A DNA stretch of 64,000 bases from Pisaster brevispinus (Eukaryota; Echinodermata; Asteroidea; Forcipulatida; Asteriidae): positions 1,617,001 to 1,681,000 of the forward strand of contig JAMKCF010000008.1 of assembly GCA_023634235.1 (NCBI GenBank), in the 5' to 3' direction. The position numbers and the translations under genes are program-made. Below, piece after piece: positions 1 to 64,000 of this stretch (its first letter is position 1; each line of letters opens with the position of its first letter). The notes beneath the pieces are model-generated. The model was not told where the DNA came from, searched no databases, and saw only the letters and a list, made by a program, of their open reading frames with translations.

Positions 1-852
1 TTCGCACAAGTAGGTTCCAAATTGTTTAATTAGCCTGTAGGGTTGAAGGGCTCCCCAAAGAGGCAAGTTTGACTAGTGAGAAGCTAGCGACATCAAGCTT
101 GTGACTAAACTGAACCCTATGGGTATATTTCCCCACTGTGGTTGTTGGTCAAGTCTATTTATCTATAGTTACTTTCCAAGACATGCGAGTGTTGAAGTCG
201 TTAATACGATTAGCCACAGCATATTAGCAAATGTCATTAGTTTGAACTCACTGTGATCATATCTCATCAGCATACTCTCCCTGTCTCAGACCTCATCATT
301 CAATTAGTTAAGACATCTTGACTGTGGTAATATCCATCCTTGTAGGAGGACATCTCAACTGTATGTATGGTTCGTCTACTTTCTTGATAAGACATGGTGG
401 GTATCCCGGGCAGGCATCTGAAAGAGAAAAATGACTATAGAGCAGGAGTTGATAAGGTGCACTGAATTGTTTTGTGGGTGCCACACTTGTATCTGTCTGA
501 AGGCACGCCAATCTTCTGCAGGGGTGAACGATTTCTTCCCCAGCAATAAACAATCCTGTATTCTGACTTTAACTGGACTGATACTCATTTGATTGAAAGA
601 ATGCGTTAATTCAAACCTTCACAACACTTCTCTGCCATGGGATCGTAGAATCAGGTGAGGGGTACATCTTCTGCTGAGACAGTGTTGCATTCACCACACA
701 ATGACTACACTGAGTGATGACAGCCTGCAAGGAAACTAACAAAACAATGTCTTTTAAAGGTGATTACTGAAATTTAATCTGTTTTGAATCTGTTTTCATA
801 CTTAGGAAAAAACTACATCAAACAGCACTGGGTCTAGTGGTTAAGAAATTTG
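1..852. other. Intergenic, no gene recognised
   Basis: I see no conserved protein, RNA gene or clear repeat here. The open frames around 308-588 on the minus strand are short, overlap in different frames and show no family resemblance, so I treat them as chance. Confidence 0.5.
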
Positions 853-1166
853 GAGCCAATTTCATGGCTTTGCTTTCTGTGTACTTCAGTCATCACTGTC
901 TTCTTACAGGGTAAAGTGCCAAATTTCCGAACTTTGCTCTGCCTGTAAGTGAAGAATGCCTAGAAACATGTCGTACATATATCCTCACAAGCTGAAAATC
1001 CTGTCTACCTATGAAATATGTTAAGCGCAGACTTTACTGCTCTTGTTAAAGCGGTGATTTTTTTCCTTTTAAAAAGCTCTAACTTTTCTGCTTTTGATAA
1101 AGCGCTAATTTTTCTGCTATTGTGAAAGTGCTGATTTATGGCTTATCAGAGCCATGAAATTGTGCC
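853..1166. repeat. Possible foldback element with ~17-bp inverted ends
   Basis: The segment at 853-869 and the segment at 1150-1166 are near-perfect inverted copies (core AATTTCATGGCT). The ends resemble those of the foldback family found several times later in the window (for example 9628-9815 and 40296-40484). The interior does not align obviously with that family, so this may be a diverged or nested copy. Confidence 0.4.
1033..1135. repeat. Three imperfect tandem copies, ~33-bp unit
   Basis: Three successive units share the pattern TCTGCT-TTG-TAAAGCG-TGATTTTT with substitutions. No coding potential is apparent. The array lies inside the possible foldback element at 853-1166. Confidence 0.5.
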
Positions 1167-1639
1167 CTACTTTAAAATGTAGAAGGTTGATTACACAGTA
1201 CTTATCACACATGGGTGTTGGGTAAAACAGTTTAGTAGCGTATAATGAAACAAAATAAGGTCTCTGGACATACCCTACTATACTCAAGTCTACTCAAACA
1301 CTCCTTGCTGAGGAAGTAGATGCATACAAAATGTGTCAGGACTTCTAGTTCTTGAATTTGAGTAGTCTCATAATCAAACTCTGGAAGAGCTACACTCAGG
1401 GATCTGGAAGATTTTCTGACAGTTAAACCTCCTTAAACTTTCATTAAACTTTCTTTTTTGTATAAGAATTTTTCAGTAAAAGCAATTCACTGATTAAATA
1501 ATAAATCAATCAATAATTAATAAATCAATGGAGTCATGGCTGGGGGAGTCCTCTAACAACATTGGACAACTTGATCCTCTCCCTCTAGTCAGATCAGTCG
1601 TTGCTTCATACAAGAGCACAGGTCTTTAGTCAGGGTGAC

Positions 1640-2033
1640 TCTTTTGTCTGTCTTCATCTTGCCTCTGGATGTCTTTCCTTGGGTTGGTTCCCACAAGATG
1701 AGTAGGCTGCCACTTAAACATCAGGTTGCTGAAAACAGTGCCTTGCAAGTCTTTTCTGGTACGTTTGATAGACACCATAGATGTGGGTTTTCCTCATATG
1801 GTCAGTTCATGACACAACCCAAGGATGCTCAGCATAATGGTGTATGTCCCACTGCAAGTCAAATCTATTGCTCACTAGTCCTGTCTGATACTTTTGGTGG
1901 ACATCCAGAAGTCGGTGTTCCTATAAGGCCATCCTTGAGCAGCATATGGGTGCACATCCCATGCAAGATCTTCTTCTGCTGGGTAGTGAGTGTCCAGGTT
2001 TCGGCACCATACAGCAAGGTTGTCTCAACTCAT
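1640..2033 (-). pseudogene. Degenerate non-LTR retrotransposon, ORF2 C-terminal fragment
   Basis: Read on the minus strand, this stretch resembles the C-terminal end of LINE-type reverse transcriptase. It begins with a TLLYGAETWTLT block followed by a glutamine/lysine-rich continuation (2029 to about 1950). A KVSDRTS block follows, and near 1690-1640 there is a LWEPTQGK block followed by basic residues. Those blocks lie in different frames and are separated by stops, so the copy is dead. No 5' part of the element, endonuclease domain or intact catalytic core is present. Block order and wording match the tails of LINE ORF2 proteins seen in many invertebrates; the exact clade cannot be set by eye. 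A second fragment of similar type lies on the plus strand near 25.3-25.6 kb. Confidence 0.7.
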
Positions 2034-2039
2034 TGACAA

Positions 2040-3890
2040 AGAATGAAAACAATACAACTCTCAAATCAGTTACTTTGGGGCAGTTTTTAATTCTTTACTC
2101 TGACAAGACAACCTTTCACAGTTAGACAAAAGAAACATTTGATACAGAGTGAAACCCAATACACTTTTTGGGGTTCCTAACATACAAGGAAACATTTCCT
2201 TACAATGCATGAAAATTATCTGTTTTCAGGTCTGATGTAGAAGCAAATAAATAATGGAAACTCAACAAAGAACACTGTTTGAACACATTGTTTTTATTTG
2301 TTTACAAAACAAACATTCACAGCTGGACAAAACACACGTCACACAAAATATTGTAAACAGATAAGACCAAGTCACTTTTGGGGGTCATAGTTTTTGGGGA
2401 TTCAATTTATTCACCTCTAAACCCATGGTGCCCATGGCTAGAGACCACCCCATATTTTCCAAAATGCTATACTGGAAGCTCAACCATTGAATGTTTGGAC
2501 TTTGAAAGAAAAGTGTACCTCTTTAACACGTTGACTGCCAGTCATAGATTCGTAGGGCGTTCCCATTTGCCAAGTGTGGTGCGCATGCGTGCATACCAAG
2601 TAGGTAAGACATTGTTGGTGTCTACATGTTGTAATACAAATTCTCAGGATGTGTCCTCACCACTGCCAGAAACGTATTTGTTGCGTTCTCAGTGATGCCA
2701 GTGTATTCAATCCACAATACAAAAGCCTTTCATTCTCTACGAGTATACTCGTAGTGGCAGAATCCGTTACACCTGTTACTTCGAATATTCTCGTAGGCGG
2801 CAGTCAACGAGTTAAAGGAAATGGTTATTTTGGCCTAAAATCCCACACTACATAAGGTCAGACAACTTCTTGAATGAGATTTTAGAAGATTTGGGACTAT
2901 TACGAAACCAATATATTTGTTGAAGTCACATCTTTCTCTTTTGGGGGAGGGGGGGGGGTCAAATTTACTTCCTTATCATACAAACAGATTGTACATCATT
3001 TAAATCTTGTTGTACAATCCAACAAATAATAGAAACTCAACAAGAAAAATAACTATTTTTGACAAATTAATTGTTAATTTGGGGGCGAGGAAGTCATTCC
3101 CAGTTGGACAAACATACACACATCACAATAACAATAATTTGATGCAGAATAAAACCAATCCACTTCTTGGGGGTCAGTTAATTTAGGGCAAATTTATTTC
3201 CTTACTCAGCACTATAGAAGTATCTATAGTCCATTAAAGTTACAATAATTAATAAACAATGGAAACCACAAAGACAACACTTGTGTACAAGTAATATTTG
3301 GGCTAAGGAGACCTTCATAGTAAAGTCATTTCTGCGTCGCAAGAACTGAAATTCTGGCTTTTTCAACCCACAATACTACAAGAAAGTTAAACCCTAACTC
3401 CGTTGAGTGGTTACTAGGATCCTTCCTCAATGTCACAAAATCCAACACCACATGGTAACTCAACACCCAAACTGTTGGACTCTGATGGTAATGCTTGATC
3501 CAATGAAAGCAACCATCAGTTTATTTGTGTCCTCAGTCCAACAGAATTAAACCAAAGATTCAATTGGATTTTGATGGGTTGATGATGGTTAGGGCTACAG
3601 TAAACAGACACTAGAATACTAATGAAAAAGCCCACATGTCATTCTACTAAAGCTGACTGGTATTAATTTGTCTTCAAGACAATCATTCACACTGTCTTCA
3701 ACACTGGACAAAACACACATCACAAACAAATTCAGAATAAAACCAGTTTGTAAACTTGTTGGGGTCATAGTTTTCAGAGGTCAAATTTATTTCATTAACT
3801 TTAAAAAGGAGTTTTACATTTCATTGTCTTTGGGTCATGACTTTAAGGAAAATTTTGTTCTGAACCCTTCACAAGGATCGTTCAATGTTT
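2040..3890. repeat. Degenerate tandem/dispersed repeat cluster
   Basis: At least four diverged copies of one motif set recur in the same order: a GTTGGACAAAACACACATCACA-like block (about 2120, 2317, 3097, 3700), then a CAGAATAAAACCA-like block (2155, 3147, 3732), then a GGGGTCATAGTTTT / AAATTTATTTCCTTA block (2385, 3165, 3765). An ATGGAAACTCAACAAAGACAACACT-like block (2253, 3024, 3256) belongs to the same unit. Spacing is irregular (roughly 230-780 bp) and one copy is split by the MITE at 2523-2815. I see no protein-coding signal; it looks like an old decayed array. Confidence 0.55.
2523..2815. mobile_element. piggyBac-like MITE with TTAA target duplication
   Basis: A ~285-bp non-coding element is bounded by inverted ends beginning CACGTTGACTGCC on the left (2527-2539) and ending GGCAGTCAACGAG on the right (2799-2811), 12 of 13 positions matching. 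Each end is abutted outward by TTAA (2523-2526 and 2812-2815), the target duplication typical of piggyBac-type transposases. A perfect 18-bp palindrome (CTACGAGTATACTCGTAG, 2737-2754) lies inside. There is no transposase, so any mobility would depend on a factor encoded elsewhere. Confidence 0.7.
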
Positions 3891-4034
3891 AATTAGTCTT
3901 TCCCATGAAATATGTGAATCGCACATCACACGTGTGCACTGACATTACTGCTTGGGGAAACAGCTTTTTGTATAGAACTTTTGGTGGCGTGACACATGTG
4001 CGTATGAGTGTCGCAAGCCAGTCCGTTTCTTTCT

Positions 4035-4735
4035 AGGTGGTCCAAAAACATTAGGCTTCTGGATCCCGAGACAAATCGACACAACAGTTTGGAGTTCATA
4101 TACCAAGTCATTCCGTTAACACTGGGACATCATTTCTAATAATATGCCAAGTCCTTCATAGAGTTATCAAGTGAACAAAGTGCCTTTGTTTTAGCCATAA
4201 TGGCTTTGACAATTTATCTAGGAGTCCAAAAACAAAAGGCTTCTGGGAATCCCGAGACCAATCCACACACTAAGTTTGGAGTTGATATGACAAGTCCTTT
4301 ATGAGTAATTGCTCAGGCAACATTTATTTTGTTTTATATTGCCATAATAACCTTGAAATTGGCCTAGGGTCCAAAGCAATAGGCTTCGGGGGATCCAAAG
4401 ACCAATCCACAAACCAAGTTAGGAGTTTATATATCAAGTCCTTCTCAAGGTACATCTCAGACATCAATTCTTGTTTTAGCAATAATGACTTGACATTTGA
4501 GGGGGGGAGGGGTCCAAAAACAATAAACTTCTGAGGGATCCCAAGACCAACCCACAAAGCAAGTATGGAGATAACATGAAAAGTCGATCTCGAGTTATTG
4601 CTCTGACAACATTTCTTTTGTTTTAGCCATAATGACCTTGACATTTGACCGAAGGGATCCCAACACCAATCCACACACCAAGTTTTGAGTTGATATGCCA
4701 AGTCCTTCTTGAGTTACCACTTGCATGCACGTAAC
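4035..4735. repeat. Tandem array, ~145-bp unit, about 4.5 copies
   Basis: Units begin near 4042, 4223, 4370 and 4512, with a truncated one starting near 4655. Each contains GTCCAAAAACAA-GGCTTCTG, GGGATCCCAAGACCAATCCACA, AAGTTTGGAGTTGATAT and TTTTGTTTTAGCCATAATGACCTTGACATTTG-like blocks in the same order. The copies are 70-85% alike by eye. No coding function is evident; it looks like a small satellite-like or decayed array. Confidence 0.75.
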
Positions 4736-4751
4736 CTTATGAAACACACTG

Positions 4752-4769
4752 CACACACACACACACACA
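4752..4769. repeat. (CA)n microsatellite
   Basis: Nine CA dinucleotides in a row, directly after the ~145-bp array. Confidence 0.9.
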
Positions 4770-4799
4770 AGGGCATGTCGGAAACAGTACGCCAACCGA

Positions 4800-5262
4800 G
4801 AGAGCTCTAACTAGTGAGCTCTACTTCATGGATGTAATTATTAAAACTTTACTTTCTAAGAGTTTACCTTGCACAGGAGAGTGCTTAAAGCTCCTTTATC
4901 ACCGGCCGGTCTTTGACATGTACTTGTTGATGAGTAGATCTCTTTGGAGATGGTAAGCCTACTGCAACACAAACAAAGAGTACAATTTGCAATATTTAGT
5001 GATGATAAACATAATCACCATTAATAAATACCTCAAAGAGTTTGTGCACACTGACTGGTCGAAGACTGCGTATAAACATAAGACTTCAAGACCGGCTGTG
5101 TGAAATAGTGAAATACGCCCATCAAACCAACATAATACAGAGCATAAAGCCAAGCATCTATTTATGGTGCTGTCGACCTTTAAAGCTCATAGTAAAGTTC
5201 TTGAAAATATACATCAATATTTACTTAATACATGTATGTGTAAGACCACAGATGCAAAAGTT
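4800..5262. other. Intergenic, nothing recognised
   Basis: No protein family, RNA gene or repeat could be identified. An open frame begins at 5042 on the plus strand, but most of it is the minisatellite at 5266 onward. Confidence 0.5.
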
Positions 5263-5265
5263 GAC

Positions 5266-5611
5266 TTGTCCTCCACCCAACTCAATCTCCAACCAACTCG
5301 TACTCCAACCAACTCGAATTTCACCCAACTCGAATTTCAACCAACTTGAATTCAAACCAACTCAAACTCCAACCAACTCAATCTTCAACCAACTCAAATT
5401 CCAACCAACTCGATCTCCAGCCAACTCAATCTCCTACCAAATCAATCTCCAACCAACTCATACTCTGCCCCCAACCATATTTTTTAAAGGAACAAATAGA
5501 CTTAACTCTAGACATTATGACATTCGAGTCAACACGAACTCCAACCAACTCATACTACAACCTACTTGAATTCAAATCAACTTGAACTCCAACCAACTCA
5601 ATTTCAAATAC
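5266..5611 (+). repeat. 16-bp minisatellite, left arm of an inverted pair
   Basis: About twenty degenerate copies of a 15-16-bp unit close to AACCAACTCGAATTCC. The array is interrupted around 5465-5525 by unrelated sequence. Because the unit is about 16 bp and mostly lacks stops, it stays open in more than one frame, giving long Thr/Asn/Gln/Pro-rich pseudo-proteins that I do not annotate. Confidence 0.85.
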
Positions 5612-5640
5612 TACATAGACTGAACATGAACAAATTGGTT

Positions 5641-5890
5641 TAACTTGAGACTGCTTTTGGAGTTGGTTGGGGTACGTGTTGGTTGGGGTACGAGTTGGTT
5701 GGGGTACGAGTTGGTTGGGGTACGAATGGGTTAGAGTTCGAGTTGGTTGGGGTACGAATGGGTTGGGGTACGAATGGGTTGGAGTACGAGTTGGTTAGAG
5801 TTCGAGTTGGTTGGAGTACGAGTTGGTTGGAGTACGAGTCGGTTGGAGAAGGATTTGATTGGAACAGGAGTTGGTTAGAGTTCGAGTTGA
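5641..5890 (-). repeat. 16-bp minisatellite, right arm in inverse orientation
   Basis: About fifteen copies of GGAGTACGAGTTGGTT and variants, the reverse complement of the left-arm unit. The two arrays face each other across about 30 bp (5612-5640). A solitary unit occurs again at 6098-6111. Confidence 0.85.
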
Positions 5891-5899
5891 CCAAAATGA

Positions 5900-6540
5900 G
5901 CAAGTTTTGTAGAATTGCCTATGTATGAATTGACCAAAAGAATTTGACTCTCTTACTCCATCAAGTTCAACCAGATTAAGTAACTCGTAATCCACCACAA
6001 CTATTGCTATAGCAAATAAACCTAACATACTTGGAGAATATTGGTTTCACACAAATTTATATACATGTCCTTCTACTTTAAGTATCCTTCAAAATGGTTT
6101 GGAGTACGAGTTGGCATGAGTCGAAATTGACCTGTACAGTTTCCGACCAAAATTGTGACTGTGGTGTGAGTTGTTTGCTTTTTACCAGCTCCAATGCTCA
6201 TGGGGAGTCTTTTAGAAGTATTGTTCAGCTATACTTTTCATAAAAACAGCTTTGATAACATTTTTACCCCGCAATTTTCTTTAATAAATATACGTCCGGG
6301 GAACAAAGCAGCTAACTGTGACATCCTTATTCTGTCCTCCGGGGGCTAGTCTCAACACATGTAGCATTTAAACTTGGCGCGTTGTGCAGAAAGCACCAAC
6401 ATTTCTTCAAATTATGTGAATGAAAATCCTTTTCAACACTTTAGTTCTTAAGACAAGAAAATTCACAACTCACCATTACACTTTTTAAGTAGTTTTTCCC
6501 CTCAGAACACCGGTGAAATCCCAAATTTTTGGAGCAAAAA
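5900..6540. other. Intergenic, AT-rich, no gene seen
   Basis: Apart from a stray minisatellite unit near 6100, nothing conserved or repetitive could be recognised. Confidence 0.5.
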
Positions 6541-6800
6541 GCGAGGAGCCCTTTTCAGTCGTCCATTTGTCTTCGAAGTAACGCACATGGCCGGCCGGCC
6601 GAGGGGCGCGCGGGGCTGACCTAGACTGGTCCCTTGCCTTCATCAGCTCGCTAGGGCCGCCCTCTATGTTCTCCCTATGGCCAGTCGCGCCACCTCGGCT
6701 GTCATTTGCATAACAAAGCCCGCCTTCTCTTTGGCTGAATTTACTAGCACATTTGGATATTGGGGACGGACTATATTGGGAGGGGAGGTCAGGCCTAGTA
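6540..6800. promoter_or_regulatory. GC-rich patch, candidate enhancer or promoter
   Basis: Base composition shifts sharply from the AT-rich surroundings to CpG-containing, GC-rich sequence (for example 6590-6625 and 6640-6740). The patch contains the composite Sox-Oct motif described at 6704-6718. No exon attached to it could be identified: the minus-strand open frame 6485-6898 (137 codons) shows no family resemblance and looks like a by-product of GC content. It could be a distal regulatory element, or an orphan promoter of an unseen transcript. Confidence 0.35.
6704..6718 (-). promoter_or_regulatory. Composite Sox-Oct (SoxB/POU) motif
   Basis: On the minus strand the sequence reads CTTTGTTATGCAAAT, an exact match to the canonical composite in which an HMG-box Sox site (CTTTGTT) abuts a POU octamer (ATGCAAAT). 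Motif identity is directly visible; use in vivo is inference. Confidence 0.5.
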
Positions 6801-6899
6801 CTCGGAAATAAATTCATACAGTGCACTCGTTCGTAATTAAACCAATGTTTACCAGGTGGTAAAATAAATAGCTTGACGGACTGCACCAGACAGATCATC

Positions 6900-7147
6900 T
6901 CCTCTCCCCTCCTCTTCTAGAAGAGACTATTGTTACAAGTCGTGAACTACTTTCACTCTTCAAGACAGTGACTGCTCTATGTTCCGACAACCCCTCATGA
7001 TCTACACACTATGGTTTGGGTTAGAGCTAGGGTTAGAAAATTACACTAGGGGTGTCGGAACAACGGTGTGTAACCTTCAAGACAAAGTACTGGGTTTGTA
7101 TATCTGGATTTGAAGATCCCATAAATCACCCTTGCTTATATTGATTC
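6900..7147. other. Spacer with short internal inverted repeat
   Basis: A short inverted pair, TGTTCCGACAACCCCT (6979-6994) and AGGGGTGTCGGAACAACG (near 7048-7065), brackets about 50 bp and suggests a small foldback element. No gene is seen. Confidence 0.35.
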
Positions 7148-7459
7148 CTATAATAAAAATAAGCCAAAGAAAACTGCCAAAAAATCCCTCACAAAACTAT
7201 TTTTTCTTCTTTCACTCGGGTTGGTAGTGTGGTTGTTGTTTTTATTGAAAACAAGAGCTTTTTTTACAATGAATACTTTGCTTTCAGTAGTTTGGCCTAT
7301 CAAGGCCTTGAGTTTCACAATGACCTCACTAGTCTTGGCTTTCAGGAGAAAGTGGGCTTGCCCCTCCATGGATGAAATTCCAGGCCCATCTGTCCAAATT
7401 ATGGATGGGGAAAGATGACGTCGCTCCAAAACAAAGTTAGCCATCTGAGAATATCTCAT
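7148..7459 (-). CDS. Unrecognised open frame, 103 codons
   Basis: The frame encodes a mixed-composition peptide containing MANFVLERRHLSPSIIW and, further on, VIVKLKALIGQTTESK. I do not recognise a family. It lies on the same strand as KIF15, about 1.3 kb beyond that gene's stop and past its likely polyadenylation signal. It could be an exon of a downstream minus-strand gene, a transposon remnant or chance. Its last third is low-complexity (Asn/Lys/Phe-rich), which argues against a real gene. No convincing promoter or splice signal decides the matter. Confidence 0.2.
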   Translation of the reverse strand: MRYSQMANFVLERRHLSPSIIWTDGPGISSMEGQAHFLLKAKTSEVIVKLKALIGQTTESKVFIVKKALVFNKNNNHTTNPSERRKNSFVRDFLAVFFGLFLL

Positions 7460-8319
7460 ATGGAAGACATCACAATTATGTGTAAAACAAAAATTTAAAT
7501 ATTAGAATGTTTATCAAGTTAAACCACAGTGGGCTTCAGACAAAAATAACCGCACAAAAAGTCAAAATTGTGGGAAAAATTCACCAGCGCCAATATTATT
7601 TGTTAAGCTACCACATTCTCTGTACAATTAAAAGTTGAAACCAAATGACATCCAATTTGTGTACCCAAGCTTGGTCCATGCCAATTATTTACCAACTAAA
7701 AAGAGAGAAAACAAAAGAAAGCAAAGCAACAATTTTACTCCAAGTTGAAAACTATCAGCTTGTCCATCACCCCCCCCCTAAATTTATTCACAAACTTAAA
7801 ACAGATTGAGAGATTCACTAAGGACTCATATATCATAGTAAGAAAAGGCAAAACAAATTACAAGAACTTTTCAAACAACAAATTGTGACAAACAACTCAC
7901 TACTGTTTTTTTCCCCAAACTCTCCTTTCCCAAACTCTGAATGTTTGTCAACTTTTTTTTGCCATTATGAACATTGTAATTTGCTCTTCTTTTCTTTCTC
8001 TGTCTCTGTTTTTAGTCTCTTTTTGAATTGGATTTTTGCATTGTGTGGATAGATAGACCAATTTCTTATTTGATTGGATTTCATTGCCTACTACTAACAT
8101 TATTAATATCATTGAAATTTATCTTACAAATCAGTCCTGCCAATCAAAGTCCGTACGTCAAGGTGGGAATTTTGGGAAAGAGTAATCCCTTTGCTTGCTC
8201 AAAAATCCAAAGTTATTAATTTCAAACTGGACTAAAACATCCATAAAAAAAGGTTGTCTCAAAGAGAAAATTCATACAGTCAGGGAATTCAATATTTGTT
8301 TAACTTACAAATTCCATGA
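7460..8319. other. Intergenic downstream of KIF15
   Basis: AT-rich sequence with homopolymer tracts (C run near 7770). No gene or repeat family could be recognised. Confidence 0.5.
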
Positions 8320-8325
8320 TTTATT
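8320..8325 (-). terminator. Candidate KIF15 polyadenylation signal (AATAAA)
   Basis: TTTATT on the plus strand gives AATAAA in the transcribed direction, about 470 nt past the KIF15 stop codon. It is the first good match I see downstream; a weaker variant closer to the stop cannot be excluded. Confidence 0.4.
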
Positions 8326-8791
8326 GTTCTAAAATTACTACAGCTAAATTAAATAAAGAAGAGAAAAAGCATCCTCCTATCAATATGGACGCCACCATGG
8401 CCTGGAGCCCTGTCTCCAAAAAAGGAAATTTGTATGAGAGAAATTCCATTTTGCTGAGCGCCAATCTAATTTTGAAACTAACCTCTATTTGATTCTTGAA
8501 AACCATACCTTAGGCGCAAATTTGTATGATTCTTTTAAGACGGTTTGTACAAAACTAGGAATACCTGCTGTTCCAAAAAGGTCTGTTTCAGGTTTACAAG
8601 ACATATTTTTGAAGGCACTCTTTTGCAACATTCGAGTTTAAGTGAAATTCTCTTGTAAGAGAGTTATTGCTTTGGGAGAAAGCAAATCCAGAAGGTGCGT
8701 CCATTTAGAAAAAATGTTGTATAAATATACATTTTTGTTCTTCTTCACTTTTGTACAAAATGAAATTGACATTGAGACTCAGCCGACCGTC

Positions 8792-11700
8792 TCATGATGT
8801 CAACATCCTTGGGTCAACGTTCTCTTTCACCATCTTCAGGGGTGAGGAACCGTTCTCTGTCTCTGAGCTGCTCCCATTGCTGTTGAGCTTCAGATCCCCA
8901 AAAGCTCTCTTGTATTGCTCCAACTCTCCCTTCGTCAGTTTGCTTTTGTTTTGGATTTTGGTCAGTTGCTGTCAAAATAGAGATAAATATAAAAAGTAAC
9001 AAATATTTAACCCTGCTACAATCTGTTTGAATGAAACCCTTCAATGATATCATGTGGAGATTGTCTAGACGGTACACACACAAATGTGTAATGACCTCAA
9101 ATCTTTGTACAGGAGAAATTAAGCACAGCACAGTGAATGCACGCTACACAATAGGGGTGTCAACTGACCACAACCAAAAGAGGGCGCTACAAAGTTGTTC
9201 GGGGCATTTATAAACATCCACCATAGTTCAATGTGGAAAAAATTAGGCGGAAAAAGACATCATCTGACATGAAGTGGTTAAATCAATGATTAACCCGATG
9301 GAAAATTCTATCAAGATTTGAATCGTTGGCTAATAAAAGTCTTAGGTGTTAAAGTGAAGTAGCCAAATTCTGTCCAAACCTTCCTGGCCTCAATTCAAAA
9401 CATTAGTATTGGTAGCGTGTACCAACAAAACCAGAAAAAGAAGAGAATTTATTGTTTGGCGCTTTTTTGTATTTTTGTTACAGTTCATCAGATTTCGAGT
9501 GATGCCTCTGTGTAATTGTTCTCTCTATAAAAAGTTTTGTTTTGAATGATGAACCTTAATATATAAGTAAAAATAGTTTCCTCAAACAGTTTGCTAGAAA
9601 TCTGTTCTGATGACGTTACCCCAGGAACAATTTCATAGAGCTGCTTCAGCAGAAAAAATTGCTTAATAACAATCTTCTGCTAAGCAAAATTTGAGCAAGA
9701 TACCAGCCACAGATGGTACATGTGAAATAGTATTTTGGCTGGGAACCTTATTCTGGTAAGCATAACTTTATTGTGCTTGGCTACTTTTTGTGCTTGTTCT
9801 ACGAAATTGGGTCCTGGTTTTGCGAGAGAGCATATATGGGCTACTCCACTTTTTTCTCTTCGGAAAAGAGAGTTTCAACAAAAAACCCTTGGAGATAAAA
9901 ATTCATAAACAAATTCTTGCCTGAATGTAAATTTCTAAAGAGCAAATGTTCGTTACCTCTTTAAGAAGGACATTTTCATTCTTGACTTGTTGATGATAGT
10001 GGATCTTCTGCTTTAAGTTCTGGTGACCGGACAGCTTGGCGTTGACTGCTGACATTTCCTTGATCGTTTCCTCCAGTCGTTTCTTGTCCTGTATCAAAGA
10101 AATTATAAAGATGATTGCTTTCTGTCCCTTCCTCTAGTTATCAGTCAACATTTTGTTTCACTTTTTATATTGAGCTTACTTAGATTGCTGCAACAGTGCT
10201 AATGGGGAGCCCAAACCATAAAATTCTCAACTATGAAAGTATTTCAGTTGGACTATTTTTTTTAAGGAGGATTGGTACTGGCTTCAACTTCATAATCAGA
10301 GTGCTCCCACATTGAAACAACAATTTTTTTTTAAACAGTTACCAATTCTGTATTTTTTCTTTGCATCAAATGCAAAACAGCAATAAATTAGTGTTTTTTT
10401 GTTCACTTCCCAAGACTGTACCTTGTGGAGTTTCATCTGTTCTTCTTGGAGTTCCTCAAGGGTTGATTTTAGGTCCTCTTTCTCCTTGAAGTGTGTGTTC
10501 TCCACAGCCTTAATCCTGTAAGGTATCCAGATTTAATTATTCAAAATGACACTGAAAATTGTGTTAGATTTTGGGGTGGTTTTGGGGGGCAAATGAATGA
10601 AAATTCTTGCTGACTAGGTAAAACCAAGGTCAAAACCAAGACAATATCAACCCAATTCACCTAGTAATAAGCCAATATCAAGTACTAAGCCACAAGGGAA
10701 ACTGACTGGGTAAATTTTAACTAATTTAGGGTTGAACAAAGAAAAATTAACTAGAGTGGGATCTGAAACTGCAATCTCCCTGTGGTTTACTACTTGACAG
10801 TGTTTTATTTCTGGCATATGATTAAAACAATTGATCCTTTGACACCAGTGGACTGCTTCACTTACAGTTCACATTCCTTATCAGTTTAGATGGATCAGAA
10901 CCAGAGATCTTTTGATGGTCTTGGAATTCATTGGAACTTACCTTTCCAGTTCTTCCATCATTTGATCAGCGTTCTCCTCCATTAACTGGTTGTTGCAGTG
11001 TATTTGGGCGAGCCTGAAGGGACATGAGAAAACAGGAGTTAAATCTTGAAAAAAGAACACGCCAACATTCTGATGACACTAGAGTCCAAGCTTCCAAGGG
11101 CCGGGCCTCACTACATCCTTGACAGCTTTTACGTTAGATAAAACAAATTGTGTGAAAAAGACTTACTCTGACTCCATCTGGAGCTTGCCCTCCACTGCCT
11201 CGTCCTTGAGCTTGGTGACACTATCAAACGCAACATTCATCCGACTGACCTCGTTCTGCAACTCCTGGATTGTAAACTTAGTCTCTGCCTCCCTGATACA
11301 AAAATGGTCAAGTATGAACCAGAATTTTAAGAAGAACCTCCAAACCTCATTTGTTTAATGATAAGTAGTCACTTTTTTTAAGGGGCAGGAAAAACGTGGT
11401 TCCTAATTTTAAAAATATTTTGATCGTCAACTTGATAAAGCTTGTCCAATATCCTGGTTCAAATTTGTGTCCAGATCACACAGCAATACACAGATGTTTC
11501 AATGATTTATGTTTCAGTAGTTTGTTTCTAGGACATTACTTTTTTTTTTTATTTGTTTGAATTCTTAATCAACAAAATCTTTTTGCGGAGGCTTGGCTTA
11601 GAATTTCTTGAAAGCCTACTGATCCATGTGTCCTGGACTGATGGGATGTCACTTTGTTCTTTCGTTTAACTACAACAAAACGGAGGCTTAGAGGAGACAC

Positions 11701-14700
11701 TAGTCTGGCACCTTGTTGTGTACAATGCGCTTGAGTACCAGTAAGTATTAATGCACGCAGGGGATGTGACGAATATGCTTACACTTTAAATTCGCAGGGA
11801 CAAATTTCACAGCGCTGCTTACCGTAAACGAAAAAACAGTCTTCATGGTGGGGGAAAACTCTGCGCTTATGGGTGAGTATTTCATAGGTCAGCAATGAAT
11901 TTCTGACTGTGCTTTGTGTACTTCATGTTCTTGGGCATTTTTCCCTACACAGGTAGCACAGAACAGTGTTCTCCCCTGCTCATCATTCAAACTTGAGGTG
12001 GCCCACCTCCTTAATTTAAGTGACCCCCTCGCTAACATATTTGCGAATATCACAACCTCGCTGTGAAGATTTGCTACTAATAGAAGAATGTTCATTTGTT
12101 GTCATTTATGAGTTTTCCCCATGACCTCTATCAAGAGCACACAATCTGAATGAACAGAAGAAATTATCAAGCGTTTGTATGAGCACTGCATTCTTGTCAA
12201 TTTGCAAGCTGCATAAAATTTGCTTCAAGCATAACATTTTTACCACCATGCTCAGTTATCCAGCCGGGGGAAGAAGTTTGGCTCTCACCCAATAAGCGAA
12301 AAATGGTGACAGTATGCACTCTATTCATTGTACACATCGTGGCTATCTGGAATGAGATTTCTGTTTATCTAGAATTGGATTTAAACAAAGTTGCTGAATA
12401 GCAGAGAGACACCAACTTACTTTTCTCTGGTCTCATTTTGCCACTGTTCTAGTCGATACTGAAGCATCTGACATTTATCATCAAGAATCTCTTTGTCTAC
12501 TTGGACATGTTCCAACCCTTCCAAAGATGTCTGCAACCAATCGGAGGAAAGACAAAAAGAAAAAAACATGTAATTCTTCACATTGTCAACAAGTTATTCT
12601 ATTAAAAGATTTTCATCCCAATATCCTATTCAGTCAATACATCACATGCCCACGCATCCATTGTACTTGCCAAGTTTAAAGTACTTTGAATGGCTTCTGA
12701 CTAGCACCCCCAAAGATATTGACAAAACAGGGAGACTGCCAACATAGGTCTAGATAGCTCAGTTGGTAGAGCGCATGTTAATATGGAGGCCACAGGTTCA
12801 ACTTCAGCTCTAGTCAATTTTTCTTTGTTCAACCCTAAATAGTTTAAAATTTACGCAGCCACTTTCCCTTGTGGTTTAGTACTTAATATTTAAAATACAA
12901 ACTGATATTTCTGAGAAGAATTTTAGTCTCTGTAGAGTATTTTAGAAAGACAAGTTTTTCAAATAGAAACAATCACTTTCTAAGTTAAACATTTACTTGC
13001 AGGTTTTGTCTTTAAGAAGTTATCATTATCTGAAATATTCTTTCTATAAAATAAACAAAAATTAGATGTGGGGCGAAAATACCAAGAGAAGAATGTTTCA
13101 ATTTCTCACCTTTAGTTGTTGGATTTCATGATTCTTTTCTTCTCTGATGAGTTCAAATTGTTCCTGAAGCTCTGTGAATGTCTTCTCTTTTGTCTTGAAC
13201 GTAAGAGTGGCAAGTCAAGGACAAACTTTTAACTCTCAAAAACTACACCCATCAAGACTAACAAAGCGATTTTCTCACAACCACAAAAATGAGATACTGT
13301 TTTGAATCAAATATGCAACATCAGAAATGAAGCACCCCGAACCTTTCCATTGGTCCTATACATCAAAGCATGATGAAGCGGTGATCCAGCTGTAGCCGTA
13401 GTGGCCAATGTGGACATGGCCTTATCAGTGGGGGTTTCAGTTTCAATCTGAGCCCAATTTCATAGAGCTGCCTCAGTAGAAAAATAGTGCTTGACAACTT
13501 TCTGCTAAGCATAAATGAGCAGGATACCAGCCACAGATGTTACATGTGAAATTGTATCTTGGCTGGTAACCTTTGTCTGGTAAGCGTCCTACTCAAAGGA
13601 TATGTTGCAATCTCAATCCGCTGTGAATCAATGGTCTTTCTCATCTCTGCGGTCTCCAGGTCTGTCTCCACGACGACAGTGGAAATGTTGGATTTAGCCT
13701 CCTCCAGCTGAGACTCGTACAATTCTTGCATCGTTTCCATCTCCTCATTCTTATCTGATAACTAAAGGGGTGGGGGAGACACAAAAAATACTCACAATTC
13801 TCATCGGGGGGGGGGGGGTCATTTACTCCAGAATCATAAAACATTCTGGTCTTTATTATTATTATTTTATTATATATTTCTGGTAATGAAACCAAGAATG
13901 CCTCATAAGTGAACTTAATCACTGTAGCTCGCAAGCCTGAGGAGACCTGTAAACAAGGGTACTTGCTATGTGAACCAGGAACACCAGGGTTAACCCCTAC
14001 TCTTCCATGATAATGTTCTGGGTTCTTTCACATTCACTATCAATCTTAGTACATGGGGCGTACTTTTAAAACAACTTTCCAACCACATCTATTTTACAAG
14101 AAACACTTTTTTATAGTCTGAAGCGCCCAATCTTAAGGCAAGGTGCCCCTTTCAAACACAGAGATTTACCAGCCCCTTAAGAATTGACCTCTGACCTGTT
14201 TCGTAAGTTGATCAACCTGTTCCTGCACCAGCTCCAACTGATCAGACATTTCTCGTATCAGGGTGTCATGTTGACCCCTAACCTCTGTCAGATCTTCTTG
14301 CAACATCTCCATCTGGTGAGAAAACAATTCAAACCGGAGCCTTTAACAATTTGTCCCACAAAGTCACATATTTTGTCCACAGCCCCCTAAAAAACATGTT
14401 TGAAGAAAATCGCAATTTAAGTTGCACTATTTTTCAAACTGCTGTTTCAGAATCTGCTGACTATTTTTATTTTATTGTTTTAGAGAAAAAAAAACGTGAC
14501 TACTTTACTTGTACAGAACTGCCAATGTGATTCCATTCCTGCAACTATTTAAATTAGTAATTAAGTTCTAAACACATACAATACTTTGTGAAAATGAAAA
14601 AACAAGTTTTGGCCGCAGAGCGCTACGTACAATCCAATGCATGTTGAGACCTAGGATAGGTCACTTCATGAAAATACTCAGCTTCCAGATAGGTCACTTC

Positions 14701-17700
14701 ATGAAAATGACAATTTCAGTGTTTGATTTTTCTGGATTTTTCTTTTCCGGAAAAACCGAAAGGCCCGGAGAGAAACCATCATGGCACAGGAGAAAACCAA
14801 TGCACAACTCTACTCGTGGCCCTAGCTGGAATTTGAACAAGGGTCACAGTGGTCCTTTAAGCACTAGCCACCAATATGTTAGGCAACAGTCCGAGGTGGG
14901 ATTCGAACTGGGATCCACGGAGGTGAATGAGGAAGGACAAGGTACCATTTATTTGCCAATCTTATTATGGACTCTCTCTGTTCCTACCTCCATGTTATGA
15001 GCCCAGGCCTGGCTCTGCAGTTCTTCTCCCTTTTCCTCAAGCTCCCGTTGCACCCCTAACACTTCATCCCTGTACTCCTCCAGGCTGGCTTGCAATGACT
15101 GACATCGATGCCTCATGTCCTCCAGCTCGTTAGTCACCATGTTCAGGGATCCTTCCTTCAGCAGAATGGTTGCACGAAGGTCCTGGACGGTGCTGACCAT
15201 GCCAGCGAGGGCATCCTGCATTGGGAAAAAAATGATGGATTTTAATTTTAAGAATATCCCACTTCAACTTCAACTTTGGTTGTCTTTTGTGTATAGCAAA
15301 GTTGCTGTTTTGTTTGCGCCAGGAGTGGCATCCTTGACAGATATGGAGCACTAAAAATGTTCAATATTATTATTATTATTATTATGCATTGATTTCTATG
15401 TTTGAAGGGCTGACGCCTTTTTGCAGAGACAAAGAGGGGTTGGTTTGGAGGTACATAACCAAATCCTCCAAGATCAGATGAGACAATAAGGATTTTGGAA
15501 GAATTGGAACTGTTAGGGTTAATTAACAAACCTTGTCCTCAGCAGCTCTCTTGTTGAGACTTGAAATCATAGCTGCTGCTCGACCAGACTCTTCTTTTAA
15601 CTTGATTAGTTCAGAATCCTGTGGATATTACACAAATTAAAACAATAACATGAACAGTTTTATGATTAGAATTAGAATTAGAATTGTTATTAATGTCTTC
15701 TTACTCGTTTGCCCTGCTTGGTTTTGTAATTTCTTCTTGCTTTTTTACAGGTTTCTGTTTGTAAAGCACCTTAAAGGGGAAAACTATCATTTATGTTTTC
15801 TTTATCCACGAATCATTTAATGAATACTTCAGTTAGCAGAAATCTACTTACCTTTTCACGACAAGCTATCTGCAGGTCACTGCTCTCATTTTGTAGACGC
15901 TCCATTACCTCCAGTGTTTCTAGCAATTCTCGTTTGGTATCAGAGCCTTCTCTTAGATCAGCCATTAATTTGGAGTTCTTCTGGAATTCTGCGTCCAGTT
16001 TCTCCATGAGCGACTGCAAAAGAAAAATATTTCCGAAGGAGAGAGTTAGATTACAAGCCACGTCTGAGTTATAAACCTTACTGACCGCTACCGATCTTGA
16101 GTTTCAGTCTTTGTTGAGCTCTCATGAGTAATGACTCATCCATCTTGAACTTTGTACCAGAGAAGATTAAGATGCAAGTAATTGTTTATCGAGTCAAAAA
16201 CACTTTCCTAGAGTTTGAGTCATGGTCTACATTCAATCTTTTCTACATCATCATGAGTCATCATGAGTCCTGAGTCATCATCATGAGTACTGAGTCATCC
16301 TATTCTCAGGTGTACCTGCATCTCGTCCTCCATCTGCTGATGCTTCTTCCTCTCATCTTTAATGACCGTCTCCAACTCCTCCTGGCGTTGCTCCTTGAAG
16401 TCCACCTCGGCTTGCAGCGTGCCACAAGCATCCTGAAGTTCCAGTTTCTCTTCGGTGATTTTCTCAATCTCCCTCGCCCTGTTGGAAAGATCCATCTCTA
16501 TGCCAAGGAGCTGAAATACCAAAATAAGATGAAAGTTCAGAAAGACTATTCAAAGTTGACTCTTTTACTCTTTTACTACACAATGGAATCAAAGTGAATC
16601 TTAGTCCCTTAAACTCGTCGATAGCCCTATGCATTAAAGTTAAGCTTCAAAACCCTCGCCACACAGAGCATTTTTTTACAGGCATCTTGGAGGCAACCCA
16701 CTGCACTGCAAGGAACACTTCAGAAACACAAGGGGCATTCTTCTAACAGAATCAATCTTATAACCCAAATAAAATGATGTGAACATTAAAACTTTGTTTC
16801 TTCTTCTTGGAGATTTGCTGGAAATGGTTGCCTGTAAATTGCCTCGTGTGACACGGCCCCTTAGCTTCATAAAACTCCATCTATGGAATACCTTAGCTTC
16901 GATGGAGGCAAAATCTCGGTCTCGTTCCATGTTCTGAATCTGAAGCTGTTTCTGTTTCTCATCCGTCACACGATCCGCCGACTGCAGCATGATCTTCATG
17001 TCTTCAGCCTCACTCTTAGAAACTAAACGACAAGAACAATTTGGGAATTATTGTAGACTTCTGTCATTCTTGCCCATATCTGAACACTTGGACCCATTGA
17101 AATAATTTTGCATAATTTCTTTTCCTTCATACATTAAGGCAAGGTATGTGGGAACCAACAGTTTTTTCTTTGTTCACTAAAACATTTAATTAAAATTTGC
17201 CCATTTAGTTTCCCTTGTGGTGTATTACTTGATCCATGTACTGCCGCTTCCCAGGTTGTATCGTAAACTTGGGTGTGGTCCCTGGCTACACGGCAGATGA
17301 CGGTTGAATGGCTTCTGACTGGCACCCCAAGATACTAAAAAAATAGGGAGACCGCCAAAATGGGGCTAGACAGCTCAGTTGATAGATTGCCGGCATGTTA
17401 ATCCGGAGGTCACAGGTTCAAGTCCCGCTCTAGTCCATTTTGTTTTGTTCACCCCAAAAATTGAATTATAATTTACCCACCAGATTCCCTTGTAGTTTAT
17501 TACTTAATATTTTGAAACATTTCTAACAAATTGTTAGTTTAAACTATGGTTCTTCATAAAACCTCAAATACAACGTGAATCAACAAAAGGAACAACCAGA
17601 ACATGCTGGTTGCTATAAACCTGTCTGACTTACTGCAATAATCTTTTTGCAATTCTTGGAGCTTAGCTGACAACTCTGCAACCTGATCTTTAATACTAGT

Positions 17701-20700
17701 TTTCTCCTTTTGCTCAGACTCAAGAAGCTGCAAAACAAAAACAGATAAAGCAGAAACAGTTATTTGTTTCCATCTGCACTGGTGAACTGTTTCCAGACAG
17801 ACATATATTTGCCCAAAGTATCCAACACTTATCTCCTCGATCTTTGCATGAATGGGTCAGGGATTAACTTCATGGGATTAAAGGGATTTATTGCTTAAAA
17901 CTCTCTGTGTCACCATCGCGCTTACACCATCAGACTGTTTCCAACAGTTCGTTTCATAATATTAAGTTATATTTTGAGGGTGAACATAATCCATTTCAAA
18001 TTTCTCAACCATCAGATAAGCACTTTTTTTAGACTCAATAAAACAAATTCCAAAATGCCATTTGAAGTGTTGCTGACCAACTGAAGCAGAAATTGTCTGC
18101 AGATGGATCGCCACCATGGCCGACTTTTTGTCCATAACGATCAGGGAGATATTTAGACCTACATTCAACATTGTACATTCCACAGTCAGGGAGATTTTCA
18201 AATGTGTTGATCAGAACATGGAAAGATTGGTTTATTTTCAGGGAACTTTCTGCAGAATCAGGGAGAGTTGGCAGCTCTGCTTGAGGCAATTCACAGGCAA
18301 CCAGTTCCAGGCAATCTCCAAAAAGTAAACACAGTCAAATTTAACTTTCTCACATAATTAACCTGGGGGTTTTAAAACAATTGTCATAAAAATACCCCCT
18401 GTGTTGCTGAAGTGTTCCTTTTGCATGCGGTGCAGCTGGTTGCCACAAAGTTGACTGTAAACATTGCCCGTTGTGACTTTCCCTTAATAGACACCCCACA
18501 TGGTTCCTCTGAGTGATCTCATACCTGATTTCTCTGCTCTAGTTCATGCTCCAGCAGCGTCATCGTCTGTTTCAGCTTCAAACTCCCACACTCCTCATCC
18601 TCAAGACGCTGTACAAGACTTGAGTTCTCTCTCTGTAAAGAATACAGATGATGAGAAGGAGAAAGAAGATATTAAACTGAAATCCAGTAGAATTCAAACC
18701 AATGATGACCCTTACACCATGTTCAGCATCTTATTGTTTCATCAGGAGGACTTGGAAAGGAGTGTTCAGTGCTCATCACAAATCAATGTATGAGGGTAAA
18801 ACACCAATGGTCAAGTTTGATTGCTTTTGCTTCTTTGTTTAGGGAACTCAGCAAAAGATATAAATGCTAAGCTGGCAAAAGCCAATCTCTCTCGTACACA
18901 CATTGGTTTAACGAATTGCACTGTTAGACTGTTAGACCACAATACTAGTCATTGTGAAATCAGCGGTTAGCATGGCCGGATTCACTGTCACTTTACGGCA
19001 ATTTTACAGAGTCTATACCTCTCAGATATTTGCAATAATGCTCACGACGATTTCACTGCAAATTCACGGTGCTTCAGAGACTGCACTTTTCTCAAAGAGT
19101 AACAGTACATCATTCAATTACTGAACTAATTTGATTTTAACACATCCCTAACCTAATGCCCCGGGTGCAATCAACTGATCAAGACCCAACATAGAAACAC
19201 TCTCATGGCCAGTTGGTGATGAATATAGAATGACCAACAGCAAAAGATAGGGCTAGCACCATTGGCCTACGTTGTATCTATGTACATGTGTACATGTAGG
19301 CCCGAGCCTCACTGCCAAACATTAAGTAGGTTTATCCACAGGCGCGGTGTGCGGCAGACAATGTTCAGTGTTCCATAAATTTATGTGGATGGTGTCTGGA
19401 CCAGAAGTGACTTTAAAAATTTGAACCTTTAAAGGCTCTCTTTTATGTCACACAAAGCAATTTACAGGCAACCAGTACTCCAAGAAGAAAATTCATTCAC
19501 ATTACAGTTTTCTCCTTATTTTCTTGGGGATTGTGAGATAGAAGAATGTCTCTTGTGCTGCCGAAGTGCTCCTTGAGCATGCATGGGATTGGTTGCCTCC
19601 AAGTTGCCTGGAAAATTGTTCTGTGTGACAAGGCCTTTATACTCTATATCTATACGTTGGGAGTAATGTCTAAACCCAAACATATTGTCAGATTTTACAT
19701 CCCGTCACATCACAACATAACAGCTAAGAATCAGGAGGCCCAGGAAAAGAAGGAGTCAAATCAGTAAAGATCAAAGTCCTGCCCTACCTGCAGTTTTCTG
19801 ACTTCGTCTGTCAGCGCCTCGTTGCATTGCTCTATCATGTGTTCAGGTATCTCCTCGTCTACGATACCCTCAACACCCCTGAGGGGTGAGGGGCTGTCAT
19901 CATCCTCCTCAAGGCGGCAGGGTTGGAGTGGAGTGCTGTCTACCTTGGGCACTGTCACCACCCGATTACGCAGAGTGTAAGCGGCCTTCTTGGGTGTAGT
20001 TATGGTCTATGGACAACAATTTATCAGGTGTTGAGAGAATAACTTTGGTGCAAAAGGACTTTTGATAAGAAGGGAACAAAAGAGAGTCGACAAGGTCTTA
20101 AACGCACATTTAAAACTGACAGGCTGACAGAGTCATGGCCGTGCAATAAAAGACCAAGCCGAAGGCCAGGTCCTTCATTGCATGGCCTTGACCCTGCAAG
20201 GTTTTAAACAAGAGCTTCAGACAGAGTGACAACTCTTTCATTCTCATTCCTAAATATCTTTTTGTTAAAAACATCCAAAAACCTTTAAAAGTTGAGAGCA
20301 CCGTGGCAAACCCCTTCTCTTATTGATAAGTGTACTGGGTACTTTTACATGCATTACACAACACACGGGACCTATGGCTTTACGTCCCATCCAAAGAACG
20401 AAGCAGTATTAAATAGTAAAGAATCTTGCTTAAGGACACAAGTGTCAAAATTGGGACTCGAACCCACACTCTGCTTCTTAGAAATACAGAGCTTGAGTCC
20501 AGTGCGATTGACCCCTCGGCCACAACACACCATAATCAAGGATTTGATTTTCTTGGACCGGCTTTTTTAAAGCACAATTTACAATTTTTGTTGAAACCAG
20601 CATAAATCCTGAGAAATGACAGCACCTTAATAAGGAAAGTTTTGTGAACTTGTTTGGCTCATGTATAACCTGTGAATTCTCTTAATTTCTTACCATGATG

Positions 20701-23700
20701 GTCTGCATGTGCAGATTATTCATGGTGTCTCTTTCAATCTTATTCTTGACTTTCATCGCTTCCAGGGCGTTGTCAAGCTCGTTGACGGACTTCTTGTAGG
20801 AGGCTACCTCTGCCTCTAGTTTCAACTGAGTCTTGCGGGCAACCTCTGCCTGTTCAAGGAGCTCCTGCCTGGCCTGTTCAAGGAAGATGTGAGAAGCAAT
20901 TTATCCCAGGAAATTACAACACAAGAAGAGAGCCATGAAAAACTATTTTGAATCTAAAAGCTTAGCTGTAGATGACAGTCTTACTACTTTTCTGACTTGT
21001 ATCTGACAGGGAACCAGAGTCACTGCTGACCAAAAGGTCTGAAACTAGGTGCCAAAGTGTAGGAGGTGTGCTGAAATGATGGAATTTTCCGCCTTTCGGT
21101 TTAACTCTGGGAAAAGTTGATTTGAAGGAGATTTTGGGAAAAAATTTCCTCAGTGCTAGAGAAGTAGACCAAAGAGCGAAATTTCTTTAAATAGGATGAA
21201 AATATCAGCAAATGTTATTCACCAGGCAGACACAAAACGCTGAATTCACTTAAAACTCCTCATCCTTAATCTGAGTGGGATCTAATTTTCAGTAATAATA
21301 AAGCATTGTTCTCTTTGACAACGAGTTGATGTCCATGGACTTTGTGTCAGGATTTCCCTTGAATCTCAAGAATAAAAAAAACTCATATCAGAAACAAATA
21401 TGGAACTGTTATGTAATTGTTTTCATTTTATCAACCGACTCACTGAATCTCTCTCGGCCTGTAGCTGTTTAGACTGTGCCTTGTACTTATCAAATGTTGA
21501 CAACACAGCGATGTGCTGGTCCCCGTGCTGAGACGGTGTCCGTGATGGGGACAGGCAGATGCTCATTCTTCTGTCGCCTCCTGCAAGTGCACAAAGCAAA
21601 ATGTATTCAAGCCTGGCTCAACATTAGAAAATTCCTGCTTAGCAAAATTCCAAGAAAATCAGCCCAAAAAACAAAAAGGATGACTTGGATGGTAAGTTTA
21701 TTTCTGCTTTAAAGGTAGGGTAATGGAATGTTTGTTGTCAACGTAATGCTGATTCACATGTATAGGCAACATTATCAAGAAAGATACAATAAAAGTCACA
21801 TGTAAAAGTTTCAGCAAAAAACTGTCACAGTATTTCACATGACCGTCTTAGCGTCCATGTCTTAGCAACCACGTTTGCAAGGTGACAGCAGGTACCAACC
21901 ACATCTCCGAAAATCTGAGAAACGATTTATGCATGAATCGTTTCTCAAATTCAAATGTTTTGGGGTGAAAACATTTTCTAAACCATTATTACTTCAAAGG
22001 GAATTAGTTTGTACTATCACCAGCTGCAGAGCTTCTCACCACGTTAAGTTTTTATGGTCATTAATTTTTGGAGTACTTACCAATCTATGACCCTAACTTT
22101 AAAGCAACTTTCCTTGGTGAATGGCAGGAATTTTGGGTAAATATCAAAACGCTCCATTTACAACACTGCTGAATAGTTTTACTTATTGCTTACTGGATAG
22201 GTTTTAGTTTCAGTGACCTCAGTAAGGGCGCCAGTTGAGCTTGTGACGCCACTTGCAAGGAGTCTACTTTTGCAACCGATACACTGCCATGGTTTTGCTG
22301 AACAATGACTTCCTCAAGCAAACTTCTCTGTTAACAGCTTTGTAAAATCAGAGCCCTAATTCAAAATAGCTTTATTTAGCACAATAAAATTGTGCTTACC
22401 AGAAAAAGGTTACCAGTCAAAACACCATTCCACATGTATCATCTGTGACTGGTATCCTGCTCATTTTTGCTTAGCAGACAATTTTCAAGCACCCTTGCTG
22501 CTTAAGCAGCTCTATAAAATTGGGCCCAGATCCTGTGTGCATGTTTCTTACCTTCCAGGTTGGCCATCAGCTCCCTGAAGGTTTTCTCCAGTTGCTGAAC
22601 ACGCTCGTTATCGGAGGCGATGCTGGCACGCACCGTCTGCAGCGCCAGCAGCTTCTTGTTCTCGCTGCGTAGATTGTGGTTTTCCATGGCGTACTTGGTG
22701 ACGGTTGGGTTGTGGGCCAGTTGATCTTTCAGGGCTTCAATCTCACCTTTCAAATTATTCTAAGAAGGAAACGGAATTTGATCACAGTCAGTTCATACCA
22801 CAGCCTAGAGCAAGGGATGTAATCGTCTACCATAATGAAGGAAACTGATAAATACCGACCAGTGAAAAAGGTGGTGGACTGGTGGAATATTGTTGTCGAA
22901 ATGAAACAATGATTAATAGAAGTAAAGACAACAAACAACTTTATATTTGGCAACGGGAATTACAGTTCTCTTTTGAACTATTTTGCAAGGAAGCCCTCTT
23001 TGTTCACTATGAGTCAGCCGTAAGCCACAGCTGATAATCAGCCTTGGCATGCTGGACTCTCAAATTTAACTTGGTGCTGGAGAAACAATTACGACAGCCT
23101 ACTGATCTCTCATAATCCCAAGGTTTGTCCGACAAAGGATTGACAGTCTGGAATTATGGATTACACAACATATCCAGGTAAAGAGTGTTTTGAACAGTGT
23201 TTCCAGTGCCTTTTGTCCCCGTCTGTACTAGGCCAATGAAGCATGGCACCATCAGTGCTTGTATGGTGCACGCTATACAAAGAGCCTTCCAAGTGTGTGA
23301 ACACGTCCTCTGCTCTTGAACTCATCCTACGCTGTTTGGGTTGAAAAATCATAAATGTTTACACGTCGTTAAGAAGTTAAAAAGGCAGCCAAAAAACTAA
23401 AAGATGTCAACAAGAAACATTTCCAAGTCAGTCCACTCTTACCATGATCTGACTTTGAGCAGATTCCTCAGGCTGATTCTTGGACTTCTGGAGATGCGAG
23501 ATGGTGTTCTCCCTGAAGCGGAGAATCATCTTGGTTGACTGTATTGATTGCTCCTTCTTGTTGCAAAGATCCTCTTGCCTGGTGATCTTCTCCAGTAGAA
23601 CCTAACCGTACAAGAATTGAGACAGATGTGGAAATACAGGCTAAGCAGTTGTGTGTTTAATAATATCAAAACATATTGCTTTGAAACAGTCAACCTTTCT

Positions 23701-26700
23701 AGCCTGGTGATCTTCTTAAGAAGAACCCAATCATACAAGAAGGAGCCCTATGTGAAAGTACAGACTGAGCAATTATTCAAAAATATCAAAGGTATTATTG
23801 CAGGTTGTGAAAAGTTAACCCTCACTTAGGCTCCTATATTAATCAGGCAGAAACATAAATACACAAAATGAGACCAATGTAAAGGTACAGGCTAAGCAAG
23901 TGTGAAAAAACCTGGCTGTTACCACCTGCATAACACATACAGTTTAAACTACTTAGATTCATAACAAGTTGTTTTACAATTAAAAAACAGAGAAGCTGCT
24001 CTTTATTTTGACAAGATCTCTTCTAGCCTGGCAATGTTCTCAAGGAAGACCTAATCACAACATATTATGACTGAAAGGCGGATTCAGGCTACCCATCTGT
24101 CCCCAAAAAATCAAGTCCAGAGTTTAATTGAAGGGACTTATTTAGCAGGCTCTGAAGATTCTTGTAAAAAAAAAAAAAAGAGATTGTGAAAGCTTCTGAG
24201 CTCACCTTTTTCTCGTTTTCTACTTTCTCCCTGAGATACATGGTGTCCAGAAAGTAGTTTTTCCATTTCTTCTCGTTATTGGAACACCCTGAAAGGAGAC
24301 TATTCGGGGTTGTCATGCTGGTTGGTGTCATCGCCCCTTTTGAAGGAAAGAAACATCAGATAGAAAAGATAAATCAGAAGGTTTGCAACATCTGCATGAA
24401 GCAGACGAGGACAAATTCAGTTTGGAGTTTTGTTGAAGTCCTAGTATTTGAGCAGGAACGGAATGAGCAATTTAGTTGAAAAGAGGGTGATCAGCTCCTT
24501 GTACTAAAAGAAGATGAAGCATTCTTTCTGCAAAGTGCAAAAGCTAAGTGAATTTTCTTGCTCCACAATTTGAAAACATTTGCATTCACTTTCATGTGTG
24601 AAGTATGAACTGGGCCTCACAGTGTCCTGCTAGGACAGTCCAAGAGGTCCAGCTGGCTAAGACAATGCTTCCCTAAGCTACATGAAGGCCACTGCCTGCA
24701 CAGAATGTTCCTCACCTGGCGACAAATTTAAATTCCAGACAAATTACAATAATGGAACAAATCTTTGAATTACATCTTGGATAAAGGTCTAGGGGAAACT
24801 CTGAAAGGGGCAACAAGGCCAAGGCCAGGGCAATGGAGGTCATGGCCTTCACAGCCTCTGTGTAATTCCACTGAGACCTGCCTTGGCATATGGATAGGCG
24901 ACAAAGCTGCTAGACTAGTCAAACAGCTGGCTAGTCACTAAAAAGCTAAGTGCAAAATCTCGTCTTTTAAGTTGTGATAGCTTGAAATGATGGATTTATG
25001 GATTGGAGGTCAGTGAAGCTTTTGAAAGAGGGGTGAGTAATGGAAAGCTGCTTTAGCCTTAGAGATTAGTTCAGCTTTGAGACAGATGAGGATTACCTGG
25101 GTTGTTGATGTCCACAGGCACGCCCCCTTGTCTGACCTGCAGTAGTTGGTCTCTCAGTCGTTTAATCTCTGCTTGAAGGTGGGCTGTGTTGCCTTGGGTA
25201 TCCTCATTGACAACAGCCTAAAAACAACAACAGGATGTTAATTAATAAACAAGTTGTAGACGAGAAACAACGGACAACTTTTTAATGAGGAATATGATCC
25301 GAATAGCCTTCAATGTCAGCTGGATGCGGAAAGTGGCCAATGGACAATGATACGGTGACCTCCCCAAGTTGGCCAATAAGATAGCAGGGCAACAGCTGCA
25401 ACTTGCCAGAAAATGTCTGCAACACCCAGAGAATTGCCTACCAGCCAATTCATCCATCCGGGACCCAACCCATGGGAAGATGAACCCTGGGCGTCATTCA
25501 CAAACCCTGGTCCTGACCCTGATGGAGGACAGTGGCACCATGACTGCTGATGAACTCAAGACACTGATGTAGCACATCAGTCATCATGACTGATGCAAGC
25601 CCAATCTGAAGCCAATCATTGATGATGATGACTAACATTCCAGAAAGTATCTATTACATTTTTAGCCTAATTAACTCCGCCCTCAATGCATCCACCAATC
25701 ATAACCACTTAAAGCGCCCCACCCCACTCCAACAAAAGTGTGGGACATAAAAACCCAACTAAAATGCAAAAAAGCTGCTGTAAGTTGTATTGCTGTGTTC
25801 AGCAGATTGTGTTGTGCAGTACTCGGACCCAAGTTTAGTTTGTGCTCCTTACATGAAACACCTTGATAAGGCAGACGCTTTGGTGGGGAGGGCTTAATGG
25901 GCAAGTTCATTTCAAGCAAGTAGCATTCTTTGCAGAAATAAATGAAATTGACACTGTTATGTATACTTTTAAAGGTTACCTTATTTTTAATCATCTTAGC
26001 TCTCCTGGCGAAGTTCAGAGTAGATAATGTTTCCCCGAAACACCTTCAAAAATGAAATAAAATAAACTTCTGTCAGTCAAAAATATTAGCTCAAATACCT
26101 ATGATGCAAAATTCAATGCAAGGATATAAATAGACAGATTTCAAACACCTTTTACAGGCCTATTTGGCACATGGTCACACAGCAACAACCTACATGACCT
26201 CCTGCTGAATCAAAAAAGGGTACCAGAGTAAAACTACATTGTTCTATCATATTTACCGAAGTTGGGATATACTTTTTATTCCTTAATACTCTCCAAATTG
26301 GAAATTAAATTACCCAAATCACTTGAACTTAAACAAACTTTCCCATTTGGAACCTTACTCTCCTAAAGGGGTGAGTAATGTACCCAATCAGGGTATATCC
26401 AGTGACACTTGATCAAGGTATACTCACTTAGCACCAGGATGCACATTAGCAATGATACACGTCTTAGCATTACCACCCAAGGAATCCTGTCAACAAAATA
26501 AATAAAATAAAACATTGAAATAGTAAAATTCATAATGATTATATAGAATTTAAAACTTTGCAAGGTGAGATTTTGACATCCTGAGCTGACGGCAAGCTGA
26601 CTGGCATTGTGGTAACCGACTCATGGGGCAAAGCTGAGGGGAAGACAGAGAACTAGCTATGTCAGTGTCCTCAGGGAGGGACACTGGTGCGGTGACCACG

Positions 26701-29700
26701 ACAAAGCTGGCTGCCTGCATAGAGAATGGAGGAGATTGGAGTTGCCGTTAGATGTCCCACTTGCAGGCGACAAGGTGAGTATTTACAGCTAAACAGGTTT
26801 TTTTGTATGCTCCACGATGTGTTAGCTAGAGGGATGTCTGGGCGTGTTCTAGACATCATAACTCTATTATGGACTCTGTACTTGATCTTTTGTGATCCTG
26901 CTTACTCCTGAAGTTGCACCTAAAAATAAAGCCGAGGCTACTACTAGAGGTGTCACTAGAATCATAGTTTGACAAAAAGGCGTGGGCTAAGTTTAAGACT
27001 CACCCTTAGTAAGAAGCTGAGCTTGGAATCCCGGTAAGGGACATGCCTCGTCTTGCCGTGACTGATGTCCACCAGAGCAGTAATGACATGACCTAGGGTC
27101 AAGAGAGACTTGTTGATGCTTCCTGCCTCTTTCAACCTCAGGCCAGACGTCTTGGTGTCTTTCTGTCTCTCGCTCCCTGCCAAGTCCACCAGATTGAGCT
27201 GGGAGACGCGAATGTTGGACACACCAGCTTTCTTCTCCTGAGGAAATAAATATTCACAAGGTTATGAATAATTATTAATAATGATTGATGAATATGCAAT
27301 AGAAATAGAGGAAGGTGGAGTTCAATCAAGCTCTCCCATCTGGAGTGAATTCAGGAATGTCTGCAATTAGAATTTTCAGACAGTTTCCCCGAGGTCATCC
27401 TATGAACGGGTGAGTCATTGCCAACAAAAAGATCTGAAACTAAGATCTAAATTTTAGGAGGTACGCTGAAATGATGACAATCCCACCTTTTGGTAACCCC
27501 TGGAGTTATAGATTTCAAGGAGCTTCTGGGAACAGTATCCTCAGAGCTAGAGGAGTAGATCAGAGAGCAGGATTTCTTGATATCTAAAGAAAATAACAGC
27601 TATGTTTTTCACCAGTCAGACATACAAAGGTCTGAATTCAGATAAAAGTCTGACATTTCTCATCCCTGTAGTAATATTATCAGGATGATGGCTTTCTGTT
27701 AATACCTTTGTCTGAATGGAGAAGGTGAACACAGCGTGACTTCGGCTGCTCTCACGGTTCATTGAGGTAGATGCTACACGCCTATTCAACCAGCCGGATG
27801 ACAGCACCTGCACGCACACACAAAAACACAAACCACAACTCTCCGTAACTGTTATGAACAAATCTTGCAGACAATTATATTTGAGTTATAAGAGTTGAGC
27901 TAATTGACCTTCATTATGGTGCAGTTTTTTGTTTCAAAATCAATGTGTGGATGGCAACTTCATCTTTTTAAAGAAACTTTAATGGCAAAGGGAGACCAAC
28001 AAAAAGTCCTAAAATTTGAAAAAACAATAACCTCATAGGCATCACTTGGAGTGGTGACGACTTTCTCAATCAGACCATCAACGAAGACTCCACGCTTGAA
28101 GTTTTCTCTGAGATGAAGGCCAGTGGAGGCTGGGTCCAGGAGGTCAAATATCTGCTCATTGTAAATTTCCAGGAAGGAAACTCTGCACATACTTTCAAAG
28201 CGTTCTCCTTGCTGCAGACAAGAACAAAATCAAGAGAAATAGTTCATAATTTGAACCCAAAACAAGCCGTCACAGAGAAACATTGATGAAGAAATAAAAA
28301 AACTCAAATACTCTTATGCTTAACACAAGTCAATTTTTCTTTGTTCACACCAAAATTAATTAATCATTTACTCATTCAGTTTCCCATGTAGTTTATTACT
28401 TGATATTTGAAATAAAAAAGTCACATCTCCATAAGGTGATCCCCCTGCTGCTGCCTCCTAGGTTGTATCGTAAATTTGGGTGTGATCCCTGGCTATATAA
28501 GGCAGTCACAGGTTGAATGGCTTCTGACTGGCACCCCCAAACAAAGACATTGACAAAGTAGGGAGACCACCAACATTAGGACTAGATAGCTCAGTTGGTA
28601 GAGCACCGGCACGTTAATCCGGAGGTCACAGGTTCACTCAAGTCAATTTTTCTTTGTTCAACCCAAATTACAGTTTACAGGAGACTTGCAGAATGCATCT
28701 TGAGCAGGGTTACAGTTAACGTAGTGTAGCACTATCTGAATTTTTCTTGAGGGAAAAGCAAACCTAGGAAAAGAACATGAGCAGAAATGACATGGATAAC
28801 TAGGCTAAAGTACCTTTTCTCTCTCCCGATTGACGAGGTTGAACAGATACTCAAAGCTTCTTGGGATGACGCCTCGTAGCTCACGGTGGAACGTATCTGT
28901 ATCCTCCGATGGACCTATCAAATAAAAACTTTATTTTATGAGGTACATCGAGTAGGGTAAAGCACATACATCTGTCGTCTCACAAACAGTTGTTTTTAAT
29001 TATGTTTAGTCAGAGACAGGTATCAGCTCTCCTACTCTTGGCAATATTTGCCAGTGAGTTGACCAGCCATTTGAGGCCATTTGAATGTGTGTGTACTGTG
29101 TAGATGCATTTACCACATGATTATCATGATGCAGGCTGACACAGTTCATCTACCATACAAAACCACAGTAGATGATATTGACTGGTTAGACAGTAGGAGG
29201 GTTGACTGTACAATCTGTAGATGCATTCACCTCATAGACCATTGCAGGCTGGCATAGCTCATCTTTCCTTCAAAACCGCAGTGGATGATTGTGAATGGTC
29301 AGACAGTAGGAGGGTTAAAACATGAATGACAGTGTCATGAACAGAAACAAGGAACATTCCTTCCAACAGTCCAGCTTTGCATAAATTAAGACAATAGTGG
29401 TCCAAGTCCTCCAGAATCCTTTTCAGGAAGTTGTCTGACTTTGTAGGATCTGGTATAATGTAAGGCAAAGCACCATATGCTTATAACTAAAACAACCTTA
29501 GTCAAAGCAATCTTATCCAAGTGCAAACATTTGGGAGTTGGGTTACCAGAGTGAAGTGCTTTGGAAGATTCAGGGTTAGGGTTAAATAACTTTCTTTCTT
29601 CAGGAACTACTTACCAATCATAGTAAATGTCTTCCCAGATCCTGTCTGGCCACTAAAATAGGAAAAACAAATCCCAAAACTCCATGTTAACTTTAATGAC

Positions 29701-32700
29701 ATACACTGTATTTGAAACAAATATTTGACAAAGAAGAAGTGAAATATGGGGAATGAAGAGTTTCCTAGCCAAAGTATGATTTATTTTGCAAGGGCAATGG
29801 ACTTTATCCCAGGTAACGGGCACCTCTATGTGGGAAGTGTGATTTTCTGCTGGATCATTTCAAACGACTAGCGCCAATATGGTTGCCCCCTTCGCCAGTA
29901 TGAAGTATAGAAGTCATGCTGCTTCTATCCACAATCGGCAACTTTATAAAGACAATTATTGTCACTCTTGAGTATAAATAAGGACCTGTGAATGTTGAGA
30001 TGTATTGGTTCAGTGAGGTGGTGGTACACTCCTTGTGTAGCTGAGAAGTTACCGTTATTAAGAAGCAGCATTTGGATGAATTTTAATGATGATCATATTT
30101 GACACTTACTAAGCGAATATGGTGGAGTTATAACCAGCCACACAGCTCTCAATTGTCCTCTTACCAACTGCTGCAAAAACTGCTTCCTAATTAAAAAACA
30201 GAAAAACAAAAGTGATAAGATAATCAGGGATCAGATTGGCTCAGTGGTTTCTTTCCCTGCCTTTCATCTCTCTGTGGACCCTGGTTCGAATCCCACCTCA
30301 GACTGAAGCCTTACATATGGGTTGGGCTTTCAGTCACTACCTGATTGCGTGGGTTTTTCTCTTTGGGGTATTCCTCCCGCGTCTGAAACCGAATAAATCT
30401 TCTTGTTTTCTGTTCTTCCTGTTATTAGTGCTAATTGTGTCCTTAAGCAAGACATTTAACCATTGTTGCTTCATCCTTCAGATGGGACATAAAGCCTTAG
30501 GTTTCATATGTTATTTACCTGTATTGTACGTAAAAGAACCCAGTTACACTTATCGCTAAGAGAAGGAGTTTGCCGCAGTGTTTCTGCAGGTGGCTGCTGA
30601 ATGTGTCGCAGCTCCTTGTACACCCTTATAAGGTGCTACATAAATCGGTCTCATAATTTAAAAAACTCAAAAACCCGCCTTAAATTGTTTCTGTTTGAAG
30701 TGCCTTGCATGCCTTATTGGTAGATACTCGGCTGTATAAGACTTTATATTATATTATACCTGTGTGGTGTTGATATCAGCTACATGATCAAACGTGAAGA
30801 CTTTGGGCTCGGGTTTGCACGGTAGGATAACCATATCTGGTGGCTGGACAGTCAGAATCTGGCTGGAGTCCAGACCATTGTCCTGATCAGGTGGACGGAC
30901 TCGGAGGTATACCTTAATTGAATCCCCATCGCTGAATAGAAAAGGCAAGACAATGATACAATTACCCATATCTCCAGTTTGTTGTTGTTGTTTTCTTTGT
31001 TTTCTTTCTTTTTTGGGGGGTGGGGGTGGTTAATTTGTTTTTGAAAAAGTGACTTTTCATTCAGCATTTGTAGGCCTGGAATTTCATTTTCAAGACAAGG
31101 TCATTTATTAATATTTTGCAAAGGGCGCTACTGTTGGAAAAGTATATGAGAATCTTTTGAAGACCAAGAAGAACAGGTCAACAGAGGCTATTGCCCATGT
31201 AATTCCAGGCCTGTCTGAGAGTACTCCAAGTAAACATTTCAGGAAATATGCGTAGAAATGTTAAAATAAATATTTATTAAAGAAAAGATTTGCTGATTGT
31301 CGTCAAGGCTAATTATTCCACTTTTAAACAGACTGAACATTTTGAGATGATCTCATTCTTACCCTTCATTCTTGTTGTCTTCAATAGATCAGAGCAAAGC
31401 GGAAAACATGAAACAAACAAACAAACAAGTATAAAGAAGCTGATCAAAAAGGTGTAAAATATAGCGTAATCATCCCTGGTGTCTTTTTGGCTTTTTATCT
31501 AAAAAAATTAAGAATATTCTTTTTTTTAAGTTATTATATTTAACTCCTCCTATGCTCTAGTCCTAGACCGAGTATTAACTGGATGGGGCGCTGTAGTGTA
31601 TGTAATATGCACTCCTCCCTTCTTAAAAATGTTGACTTCAAATTTGATTTCAACCATGATGATCAACATTTTCAAGAACAAAAAGTATTTTGAAAATGTT
31701 GATGGTTAAAGGGGAGTACAGCGTCTCATTCACATTTTCTTCCTCTAATTGTAGCTCTACCTACTCAGGTCAGTACTCTCTTGTCTCTAAGTCTAACTTC
31801 AGTCTTGACTTGAGTTGAGTCTAACTATTAAAGGATTTTTTAAATTAGAAATAAAGTCAGAAATTGCCTTACCAAAAAAGGTTTTAATTTAATTATCATC
31901 ATCAAACGTACCGGTTAAAAAATATCCACTATACTACTGCACTCACGGACATATCCAAAATAACGATTAAATAAGTGTTCAGTTTTACTGGACTGCACCT
32001 TTTTTGACTTTAAGTCTTTATTAATATTATTAGCCTAACTAATTTAGTTTTATTTTAAAAATATTTTTTGATATATCGATAAAAATAAACTAATAATACA
32101 GTCATTTGACCAGTTCGGGATCACTTTTTGAATTCACATTGTTTTTGGTTGCAATCTCTTTGACATTTTAAACAAAAAAGTTTATCAGTTTACCTAAACA
32201 TGTTATAAAACTCACCAAGTATCCACTGACAAAAAAAGATTAGTACTTTTGAAGAGGCTTTGAGAAAAGTATTGTCACCTGTTTGACCAGTTCAGGATCA
32301 GTTGATTCTATTCTGAATCAGTAGCTTGCCCTCTATTGCAAACCAATACTCCCATTCATAAAACTGTCTCTCAAGGACACAAACTTCACAAGTGTGTTGG
32401 CATGGACATGGACTTCCTTTCTCAGCGCAAAAATCCAGCAACAAAAACACAAAACAACAGCAAAGGCAAATGAAAAGGTGAAGCACGCCTAAAAGCAACA
32501 TTGACCCAAATATCTATTCTTACAGTCGCAATTTCCTCCTCCAAGTTTCATTTTCTCACAAAAAAACAATATTCCTACAAGAATTTGTTGAAGAAATGTA
32601 TCTTAAAAGCAACAAATAAACTTTCGACTGCAGCAGTAAGATTTTACCTCAATGAGTGCGGCACCATTTGACGCAATGAGAGATGCTGAGTAGTGAGTGA

Positions 32701-33407
32701 TCCCGAACTGGTCAAGGGTACGATGCCCCCCAAAAGACGATTTCGGTAATTTCGTCTCCTCAAAAAAACAAGACGACTGCTCAGTATTTACCTGAAATAT
32801 TTTTTACACATTCTAAGCATTTAACATAAATGTTATTCGCCCTGGCGTTCCAATTTTAAAGGTGAGAAGTTTTAACAGCGTTTTTCAACCAACATTTTTT
32901 TTTAAAATAATGATCAATATCGCAGACAAACTTCAGGAAAATGGCCATAATTTATTTGTCAATGATGTTTGGCACCCTATTTTGGGTTTAATGGTTTATT
33001 GGATGTTATTCTTCATATGTATCAACAGAAATTGGTAATGTGAGAAGTAATTTAATTATGTGGTTATTGCAAAGTTGAAGTGATCCCGAACTGGTCAATG
33101 ATCCCGAACTGGTCAAATGACTGTATTAATAATAATTAAAGACGGTTATAAATAACAAGTTTTTCCAAACTTGGGAGTAAATTGCTGTATCCAACCTAAT
33201 TTACAAACACTAAAAAGGGGGTAATTTAAGTTTTTAGATACATTTTCCAATTTGGGGCGAAATGGTAAACACCATGTACGGGAAATACGATCATAGACGG
33301 GAAGACGGGGCGAAAATTAACAATACGACTACGACGAGGAATGTCATTCAACGAACTCGAAAATGACCGTCGGCATAAAATGCATAAAACTCACCTGAAG
33401 ACGACAT
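8792..33407 (-). CDS. KIF15: Kinesin-like protein KIF15 (kinesin-12)
   Basis: Plus-end-directed mitotic motor that cross-links spindle microtubules and backs up kinesin-5. Coding exons in order: 33395-33407, 31363-31378, 30760-30931, 30110-30186, 29615-29652, 28814-28914, 28032-28211, 27706-27807, 27004-27237, 26428-26486, 25980-26043, 25097-25217, 24206-24336, 23443-23601, 22552-22759, 21444-21580, 20694-20873, 19788-20006, 18525-18632, 17634-17727, 16892-17022, 16316-16510, 15852-16013, 15532-15618, 14988-15215, 14196-14312, 13593-13761, 13110-13186, 12421-12530, 11167-11292, 10942-11013, 10422-10515, 9957-10088, 8792-8968. They join in frame to about 1429 residues (human 1388). The N-terminal motor shows P-loop GQTGSGKT (94-101), NRESSRSH (216-223) and DLAGSE (251-256); the rest is coiled-coil stalk ending in the conserved [11 protein letters not shown] block. 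The exon 27 donor near 13593 is weak and uncertain. The start codon lies in a 13-nt exon whose phase fits the next. Confidence 0.95.
9628..9815. mobile_element. Foldback MITE, CAATTTCATAGAGCTGCTT family
   Basis: Inverted ends (ACAATTTCATAGAGCTGCTT on the left; a GCTTGTTCTACGAAATTGGG-type end on the right) enclose a non-coding core with CTGCTAAGCA and a pair of inverted ATACCAGCCA / TTGGCTGGGA blocks. It lies in the last KIF15 intron. At least eight related copies occur in this window. Confidence 0.7.
10660..10790 (-). mobile_element. Partial tRNA(Asn)-like SINE, tail portion
   Basis: The reverse complement carries the family's tail (TTTTTCTTTGTTCAACCC, then TTTACCCAGTCAGTTTCCCTTGTGG). The tRNA-like head is largely lost. 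It sits in a KIF15 intron. Confidence 0.6.
12670..12900 (+). mobile_element. tRNA(Asn)-like SINE copy
   Basis: The head reads TAGATAGCTCAGTTGGTAGAGC (A box) followed by an ACAGGTTCAACTTC-type B box. It is preceded by the conserved GGCTTCTGACTAGCACCCCC stretch and followed by TTTTTCTTTGTTCAACCC and the CCCTTGTGGTTTAGTACTT tail. Mutations in the arms argue against a working tRNA. Confidence 0.75.
13450..13590. mobile_element. Foldback MITE, truncated copy abutting KIF15 exon 27
   Basis: The left end (CCCAATTTCATAGAGCTGCC) and core match the copy at 9628-9815. The right end is missing and the repeat stops within a few bases of the exon 27 donor at 13593, so the element may supply or have altered the flanking splice region. 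Confidence 0.65.
13795..14070 (-). mobile_element. SINE tail fragment with (ATT)n end
   Basis: Reverse complement matches the 3' part of the SINE at 54905-55262: TTCACTTATGAGGCATTCTTGGTTTCATTACCAG followed by a TAATAATAA run (near 13853-13872). The tRNA-like head is not visible here. Confidence 0.6.
14770..14945 (-). mobile_element. Possible tRNA-derived SINE fragment
   Basis: On the minus strand a B-box-like TCCCAGTTCGAATCCCAC (near 14900) is followed by family-like sequence. The A box is unclear, so this is a weak call. Confidence 0.35.
16229..16300. repeat. Degenerate TCATGAG / TGAGTCATCA repeat
   Basis: A run of TCATCATGAGTCATCATGAGTC-like sequence within a KIF15 intron. It contains several exact TGAGTCA heptamers, with others nearby at 16131 (inverse) and 16215. 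Confidence 0.7.
16667..16865 (-). mobile_element. Foldback MITE, GGCAACCAG/TTGCCT family, copy 1
   Basis: Inverse orientation of the copies at 18285-18480 and 19425-19650. Shared blocks are TTGGAGGCAACC, GCAAGGAACACTTC, GGTTGCCTGTAAATTGCC and GTGTGACACGGCCC. It ends about 25 bp from KIF15 exon 21. Confidence 0.6.
17180..17520 (+). mobile_element. tRNA(Asn)-like SINE copy
   Basis: Nearly full unit: 5' segment with TAGTTTCCCTTGTGG and CCAGGTTGTATCGTAAACTT, then GGCTTCTGACTGGCACCCC, tRNA-like head (17366-17440; anticodon loop around TGTTAAT, GTT-like; B box GGTTCAAGTCC) and tail TTGTTTTGTTCACCCC. The A box is mutated (GTTGATAGATTGC). Confidence 0.8.
18285..18480 (+). mobile_element. Foldback MITE, GGCAACCAG/TTGCCT family, copy 2
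   Basis: Shares CACAGGCAACCAGTTCCAGG, TTGCTGAAGTGTTCC and GGTTGCCACAAAGTTG-type blocks with copies at 16667-16865 and 19425-19650. Terminal parts are degraded. Confidence 0.55.
19425..19650 (+). mobile_element. Foldback MITE, GGCAACCAG/TTGCCT family, copy 3
   Basis: Best-preserved copy. Inverted ends are AAAGGC...TGTCACACAAAGCAATTT-ACAGGCAACCA and TGGTTGCC...AAATTGTTCTGTGTGACAAGGCCTTT. There is no coding capacity. It lies in a KIF15 intron. Confidence 0.7.
20296..20535 (-). mobile_element. tRNA(Leu/Ser)-like SINE copy
   Basis: On the minus strand GTGGCCGAGGGGTCAATCGC (type-II tRNA A box) and GGGTTCGAGTCCCA (B box) are followed by GTGTCCTTAAGCAAGA, GATGGGACGTAAAGCC and GTAAAAGTACCCAGTACAC. 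The same downstream body appears at 30225-30650 with a different head, implying body sharing between SINE families. Confidence 0.8.
21020..21290 (+). repeat. Dispersed ~250-bp repeat, copy 1 (GCTGAAATGATGG family)
   Basis: Aligns over its length with 27415-27670 and 36715-36930 in the same orientation. Shared blocks: AAGGTCTGAAACTA, GCTGAAATGATGG, CCTTT-GGT--AACTCTGG, TCCTCAGTGCTAGAGAAGTAGA and TTAAAACTCCTCATCC-type end. It has no open frame. Confidence 0.65.
21712..22105 (+). mobile_element. MITE with TTTAAAGGTAGGGT ends, full copy
   Basis: Inverted ends CTTTAAAGGTAGGGT and ACCCTAACTTTAAAG enclose ~390 bp of non-coding DNA with a central palindrome (TGAGAAACGATT..AATCGTTTCTCA, near 21917-21948). 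A TTTAAA abuts each end. Related copies: 42604-42787 (internally deleted) and 51232-51640 (inverse). Confidence 0.75.
22335..22530. mobile_element. Foldback MITE, CAATTTCATAGAGCTGCTT family
   Basis: Ends with CTTAAGCAGCTCTATAAAATTGGGCC and contains TTGTGCTTACCAGAAAAAGG and ACTGGTATCCTGCTCATTTT. Inverse of the left-end orientation. It stops about 20 bp from KIF15 exon 15. Confidence 0.75.
25309..25640 (+). pseudogene. LINE ORF2 C-terminal fragment and 3' tail
   Basis: The plus frame 25369-25572 encodes a peptide in which [19 protein letters not shown] and [17 protein letters not shown] stand where RT C-terminal regions of LINE elements carry a FAGHC-RHPE, WEPTHG and VD-L-KDTGL series. A stop follows, then a short 3' tail with GATGATGATGAC. 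The 5' remainder is missing, as in 5'-truncated insertions. It lies in the KIF15 intron between exons 11 and 12, antisense to the gene. Confidence 0.65.
27415..27670 (+). repeat. Dispersed ~250-bp repeat, copy 2
   Basis: Same family as 21020-21290 and 36715-36930; copies 2 and 3 share long identical blocks such as CCACCTTTTGGTAACCCCTG and GGGAACAGTATCCTCAG. Its end approaches KIF15 exon 8 within about 35 bp. Confidence 0.7.
28335..28680 (+). mobile_element. tRNA(Asn)-like SINE copy
   Basis: Full unit with the 5' segment (CAGTTTCCCATGTAGTTTATT, TAGGTTGTATCGTAAATTTG), GGCTTCTGACTGGCACCCCC, well-kept A box AGCTCAGTTGGTAGAGC, GTT-like anticodon loop and a damaged B box (GGTTCACTCAAGTC). It lies in a KIF15 intron. 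Confidence 0.8.
29035..29325 (+). repeat. Dispersed repeat, CACAGTGGATGAT-TGAATGGTCAGACAGTA family
   Basis: Two successive units (about 29095-29200 and 29205-29325) each contain GTAGATGCATT-ACC-CAT, TGCAGGCTG-CATAG and ACC-CAGT-GATGAT-TTGA-TGGT-AGACAGTAGGAGGGTT. Other copies occur at 44025-44180 (inverse) and 59480-59930. Confidence 0.6.
30225..30655 (+). mobile_element. tRNA-derived SINE, long form
   Basis: Head with GGCTCAGTGGTTTC and GGTTCGAATCCCACC, followed by GGGTTTTTCTCTTTGGGG and then the shared body GTGTCCTTAAGCAAGACATTTAACC, GATGGGACATAAAGCC, and an end CCTTATAAGGTGCTACATAAAT. The copies at 39412-39600 and 49240-49445 keep only the first half. It is intronic in KIF15. Confidence 0.8.
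31363..31378 (-). CDS. KIF15: KIF15 16-nt microexon 2
   Basis: This tiny exon is flanked by AG (after CTATTGA) and GTAAGA. Joined to exons 1 and 3 it yields the N terminus MSSSDNKNEGDGDSIKV, whose NEGD-IKV part matches the human KIF15 N terminus (NEGDAIKV). Both junction phases (1 and 2) fit only if this microexon is included. The human N terminus before the motor is longer. Confidence 0.8.
32099..33123. mobile_element. Tc1/mariner-like non-autonomous transposon with IR/DR ends
   Basis: A 1025-bp element in KIF15 intron 1 begins CAGTCATTTGACC and ends with its perfect reverse complement (25 bp identical). It is flanked by TA on both sides (32097-32098, 33124-33125), the target and CAGT terminus typical of Tc1/mariner. 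The 16-bp box TGATCCCGAACTGGTC, or its complement, recurs at 32108-32123, 32285-32300 (one mismatch), 32698-32713, 33081-33096 and 33099-33114, resembling reiterated transposase-binding sites of IR/DR elements. There is no transposase frame. It ends about 270 bp from KIF15 exon 1. Confidence 0.85.
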
Positions 33408-33870
33408 TCTTGATTCTATAAGATCCTATTTAAGGCCTGTTCCGATGTGCACTGACAATCTAAAAACCCAGCAAAGTTGTAAATACCCCTAAACTGGAGA
33501 ACAATCGTTGAACTTGGAGAGGTGTTTATTTTGAATTTTGGCGCTGATCAAAATGGCGACTGGTTGACCTTTGACATTTTGTTTCAGGCTTTTTTAGCCA
33601 GTTTAAATAACACAATGATACAAGTTAAATTTCATATTTTTTGATAAAATAAAAATAAAAATTTAATTTCATGTCAATAAATACTTGTAAATAGATACAT
33701 GTTCTATTTTAAATTTAAAAATTATTTTAAATATACACTTTTTATCGTTCGGCAAATGACCTTTGACATGTTGAACCTCATTAGAACGTTGTATGTCGTC
33801 TGCAACAAAAATTTGTGACTTTTGTTTACGATTATATACGTTTTAAACAAGCCAAATTAAGAAATTAAAC
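33408..33870. promoter_or_regulatory. Divergent KIF15 / KIAA1143 promoter
   Basis: 463 bp separate the two start codons, which face away from each other, so both 5' UTRs and the core promoters must fit here. Visible motifs: TTTGGCGC (33537-33544), an exact E2F-type site; TTTGAA (33530-33535), a CHR-type hexamer four bases away from the GGCGC; and AAATGGCGAC (33551-33560), resembling a YY1/initiator element. There is no TATA box at a suitable place for either gene that I can defend. The E2F/CHR pairing would fit the G2/M expression known for KIF15; the spacing is suggestive but the order differs from the textbook CDE-CHR layout when read toward KIAA1143. Confidence 0.65.
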
Positions 33871-35091
33871 ATGTCTGGCCGTGGTCGCCAATCCATAGAC
33901 TATGTCAAACCCCGTGAACCAAGCTTTTTGACGAAATTTAAGCAGCAAGCAGGTTACAAAGAAGGGCCAAACGTTGATACAAAGGTAATTTCATGATTTG
34001 GGTTGGTAAGCTAATCTGTACTTCTAAAATAAGTTATACTTGTGTAGTCGAGTGATCACAAGCCTTGTGTTGTAATTTTAGTGATGTAGATAAGAAAACA
34101 AGTTTTCTCACTTGTGACATGGCTAGATTTCCTGCAGTATCTCGTCAGTGCCTGTGTTTAGGTGTTTTACCCATTTAATTATAAACAACTTTTTTGATAA
34201 TCTTTTTTCTAATTTTTTGTTTATATTATAACATTGATATTGATAACAATTTGTCATGTTGTACTCATTTGTAATCAATTCTGCATGAATTTTCTTGAGC
34301 AGGTATTTATTCATATTGGAGTCTGGTTTTATACTTTTTAAGGGAAAGTTTTTGCTATAAAGTACTCACCCTGTACGTAGTCGTAGTTGTCTTGTTTTTA
34401 TTTATTTATATTTGCATGTAGTTTTTAAAAAAGAAATTCTCTTGTTTTGCCTTGGATTTGCCTTTTTTTACCATTTTAAAATTTTTGAATTTTATGTGCA
34501 CAATTTGATGCAATTTTGTCTCTGGCAACAAGTTTGAGTTTTAGTAAAACCATGAATAAATTAATAATAATAAGGCCTTTGAATGTCTGACTATTTAATT
34601 GTGTATCCATTGCTACATTGTAGAGAGAAGTTCCTACATTTGATGAAGATGATGACCGACCAGAAGAAGATGATGAGAAGCCAACTGTCGTTGTACTCCG
34701 TGAGGGAGATTTGACCCAAGAGGAAGTCGATAAACACACTCAAGATAAAGGGACATCTGGTAAGGTTTTTGGTTGCATTATTTCTCTCCCTTGGTTCAAT
34801 GTATTTGCAGATGTTTGAATTTATGAGAGAAAATAAAGACATTCCACTCTGACTAAGTTTCTATCTTTGTTCTCTCAAGATGACAACACATCAACATCAG
34901 CTGGAAAAATCCTCTTCAAGAAACCTGTTAAGCGACCTACCGAGGAAAGTACAACATCCGATCTCAATGTGACCTCCAGCAAGAAAAAGAAAACCAGCCG
35001 AGACAAGAAGAAAGGATCAGGAGGCGAGAGGAAAGAAGTGAAGAACAAATCTTTGCTATCATTCGGTGACGAGGAGGAAGAAGGGACCTGA
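33871..35091 (+). CDS. KIAA1143: KIAA1143 homologue (DUF4604-type protein), function unknown
   Basis: Three coding exons, 33871-33984, 34624-34759 and 34880-35091, give 153 residues (human 154). Exon 1 encodes the conserved start with YVKPREPSFLTKFKQQAGYK-EGP-VDTK, matching the human [23 protein letters not shown] block. Exon 2 encodes an acidic stretch followed by VVVLREGDLTQEEV (human VVVLKKGDLSVEEV). Exon 3 carries KILFKKPVKRP, a lysine-rich tract (SSKKKK) and the C-terminal LLSFGDEEEE. All junctions have consensus GT/AG and keep frame. Charge and composition suggest a small, largely disordered protein; the lysine clusters could act as a nuclear signal (inference). No biochemical function is established for the family. 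It is divergent from KIF15 and shares its 5' region. Confidence 0.95.
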
Positions 35092-35107
35092 CGGAAACAA
35101 TGAAAAC

Positions 35108-35556
35108 AATTTTCACTTTACCTTGAAGAACTTGTCACTGAATTTGTCCTGAGCTTTTAATATGAGGTTTTGCAACTTGTTCCAAAGGAGTCTTCAGTCT
35201 TGATGCCCAAAACGTTGTTTGATTTGATTTTAAAAACTTAAAAGAAATAAACTTTTCATACAAGATAGCAATAGTCTGATTCCTTCCTTACTATAAGTAC
35301 TTTTTGGTAAGAAAACTGGTTTGTGTTTAACACCACAAATAGTGAATCTTACGTGTCCTTTGAAGAACTTCTCACTGAATAAATTTATCTTAAGCTTTTG
35401 GAAACAAGTTTCTGCAAGTACTGCCCCAGAATTCTTGTCCCAAAAATGTTGCATTGATTTGTGTTTCAAAACTTAAAATATACAATTATTTCATTTCATG
35501 AAAATTATGGTTTGAATCCTCACTAAAAGTACTTCTGTGTTCGAAAACTGGTTTGG
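35108..35556 (+). repeat. Tandem duplication of the KIAA1143 3' region
   Basis: Copy 1 (35108-35330) and copy 2 (about 35340-35556) share, in order, TTGAAGAACTT-TCACTGAAT, GAGCTTTT/AAGCTTTT, a GTTGTTTGATTTG/GTTGCATTGATTTG block, AAAACTTAAAA, and AAGTACTT---GAAAACTGGTTT. Spacing of matching blocks is 232-237 bp. Divergence is substantial, so the duplication is not recent. Confidence 0.65.
35246..35251 (+). terminator. KIAA1143 polyadenylation signal
   Basis: AATAAA 155 nt after the stop codon. A second, related copy of this 3' region follows downstream but has lost the hexamer at the equivalent place. Confidence 0.7.
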
Positions 35557-35572
35557 GGAAGAACACCTGAGT

Positions 35573-35909
35573 TAAGCCTGTGCCGGTTACATGGTTAACC
35601 AACCGATCGTCCAGTTTCACATTTACATTTTTACGGTTCGAATAACTAGATATATTTGCTAGACAGTGCCGCAAAACACAAACCACAATGCGATCACGAT
35701 GTATACAATGCACAATACATGCAAAACACAAGCAATTACATTGTTTCCAATTTGTATGATATTGCATGATTTTGATCACATGCGCGGTTGTGTTAATGAT
35801 TTTTTAAAACTCTTAATTCGTTTTTTTGAAACAGACGGTTACACATGTAACCGACCGTTTCAGAAATGGTTACACGCCTACAAAAATAACCGTAAACGCA
35901 CAGGCTTAT
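35573..35909. mobile_element. MITE with TAAGCCTGTGC ends
   Basis: Inverted ends TAAGCCTGTGCCGGTTA and AACCGTAAACGCACAGGCTTA bracket ~335 bp with internal ACGGTTACACATGTAACCG palindromic sequence. There is no coding capacity. Target duplication is not clear. Confidence 0.65.
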
Positions 35910-35999
35910 TCTAAATTACACTGTTCATTCTCAAATTGAACACTACAAATCATGAGACAGGAAATAGCAAAATTATGTTTGTACATTTTATAGTCATAA

Positions 36000-36530
36000 T
36001 TTATTATATTCACCTTTAAATTTACATTTGTTTTTTCCTTTAATAATAGAAGTATCTGCAGAAGCATTTTTAACATTAAATATAACGACATATTCACATT
36101 TATATCCATTTGGTGTTTTTTGTAGTTACATGAGTTCTACTTCAAAAGAATTTTATGCAGATAGTCGTTATCATTTACAGCTGTCTGAAAGCCACATCTC
36201 CTTCACCAAGTGTTCCAGTTTGCTTTGTCTACATCCCCATGTGCAGCATGCAATATCCGTGCAACATAGTAAGGTGCGGCAAGCCTTTCTGAAGTTAAAA
36301 GTTAAAATCAAGAACATCCTGGAATGTGAATCTTTCTCGAGTGATATTTGCATAAAACAAAATGTTTGAATTCAACATATTGCGCTTCTCTGCTGACAAC
36401 AAAAGAGCCTTAATCCCAGTTTCATTTTACAAGAGGTGTGTTATCTACTTTCTTAAAGCTGTTGTATCAAGGAGATTTGCACAGCAAAGAAAATCTTGCT
36501 TAGTAAATATTTTCAATTTACATTAGTTGC
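36000..36530. other. Intergenic, nothing recognised
   Basis: Open frames on both strands near 36030-36370 overlap each other and match no family I know. AATAAT-rich flanks; no repeat identified. Confidence 0.4.
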
Positions 36531-36534
36531 AACG

Positions 36535-36700
36535 ACAGCCCAATATCATAAAGCTGTTAAGCAGGAAATGCTGCTTAGCAAATTTCTTTTCCAAACAAAT
36601 GAAGTGGGTACCACTCACAACAATGTGAACTTTGTGGCATTTTGGCAAGAAACCTACATCTGAAAAGCAGGTTCTTGCTCTTGTAGAGGATTTATGAAAT
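36535..36700. mobile_element. Foldback MITE, CAATTTCATAGAGCTGCTT family (diverged)
   Basis: Left end GCCCAATATCATAAAGCTGTTAAGCAG and core CTGCTTAGCAAATT match the family; the right end (TTATGAAATCG) is degraded. It abuts the dispersed repeat at 36715. Confidence 0.6.
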
Positions 36701-36714
36701 CGTTCCGGTAAGTA

Positions 36715-36930
36715 GGTAAGTTGAAATGATGGCATTTCCACCTTTTGGTAACCCCTGGAGTTGTAGATTTCAATGAGCTTCTGGGAACAGTATCCTCAGT
36801 GCTAGAGAAGTAGATCAGAGAGCCTGACTTCTATGTACCTGAAGAAAATGGAGGCAGTTATAGTTCACTGGGCAGACCTGTAGTGTCTGAAGTCAGATAA
36901 GTGCCTCGGATTTCTCATCCCTGACAAACC
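36715..36930 (+). repeat. Dispersed ~250-bp repeat, copy 3
   Basis: Closely matches 27415-27670 over GGCATTTCCACCTTTTGGTA, GATTTCAATGAGCTTCTGGG and AGTAGATCAGAGAGC. Confidence 0.7.
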
Positions 36931-36939
36931 CACACACAA

Positions 36940-39150
36940 CCAAATTGAGACTGGAAGTCGGACTCCTGTTTGCATGCTACCGAAGCAAACCAAGAAAGAT
37001 TTACATTGTCTTTAAAAACATTCCATATCTGCTTAATCCCATGCATACATTTGCAACTAATCTTAGAGGAACAAAACTTGACATCAAAGGTACTGGTTGA
37101 GTTTTCTAGTGAACAAAAATAGCAATCACTGTGAGATTAATTTGTTTACTATACAAAAATCGATAAATGCCATAAACATTGTATGAATCTTTTTAAAGTA
37201 TTTACACTAATTGTTATTAACAAAAAATCTGAAAATACTGACTATTTTTGTTTATAATTTTGACTGTTGCAACGTACCAGTAATCGTCAAGTCTAAAAAT
37301 GTTAAGTTTGTAATAAATATAGTCAATCTAGGGACCGGGAGTTGGGTGTCTGGAGTAATAAACTTTGGGAATGATTTTTTTAACATACATTTGAAAGGCA
37401 ATTACCAATTCTAACTTGGGGAAAAAGTGTGGTACTCCAGCACTTGATTTTGGATAAAATCCACAAGAAAGCAGGACTTGTAGCTCATAATTTTTACTGG
37501 ACTACAATTATTTTCATGAGGCCAGACTCAAATGAGAAAAGACATGAAAGGACCAAAATCAAAATGATAACACATTTTTAACATTGGCCTATCAACTGTT
37601 TTGTTTTGTGAGAAGAGCAGATTGATCTCATTTGTCATTTGGGTAAGTAGACTTTGATACTCAACAGAATTGAAAGATATTTATCAGACTCAAAGTCAAC
37701 ATTTAAACATCATTTTAAAAATATATATTTACTGAATTGAAAAAAACCCAACAACAACCAGACTTGTCCAATTGTGAGTTTACTAGCCTGGGGTCTGTGG
37801 CCCAGTGTAAATTCCAAGCCCTGTACTCCACCAAGGTGAAACAATGTTTATTGGATTGGGATGGATTTGGGAATATTTTGTGCATGTCTGGCCTTCATCC
37901 AACAGAATCTTGCGAAGCCATCAAACAAACAAAAAGAGAAGAAAAGTTTTTTTTGACAAGTCCCTGAAGAAGGGCCCAACTGTTACCCCTATGAAATGCT
38001 GTAGACTTTCGGGCAGTTACTTGATGTTGTCACAAAAGAGGGGAAAATATAGTCAAGAATGATTTTCAAGTTATGAATGTCAACAGAGGACAAACACTTC
38101 ATGAGAGCAATATAACATGCAACATCTCAAAAAGTATGAGAGGTAAAATAAAAAACTAGCACACCGTGCTGTCTATAAACAAACTGCTCAATTGGAAAAT
38201 GTGCTAAGCAGAGAAGTAATTTGAGTTAGCAGAAACAGGGGTGTGTTTTCGTGGCTGTATATAACCAATAACTGTTTCGGTCATTGGCCAGTGCTTAACT
38301 GATGTCCGCCAAAACGACCGCCAAAATGCAACGCTGGTAATCAGCCACCAAGACATATGATACATACAGTTTTGTTCCCTGGTTCCTTCTTCACTTTTGA
38401 AAAGTAGTAATAAATCAGGCCATAAAAGCTCAAGAGGTTGCTTAGCACACAAATGATTTACCGCTAAGCAGCTCTACGACAATGGGTGTCATTGTCCTTA
38501 CGTGTCTTGTCCGTGCATCACTTCCCCTCGTAAAAAATCCAAAGGATTATTTCCCCAAAAAAGACACCTCCTTACTGGAGAATCATTGCCTTGCCCTCTG
38601 ACATCACTGCCATCCTGCCTTCCAAACTGTATTTATAGAATAATATGTGATTAACTACTATTTTCTAACCTTTCTTAATAAAGAATAAAGCATGATTATA
38701 GGTATTCCAATACCAGTATATCGAGTCCGTGTTATTTTTAAAAGACTTATCAAAACAAATGCTGCTTCAAATACCTGGTTTTATTTCTGTTTCCCTATTA
38801 GGTGGAAATACAGAGATTACGAAAACAGTGCACAGGTTCCAGGAAGAGAACAGTAATTCCTAACATTTCAAGAAACGTAAAATTTACCTCTGAAAATTTT
38901 CCCCTGAAAAAGTGGCTTCGTTTTTTGAGGTAAAACTGCGAAATGATTTTGCAAGTGATAACAGCTGCCCGGTTGTACCAGAAATGGATTGGATGTTGTA
39001 CGGGAGAGGTTCAAAGTAACATTTTGATTGTAAACTAATAAGAGATGACAACTCTATGGTTGCTGAAAGACTGCATTCTGTTCTTATCTACACTTAATTT
39101 TACAGTGACATGCTGTGATGTCAGTGCAAAGCATTTAAAAACCCTAACCT
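36940..39150. other. Intergenic, no gene recognised
   Basis: Mostly AT-rich. A partial foldback-like piece lies near 38190-38480 (CTAAGCAGAGAAGT ... CGCTAAGCAGCTCTACGAC). Otherwise I see no gene, RNA or clear repeat. Confidence 0.45.
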
Positions 39151-39154
39151 CCTT

Positions 39155-39335
39155 GGGCCAATTTCAAAGAACAGCTTAAGCATAAAATATTGCTTAACAA
39201 ATATCTGCTTAGCAAAGCGTTGCAGGAAACCAGTCACAAATGGTATATGTGACATTGCAATTTGGCTGGTCATCGTATTCTGGTGAGCAAAAATTGTTTT
39301 TGGCTTTAAGCTCTAGGAAATTGAACCCTAGTGCT
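39155..39335. mobile_element. Foldback MITE, CAATTTCATAGAGCTGCTT family
   Basis: Ends GGGCCAATTTCAAAGAACAGCTTAAGC and GCTCTAGGAAATTGAACCC; core CTGCTTAGCAAAG, AAACCAGTCACAAATGGTAT, TTTGGCTGGTCA. Confidence 0.7.
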
Positions 39336-39411
39336 TTTAGCTAGAGACTCTACGAAATCCTCCACTCTATGGTAACTCATGCTCAACACCCAAATGTTTG
39401 GACTTGGACAA

Positions 39412-39600
39412 GATTGTGCAGTCAGGTTGGCTCTGTTATTTCTTCCCTGCCTTTCACCATTGTGGACTTCGGTTCGATTCCCGGATCAAAGCCTTCCACA
39501 TAGATTGGGTTTTCAGTCCCTACCTGACTGCCTGGTTTTTCCCTCTTTGGGGTTTTTCTCCCATGCTTAAAACTGACATTTTTTCATTGTCTTCCATGTA
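39412..39600 (+). mobile_element. tRNA-derived SINE, 5' part only
   Basis: Matches the head of the SINE at 30225: TTTCTTCCCTGCCTTTCACC, GGTTCGATTCCC, ATTGGGTTTTCAGTCCCTACCTG, CCCTCTTTGGGGTTTTTCTCCC. The shared 3' body is missing. Confidence 0.7.
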
Positions 39601-39646
39601 AAAAGTTGATGTGATGTTTCCATTAGCGTGCTTAGCTGACTATATC

Positions 39647-39679
39647 ATTCAGATTCAGATTGAGATTCAGATTCAGATG
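39647..39679. repeat. (ATTCAG)n microsatellite
   Basis: Five to six hexamer copies with one variant (ATTGAG). Confidence 0.8.
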
Positions 39680-40057
39680 CCTGCTCCAAGAAGAAGCAGT
39701 TGTTATTTGGGCTTGCAATCCCAAATCCCAAAGTCAGACAATTTCCTGAATTTCACATGTATTTTGGAGGGTTACGGTTTTCACAAAGACAACCTTTACA
39801 TGTTTACTTTTACCTGTTTCAAAATACACTGATTCTTGCTAAAAACCTTCCCTGATATACAAACAAACCATATGTTAAGAGATACAGTTTTGCATGCAGC
39901 CTCTTCAAAACACATGAATTATGCAACAAATGTTATTAACTAATCAAGCTACAATGCTTTTGAACCGACACGGCAAAACATACTGCCATTCCTACATTTG
40001 AGTAATCGTCCAAACAACCGATGACCCTGTCCGCTGTACACGCATTGCTGTACACTC

Positions 40058-40242
40058 CATGGCCCAATTTTATGGAGCTGCTTAAGCACAAATATGAGCC
40101 AAATACAACACAATATTTGGTAAAGGTTAACAACTAAAATACCACGTCATATGTAATGCTTGCAACTGGTATCCTGTTATTTTTTGCTGAGCAGAAACAA
40201 GTTTTGTCTGCTTAACCAGCTGTTTGAAAATTGGCCAAGATG
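40058..40242. mobile_element. Foldback MITE, CAATTTCATAGAGCTGCTT family
   Basis: Ends TGGCCCAATTTTATGGAGCTGCTTAAGC and GCTTAACCAGCTGTTTGAAAATTGGCCA form an inverted pair. Next to another copy at 40296. Confidence 0.75.
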
Positions 40243-40295
40243 GGATTTGTTCCAACTATAGCTTGGAGAGTATCATCTTACTTTGGGCAGAGCAG

Positions 40296-40484
40296 GGCAA
40301 GATTTCATAGAAGCTGCTTAAGCACAAAAAGTAGCTAAGCACAACAAAATCTTGCTTACCAGAATAAGTTTACCAGCCAAAAAACATGTCACATGTACTA
40401 TCTGTAGATGGTATCTTGTTTATTTTTGCTGAGCAGAAAATTGTCCAGCAATATTTTCTGTAAGCACCTCCATGAAATTGAGCC
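40296..40484. mobile_element. Foldback MITE, CAATTTCATAGAGCTGCTT family
   Basis: Best internal match to the family consensus: AGCTGCTTAAGCACAAAAAGTAGC, CTTGCTTACCAGAATAAG, TTTGCTGAGCAGAAAATTGT, ending CACCTCCATGAAATTGAGCC. Confidence 0.75.
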
Positions 40485-40630
40485 TTGTACCTTTAAATGA
40501 ACATTAGTCTGTATCTTTCTTACTTCATTTTTTTATTGTCGTCGTGTTGCTACTGTTGTGCAAGACTCCTGAAACTAACATCTCAGTCTCTGGTTTGGGA
40601 CTCTCTCTAACAATTCAATCTGTTTGTAAT

Positions 40631-40636
40631 TTTATT
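40631..40636 (-). terminator. Candidate TRAPPC8 polyadenylation signal
   Basis: TTTATT on the plus strand reads AATAAA in the direction of TRAPPC8, about 160 nt after its stop codon. Another match lies near 40530. Confidence 0.5.
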
Positions 40637-40792
40637 TTATTTTTACAGTTATGTTTTCTCATCATAATATTCTACTGTAGTTAATTATAGAAAATATCTG
40701 AACGTCTTCCTCAAAACACTTAAATTGAAAAAAAAAATAATAATTAAAAAGAAAGGTTTAAAATAACACGACCAAAGAATACTGTGTGTAAG

Positions 40793-43700
40793 CTATGATA
40801 CTGAAGCACCAACGATTGTCACTAGGCTAGGGGGTAACCTCTGCTGCAACACAAACCCTGACCTCTCACCTCCCGACCTCTTGGGCTCACCAGCGCCCTC
40901 TTGAGGTGACCTGGCGAGAACCCTTGTATTGGCCAGGTTATAGACTCCCGGGGCACTGAAACAGGCATGGAGTGGGGCCTGGTGGGGTGCGTGCGGGGGG
41001 AGAATCAACTTCTGGGTGATGTGGCCGACCCAGGTGAAGTCAGTTGAGCTTGTTGATGTTGTCCTCATGGGGTAGCTATCGGGTTGCGAGGCTGCCTTGT
41101 CCGTCATTGCACTAGATTAAATAAAAGAAATCAAATCTCACCAATCTCAGTCATATTAATATATCAGTTTGAATATCTGGAGTGTTTTTAGAACCATTTT
41201 ACCAGCCATTTCAAAGTCACAGGCTTCAAAGATCCAGTCAACAGTAGGCTGCGGCTTGCATAGTTGCGATGGTGCCCAGAAGGTTGTAACAAAAGTTTTA
41301 CCGGTAAAAGGGTGTAAAGCAATAAATTGTGTTTCAAGAAAACTGAGTGTGAGAGTTAGATTGGATTTCTGCAGTTCATAAGTCATTATAGGAAGGTTAA
41401 GTTATGCGTGGAAATAGGAAATATATGGGATACATCAGCAGCAAACATTTAACAATAATGCCAAACTTTTTCCAGGGGCCATTTTTGTGCTTACATCCGT
41501 CTGTTAAGGGGGAAAAAAAGGTGCTTTGTGTGTCTGCCTGGGCACATGACGTTATGATACTTTAAACTGGTGGCCAACCACTGTTGGTTACAAATGAAGA
41601 AAACAACTCCTCTATGCATCTCACTTGTTCATCATAACCGCTAACTCACCTTGTGTTGTCCTGGTCTGCTGTTTCTATGGCAAGCTCAACAGCAGTACTG
41701 GTACAGTTGTATAAATTCAGAGACACTGGTAATGTGCAGATTCTATGTTTAGAGGGGACAAACAAACATTAGAAAAGTTCAAATAGTACACAGAATTTAT
41801 AGGTTCAACTCTTCTTCCATTGGTAAGGATAGCTTTAAAAAAACAGCTTAAAATCTGTTGATCTTAAATCTGTGGAGAAGAAATTTGTGTAATTTCACAG
41901 ACATTAGTTGAATATGGACATCAATTTGGGAGGCGCGTGCCCCCATGCCCCCCTTTGTTCCACCACTGGAACATAAGTATTAATACTTTGATACTATTTG
42001 GATGAATTACCGGTCAGAAGGAAGTTATTAACCAGAAGGTGGCTGTCAAGAGTCGCACAAAATGAGAATCGCACCTAACTAAGAATTGTAAAAAATAAAT
42101 TTGAGTATAGAAACTGTAAATATAATCTTGAATGTGTCCGTATGGATTCATTATTGTGCTCTTGCCAGTCTTTTGTTCATGGCTACATTAAGAGAGTTAG
42201 CTGTGACAAGCACTATGAAAGAGGCATCAACAATCAGTATTTATGAGGTACCCAAGAATGCTTGTAACCATTTTGCTTTATTGCTAAATAAAACCCAGAT
42301 TGATCAACTTCAGCAGCTCCTACATGACGCCTGCCACTTGAATCAAAGCATGATATAATGGCCTGATCTTATCGAGTTGCTAAAGTCTGCACTAACAATG
42401 ACTATTGTCTGCTTCCAGGTCAGCCCAGCATTTCTGTTATTCGTTGGCAAGTCATTAAGTCAAACATGCACACAAATGCTTCATGCACAATGATTTGGCT
42501 ACTTTCAGCTCGAAGGCTGGAATATGTTTGTTTGAAAATTTTACAAAAAATCACTCATTTCATCGTTCAAAGACTTTCCTATGACAGCAACTGATCATTC
42601 TAAGGGCGTTAAAGATAGGGTCATATATATGTTTTTCTTGCCAAGGTAATACTGATTTATAGACCAAATTATCAAGAAAGATACAATAGAAGTCACATGA
42701 GAAAGTTTCAGGTGCAGTGCATCTCACCAAGTAAGTTTTTACGATCAGTAATTTTTCGAACATTTATTAATCTATGACCCTACCTTAAGGACTATGCAAA
42801 CAAAAGGAAAAAAAATCAAAATGGCTGCACCATGATGAAAGTCTAAAGCATGGTTTGTTTTTCCCCATTATGTCTGAGAACTTGAAAGCGGATCTAACCT
42901 CTTCTTGGTGAAATCATGCTCTTTGACCTCACTGTACTGGAGGCTGTATTTTAGAAGTTGACCCATGACCTCTGCACTGGGTTCCTTGTTGGCGAGCTCC
43001 GTCTCAGGGTCCTTGATTATCTTTAGGTTGGTGACTTCCCGGGGCCTCTGCAATTACCAGAAAAATTGAAATCCAATAAAAAATCATATATGCATGAATT
43101 AACAAACCAGCTTTTGTCTGGGTGCATTTTAAGGTGGCAGCTGTTGTCTTGACTTACCCTTGTAGCCTGCACAGTGGTTACTTCTTTCCCCATTGTTTCC
43201 ATAGTAATGTGATGCTGCCCAACGAGTGTATGATGGAAGCCCTCCTCATCAACAACGAAAGCCTGCATGACAAAAAGACAACAACTTTACAAATAAAGTA
43301 TACACCAACAATTCCAATTGATGTAAAAATAACTTTAGCAAAACCTATTCCAATTTCACATTGCAGCCTTAAGAGTTGCCTTTGAGATCAACAAATTTAC
43401 CCAGCCAGTTTCCCTTGTGGTTTATGACTGGAGATTTTTGAAATAAAAAGTCGCATCCCCTTAAGGTGATCCCTCTCCTGCCAACAAAGATATTGACAAA
43501 ATAAGGAGACCACCAACATAGGGCTAGATAGCTCAGTTGGTAGAGCCATGGCACATTAATCAGCAGGTCGCAAGTTCAAGTCCCGCTCTAGTCAATTTGT
43601 CTTTGTTCAAACCAAAATACACAAAACGTCACAATACAAATCTACAAATCTTCAATAGTGAAATCAAGCCACTCCTAAAATCTAACAATTTTTTTTTTTC

Positions 43701-46700
43701 AAACTCAATCATCATTGGTGATAAAAGTCCTGTCAAGTTACCTTCCACAGTACGATGAGGGTCAGCCCCGCCTTGACACAATCCTCCAGAGCCGTTTTGG
43801 TGTCGGTTACCATGGCAACGCCTGTCTCCTCAGTTGGGCTCATGGTGCTGGGTGTTGCCGTCTTGCTTGACGGTGTTAGCTCCAGGCTCCTCTTGCTGGG
43901 GTCAAAGGTCGAACGGAAGAAAAAGTCGGAGCAAGGAGTTGCCGAGCTATCCACCTAACACAAAAAATGAACAAAGAATTTTTATTTATTTCTTTTGAAA
44001 GAAAAAAATCTCTCCCCCTCATCAGTTTTATCAACCCTCCTACTGTCTGACCATTCAATATCATTCACTATGGTTTTGAATGATAGATGAATGCCAGCCT
44101 GCAAGATAATATCATGTGGTGAATGCATCTACACAGTACACATTCACAGTTAGTTCTGTGCACAGTTCTGCTGCCATGCAGCTGAATGTTTCAAATGGTT
44201 GGTCAACTTGCTGGGAAATATTACCAAGAGTGGAAGAGTTTCAAATGTGATCTGACAAGAGGCAAGGCAATGATGATCACAAATAGCACAGAAACAAAGG
44301 AAAGAGGTTTGATAGTAGTAGAAGACCTGATGCATATAACGTCATGTGAGTAGGGCGCACTCACCTAGAAGTCAAAAGAAGGTACCTCATTGGCCCATCC
44401 TTTATACAAGATGCGCGTTTTCCATTGTTTCATCACCGTTTTACTATAATGGAGGCTTGACGACATCAATGCGCAAGGTCCATATCAGCTTTCAAAAGGC
44501 AAAAATGGCCTTTCGGGTCACCCCCTAGCAGAGTATATTGGCTTCCTATTGGTTATCCTTTCATTTGGGTTGAAGGCATTCTAAGGTTTTCAAAAAGATT
44601 AATAAACCTACAGATGTGTGGTGGAAACTTTCCCCTAGGATCTAAACAAAAAGCCTTTGCAGTTGGGAGTTATTGGTTTTGTACGAACCAAAAACTGAGA
44701 CAGCTACTGCTTACAGCTGCCATGCACAGCCATGGGTTTGCTGCCAAGTTCATATTACAAATGGTCCGTAATCCATGCAAACATAGATTCCATTGCCAGA
44801 AAAAGAGTTAGGACTTACCCTTTGTTTCCCGAATGTAACACTTGTGAAGACCAGTTGTTCCTTTCCAGGATTCTCTGTGCAAAAAATAATACCATCAAAC
44901 AGTTGGTTGTGTGGTATGAGTGTTAACAGGTTTACTTGAATTTTGTATTTATGCAGAACTTTTGATAAAACTACCTCTTCACTGAATGAGAAGTAAGAGT
45001 TACAGCTCCGACGGCTGGTTTGAGTAACCCAGGGGTTAAATTTTAAGAAAATCTCCACTAGAAGTGTGAGAGCTCAGAACTTTCACTGGGCCGAAAAACT
45101 AATTTACAACAACTTAACTGTTCTTATGTATTATTACATTTTTTTTACCCTACACCGATGTATGTTAAATACTGTACATACTTAGTGCTTCCCCCTCCCT
45201 GCCAAGTCCTGTGCAAAAACAGCCACAGGCGTAGTACTCGGGTGAGATTTGAACCCGCAACCCCCTAGAGCAGATATCTTAACCAATAGATCTCTTGGAC
45301 TTTACAAAAACAAGATCAGTGTTGGTGCCATGGGTAGATGTGATGGAAAGCACCTACCTGTGGGACTCTGTCTGCACTTTGTAGCTTTGAAACACATTCT
45401 CTGTGATTCTCCTCCACTTATCTTTGGCTCTGTGGGGGAAAAAACCCATCAAATCATAAACAAATTAATATCTGAAATTAAGCTTAGTTTCATAGAGCTG
45501 TTGAGCAGGGCCCTCTTTCATAAAGCTATTAAGCAGAAATTACTGCTCAGCAAGCCAAGCAAAATATGAGCAGGGTACCTGTTGAAACAATGTAAACTTT
45601 ATGGAATTTTGGCTGGTTACCTGTATATGCAAAGCAAACTTTTTCTGTGCTTAGCAAAATGCTGTGTTTGCAGGCTTTATGAAATTGGGCCAAGAAAATA
45701 TTGCTTAACAGAATTCTCCTGGTAGCAGAAATTAGTGCAGAGCCGTCAATATACAACATACCTTATATGGCATCTTGGCTAGTCTTGGCTACAGCAACCA
45801 GCATGTGCCAAGCCAAAACTGGTATCAATGAAATTGGACTTTGAATTCTGGGTTTTCCTAGTACAACTCCTAATGTATTGGGTAATGGTGTGCACAAATG
45901 TTTGACTGCAACACAAACACCCTCAAAATTAGATTCATCACGGAAAAGCATGATAGACCAAACAAAAAACTTTCACCCGAATAAACGATACAGAGCAAAT
46001 GAAAGGATGTTTCCCATTTTTATGTTTTGATGACATTAAAATTTGAAACACAGACCTTGTATTGAAGAAAGTATCTTACCTTTGGTTAGAGTGTTAGGGT
46101 CGAGACTGTCAAGAGCCCATGTATTGCTGACGCAAGACACCTGTCCAATGCTGAACTCAATTATATGAGAATCGTGAACCTATCAGAAACAGAAAATGTG
46201 CAAAGTTTGGATTTCACCTCAAATACTTTAGTCAAGAATGTCTCAAACTTGGACAGTTCTTATTCCATTTAGGTCATTATTCAATTGAACCAACCATAAT
46301 TCCTACCACATTTGCCATAAAGAGACCACTTTACATATGTCAGGCACGTTCTAGGTGCAAAGAAACGCCCCATAGGCATATGCCCACAGTCCAGTGGACT
46401 GCCAGAACGTTCTGCTGGATTGCAACATTGTGCAGAACTATGGGAACATTCTTACATAGGAGAATATACACATTGGCATCTTGAAAGTTCAAATGGAACA
46501 CTGCTGGGGTCCAAAGGACTGGACCATGAATGCTCTTACCCTTCTAGCTTCTAAGACACTCCCTAACGCTGCACAGTGTGGACAGCGCCCTCTGTTGATG
46601 TTTTCAAGCATCTTACCTGATTCATGTTGTCAATGTCCAGACTGACAAGCAAGCTGGTTCCTGTGGCCTCAGCGTCTTGTCTCTTGCTGGAGTGCGCCCT

Positions 46701-49700
46701 CAGCGCAGTCGCTGTCAGAGAGATAGAGTTACTAGAGTGTATCACAGCAGTGTGATGCAATGTTCTATGCCTGGAAGGTTAAACAAATCACGAAGGTAAG
46801 AACGCAACAGGAAGAGGAGAGTAAAGAGTGGCATATTTTATAGAGTCATGCGATGCAAGCTGCAACTTTCTGGACCTGGGCACAATTTCAGATGAATGCT
46901 GGACAATAACCATATTTTGATTTAGGGGTCTTGTCAAAATTAATCCTGGACAGACCATCGGACAAGGTTCATCCCATGTCAAATTTTTGTTGGACGGGCC
47001 ATCGGACGGGAGTTCCAATTAGATGATGTTCCACACGCTGAACAGTCCTATGCACAGTACCCAAGGCACCCCACAGAGTGCTCTGCGGTTTCACTGGCTG
47101 ATTAAATACTAAGTATAAACAAACTTGTGGTTTGCAGTTTGGAGCAAGTCTGGTCTGACCGTTTTGGAGGTCACTGTAGTGTGGTGGAGTTTTTAACCCA
47201 TTGTTTTTTGCAATAGACAAAATTACTAGCCAAGTTCATGTAAACTGTTGCTTGTGTTCCCTTCCTCCATTCTTAAATTTTTAGGTAACAGTTAATAATT
47301 AAACAAATGGAATGTAAGCATCAAATGATCATCTATGATACAACCATTTTGTCTTTAGTAAATACTCAGGGTCATTGAGGCCTAACCGTGAAACCGAAAA
47401 CCTGCCCTTGGGAGACCCCCTGCTGGTTTTCCAGTAGATAGCAATCTAAAGACCCTGCGGTTTGTAAACAAACCATCTTTACAAACCATCTCTGGTGAAG
47501 GCCAGTCACTGTAAACTGATCCCATGGCCCATCTGATGAAGTAATCACTACAAGGGAATTCAACATGGGACGAGAAACCTGGTCCTGGACTGGTGCCGTC
47601 CGATGGCTGTCCGGGATAAGTTTTGACAAGGTCCCTTATTTACACCAGTAACAAATCCTCACCTCATTTTGGCATTTTCCTCTGAAGATTCATAATAAAA
47701 AAGCATATTAATCTCATGTATTCCACTCTTATCCGGGCCTCTCACGAACATGGGTATTGATATACTGCCCTCTGGAGGCAGTGAGCCTCCAGGCAATGGG
47801 ATCTCAGTCACATGTGATATATTACACTTATCAACAGTGCTCTCCACACAACCCCCCTGTCTGTTGCCGGAACATTGAACAGTCCTATACACGCTGGCTT
47901 TTGATTGGTTGGCAGAGTCTTTGCCTGGTTGGGATTGGTTGGTGGGAGTGTGGAACGCTCCAAAGGAAAACAGTTCAGGGTGGTTGGATGACACAAGAAG
48001 TTTCTGGAGAGGGCTGAATCCCTTGTTGGTGAATTCTACGACTGAACTACAGACTTCACCACACAGCAGAGTTGATGGGAACGAGTTGAAGATAACCTGA
48101 CGATGAGAAACAAGAAAGATCCCAAACTAATACAAACTTTTCCATGATTCCATAAAAAATAGTGTTTCCAACAGGATCACTTCATTTATTGTATATGAAT
48201 ATTGCAGGGACTAACAACTGTGAACAAATCAGAAGCACTTTAATATGTAAATAAGAAACTTTTAAATCAAGATAAAAAAATATAACAGCTGCAAAAGTTT
48301 TGAGATGAGCCCATTCTCTTTATATCAAAAGTTGATACAAATCGAACAGTGGAATCTCCATAAATTAGGGCTTCGCACAAGTTGTGCCTGCAGGAAGTCC
48401 AGGCTCTGTGGCACTTTAAATAAACATGTGATGTTACTGGTTATGTGGTCTAAATGAGGGCACACTACTCCCTACCCTACTGTGGCGTTGGTGCAAGGAG
48501 TCAATACAACAGATAAATGACTTAGACATATTAATAAGTGCAAGCTGACTTAATACGTACTTCTAGAAGTGGCATGGGTGGTACAACCACAGGGTCCAGC
48601 CGGCGATCTGGCCCATACATGACACTACATCGTTCCACTTTGGTACCGTTCAGTCTCGGCCCCTGGATGTCTAGATCTTGCCCTCCCTGGACCGAGATTA
48701 CACCGGTGCCGCGAGACATTGACTTGGGATCCTTCTGGGGGCTGTCCGGATTCTCCCGGTTCCCAAAATCGTTGGTCGTGATCTCATCCTTGGAGGTGAG
48801 TAACTGCTGAGCGGAGAGGCTGTAAGCGACACCAAGGATGTGTAGCTCACCTGTCTGATGAGGTGTAACTGACAGGTGTACCTGAGGATGGGGGTCAGGA
48901 GGTGAAGGTGGAAGGTCAGAGGAGATTAACCAAGAGAGAGAGAGAGAGAGAGACCATTGCTATCAAAGAAGTCTACACACATGATTAATGGTTGATTCAT
49001 TTTGTTAACAAGAGGAACTGGACTTACAGGTTTGTATTCACTACCCGCGAGGACAATTTCATGAATGGACTCTGTGCTGACCACCTCATCTAGCTGGTTT
49101 CGCTGAAAACAACAATACAAAGTGATTACCCCACTCAGTATCTGGCAATCTTTATTTATTTGTTTTCATTTCACTTTATTTATTAATTCTTGTTCTCAGA
49201 AAAGTGAACTTAATCACTACACTAGCCAAGAACCCCATGGAGAGAAGACAACAAAGGATGTTTTATTTTTAGATGTGGGACGAAAACCCCAGGGAATTAT
49301 TCCAGGGGAAAACCCACACAATCAGGTAGAGACTGAAAACCCAATCCACATAGTACCCCCGGCAGGATTCGAACCAGGTCCCAGAGGTGGAAGGGGAGGA
49401 AAGAAACCACAACGCCAACCCGACCACCCAAACAAACTCAGACGGTAATGTTACCCAAGGAATGCATTCCACCAGAAATCACCTTACATTATTTTAAAGT
49501 ACTTTGCAGTGTTTTTTTTTTAATCAACATTGAACGACCTCCTCTACCTTTTCGTTGAGGATATCTGCTTCGTTTGAAATCACAGCCGGTTGCTGCTCAG
49601 GGTTTTCCTTATTCACGTGTTCATAGTCCACGGGGGTGAACTTCCATCTCAGCATCAGATCGGATATCGTTACAGAAACCTTCAGGGGGTTCTCTAAAAC

Positions 49701-52700
49701 TAGCTCCACTGTCACTGCCTCTGTTGTGGCAAAAAATATTGGACAAACTTCAATACTCTCCTGGCTTCCAGATACAAAGTAGAACTTTGGTAACAACCAT
49801 TTTCTCAAAACAATCAAGGAGGTATACCAAGAGTTCCTTGAGGACTGGGTGCAGGATTGATGACAAATTAATTTTAATCTGAAAGCCCGCTAATTAACAA
49901 ATTTACCCAGTCAGTTTCCCTTGTGGTTTGTTACTTGATGTTTGAAATAAAAAGTTGCAAACCATTATAATGATCCCTCTACTGCCGTTTCCCAGGTTGT
50001 ATCGTAAACTTGGGTGTGATCCCTGGCTATACGGCAGTTAACGATTGTATGGCTTTTGACTGGCACCCCCGAACAAAGATATTGACGAAACAGTGAGACT
50101 GCCAACATTAGGGCAACATAGCTCAGTTGGTAGAGTGCCGGAATGTTAATCTGGACAAGTGACACTCCAGCAAATTTCTTTGTTCAAACCCAAATTTGTT
50201 TTAAATTTTCCCAGTCAGTTTTCCCTTTGTTACTAGATAACATTCATGCTACTGTTTACCTTACACCCATTTAGATGAAGTTGGGGTAAACTTTTCTGTA
50301 AGTTCTAACAGCATTGTTTAATCGGTGACAATATGTGACTCACCTCCAACTACCACTAGAGGGCTGACACTGTTGTCTGTCTTCCCATGCAGCAGCTGAA
50401 GGTTTGGCCGGTAACCTGCTGGTAGATTCCGCTGGCCGGTAGCCACCATGACGGCCATCTCCTCCAAGTCCTGCCACTCCTCACGCTCAGCTGGGTCAAA
50501 GATGCGGTCAAAGGTCACAGACGTTGCAAACATGTGGTTATCTGGAATAATATATGAACAAAATTCATGTTCTTTTGCATATTTAATATTTTCTTTCTGG
50601 TTTTCATTATATACTGAAACTAAAAGTCAGTAAGAACCAGTCTCCAACCAAATCATCAACGGTCACTGAAACTCAAACCTGAATCCGAGGGGTTTGGTGA
50701 GAGCACCCGAGTCACAAACTTTTCACCCGAGTTTGAGTTGAGCTCAAGTCTGAGTTATGAGTAATTCAAGTACAACCACTGTATATTAAATGACACAAGA
50801 ATCTCATTAGCTGGAAGTATGATTTGAAGTTTCTTGCTTACCTGGTAGTGTTGTTTTTCGGGGGTTTGTCAGCAGTACCCTTGTTGCTGGTTTGTTGATG
50901 ACAGGTAGTGGGAGCTGGGAAAATGTGGTCTGCACTTTTCCTTCTTGAGATTGCGTTGTCAGTAGTAGCTGCCATAAATCAAATAAATTAATTGTGTTTA
51001 CTAATAAAAAAAATGGAAGGGGTAAAACATTGTTTGAATAGTGTGGTTGGTTTAACACTTCAAGTCAAGGTGTACTGTTTGAAAGTCAAGACGTACTTAG
51101 GCAGCCAGTCGAATACCAGGCTTTTTGACTGCTTACTCTTGTTCGGTGATGTTTGGCCACATATGGTCTGTTTTATCTTGCCTCTTCAGTAAACAACAAC
51201 AATTTATCTAGCACCAAATCCACCTAAAAACACAGACTTAAATGTAAGGTGACAGATTGGTAAATACTCCAGAAAATTAATGAACATAAAAACTTGGTGA
51301 GAAGCACTGCAGCTGTTGATCGTATAAACTATTTTTTTAGAAAGGATTCCCTTCAAAATAAAATGGTTGGGATAATTTTTCACCCAAAACATCTGAACCT
51401 GAGAAACTATTTATGCATGAATCGTTTCTCAAATTTCTGAGGGTTGGTGTCTGTTTTCGAATGCTGTGGCCAGAGATGCGGTTGGCACCTGCTGTCAGCT
51501 CACCAAACGTGGATGAATTTGACATTCTTGTGAAAATACTGCAAGCTTTTTCCCGTTTTCTCAGCAAATAGACACTGTATATTTTTCTTTAACAATTTGC
51601 CTATAAATCAATGAGCCTACCTTTAAATCTATAGTAAATTAATCCTATACCCTTAAATAAAATACAAACACCCAAGAGCTTTACCTTAAAAACAGACAAG
51701 TAGTCCTTGAAGAAAGCACTTTGTTGGTCTGGCGGCTGTTTGCTCTTGTAGGTCAGTAGATGCTTGAATGCAGTGGTGGCATTCTCCAGCTGCTTCAGGT
51801 TGCAGGACTGACGGCCAATAGTGAAATTTATATGGTCCTAGAAGAAAGACAAGTATGCATTCCAGTGCTAATCACGCTTTTAAAGCAACGCAGTTGACGT
51901 TAAGGACAGTACAATGTAATGCAATGAGCATGAACTACACTGTCAACAGTAAGCTGGCTTTTGGAAGTTTTTAAAGGGGCACACTGCCTTCGGATTGGAC
52001 AAAATGAATATGGTTGGAAAGATTTTTTAAAAGTACAATGAAATTGTGTGATTACTGTGTAGTTTCATGACAAAACAAAGTCTGCTATTTTGTAGAACCA
52101 ATTTTGGACTCCACAAACAGGCAGATTCCATTTGTTTGCTCCGCTAGTTATGTTTTTAAAATCACTACTCACAAGTTACAACATACTGTAGGTGTTTTGG
52201 TGCTCTTAAAAAAGGTTGAGAAGTAATTCCGAACATCAAAGCTTTGAAGAGAGATTTGAAGGCAATGAGCTCCAAAAGTTGCTTCAATGTCAGAAATCAT
52301 GCTGTATGCCGCAATGCTCATAAATGTAAAATGAGGAATGAACAAGTTTGAAAAAAGACAAACTAAACAGGAACTTGTGATGGTTGGAATGAGCGAGTTT
52401 TATTTGAATAATATCTGGTACAATGAATTGCTTAGCCACAAAATACCGCTTAAATTTGAATTCCTCGGACTACAGACTGCGGCTACAGATACATACCTCT
52501 GCTAGAGTCCAGCCTTTCCCCTTGTACACCTGTAAGGCTTGCCAGTAGGATCTCAGGGCATGCTTTCGCTGTGAATCAAAATGAAATACTCGGTCATCCC
52601 TGATCCTAATCAACCAAAGCCTATCTAAAACCAACAGAATATCTTCTTTTAAAAATACAATCAATCAATGAAAGTATTCTTCTGTAGAATTACAAGCAAA

Positions 52701-55700
52701 TTCAAAATATTTTTGAAATAATCAAATAACACAATGGTCAGACCCAATAACGCTTTCATTGAAAAAATGACACTTTATCTCGATTTTGCAAAAACATTGT
52801 ATCTCGCATGAAAATGCCCCATGCAAAAATATTATATTTCGGCACGTACTTGTTTTGTGTGTACATCCCAGCTATTTTAAGGAAAATACGACATAACATA
52901 AGTGCTATTTTAGCAGATACAACATTTTTGCACTAACACGACGATAAGACAAACAGCTAATGAAATAGGACGATTCTCCAAACAAACACCTACAATATTT
53001 TGTTTAATAGTTACCAAATGTAAGAATTGCCCCAGGGATAAAGACTATTATTTGTGAGTTTGTTTTACCCTACACTGATGTGTAATAGGTCATGTATACT
53101 CAGTGCTTTCCCACTTGAGTCCTCCAGAAAAAAATCCACATGTATACTACTCAGGTGAAATTTTGTGACCCCTGACCCCTGCCATTCCAGAGCAGATGTC
53201 ATACAACTAGATCACAGAGCCTACCCAACTATAAGAGGCCAACTAGAATCTTGATATTAAAGCCGTGAGCATCCAGTGCTTATCACACATCACTGTAGGG
53301 TGCACAAAACACAAATAGTAATCATCCAATAATTCTCAAACACTGACCTGTCCTGCCTTGCTGAATCGATGGCCAGCTAGGATCATGTGGAATGCATACT
53401 TGCGGACCATCGGTTGACGCATATTTATGAAACAGTGGGCTGCCTGCTCCAGGAAGATGGCACTCCTAATATCAGAATCCTACCAACAAAAGCACACCAG
53501 TTAAATCAAGAAAATAGTCACCTTTTATTGTTAGTTTAAAAATCTGAAGCTTCTCCTGGGGTGGATTTTACAAAACACTAAGATTCATCTTAAGATGAGT
53601 TGTCAGTGATTTGTATTGTGACATCACACTTTGCTTAGCAATTAATATTGATTCAAAGCTTAAGATCAATCTTAGCTTTCGGTGAAATCCAGCCCTGGTC
53701 AGCAACATTTTGTTCACAAAAATTGTCACTTTGAATTTGAAGGTTTCCTGTCGACGTGGGTTTACTTTGAGATGCTATGTACATCCTCTTCTTTAAGCAA
53801 AGCTCAAAATCGTAGAGGCTGGTAAAAATTCAGAGATTTGCAGCCAATCATATAATCAAAAGTAGAACTTGGAGTGAAAAAACATTGAAAGCATTCAAAC
53901 AATGTTTTAATACCTGTACAAATTTGCAACCATGAATTTTACTGTGTGTACCAGAATTTGTGAGACCACACAGCAATTCAACCTTCTTGATGTATTGACA
54001 ATGATGATATTACCTCTCCGGTCATCCTGATGAATTCCATGGCTGCTTCAGCATACATTCCTCTAGCTTTGAGGATCTCTGTGCTCATCAGGACCGCTCG
54101 AGTTGCAAACTGTGGTCTCCTGAAATAAACAAATATTCCAGAGATATCAAAGAAATGTAAACAATCAGGTTAGTGCGAGAGTGGAAGAAATGAATAATTT
54201 GTACACAGCCCACTGGAAGAATACATAAAATCTATAACCTTATCTCAATACTTGTTCTGCTGTTACTTTTATAACTCTTGAATCTATGCGGAAATTATGA
54301 CACAAAATGTCAAACTTCCCACAGGACCAGTCCAGCATCTCACCTGCCAGAAAGGCCCTGGAATGTACAAGGTCACTATACTTGTAAATAAAAGTTAAAT
54401 GGTCTAAAATGATGCTCATTTCTGAGACTGGTGTTGTGCTCGTTTCCACTATTTAGCAAAACTCTTTGTCGGTCATATGTTTCTGTATTAGGTCCCGATG
54501 ATGCCTACTTACTTGCATGTGTTCAGGTATGTGGTGACTGCAGTCTCCATGTAGTGGGTGGGGTAAGCCTTTTGCATACTGCCAAGCATAAAGGCAGAAA
54601 CTGCCGCCATTTCCTACATCACAACATTGCAGGCAGAAAATATAAACGTCAGTTCACATGTAAATCATTGTTGTGCACATCATAGACAGATCTATAAAGG
54701 AACTGCCTATCATGTTTGATGGCACATACGACATGTACCTCTCTAAAATCATCAACAACAAAGCAGCACACCAAAAGTTCATGTACGAAGTTCACAACGC
54801 ATCAATTCAAATTGCAAGATCTTGTTTACAATTTTGCCAGACTTTTCAGGCACATTTGCTATTGTGATTGATCAATACATGAAGAGGAGCTCAACCAGAT
54901 TATTGTTGGGTTATTAGCAAAGCGTCGCGGTCGAGCAGTCTAGTGCACCATATTCCAGTTCTGTCGTTCACAGAGTGTGGGTTCAAATCCTGGCATGACT
55001 GATCACGATTCTAGTGTCCTTGAGCAAGACCCTTCATCACAATTGCTCTAGATTGGTACATTAAGCGTTAGGTCCTGTGTACTAAAACAGGTAGTGCATG
55101 TAGTAGAACTCAGAACACTTATCATGGAATTAGAGTGGGGGTTTAACTCTGTTGCTAGCACCCTTGTCTACAGGTTTCCTCATCAGGCTTCCGAGCTACA
55201 GTGAATAAGTTCACTTTTGAGGCACCATTGGTTTCATTACAAGAAATTAATAATAATAACAACATTTCTGGACAACTTGAAGCATTGCTTCACTGTCTCT
55301 CTGCTAACTTCCGTTGAGCAAAATTTTTGTTACAAATTACTTTGAACCTTTCTTTGCAGCTTGATGAACCTCAGCCACAGAGAAGTAGGGGTCGAAAAGA
55401 CCAATTAGTATGAACATTGGAGGAACCACTCACCAGTGCCCCGGCGTAGTGAGCCCATGCCTGGTCATTACCAAAGTCTCTCTTTGCCGTATGGTACGAG
55501 GTATAAGCAAGCTCATAGAGCTGAACCAAGAAGGCCAGGTCGGCTAGACGTCTCATCTGTAGCTCAGGAGACTCTCTCAAGTACCTGGGGAAAAAGCAAA
55601 TCAAGAAACGTGTTTTATGACACTGATGTAGTTTGAGGTAAAAACAAAATAAGTTTTCCTGGTTCAAAATTGTTTTGCTCCTAATTTGGACTCACCACAA

Positions 55701-58700
55701 ATTAAAACATATCGTTTAAATTTATACAGCCCAAGACAAAAATATGTCACTACAGCATTTATAAACCAATCTCTCACCAACCTGTAATTTTCTCCCATCA
55801 AACTACTACCTCTGTAAAATAAACTGATCACATTTCAACAGAAGCAGTTGAAAATTTATAAAAATGGCAGCGGAGAAAATACACAAAATCACAGAGATAG
55901 GCCATGCCCAAACTGGTGGCTGTGGCTACAGCTGGATTGCTGTTAAAGTATAGGACAACCATAGCAACACCCTTAACAACAGTCACAGCCGTAGCTATAG
56001 CTGTCAACTCAGATACGGCCTTAATTTTGAAGGTTGCACTTCCAGAATCGTTCATGAAAAAATAACACTTTCATTATCAAATGTAGTTCAACGAAAGTTT
56101 TGACCTCTAACCCTGACTGGTATCCTGTACTTACTTTCCACCCATATCGAGTCCTGTGACTGCAGCCTTCTCAGCCTGTTTACCACCGAACCACTTCTTG
56201 GTGGCACTGAACATAAACCGGTGAAGTCCTTTCCTTGCCGCAAGCTGAAAATTTGACAATGTGACTTTTAGTAAGTGCCTTCTTATAAATGTTAATGACA
56301 TTGTTCTGACATATGCTTCATCCGCCATTTTGTAGCCATTGGGGTAAAAGGTTTTAAAGTGGTGGCTGGAGGCTCAGCATTCACTAATGTATTTTATTTA
56401 ATCTTCCTATGTTCCATCATGGTTGCCCACATCGCATCATAAATAAACAGAGGTGATTTAAGTAATGCACAGTGGGACCTAGCTTGTAAGATATGCGAGA
56501 GACAAGTCTTGGGCCTGATGGAGAGAGATAAATGAAGGATGATTTGTGGGAACGTTATATTGCTTTTGGTGGTTGGATGATGTCTTAATGATTTCACCCA
56601 TTCAAATTAATGTAACCAAACAGAGGCTGGAAGGAAAGATAGTCTGGTTTCCTTTTTGTACAATGAATGTCAGCATTCATTACTGTTGTTGGATACAGGG
56701 AACATGACCAAGATGGTGGCAGTATGATAAAGGTCTATGGAGAAAAAGGTCTCTAGAAAAAGACACAAGGAGGTTTGTATGGTAAGCGGAGTTTTCCTTG
56801 ACTAACCTGATCGCTAAGAATCCTAATCATTCTCTCAATGTATGGCAACAAGCCTCGCACGGAAAACTCGTGGATGAAATTTCGAAGCCGGTCGTGATCG
56901 CTCAACGTCAAGCAGGCCCCGTGAAACTTTGACCTTTTGGACGTTGGCTGCAGACCGCCCTCACTGTTCAAGATCTTGTTGTTGGTAAGCAGCGAAGCGT
57001 CCGCACTGTTGAAGGTGTCCAGCTCTTCCCGAGATCGTTTTGTTTCCATGGTTTGATCCAGGGGGTGGGCGATGACTTCGTTTAGGGAGTTCCCCTGAGT
57101 TGCTATGATGATATCATCAGGTGAAGGGTCATTAGGACCATCTATGGACCAATACAATGCTCCGTTAATTTCTAACAGATTAAATTTCATTTAAACTTGC
57201 AATTAATGTTCTTTGCTGTGTTGCATAATCAGGGCACTTCCATGAAGGCTGTTCACTGTTAAAATAACAGCTCACCAATCTTCAGATTTTTTGTGCCCCA
57301 TTATCTTACAATGAAAAGTTGATGGCAGTCACATACTGTAATCTCCTTAGAATTTCAAGATGCTATGTCTTCTTCCGTTGCGCTGTGTACAAATTGTGCC
57401 AGCAGGAAGTCCAGGCTCAGTGGCTCTTTTGTAAACATGTGATGTCATGAGTGACATGGTCTAAACCAGTCTTCAATATATCACTCATAAACTAAGTTAC
57501 TGTAAATATGCAATGTTTTACCATCTGTGCTGTCAGGTGTTAATAAGCTCGTGTCTGAAGGATCGTTGACTTCCAGGCTTTCTGGCCCAGACTCCGTCAC
57601 TCTGTCTGGGAATCCCTCATCATCAGTTGGCTGAGTTATGTCTACATCCAATGTGTCCTGTCAGAGAAGAACAAACACTCATGAATATTCAACAGTTGCT
57701 GACAAAATCACAAAGTAAAATGTTATAACGTTGTAGCTATTCTTGTGTCCCCCCCCCCCTCAACCATTCTGCCTTGGAATTAAAAACCATTTTCCCATTG
57801 CTTCTTAATTAATCATTTGTTGCGTTAATTAAAATCAACTTGAATGCCCATAAAAAAAAAAATTTCTCACAGACATTTACAGATTGTAATGGTTCGTATT
57901 GTTTTGTTTCGATACTTACCAACTGCTCTGAACTCTTATTGACATACTGGCTCCAGGGATCCGGCATGTTACTGCTCCCCTCACTGTTTAATATGGTGGT
58001 CTCTGCCGCTCTGAGGGAACGCGAGTTGATCCTGAGAAGGTGGCAGGTATGGGGGCTATAGGTGGACTTCATGCTCTGGTAAACAGCCTCCGCCCTAGCA
58101 AGGGGGGAAATAGTCAACAGAAAGTAGACGTTTATTGCTATTGCAAGGAAATGGTTACAACCAAACCACATTTGGTGTTTGATATGGGCATGGTGTACCC
58201 CCCCCATTGTGTGTGCTTGGAATCTAAGGAATTCTTTAAGGGATTTTAGATGTGTGAAGAAAGTGTGTTGAAGTATGGGAACATGGGGGCGGGGTACCCT
58301 CTGCCCTATATCAGGCAGGGTATATCAAAACATGGCTGGATGAAACAATAGACAGGTCCCTTTACAGGTATCGAGCAATGTTATCATTTATGTGTTCAGA
58401 GAATTAAACAAGGACGGTTGTTATACCCTGGAAATAGATTGTGAATTTTTATTGGTTGAGAACCAATCACAAAAGACGCATGCACATGGTTCAGGGGAAC
58501 ATGAGTGAATTAACCCACGGGGTTCATTACCTTGATCATGCCCACTGTTACACCTTGTACAATATTAACAAATAGCCCCGGGTTCGAGGTTGTAATTGTG
58601 CTGGTACTAGGTGTGTACATTCCTTGTGCAATGTGCCATAGGGAACAGGGAAGCAACATTCCTGTCAACAACCTGTTCCTCTGCTTTTTTAACTGTGCCA

Positions 58701-61700
58701 ATTTCACCGTAATGTTGGAAGATGACAACAGATCACCTCCAAGGAAGAGGAATCTTATTATCATGGCATAACAAAACAATTGTTGCTTGCTGTGATAGGG
58801 TCCATGGGTTTTGTACACCCTTGAGGGAAAATGGTACCCGAGATGAAGCCAAGGACGCCATTGATCCCGAGGGTGTACAAAACCCATGGGCCCCATCACA
58901 ACAAGCAACAGATGTATACTAAGGTGGTATGACGTTTTACATAATAAGTAAAAAACTAAGGAGGAATTTGATTTTAGTAAACTGTTCCAGATGCATTTGT
59001 TAAGAGCTGGTGAAAACCTTTGCATTTTAATCTGCTACCACCAAATATAAAAGCAAATACCCCTAAAAAATACTCACTTTTCCTCTTCGCCATCCGTGTT
59101 GTCATGCAACAGCACGTAGTACTTGAAGATGTTCGGGACTAACCATTTCGGATATGGGGATTTGGAGGTGTGCTGGAGAAAATGCTGCTGCTGGCTCAGC
59201 TTGGCGAATTGATCCATGGGGTCAGCGTGGGATGTTGACACGACATGCATACCTGATGCCAAACAGGATTGTGCTCAGGAAAACTACTTATTAACATTAT
59301 TAATTGTTTTGCATCAGTTGTAAGTAAAAGTAATGATAAAAACTGAGTAACTAAATGCCAGCTATCTTCTTTTGTTTTCACACATTAAATGTGGTTGTAA
59401 GTCACCATATCTCTTTATAAAATTATAAAATGCAGCACTGAATCAATATCAAATTAGTCCAACCAACCAATACTTTATTACCCCTCCTACTCTTTTGAAC
59501 ATTTTCCAGTAAGTTGATCAACCGTTCAAAACTATTTAATTGCAAGGGTTGTGTATGGTTTGTGTATTGTGTAGATCCATTCACCACATGGTATTGTAAT
59601 ATAGCCCTTGCATTGGCTGCCATCGTTGGTGACAAACAATGAAAACATGCACGTATGTACGCGCTGCGCAGAACTCTCAGCTAATGATAGCTTTTCATGC
59701 GTGAACGATTCCATTGTTTGTCATCAAAGATGGCGGCTAAAGCAAGAGGTATTTTGCAGGCTAGCATCTATCACTCAAAACCACAGCGGAGGATTTTGAA
59801 TGGTCAGACAGTAAGAGTGTTGACCGTACTGTGTAGATGCATTCACCACATGATATCATCATATTGCAGACTGACATAGTGGTAGTGATCTATCACTCAA
59901 AACAGATGATATCGAATGGTCAGAGAGAATGTAAAAATATTAATTGGATATTTTGCAGTTTTTTAAGGATACAAGCAACGTAGTGTTGTATAAACTCATG
60001 ATCTGATGGCGTCAACAGCTGAAGGAAGACATCGCGGTAAGTTTCATACCAAGCTGTAGATGCTGCAAAGGGTCATGGAAAAAAATGTATTACGAAATTG
60101 AAGTGGTGGAAGAAACCTTCTAAGGATTGTTATTTATATGGCATTGTGCACTTTGGATCAAAACTACAAACTGTATACCCCCCAAAAAAAATACTAGAAT
60201 ACTAAAACCTTGAGAAAAACTCCTACGAATATTAAATCAAATGTCAGTTTCACATAGTTATTTTTTACACCAATAATGGTACCTGGGTGAGAGTCATTGC
60301 TGACTGAAAAAGTCTGAAAGTAGATATTTAAGAGGTACAATGATGGCATTTTTTTAAAACAGTACCCTCAGCATTTGATTTTGCATAAGTTTGAAGGTTG
60401 AAGAAGGTTTTGAGAAAATCCTGAAATCAGAAAAAAACCTGAAAAAAAAAAACCGAAATTTCTCCCATTTGCATTCTGTGCAAAGAAGTGTTCCTTTGCA
60501 CTGGTTCCCTGCTAAACTAGACAAATAAGTTACACATGATATCAATTTACATCCAATTTGCAGGTCATAGGAACCGACGGTAATGACGTTGCCACGGTTT
60601 CCGTTGATGGGCGGGGGCTGACATCGGTTGACACTCTCTTGCAGCCTCTTCCGCATCAGCATCGGGGACTGGGGTTGATGATTCATCTCATTCAGGATGA
60701 GACGGAGGTTGCGGACAGTATGTATCTGTCCTGATGGGTCTCTTATATGAGCTTTGGGAAAAGAAATATTCACAATTTCACCAAATTTAAGATCATACAA
60801 TTTTGTTTAGACAAATAATTTGGAGTTACATTAAGCAAAATCAATCACAGTTCATTGTAAAAAAAAACAAGCCATGATGTACTTGAAAGCACTTTCATTT
60901 CCTCCAGTTTCTGACAGTAACCAAATTCAAAAGGATGCCAAATTAAAAATTAAATTAAATTTGCTAGTTTTATAGTGCCCATTGGTACAACTAAATAGGA
61001 CTATGACTGAGTATAACTTTTAGTTTTAGATCACTTTTTTTGTTGCTATAATAATAAAAAAATATGGTTGTAGTCAGCTTTCTCAAAACATATAAATGCA
61101 AAGTTATTAGATAGGTTGTTGATCATTGCAATAGGGATTTACTTTATTAATAATGGACTAAGCAATTCGTCCAACCAACATTGTTTTAAACACAAAAAAA
61201 GCACAACATTCAGACATTGTTTCCAACAAAAGTCAAAATTTCCAAAAGAGGAAAACAGCATCCTCAGTTACCGAGTCGAGTCTACAGACTGCCTTCCTTG
61301 AACTTACTAGAGATCAAGAATCCGAATGCATTCCTGCAAGCTGCAGGTCAATGGTACCCCCCTCCCCCCCCCCCCCCAATCGGTAATCCCACACCCCAAC
61401 ACTATCAATATCATCATAATATATCATCAGTGACTGAGCACACAACACAAACACAAACTCTGAAAAAATACTCATTCGTGTCATTCTTCAAAATTCGCCT
61501 GAGCACCAACAGATTGCCTTCTTAAAAAGTTAAAATTAAAGAGCTGAAGAACATACTAAAGCAGGCATGAAAACAAAAACGATTCCTTAGACTTACCCTC
61601 GTTTGTTAAACAGCTAAATGGGCGTAACATCTCAACAACGGAAAGATTGTTTTTCTGTGCCAAAACCTCAGCGTCGTGGCTGCACAGCACGGCCACCGTG

Positions 61701-61753
61701 GGCCCGAAGGCATTCTGCACAAACTCCTGTGCGCTCTGCGTGCACTGCGCCAT
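40793..61753 (-). CDS. TRAPPC8: TRAPPC8, TRAPP III complex subunit (Trs85 family)
   Basis: Subunit that defines the TRAPP III tethering/Rab-GEF complex in ER-Golgi traffic and autophagy. Coding exons in order: 61597-61753, 60551-60751, 59973-60053, 59078-59252, 57920-58094, 57522-57657, 56807-57141, 56135-56244, 55434-55584, 54513-54613, 54014-54119, 53348-53479, 52497-52568, 51685-51837, 50842-50968, 50344-50541, 49548-49720, 49028-49102, 48561-48881, 47663-48096, 46617-46770, 46080-46179, 45358-45429, 44819-44874, 43742-43954, 43158-43262, 42899-43047, 41650-41742, 40793-41111. All phases agree, giving about 1557 residues (human 1435). N terminus MAQCTQSAQEFV; conserved blocks include PYPKWLVPNIFKYYVLLHD, MPDPWSQYV, HGACLTLSDHDRLR, FSATKKWFGG, MVRKYAFHMILAGHRFSKAG, DHINFTIGRQS and the C-terminal GVYNLANTRV. 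The first half is the helical Trs85 region, the second half has beta-sandwich (Ig-like) repeats. Extra length lies in exons 6-7 and 19. Confidence 0.95.
42604..42787 (+). mobile_element. MITE with TTTAAAGGTAGGGT ends, internally deleted copy
   Basis: Begins GTTAAAGATAGGGTCATA and ends CTATGACCCTACCTTAAG. It keeps the flanks of the copy at 21712-22105 but has lost the central palindrome region. It lies in a TRAPPC8 intron. Confidence 0.7.
43375..43625 (+). mobile_element. tRNA(Asn)-like SINE copy
   Basis: Contains the CAGTTTCCCTTGTGGTTTAT segment, a deletion of part of the middle, TAGATAGCTCAGTTGGTAGAGC, and GTTCAAGTCCCGCTCTAGTC followed by TTTGTCTTTGTTCAAACC. Head well kept. It lies in a TRAPPC8 intron. 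Confidence 0.8.
44025..44180 (-). repeat. Dispersed repeat, GAATGGTCAGACAGTA family
   Basis: The reverse complement of TCAACCCTCCTACTGTCTGACCATTCAATATCATTCACTATGG and ATCATGTGGTGAATGCATCT matches 29035-29325 and 59480-59930. Confidence 0.6.
45140..45310 (-). mobile_element. tRNA-derived SINE (second type)
   Basis: On the minus strand an A-box-like GATCTATTGGTTAAGATATC and B box GGGTTCAAATCTCACCC are followed by GCCTGTGGCTGTTTTTGC. Matches 53045-53220, including the TTTTACCCTACAC-GATGT far end. Confidence 0.65.
45485..45692. mobile_element. Foldback MITE, CAATTTCATAGAGCTGCTT family
   Basis: A short partial copy (AGTTTCATAGAGCTGTTGAGCAGGGCC) adjoins a fuller copy from about 45510 ending GGCTTTATGAAATTGGGCC. 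It is intronic in TRAPPC8. Confidence 0.7.
46924..47636. mobile_element. ~713-bp DNA transposon with ~40-bp inverted ends
   Basis: Left end (46924-46963) AGGGGTCTTGTCAAAATTAA..., right end (about 47598-47636) its inverse, about 85% alike over 40 bp (core ATCC-GGACAG-CCATCGGAC). Minus-strand open frames inside (46969-47220 and 47372-47629) are not recognisable proteins. Target duplication is unclear. It occupies most of the TRAPPC8 intron between exons 20 and 21. Confidence 0.7.
48368..48455 (+). repeat. Dispersed repeat pair member 1
   Basis: GTGCC-GCAGGAAGTCCAGGCTC, GTGGC and AAACATGTGATGT recur in order at 57375-57470. The two copies are in the same orientation, in different TRAPPC8 introns. 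Confidence 0.6.
48930..48953. repeat. (GA)n microsatellite
   Basis: Ten or more GA repeats in a TRAPPC8 intron. Confidence 0.9.
49240..49445 (-). mobile_element. tRNA-derived SINE, 5' part only
   Basis: Reverse complement carries GTTGGCGTTGTGGTTTCTTTCC, ACCTGGTTCGAATCCTGCC, GATTGGGTTTTCAGTCTCTACC and a TTTTCCC--GG-GTTTTCGTCCCA end, the same family as 30225 and 39412. Confidence 0.75.
49895..50245 (+). mobile_element. tRNA(Asn)-like SINE copy
   Basis: Full-length arrangement with CAGTCAGTTTCCCTTGTGG at both ends of the unit, CCCAGGTTGTATCGTAAACT, GGCTTTTGACTGGCACCCCC, A box AGCTCAGTTGGTAGAG. The B box is destroyed. It ends about 100 bp from TRAPPC8 exon 16. Confidence 0.75.
51232..51640 (-). 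mobile_element. MITE with TTTAAAGGTAGGGT ends, inverse copy
   Basis: Carries the central palindrome GAGAAACTATTTATGCATGAATCGTTTCTCA with one mismatch, and CTTGGTGAGAAGC / CTACCTTTAAATCTATAG blocks matching 21712-22105 in reverse. Confidence 0.7.
53045..53220 (-). mobile_element. tRNA-derived SINE (second type)
   Basis: Minus strand: TAGTTGTATGACATCTGCTC and GGGTCACAAAATTTCACCTG regions align with 45140-45310; the B box is degraded. Far end TTTTACCCTACACTGATGT is shared. Confidence 0.6.
53560..53699. mobile_element. Foldback MITE with TGGATTT-AC ends
   Basis: Inverted ends CTGGGGTGGATTTTAC...CTAAGATTCATCTTAAG and CTTAAGATCAATCTTAG...GTGAAATCCAGCCCTGG span nearly the whole element, leaving a loop of about 50 bp. 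It is intronic in TRAPPC8. Confidence 0.75.
54905..55262 (+). mobile_element. tRNA(Leu/Ser)-like SINE, full copy
   Basis: Head GCGTCGCGGTCGAGCAGTC (A box) and GTGTGGGTTCAAATCC (B box), shared body TAGTGTCCTTGAGCAAGACCC, tail TTCACTTTTGAGGCACCATTGG and AATAATAATAACAA end. It lies in the TRAPPC8 intron between exons 9 and 10. Confidence 0.8.
57375..57470 (+). repeat. Dispersed repeat pair member 2
   Basis: Matches 48368-48455 over GTGCCAGCAGGAAGTCCAGG and AACATGTGATGTCATGAGTG. Confidence 0.6.
58780..58911. mobile_element. Foldback element with ~42-bp arms
   Basis: Left arm 58780-58821 and right arm 58870-58911 are inverse copies with few mismatches (core CCATGGGTTTTGTACACCCT), separated by about 48 bp. 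The transcript of TRAPPC8 pre-mRNA would form a long hairpin here. Confidence 0.8.
59480..59930 (+). repeat. Dispersed repeat, GAATGGTCAGACAGTA family, multiple units
   Basis: At least two units with GTGTAGAT-CATTCACCACATG, TGCAGACTGACATAGTGG and ACTCAAAACCACAG-GGA---T-GAATGGTCAGACAGTAAGAG. The first unit is diverged. An ACAAACAATG / CATTGTTTG pair (near 59633 and 59711) brackets an insertion. Confidence 0.55.
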
Positions 61754-61960
61754 TGCAACTAAATAATGTCCAAGTTGAACTTATGTTTTTAGTAAATGTT
61801 CAGCCCTTTTGCTGGTTTATATTTCGGTCAGCACACGGGACACTTTGAAAGTAAAACATTGAATATGCGTAACTGGAGTTCCACTATTTTTAGTGTCCGC
61901 CATCTTCTTCCATACGCCACTCAGCTTTTGCAGACTGCATTGTGGGAAAATCAGCCTCGT
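61754..61960 (-). promoter_or_regulatory. TRAPPC8 5' UTR and promoter region
   Basis: On the minus strand AAGATGGCGGAC (61895-61906) matches the YY1-type element common just downstream of housekeeping transcription starts, in the correct orientation and about 140 nt before the start codon. Farther upstream TTCCCACAATGCA (about 61938-61950) resembles a ZNF143/Staf-type site. There is no TATA box. This is consistent with a housekeeping promoter; usage is inferred. Confidence 0.5.
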
Positions 61961-62039
61961 CGCCACTTTTTACTCATCGTTTGTCCATCCCTCGACCCCA
62001 CTTATTCTTCTCACTCAGTACGATGATGTGTGCGTGACA

Positions 62040-62297
62040 CAATGATCAGTTTCCAAAACACCTGTTTCAAATCAGTTGCGGTACCTTCAAAGAAAAACAA
62101 AATGATTAAACATTTAAACTATCATTCACCTCAATAACCAATCATTGTTTCATATTTCTCTAACTGAATTTAAACGAGGAACTATGAGTGTTTTCCTTGT
62201 GCGCACGGCATAGGCAAGACTCTTGAAAAAAATTACAAAACTTAGTTACAAAGGGTATACTATAGAAAAATTCCCTTTTTACATACACACATTATAT
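62040..62297. other. Intergenic upstream of TRAPPC8
   Basis: No gene, RNA or clear repeat recognised. Confidence 0.5.
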
Positions 62298-62575
62298 GGG
62301 TCGTACTAATTAGCGTCAACAGGCCCATTTCACGACAACTCAAGACAACTCAAGACAACTCAAGACAACAAGTTTAAAATACCATCAAATACAATGGTTG
62401 TAATCAGAGTGTATCTGGAAACACGTTTAAAACTGACTGGAACCATCGTGCATACATATTTTTCTCGGGAAAATTTTTTTTTTTTCGTAAAAAATAGTCA
62501 ACTTTCTCCGTCCGTAAAATTGGCCGACGTGATGCTATTGCGCTAGTGCAATGACTTTGGACCGCACCATTATGA
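62298..62575 (+). repeat. CpG-containing repeat, copy 1
   Basis: Starts GGTCGTACTAATTAGCGTCAAC, includes a 10-bp tandem repeat (AAGACAACTC, about 62333-62368) and ends in TAGTCAACTTTCTCCGTCCG, GACGTGATGCTATTGCGC and GACTTTGGACCGCACC. Closely repeated at 63712-63895. Confidence 0.8.
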
Positions 62576-62584
62576 TATGGGTGG

Positions 62585-62690
62585 GTAAGGACAAAAAGAA
62601 ATTGAGACAGAAAAAAAGAGTTAAAGAACAAAAGAAATAAAGAAAGAAAAAAAGAAAGAAACAAAGAAACAAAGAAATACATGTAAATAA
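62585..62690 (+). repeat. Purine-rich (AAAG/AAAC)n tract
   Basis: More than 80 bp of almost pure A/G on the plus strand, in the loop between inverted copies at 62450-62575 and 62768-62880. Confidence 0.75.
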
Positions 62691-62767
62691 AACTATAATA
62701 TGAAAAGTTTCTTACATTGACATGAGTGTGTGGGCACCATTCTCGACTTAAAAATTACACTTACCTG

Positions 62768-62880
62768 TAGTGTAATGGTGCGGTCCAATGTTATTTCGCA
62801 AGCGCAATAGCATCACGTCAGCCGACCGTCAGCCAATTCTACGGACGGCGAAAGTCGCAAATTTTTAACGAAAAAAATTG
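62768..62880 (-). repeat. CpG-containing repeat, inverted partial copy
   Basis: Reverse complement matches the second half of 62298-62575 (GACGTGATGCTATTGCGCTTGCG and the GTCCGTAGAATTGGC block), creating a long inverted repeat around a ~190-bp spacer. Confidence 0.75.
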
Positions 62881-63009
62881 TTTCGCGACAATGCATACGT
62901 GTGCGCACATATTCACGAATTGTTTCACGACATTGCCACGTGTGCGCACACATTTGCGATAAATTTCGCGACATCGCATACGTATGCGCACACGTTTGCG
63001 ATATGCGAT
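62881..63009 (+). repeat. Three tandem copies of a 41-42-bp CpG-rich unit
   Basis: Units start at 62881, 62923 and 62964, each with TTTCGCGACAT-GCATACGTGTGCGCACA-ATT-GCGA. The unit includes GTGTGCGCACA-type palindromes. Confidence 0.8.
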
Positions 63010-63332
63010 GTCTCTTCAGGGCCACCATACATCAAACAGTAGCACGGCTTCCTTGTGATTGAAAAACTCAAAAGGACTAAAAGAGTATTCCCCCTCTCTT
63101 GTTTATACCATTACAATTATTATTTTGTACGGCTTGTATCAAAGACTTTGCTCGGCCCGCATCGGTCTCATTTGGGGTTGGGAGTGGGACGATGCGAACC
63201 GAAGACTAGCTAGCGTTGTTGTTATATAAATAGTAGACTTGATTTCAAGTCTGAGATCGTGGTTATTCCTCTACATCAGCCACGAAAAACGCCTCCATAG
63301 ATATTAGCTAGACTGTTTCCCTGTCCTTATCC

Positions 63333-63528
63333 TTCGGCTACAGCTACAGCTAGATCAGCGCGTCTGCCAGTGTTGAAGAATAGGCAGACGCGCGCGATCT
63401 AGCCGTGCTGTAGCCAGTGTTGTAGGTCTCGAGACCGGTCTCGGTCTCGGTCTCGGTCTCCCCCTCGGACCTTCAGGTCTCCCCCTCGGACTATCGGGTC
63501 TCGACTACAACACTGGCTGTAGCCGAAG
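63333..63528. repeat. Nested inverted repeats with (GGTCTC)n
   Basis: Outer pair: CTTCGGCTACAGC (63333-63345) and its inverse (63516-63528). Inner hairpin: TAGATC-AGCGCGTCTGCC with GGCAGACGCGCGCGATCTA (63351-63402). A third pair: AGCCAGTGTTGTAG (63412-63425) and CTACAACACTGGCT (63505-63518), enclosing GGTCTC repeats (63425-63460). Confidence 0.8.
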
Positions 63529-63596
63529 TCGCCGTTTCGGACACGGCCTAAGCTACAAGAGGGCGCTATTTCAGGCAATAATGTATTGGCTATCGG

Positions 63597-63670
63597 GTAG
63601 ACTCATTCGCTCGGCCCCAGCGGCCTTTGGTTTTAAGGCAAGGCGCTGGGGACGAGCGAAGTAGACTCAT
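63597..63670. mobile_element. Tiny foldback hairpin flanked by 10-bp direct repeats
   Basis: TCGCTCGGCCCCAGCG and CGCTGGGGACGAGCGA pair around a short loop. GTAGACTCAT occurs immediately outside on both sides (63597-63606, 63661-63670), like a target duplication. Confidence 0.65.
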
Positions 63671-63711
63671 AGAGTTATATGTAGGAACTAGAGGGCGCAC
63701 TGGTAATGCTA

Positions 63712-63895
63712 CGGGGTCGTACTAATTAGCGTCAACAGGCCCATTTCACGACAATTCAAGACAACTCAAGACGGGGTGCATATATATTTTTCACGGGAAA
63801 ACATTTTTTTTCCGTAAAAATAGTCAACTTTCTCCGTCCGTAGAATTGGCCGACGTGATGCTATTGCGCTTGCGCAATGACTTTGGACCGCGCAA
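63712..63895 (+). repeat. CpG-containing repeat, copy 2
   Basis: Same start (GGGTCGTACTAATTAGCGTC) and end (TTGGCCGACGTGATGCTATTGCGC, GACTTTGGACCGCGC) as 62298-62575, with an internal deletion. Direct orientation, about 1.4 kb apart. Confidence 0.85.
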
Positions 63896-64000
63896 TAGAT
63901 AGGTTGCAATATGACGTAAATCGGCCATCTTTACGGCGGGCAATTTGGAACACATAGTCATGCGTTTTGCGTGAGAACGGCGTGCAGCACGCGCACATTT
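63896..64000. other. CpG-rich end of window
   Basis: Contains CGGCCATCTTTACGGCGGG and several CpGs. It could be the edge of a promoter or further repeat; the window ends before this can be decided. Confidence 0.3.

Follow-up and report, generated by a model that had tools for sequence, protein, structure and literature searches.

A divergent KIF15–KIAA1143 gene pair in a sea star with probably shared, ancient promoter DNA

Why should the gene for a mitotic kinesin, KIF15, lie head-to-head with KIAA1143 in a sea star, as we take the same two genes to do in human? The arrangement occurs in a 64,000-nucleotide stretch of the Pisaster brevispinus genome (contig JAMKCF010000008.1), referred to below as the window, for which a first-pass annotation had proposed an ancient bidirectional promoter kept by selection and a possible co-expression of the two genes. 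The gene names given there are confirmed by the complete models described below, and the two genes do form a close, divergent pair in an invertebrate host, here a sea star near Asterias. Our analysis suggests that KIF15 and KIAA1143 probably have an ancient promoter region in common, and favours separate control of the two genes from it over co-expression.

KIF15 lies on the minus strand (8792..33407) and is complete in our spliced model, in which 34 coding exons run from the ATG at 33407 to the end at 8792 with zero internal stops and are separated by 32 GT-AG introns and a single AT-AC intron (junction 13604/13200). The encoded protein has 1430 aa, close to the ~1400 aa expected of a motor plus coiled-coil protein, and its alignment with Asterias rubens KIF15 is gapless, with 1327 of the 1430 positions identical. 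The motor domain matches the four PDB chains of KIF15 at 524.6–533.4 bits and the next-best other kinesin at 269 bits (among the best 60 of 91 matches), which places it nearer KIF15 (kinesin-12) than other kinesins; within those matches, the gap between the scores led us to reject a paralogue. The first coding exon (33395..33407, minus strand) contributes MSSS and one additional base before a GTGAGT donor, and cannot be joined directly to the exon with which the motor domain begins (coding exon 3, 30760..30931, minus strand; bounded by splice sites, with 57/57 residues identical to Asterias by tblastn), as the two differ in frame. We considered exon 1 as an artefact for this reason and rejected the idea: a 16-nt microexon (coding exon 2, 31363..31378, minus strand), flanked by AG and GTAAGA, puts it in frame with the motor exon, and the tiny first exon of the first-pass annotation is therefore correct. 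The resulting N-terminus reads MSSSDNKNEG, compared to MPSLDNGNDG in Asterias, with the microexon accounting for DNKNEG (DNGNDG in Asterias), a match score reached by none of 1000 intron shuffles.

KIAA1143, on the plus strand, is likewise complete, with an ATG at 33871 and three exons encoding 153 aa: exon 1 at 33871..33984, identical to Asterias at 37 of 38 residues, and, from the gene model, exon 2 at 34624..34759 and exon 3, with the stop codon, at 34880..35091. The protein is 84% identical to that of A. rubens, and its residues 8–149 match the Pfam family DUF4604 (PF15377) at 90.3 bits (cut-off 28), making it a member of this family. Pfam still lists DUF4604 as a domain of unknown function; the sole match in a PDB search with the protein was weak (E 0.66), and a known structure was dropped. 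The gene models place the two ATGs 464 bp apart, as annotated initially, with 463 bases between them and the genes diverging, which is within the 1000 bp that defines a bidirectional pair, measured here between start codons. Around the pair, nine of ten flanking open stretches were without a match in a Pfam search for neighbouring genes and the tenth matched a TRAPPC8 domain below its cut-off; two of these stretches had no match in the PDB.

How widely are the two genes linked? Among the matches listed (the best 120 of 282, 120 of 7954 and 120 of 765, with a capped candidate set scored for the latter two), both genes were found in 26 species, paired by eye, and in 21 of these they fall on contigs of identical length; linkage is thus read from identical printed lengths in protein listings, and the same contig is not the same as adjacency. 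Most species that have both genes probably lie outside this comparison, which covers vertebrates, whose rows do not count as independent, and nine non-vertebrates, with no cnidarian; a hummingbird cluster pair of the same length but with different species names was left out of the 21. Six of the nine non-vertebrates have identical-length contigs among the matches listed, namely two sea stars, one sea cucumber, two hemichordates and one nemertean. The lengths differ in five of the 26 species in the same matches: in Mizuhopecten and Apostichopus, the genes are on separate scaffolds; the other three are B. lanceolatum, S. torazame and X. laevis, for which the listing may combine two assemblies or subgenomes. 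The contigs carrying both genes span 2.3 to 454 Mb, and among the matches listed, the locus tags are consecutive in each of the three species that show them for both genes (Xenopus tropicalis, Hymenochirus and Phrynocephalus). The idea of an ancient promoter kept by selection is in part supported: it agrees with the widespread linkage, but adjacency is seen in the window and the three tagged vertebrates, and at the scale of chromosomes old macrosynteny alone could hold two genes together.

The gap between the human genes, presumably of roughly 100 bp, is shorter than the 463 bp between the sea-star start codons. Human and sea star resemble each other otherwise: the sea-star genes adjoin, and human KIF15 and KIAA1143 share probe annotations in the excerpted literature, where the chromosome 3 methylation probes cg00702638 and cg07303143 (CpG island) and cg17546649 (island shore; TSS1500/gene body) are each annotated to both genes. 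In the available portions of the literature that names both genes, they appear together as a methylation-probe annotation and not as a promoter, and in that on KIF15 and 'bidirectional promoter' the phrase was met solely in a reference title concerning other genes. The sea-star pair resembles pairs of the HSP10–HSP60 type in being divergent and less than 1 kb apart; it differs from them in that we know of no joint function for the KIF15 and KIAA1143 proteins. HSP10–HSP60 is an example of conserved divergent pairs, less than 1 kb apart and kept across distant animals (PMC2871058, in part), and 66 human divergent pairs are described as retained in Drosophila in the excerpted text of a second study, whose non-vertebrate outgroups are Drosophila, C. 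elegans and yeast and whose main text, to the same extent, is silent on echinoderms (PMC12672016). KIF15 is unnamed in the available main text of either study.

The spacer between the start codons (33408..33870), a candidate divergent promoter, is AT-rich (GC 0.29), with a CpG observed/expected ratio of 1.02, compared to 0.45 for the whole window, a value equalled or exceeded in 52 of 1271 sliding windows; despite this ratio near 1, it differs from the human pair's setting in not being a mammalian-type island. Towards KIF15, a predicted CHR-type site, TTTGAA (33530..33535, plus strand), lies 123 bp upstream of the KIF15 ATG, with 1.06 such matches expected in the spacer from length alone and 1.2 for the general pattern TTYGAA. 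One base away is a predicted E2F-type site, TTTGGCGC (33537..33544, plus strand; 130 bp upstream of the same ATG), which is one of three TTTSSCGC matches across the 64 kb and alone among them in having a CHR within 20 bp. A YY1-like site, AAAATGGCG (33550..33558, plus strand), is one of two in the window. An E2F site within 20 bp of a CHR was seen in 0.2% of 5000 spacer shuffles and the YY1-like site in 0.42% of 5000, figures that are optimistic as the eleven motif patterns were scanned post hoc, with the sequence already seen. In the usual order, a CDE is followed, after four nucleotides, by a CHR that reads TTTGAA in the same direction. The KIF15 strand reads GCGCC-AAAA-TTCAAA, in which the spacing of four is kept and the CHR is reversed. 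The spacer is thus like CHR/E2F (DREAM-type) promoters in having the two predicted sites one base apart at 123–137 bp upstream of the KIF15 start codon, and unlike them in its CHR, reversed with respect to KIF15 transcription, and in having no CCAAT (NF-Y) box; a scan of the spacer also found no TATAAA. The 13-mer TGACCTTTGACAT, which we take to be nuclear-receptor DR1-like, occurs twice in the whole window, both times on the plus strand inside the spacer, at 33565..33577 and at 33757..33769, the second copy being 114 bp upstream of the KIAA1143 ATG. The copies are separated by an AT-rich linker (33578..33756; 13–25% GC in 60-bp steps) that contains a 14-nt palindrome, TTTTAAATTTAAAA, at 33707.

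We regard as evenly balanced the proposal that the 463-bp spacer is one compact promoter region, with a predicted E2F/CHR cell-cycle box at the KIF15 end and an always-on housekeeping promoter at the KIAA1143 end. One open-chromatin region would serve two core promoters, with E2F/DREAM-type complexes repressing KIF15 outside S/G2/M via the box at 33530–33544, and steady KIAA1143 transcription drawing on the second TGACCTTTGACAT copy together with the sequence around it; the AT-rich middle of the spacer could be a nucleosome-poor linker between them. Selection would act on the shared regulatory DNA rather than on any function that the proteins have in common. Since disrupting such a compact spacer would harm one promoter or the other, the pair was probably inherited from the deuterostome ancestor at least. 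An earlier origin, preceding the divergence of protostomes and deuterostomes (from nemertean to human), with an asymmetric mitotic/housekeeping promoter marked at both ends by the duplicated TGACCTTTGACAT, is a tentative and rather doubtful extension.

The same linkage could also result from passive retention, in which slow rearrangement (ancestral macrosynteny) and the rarity of breaks in short spacers would keep the genes together with no promoter shared. This is possible, if on balance doubtful: most of the linkage evidence is of the same-contig kind, and macrosynteny would suffice for the larger contigs, but the genes are immediate neighbours in the window and in the three tagged vertebrates, and single human probes are annotated to both, and they are therefore closer than a shared chromosome alone would give. 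The separate scaffolds of Mizuhopecten and Apostichopus indicate that some lineages may have lost the pairing, and would leave room for it to have formed twice, once in sea stars and once in vertebrates, between genes already on the same chromosome; two separate joins are, however, less simple, and the orientation is presumably the same as in human, making this very improbable.

The proposal that one bidirectional promoter drives both genes through the cell cycle, with KIAA1143 working with the mitotic kinesin, fits the position of the predicted E2F/CHR box in the common spacer, and divergent pairs are on average more co-expressed than other neighbours, according to the excerpted text of a study that validated co-expression, but not co-function, of paired genes (PMC3403606). 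The literature on the individual genes points elsewhere. One report includes human KIF15 in its set of 210 potential p53-p21-DREAM-CDE/CHR targets (PMC4705690, in part), a listing with which the predicted CHR and E2F sites at the KIF15 end of the spacer are in agreement. Its promoter is moderately bound by LIN9, B-MYB and FOXM1, its expression in that study being independent of MMB-FOXM1 notwithstanding this binding (PMC5355254, in part). KIAA1143, by contrast, is unnamed in the main texts (supplements aside) of the literature covered here on KIF15 with the DREAM complex, E2F and CHR, and in a liver-cancer table it has a value of 0.55 among genes whose expression resembles that of EEF1 subunits (PMC6997806, in part); its neighbours in its own column of that table are ZC3H15 and NUP37, so that the term 'housekeeping' refers here to one correlation list. 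The listing of KIF15 as a DREAM target, together with the absence of KIAA1143 there and its translation-factor-like expression, makes shared promoter DNA with separate control likelier than co-expression. We therefore consider the latter unlikely, and the suggestion of the first-pass annotation that KIAA1143 is co-expressed with KIF15 was not borne out.

Close divergent pairs are already known as an arrangement, to which the sea-star KIF15–KIAA1143 pair adds an example. The echinoderm and chordate lineages separated more than 500 million years ago; if the adjacency holds true across deuterostomes, promoter DNA common to a cell-cycle-regulated gene and a housekeeping-like one would be older than that split, and the locus would provide a natural test between pairs kept for co-expression and pairs kept by regulatory DNA that cannot be split. 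KIAA1143, whose domain has no assigned function, gains a comparative handle from this arrangement.

Our analysis showed that KIF15 (minus strand) and KIAA1143 (plus strand) diverge at close range, as the first-pass annotation had claimed, with 463 bases (33408..33870) between their start codons. The KIF15 start codon proposed there, at 33407, is also upheld: it opens an exon (33407–33395) that holds 13 coding bases and is followed by a good donor, GTGAGT, and a 16-base microexon (31378–31363, minus strand; flanks AG and GTAAGA) links it in frame to the motor exon. Joining exon 1 directly to the motor exon (30931) was rejected because the frames clash. The resulting N-terminus reads MSSS-DNKNEG-DGDSIKV, compared with MPSL-DNGNDG-DGDSIKV in Asterias and MSSVDNSNGSNGDSIKV in Patiria. 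The microexon was spotted before it was tested. When the 2463-bp intron was dinucleotide-shuffled 1000 times and each shuffle was searched identically to the real intron for candidate exons of 13, 16 or 19 nt, none equalled its score of 24 (best shuffle 20). Intron 1 also contains a 1,025-bp transposon-like element (32099–33123), about 270 bp from exon 1, which leaves the spacer untouched; its terminal inverted repeats have 33-nt arms that are 97% complementary, the flanking TA on each side included, and it holds five copies of TGACCAGTTCGGGATCA, one of them mismatched (shuffles give 0.02). We take it to resemble a non-autonomous element of the Tc1/mariner type.

The coding part of KIF15, modelled by splicing guided by the Asterias protein, comprises 34 exons (33407 to 8792, minus strand) with no internal stop, and encodes 1430 residues that align without gaps to Asterias KIF15 (1327/1430 identical, 92.8%). 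Against KIF15 structures its motor domain scores 524.6–533.4 bits, roughly double the figure for the top other kinesin (269 bits) among the best 60 of 91 matches. Thirty-two introns are GT-AG and one is AT-AC (13603–13201, minus strand), reading ATATCCTTT...CTCTTAC with TCCTTGAC just upstream of its 3' end; we presume it to be of the U12 type. A GT-AG choice here gave a protein length that disagreed with Asterias, whereas the AT-AC intron, between 13604 and 13200, agrees exactly. The octamer ATATCCTT occurs twice in the window, both times on the minus strand. Three plus-strand matches to the tRNA family of Rfam (17364–17436, 28580–28645 and 43522–43594; 29.6–37.1 bits), two of them inside KIF15 introns, are likely tRNA-derived SINEs.

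KIAA1143 has three coding exons (33871–33984, 34624–34759 and 34880–35091, plus strand) encoding 153 residues, and its best matches are from Asterias rubens (84% identity) and then Patiria miniata (67%). Together with the KIF15 comparison, these matches mark the window as sea-star DNA, presumably from a relative of Asterias. The Pfam family DUF4604 covers residues 8–149 (90.3 bits, cut-off 28), and when six invertebrate homologues are aligned, many of the invariant positions are grouped in an N-terminal EPxF..FK...GYKEGP block, with a second cluster in a C-terminal VKN..LLSF block. A second gene appears to converge on KIAA1143 from the minus strand. Its exon-like segment at 50363–50497 resembles the second Ig-like domain of TRAPPC8 at 16.8 bits, below the cut-off of 27, and those at 48594–48857 and 49536–49730, which we presume by resemblance to belong to the same gene, had no match in Pfam or PDB; TRAPPC8 may be taken as a lead only.

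As to conservation of the pair, linkage of the two genes is indicated in most of the species compared. Among the matches listed, KIF15 and KIAA1143 lie on contigs of identical length, exact to the base, in 21 of the 26 species listed with both (vertebrates 15/17, non-vertebrates 6/9), a proxy from protein listings for a shared chromosome or scaffold that does not equal adjacency. The six non-vertebrates with equal lengths are the echinoderms Asterias, Patiria and Holothuria, the hemichordates Ptychodera and Glandiceps, and the nemertean Lineus. The contigs differ in the other five species: Scyliorhinus torazame, Xenopus laevis, the sea cucumber Apostichopus (375,590 vs 1,139,463), the scallop Mizuhopecten (373,758 vs 924,342) and the amphioxus Branchiostoma lanceolatum (24.0 vs 24.2 Mb). 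The last is possibly a single chromosome in two assemblies, and the scallop and sea cucumber mismatches point to loss of the linkage or to breaks in the assemblies. Support for adjacency comes from locus tags, which are consecutive in all three species with both tags visible: Hymenochirus (GDO86_011585/011586), Phrynocephalus (JRQ81_018883/018884) and Xenopus tropicalis (XENTR_v10016296/016297). In human, chromosome 3 methylation probes that carry both gene annotations lie in a CpG island (two probes) or on the island's shore (one) (PMC4588865, PMC7080960, PMC7201762, PMC8006465). Taken together, these observations make it very likely that the linkage is at least as old as the echinoderm–chordate ancestor; the head-to-head arrangement is plausibly equally old, and Lineus hints at a still greater age for the linkage.

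The spacer has a GC content of 0.29 and a CpG observed/expected ratio of 1.02, compared with 0.45 for the whole window; since 52 of 1271 same-size sliding windows reach at least 1.016, this value is out of the ordinary, though not unique. At the KIF15 end, motif matches predict a CHR (TTTGAA, 33530), an E2F-type site (TTTGGCGC, 33537) and a YY1-like site (AAAATGGCG, 33550). TTTSSCGC has three copies in the 64 kb, and the spacer copy is the sole one within 20 bp of a CHR. In 5000 spacer shuffles, the E2F-plus-CHR pairing arose in 0.2%, the E2F match alone in 2.3% and the YY1-like site in 0.42%, figures that are generous because eleven patterns were scanned once the sequence had been read. The scan found neither CCAAT nor TATAAA in the spacer. 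Two copies of the 13-mer TGACCTTTGACAT (33565 and 33757), which has no further copy in the window, are separated by an AT-rich tract (13–25% GC); a direct repeat as long arises in 15 of 1000 shuffles, and we liken the 13-mer to a nuclear-receptor DR1 site.

The suggestion that the two genes may be co-expressed fared less well: all the evidence bearing on it is indirect, and it speaks against co-expression. KIF15 is among 210 potential p53-p21-DREAM-CDE/CHR targets (PMC4705690) and is also tabulated in PMC9090780; LIN9, B-MYB and FOXM1 are reported to bind its promoter moderately, despite which its expression in that study did not depend on them (PMC5355254). In the literature searched, KIAA1143 is not named in the main texts of papers treating KIF15 with the DREAM complex, E2F and CHR. 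It appears, at 0.55, in a liver-cancer table of genes with EEF1 complex subunit-like expression, with ZC3H15 and NUP37 as column neighbours and ribosomal-protein genes in other columns (PMC6997806).

We give about an even chance to the spacer being a compact divergent promoter with two dissimilar ends, a predicted cell-cycle promoter towards KIF15 and a predicted housekeeping promoter towards KIAA1143. The genes would then stay paired because the short spacer could not be split without damage to one of them. The main rival, passive retention through slow rearrangement, would account for the pairing by the rarity of breaks, and we consider it rather doubtful. The two-ended reading is similar to an argument made for bidirectional architecture, that co-expression may stem to a greater degree from shared elements than from shared function (PMC3403606). 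Our search of the literature on the gene pair and on bidirectional and head-to-head promoters, including sea urchin, found no account of KIF15–KIAA1143 as a conserved promoter, and the pair is therefore a newly documented case. As a well-documented new example of an already known divergent arrangement it is in principle unsurprising, and it merits a brief comparative study.

Elsewhere in the window, two 16-bp minisatellite arrays (5271–5460, 11.9 copies; 5660–5889, 14.4 copies) lie about 200 bp apart, their units, CTCCAACCAACTC and GAGTTGGTTGGAG, being mutual reverse complements. The CpG-richest part, 62400–63500, where the observed/expected ratio of 463-bp windows peaks at 1.72, includes a 42-bp tandem repeat (62881–63003) and is possibly the promoter of another gene.
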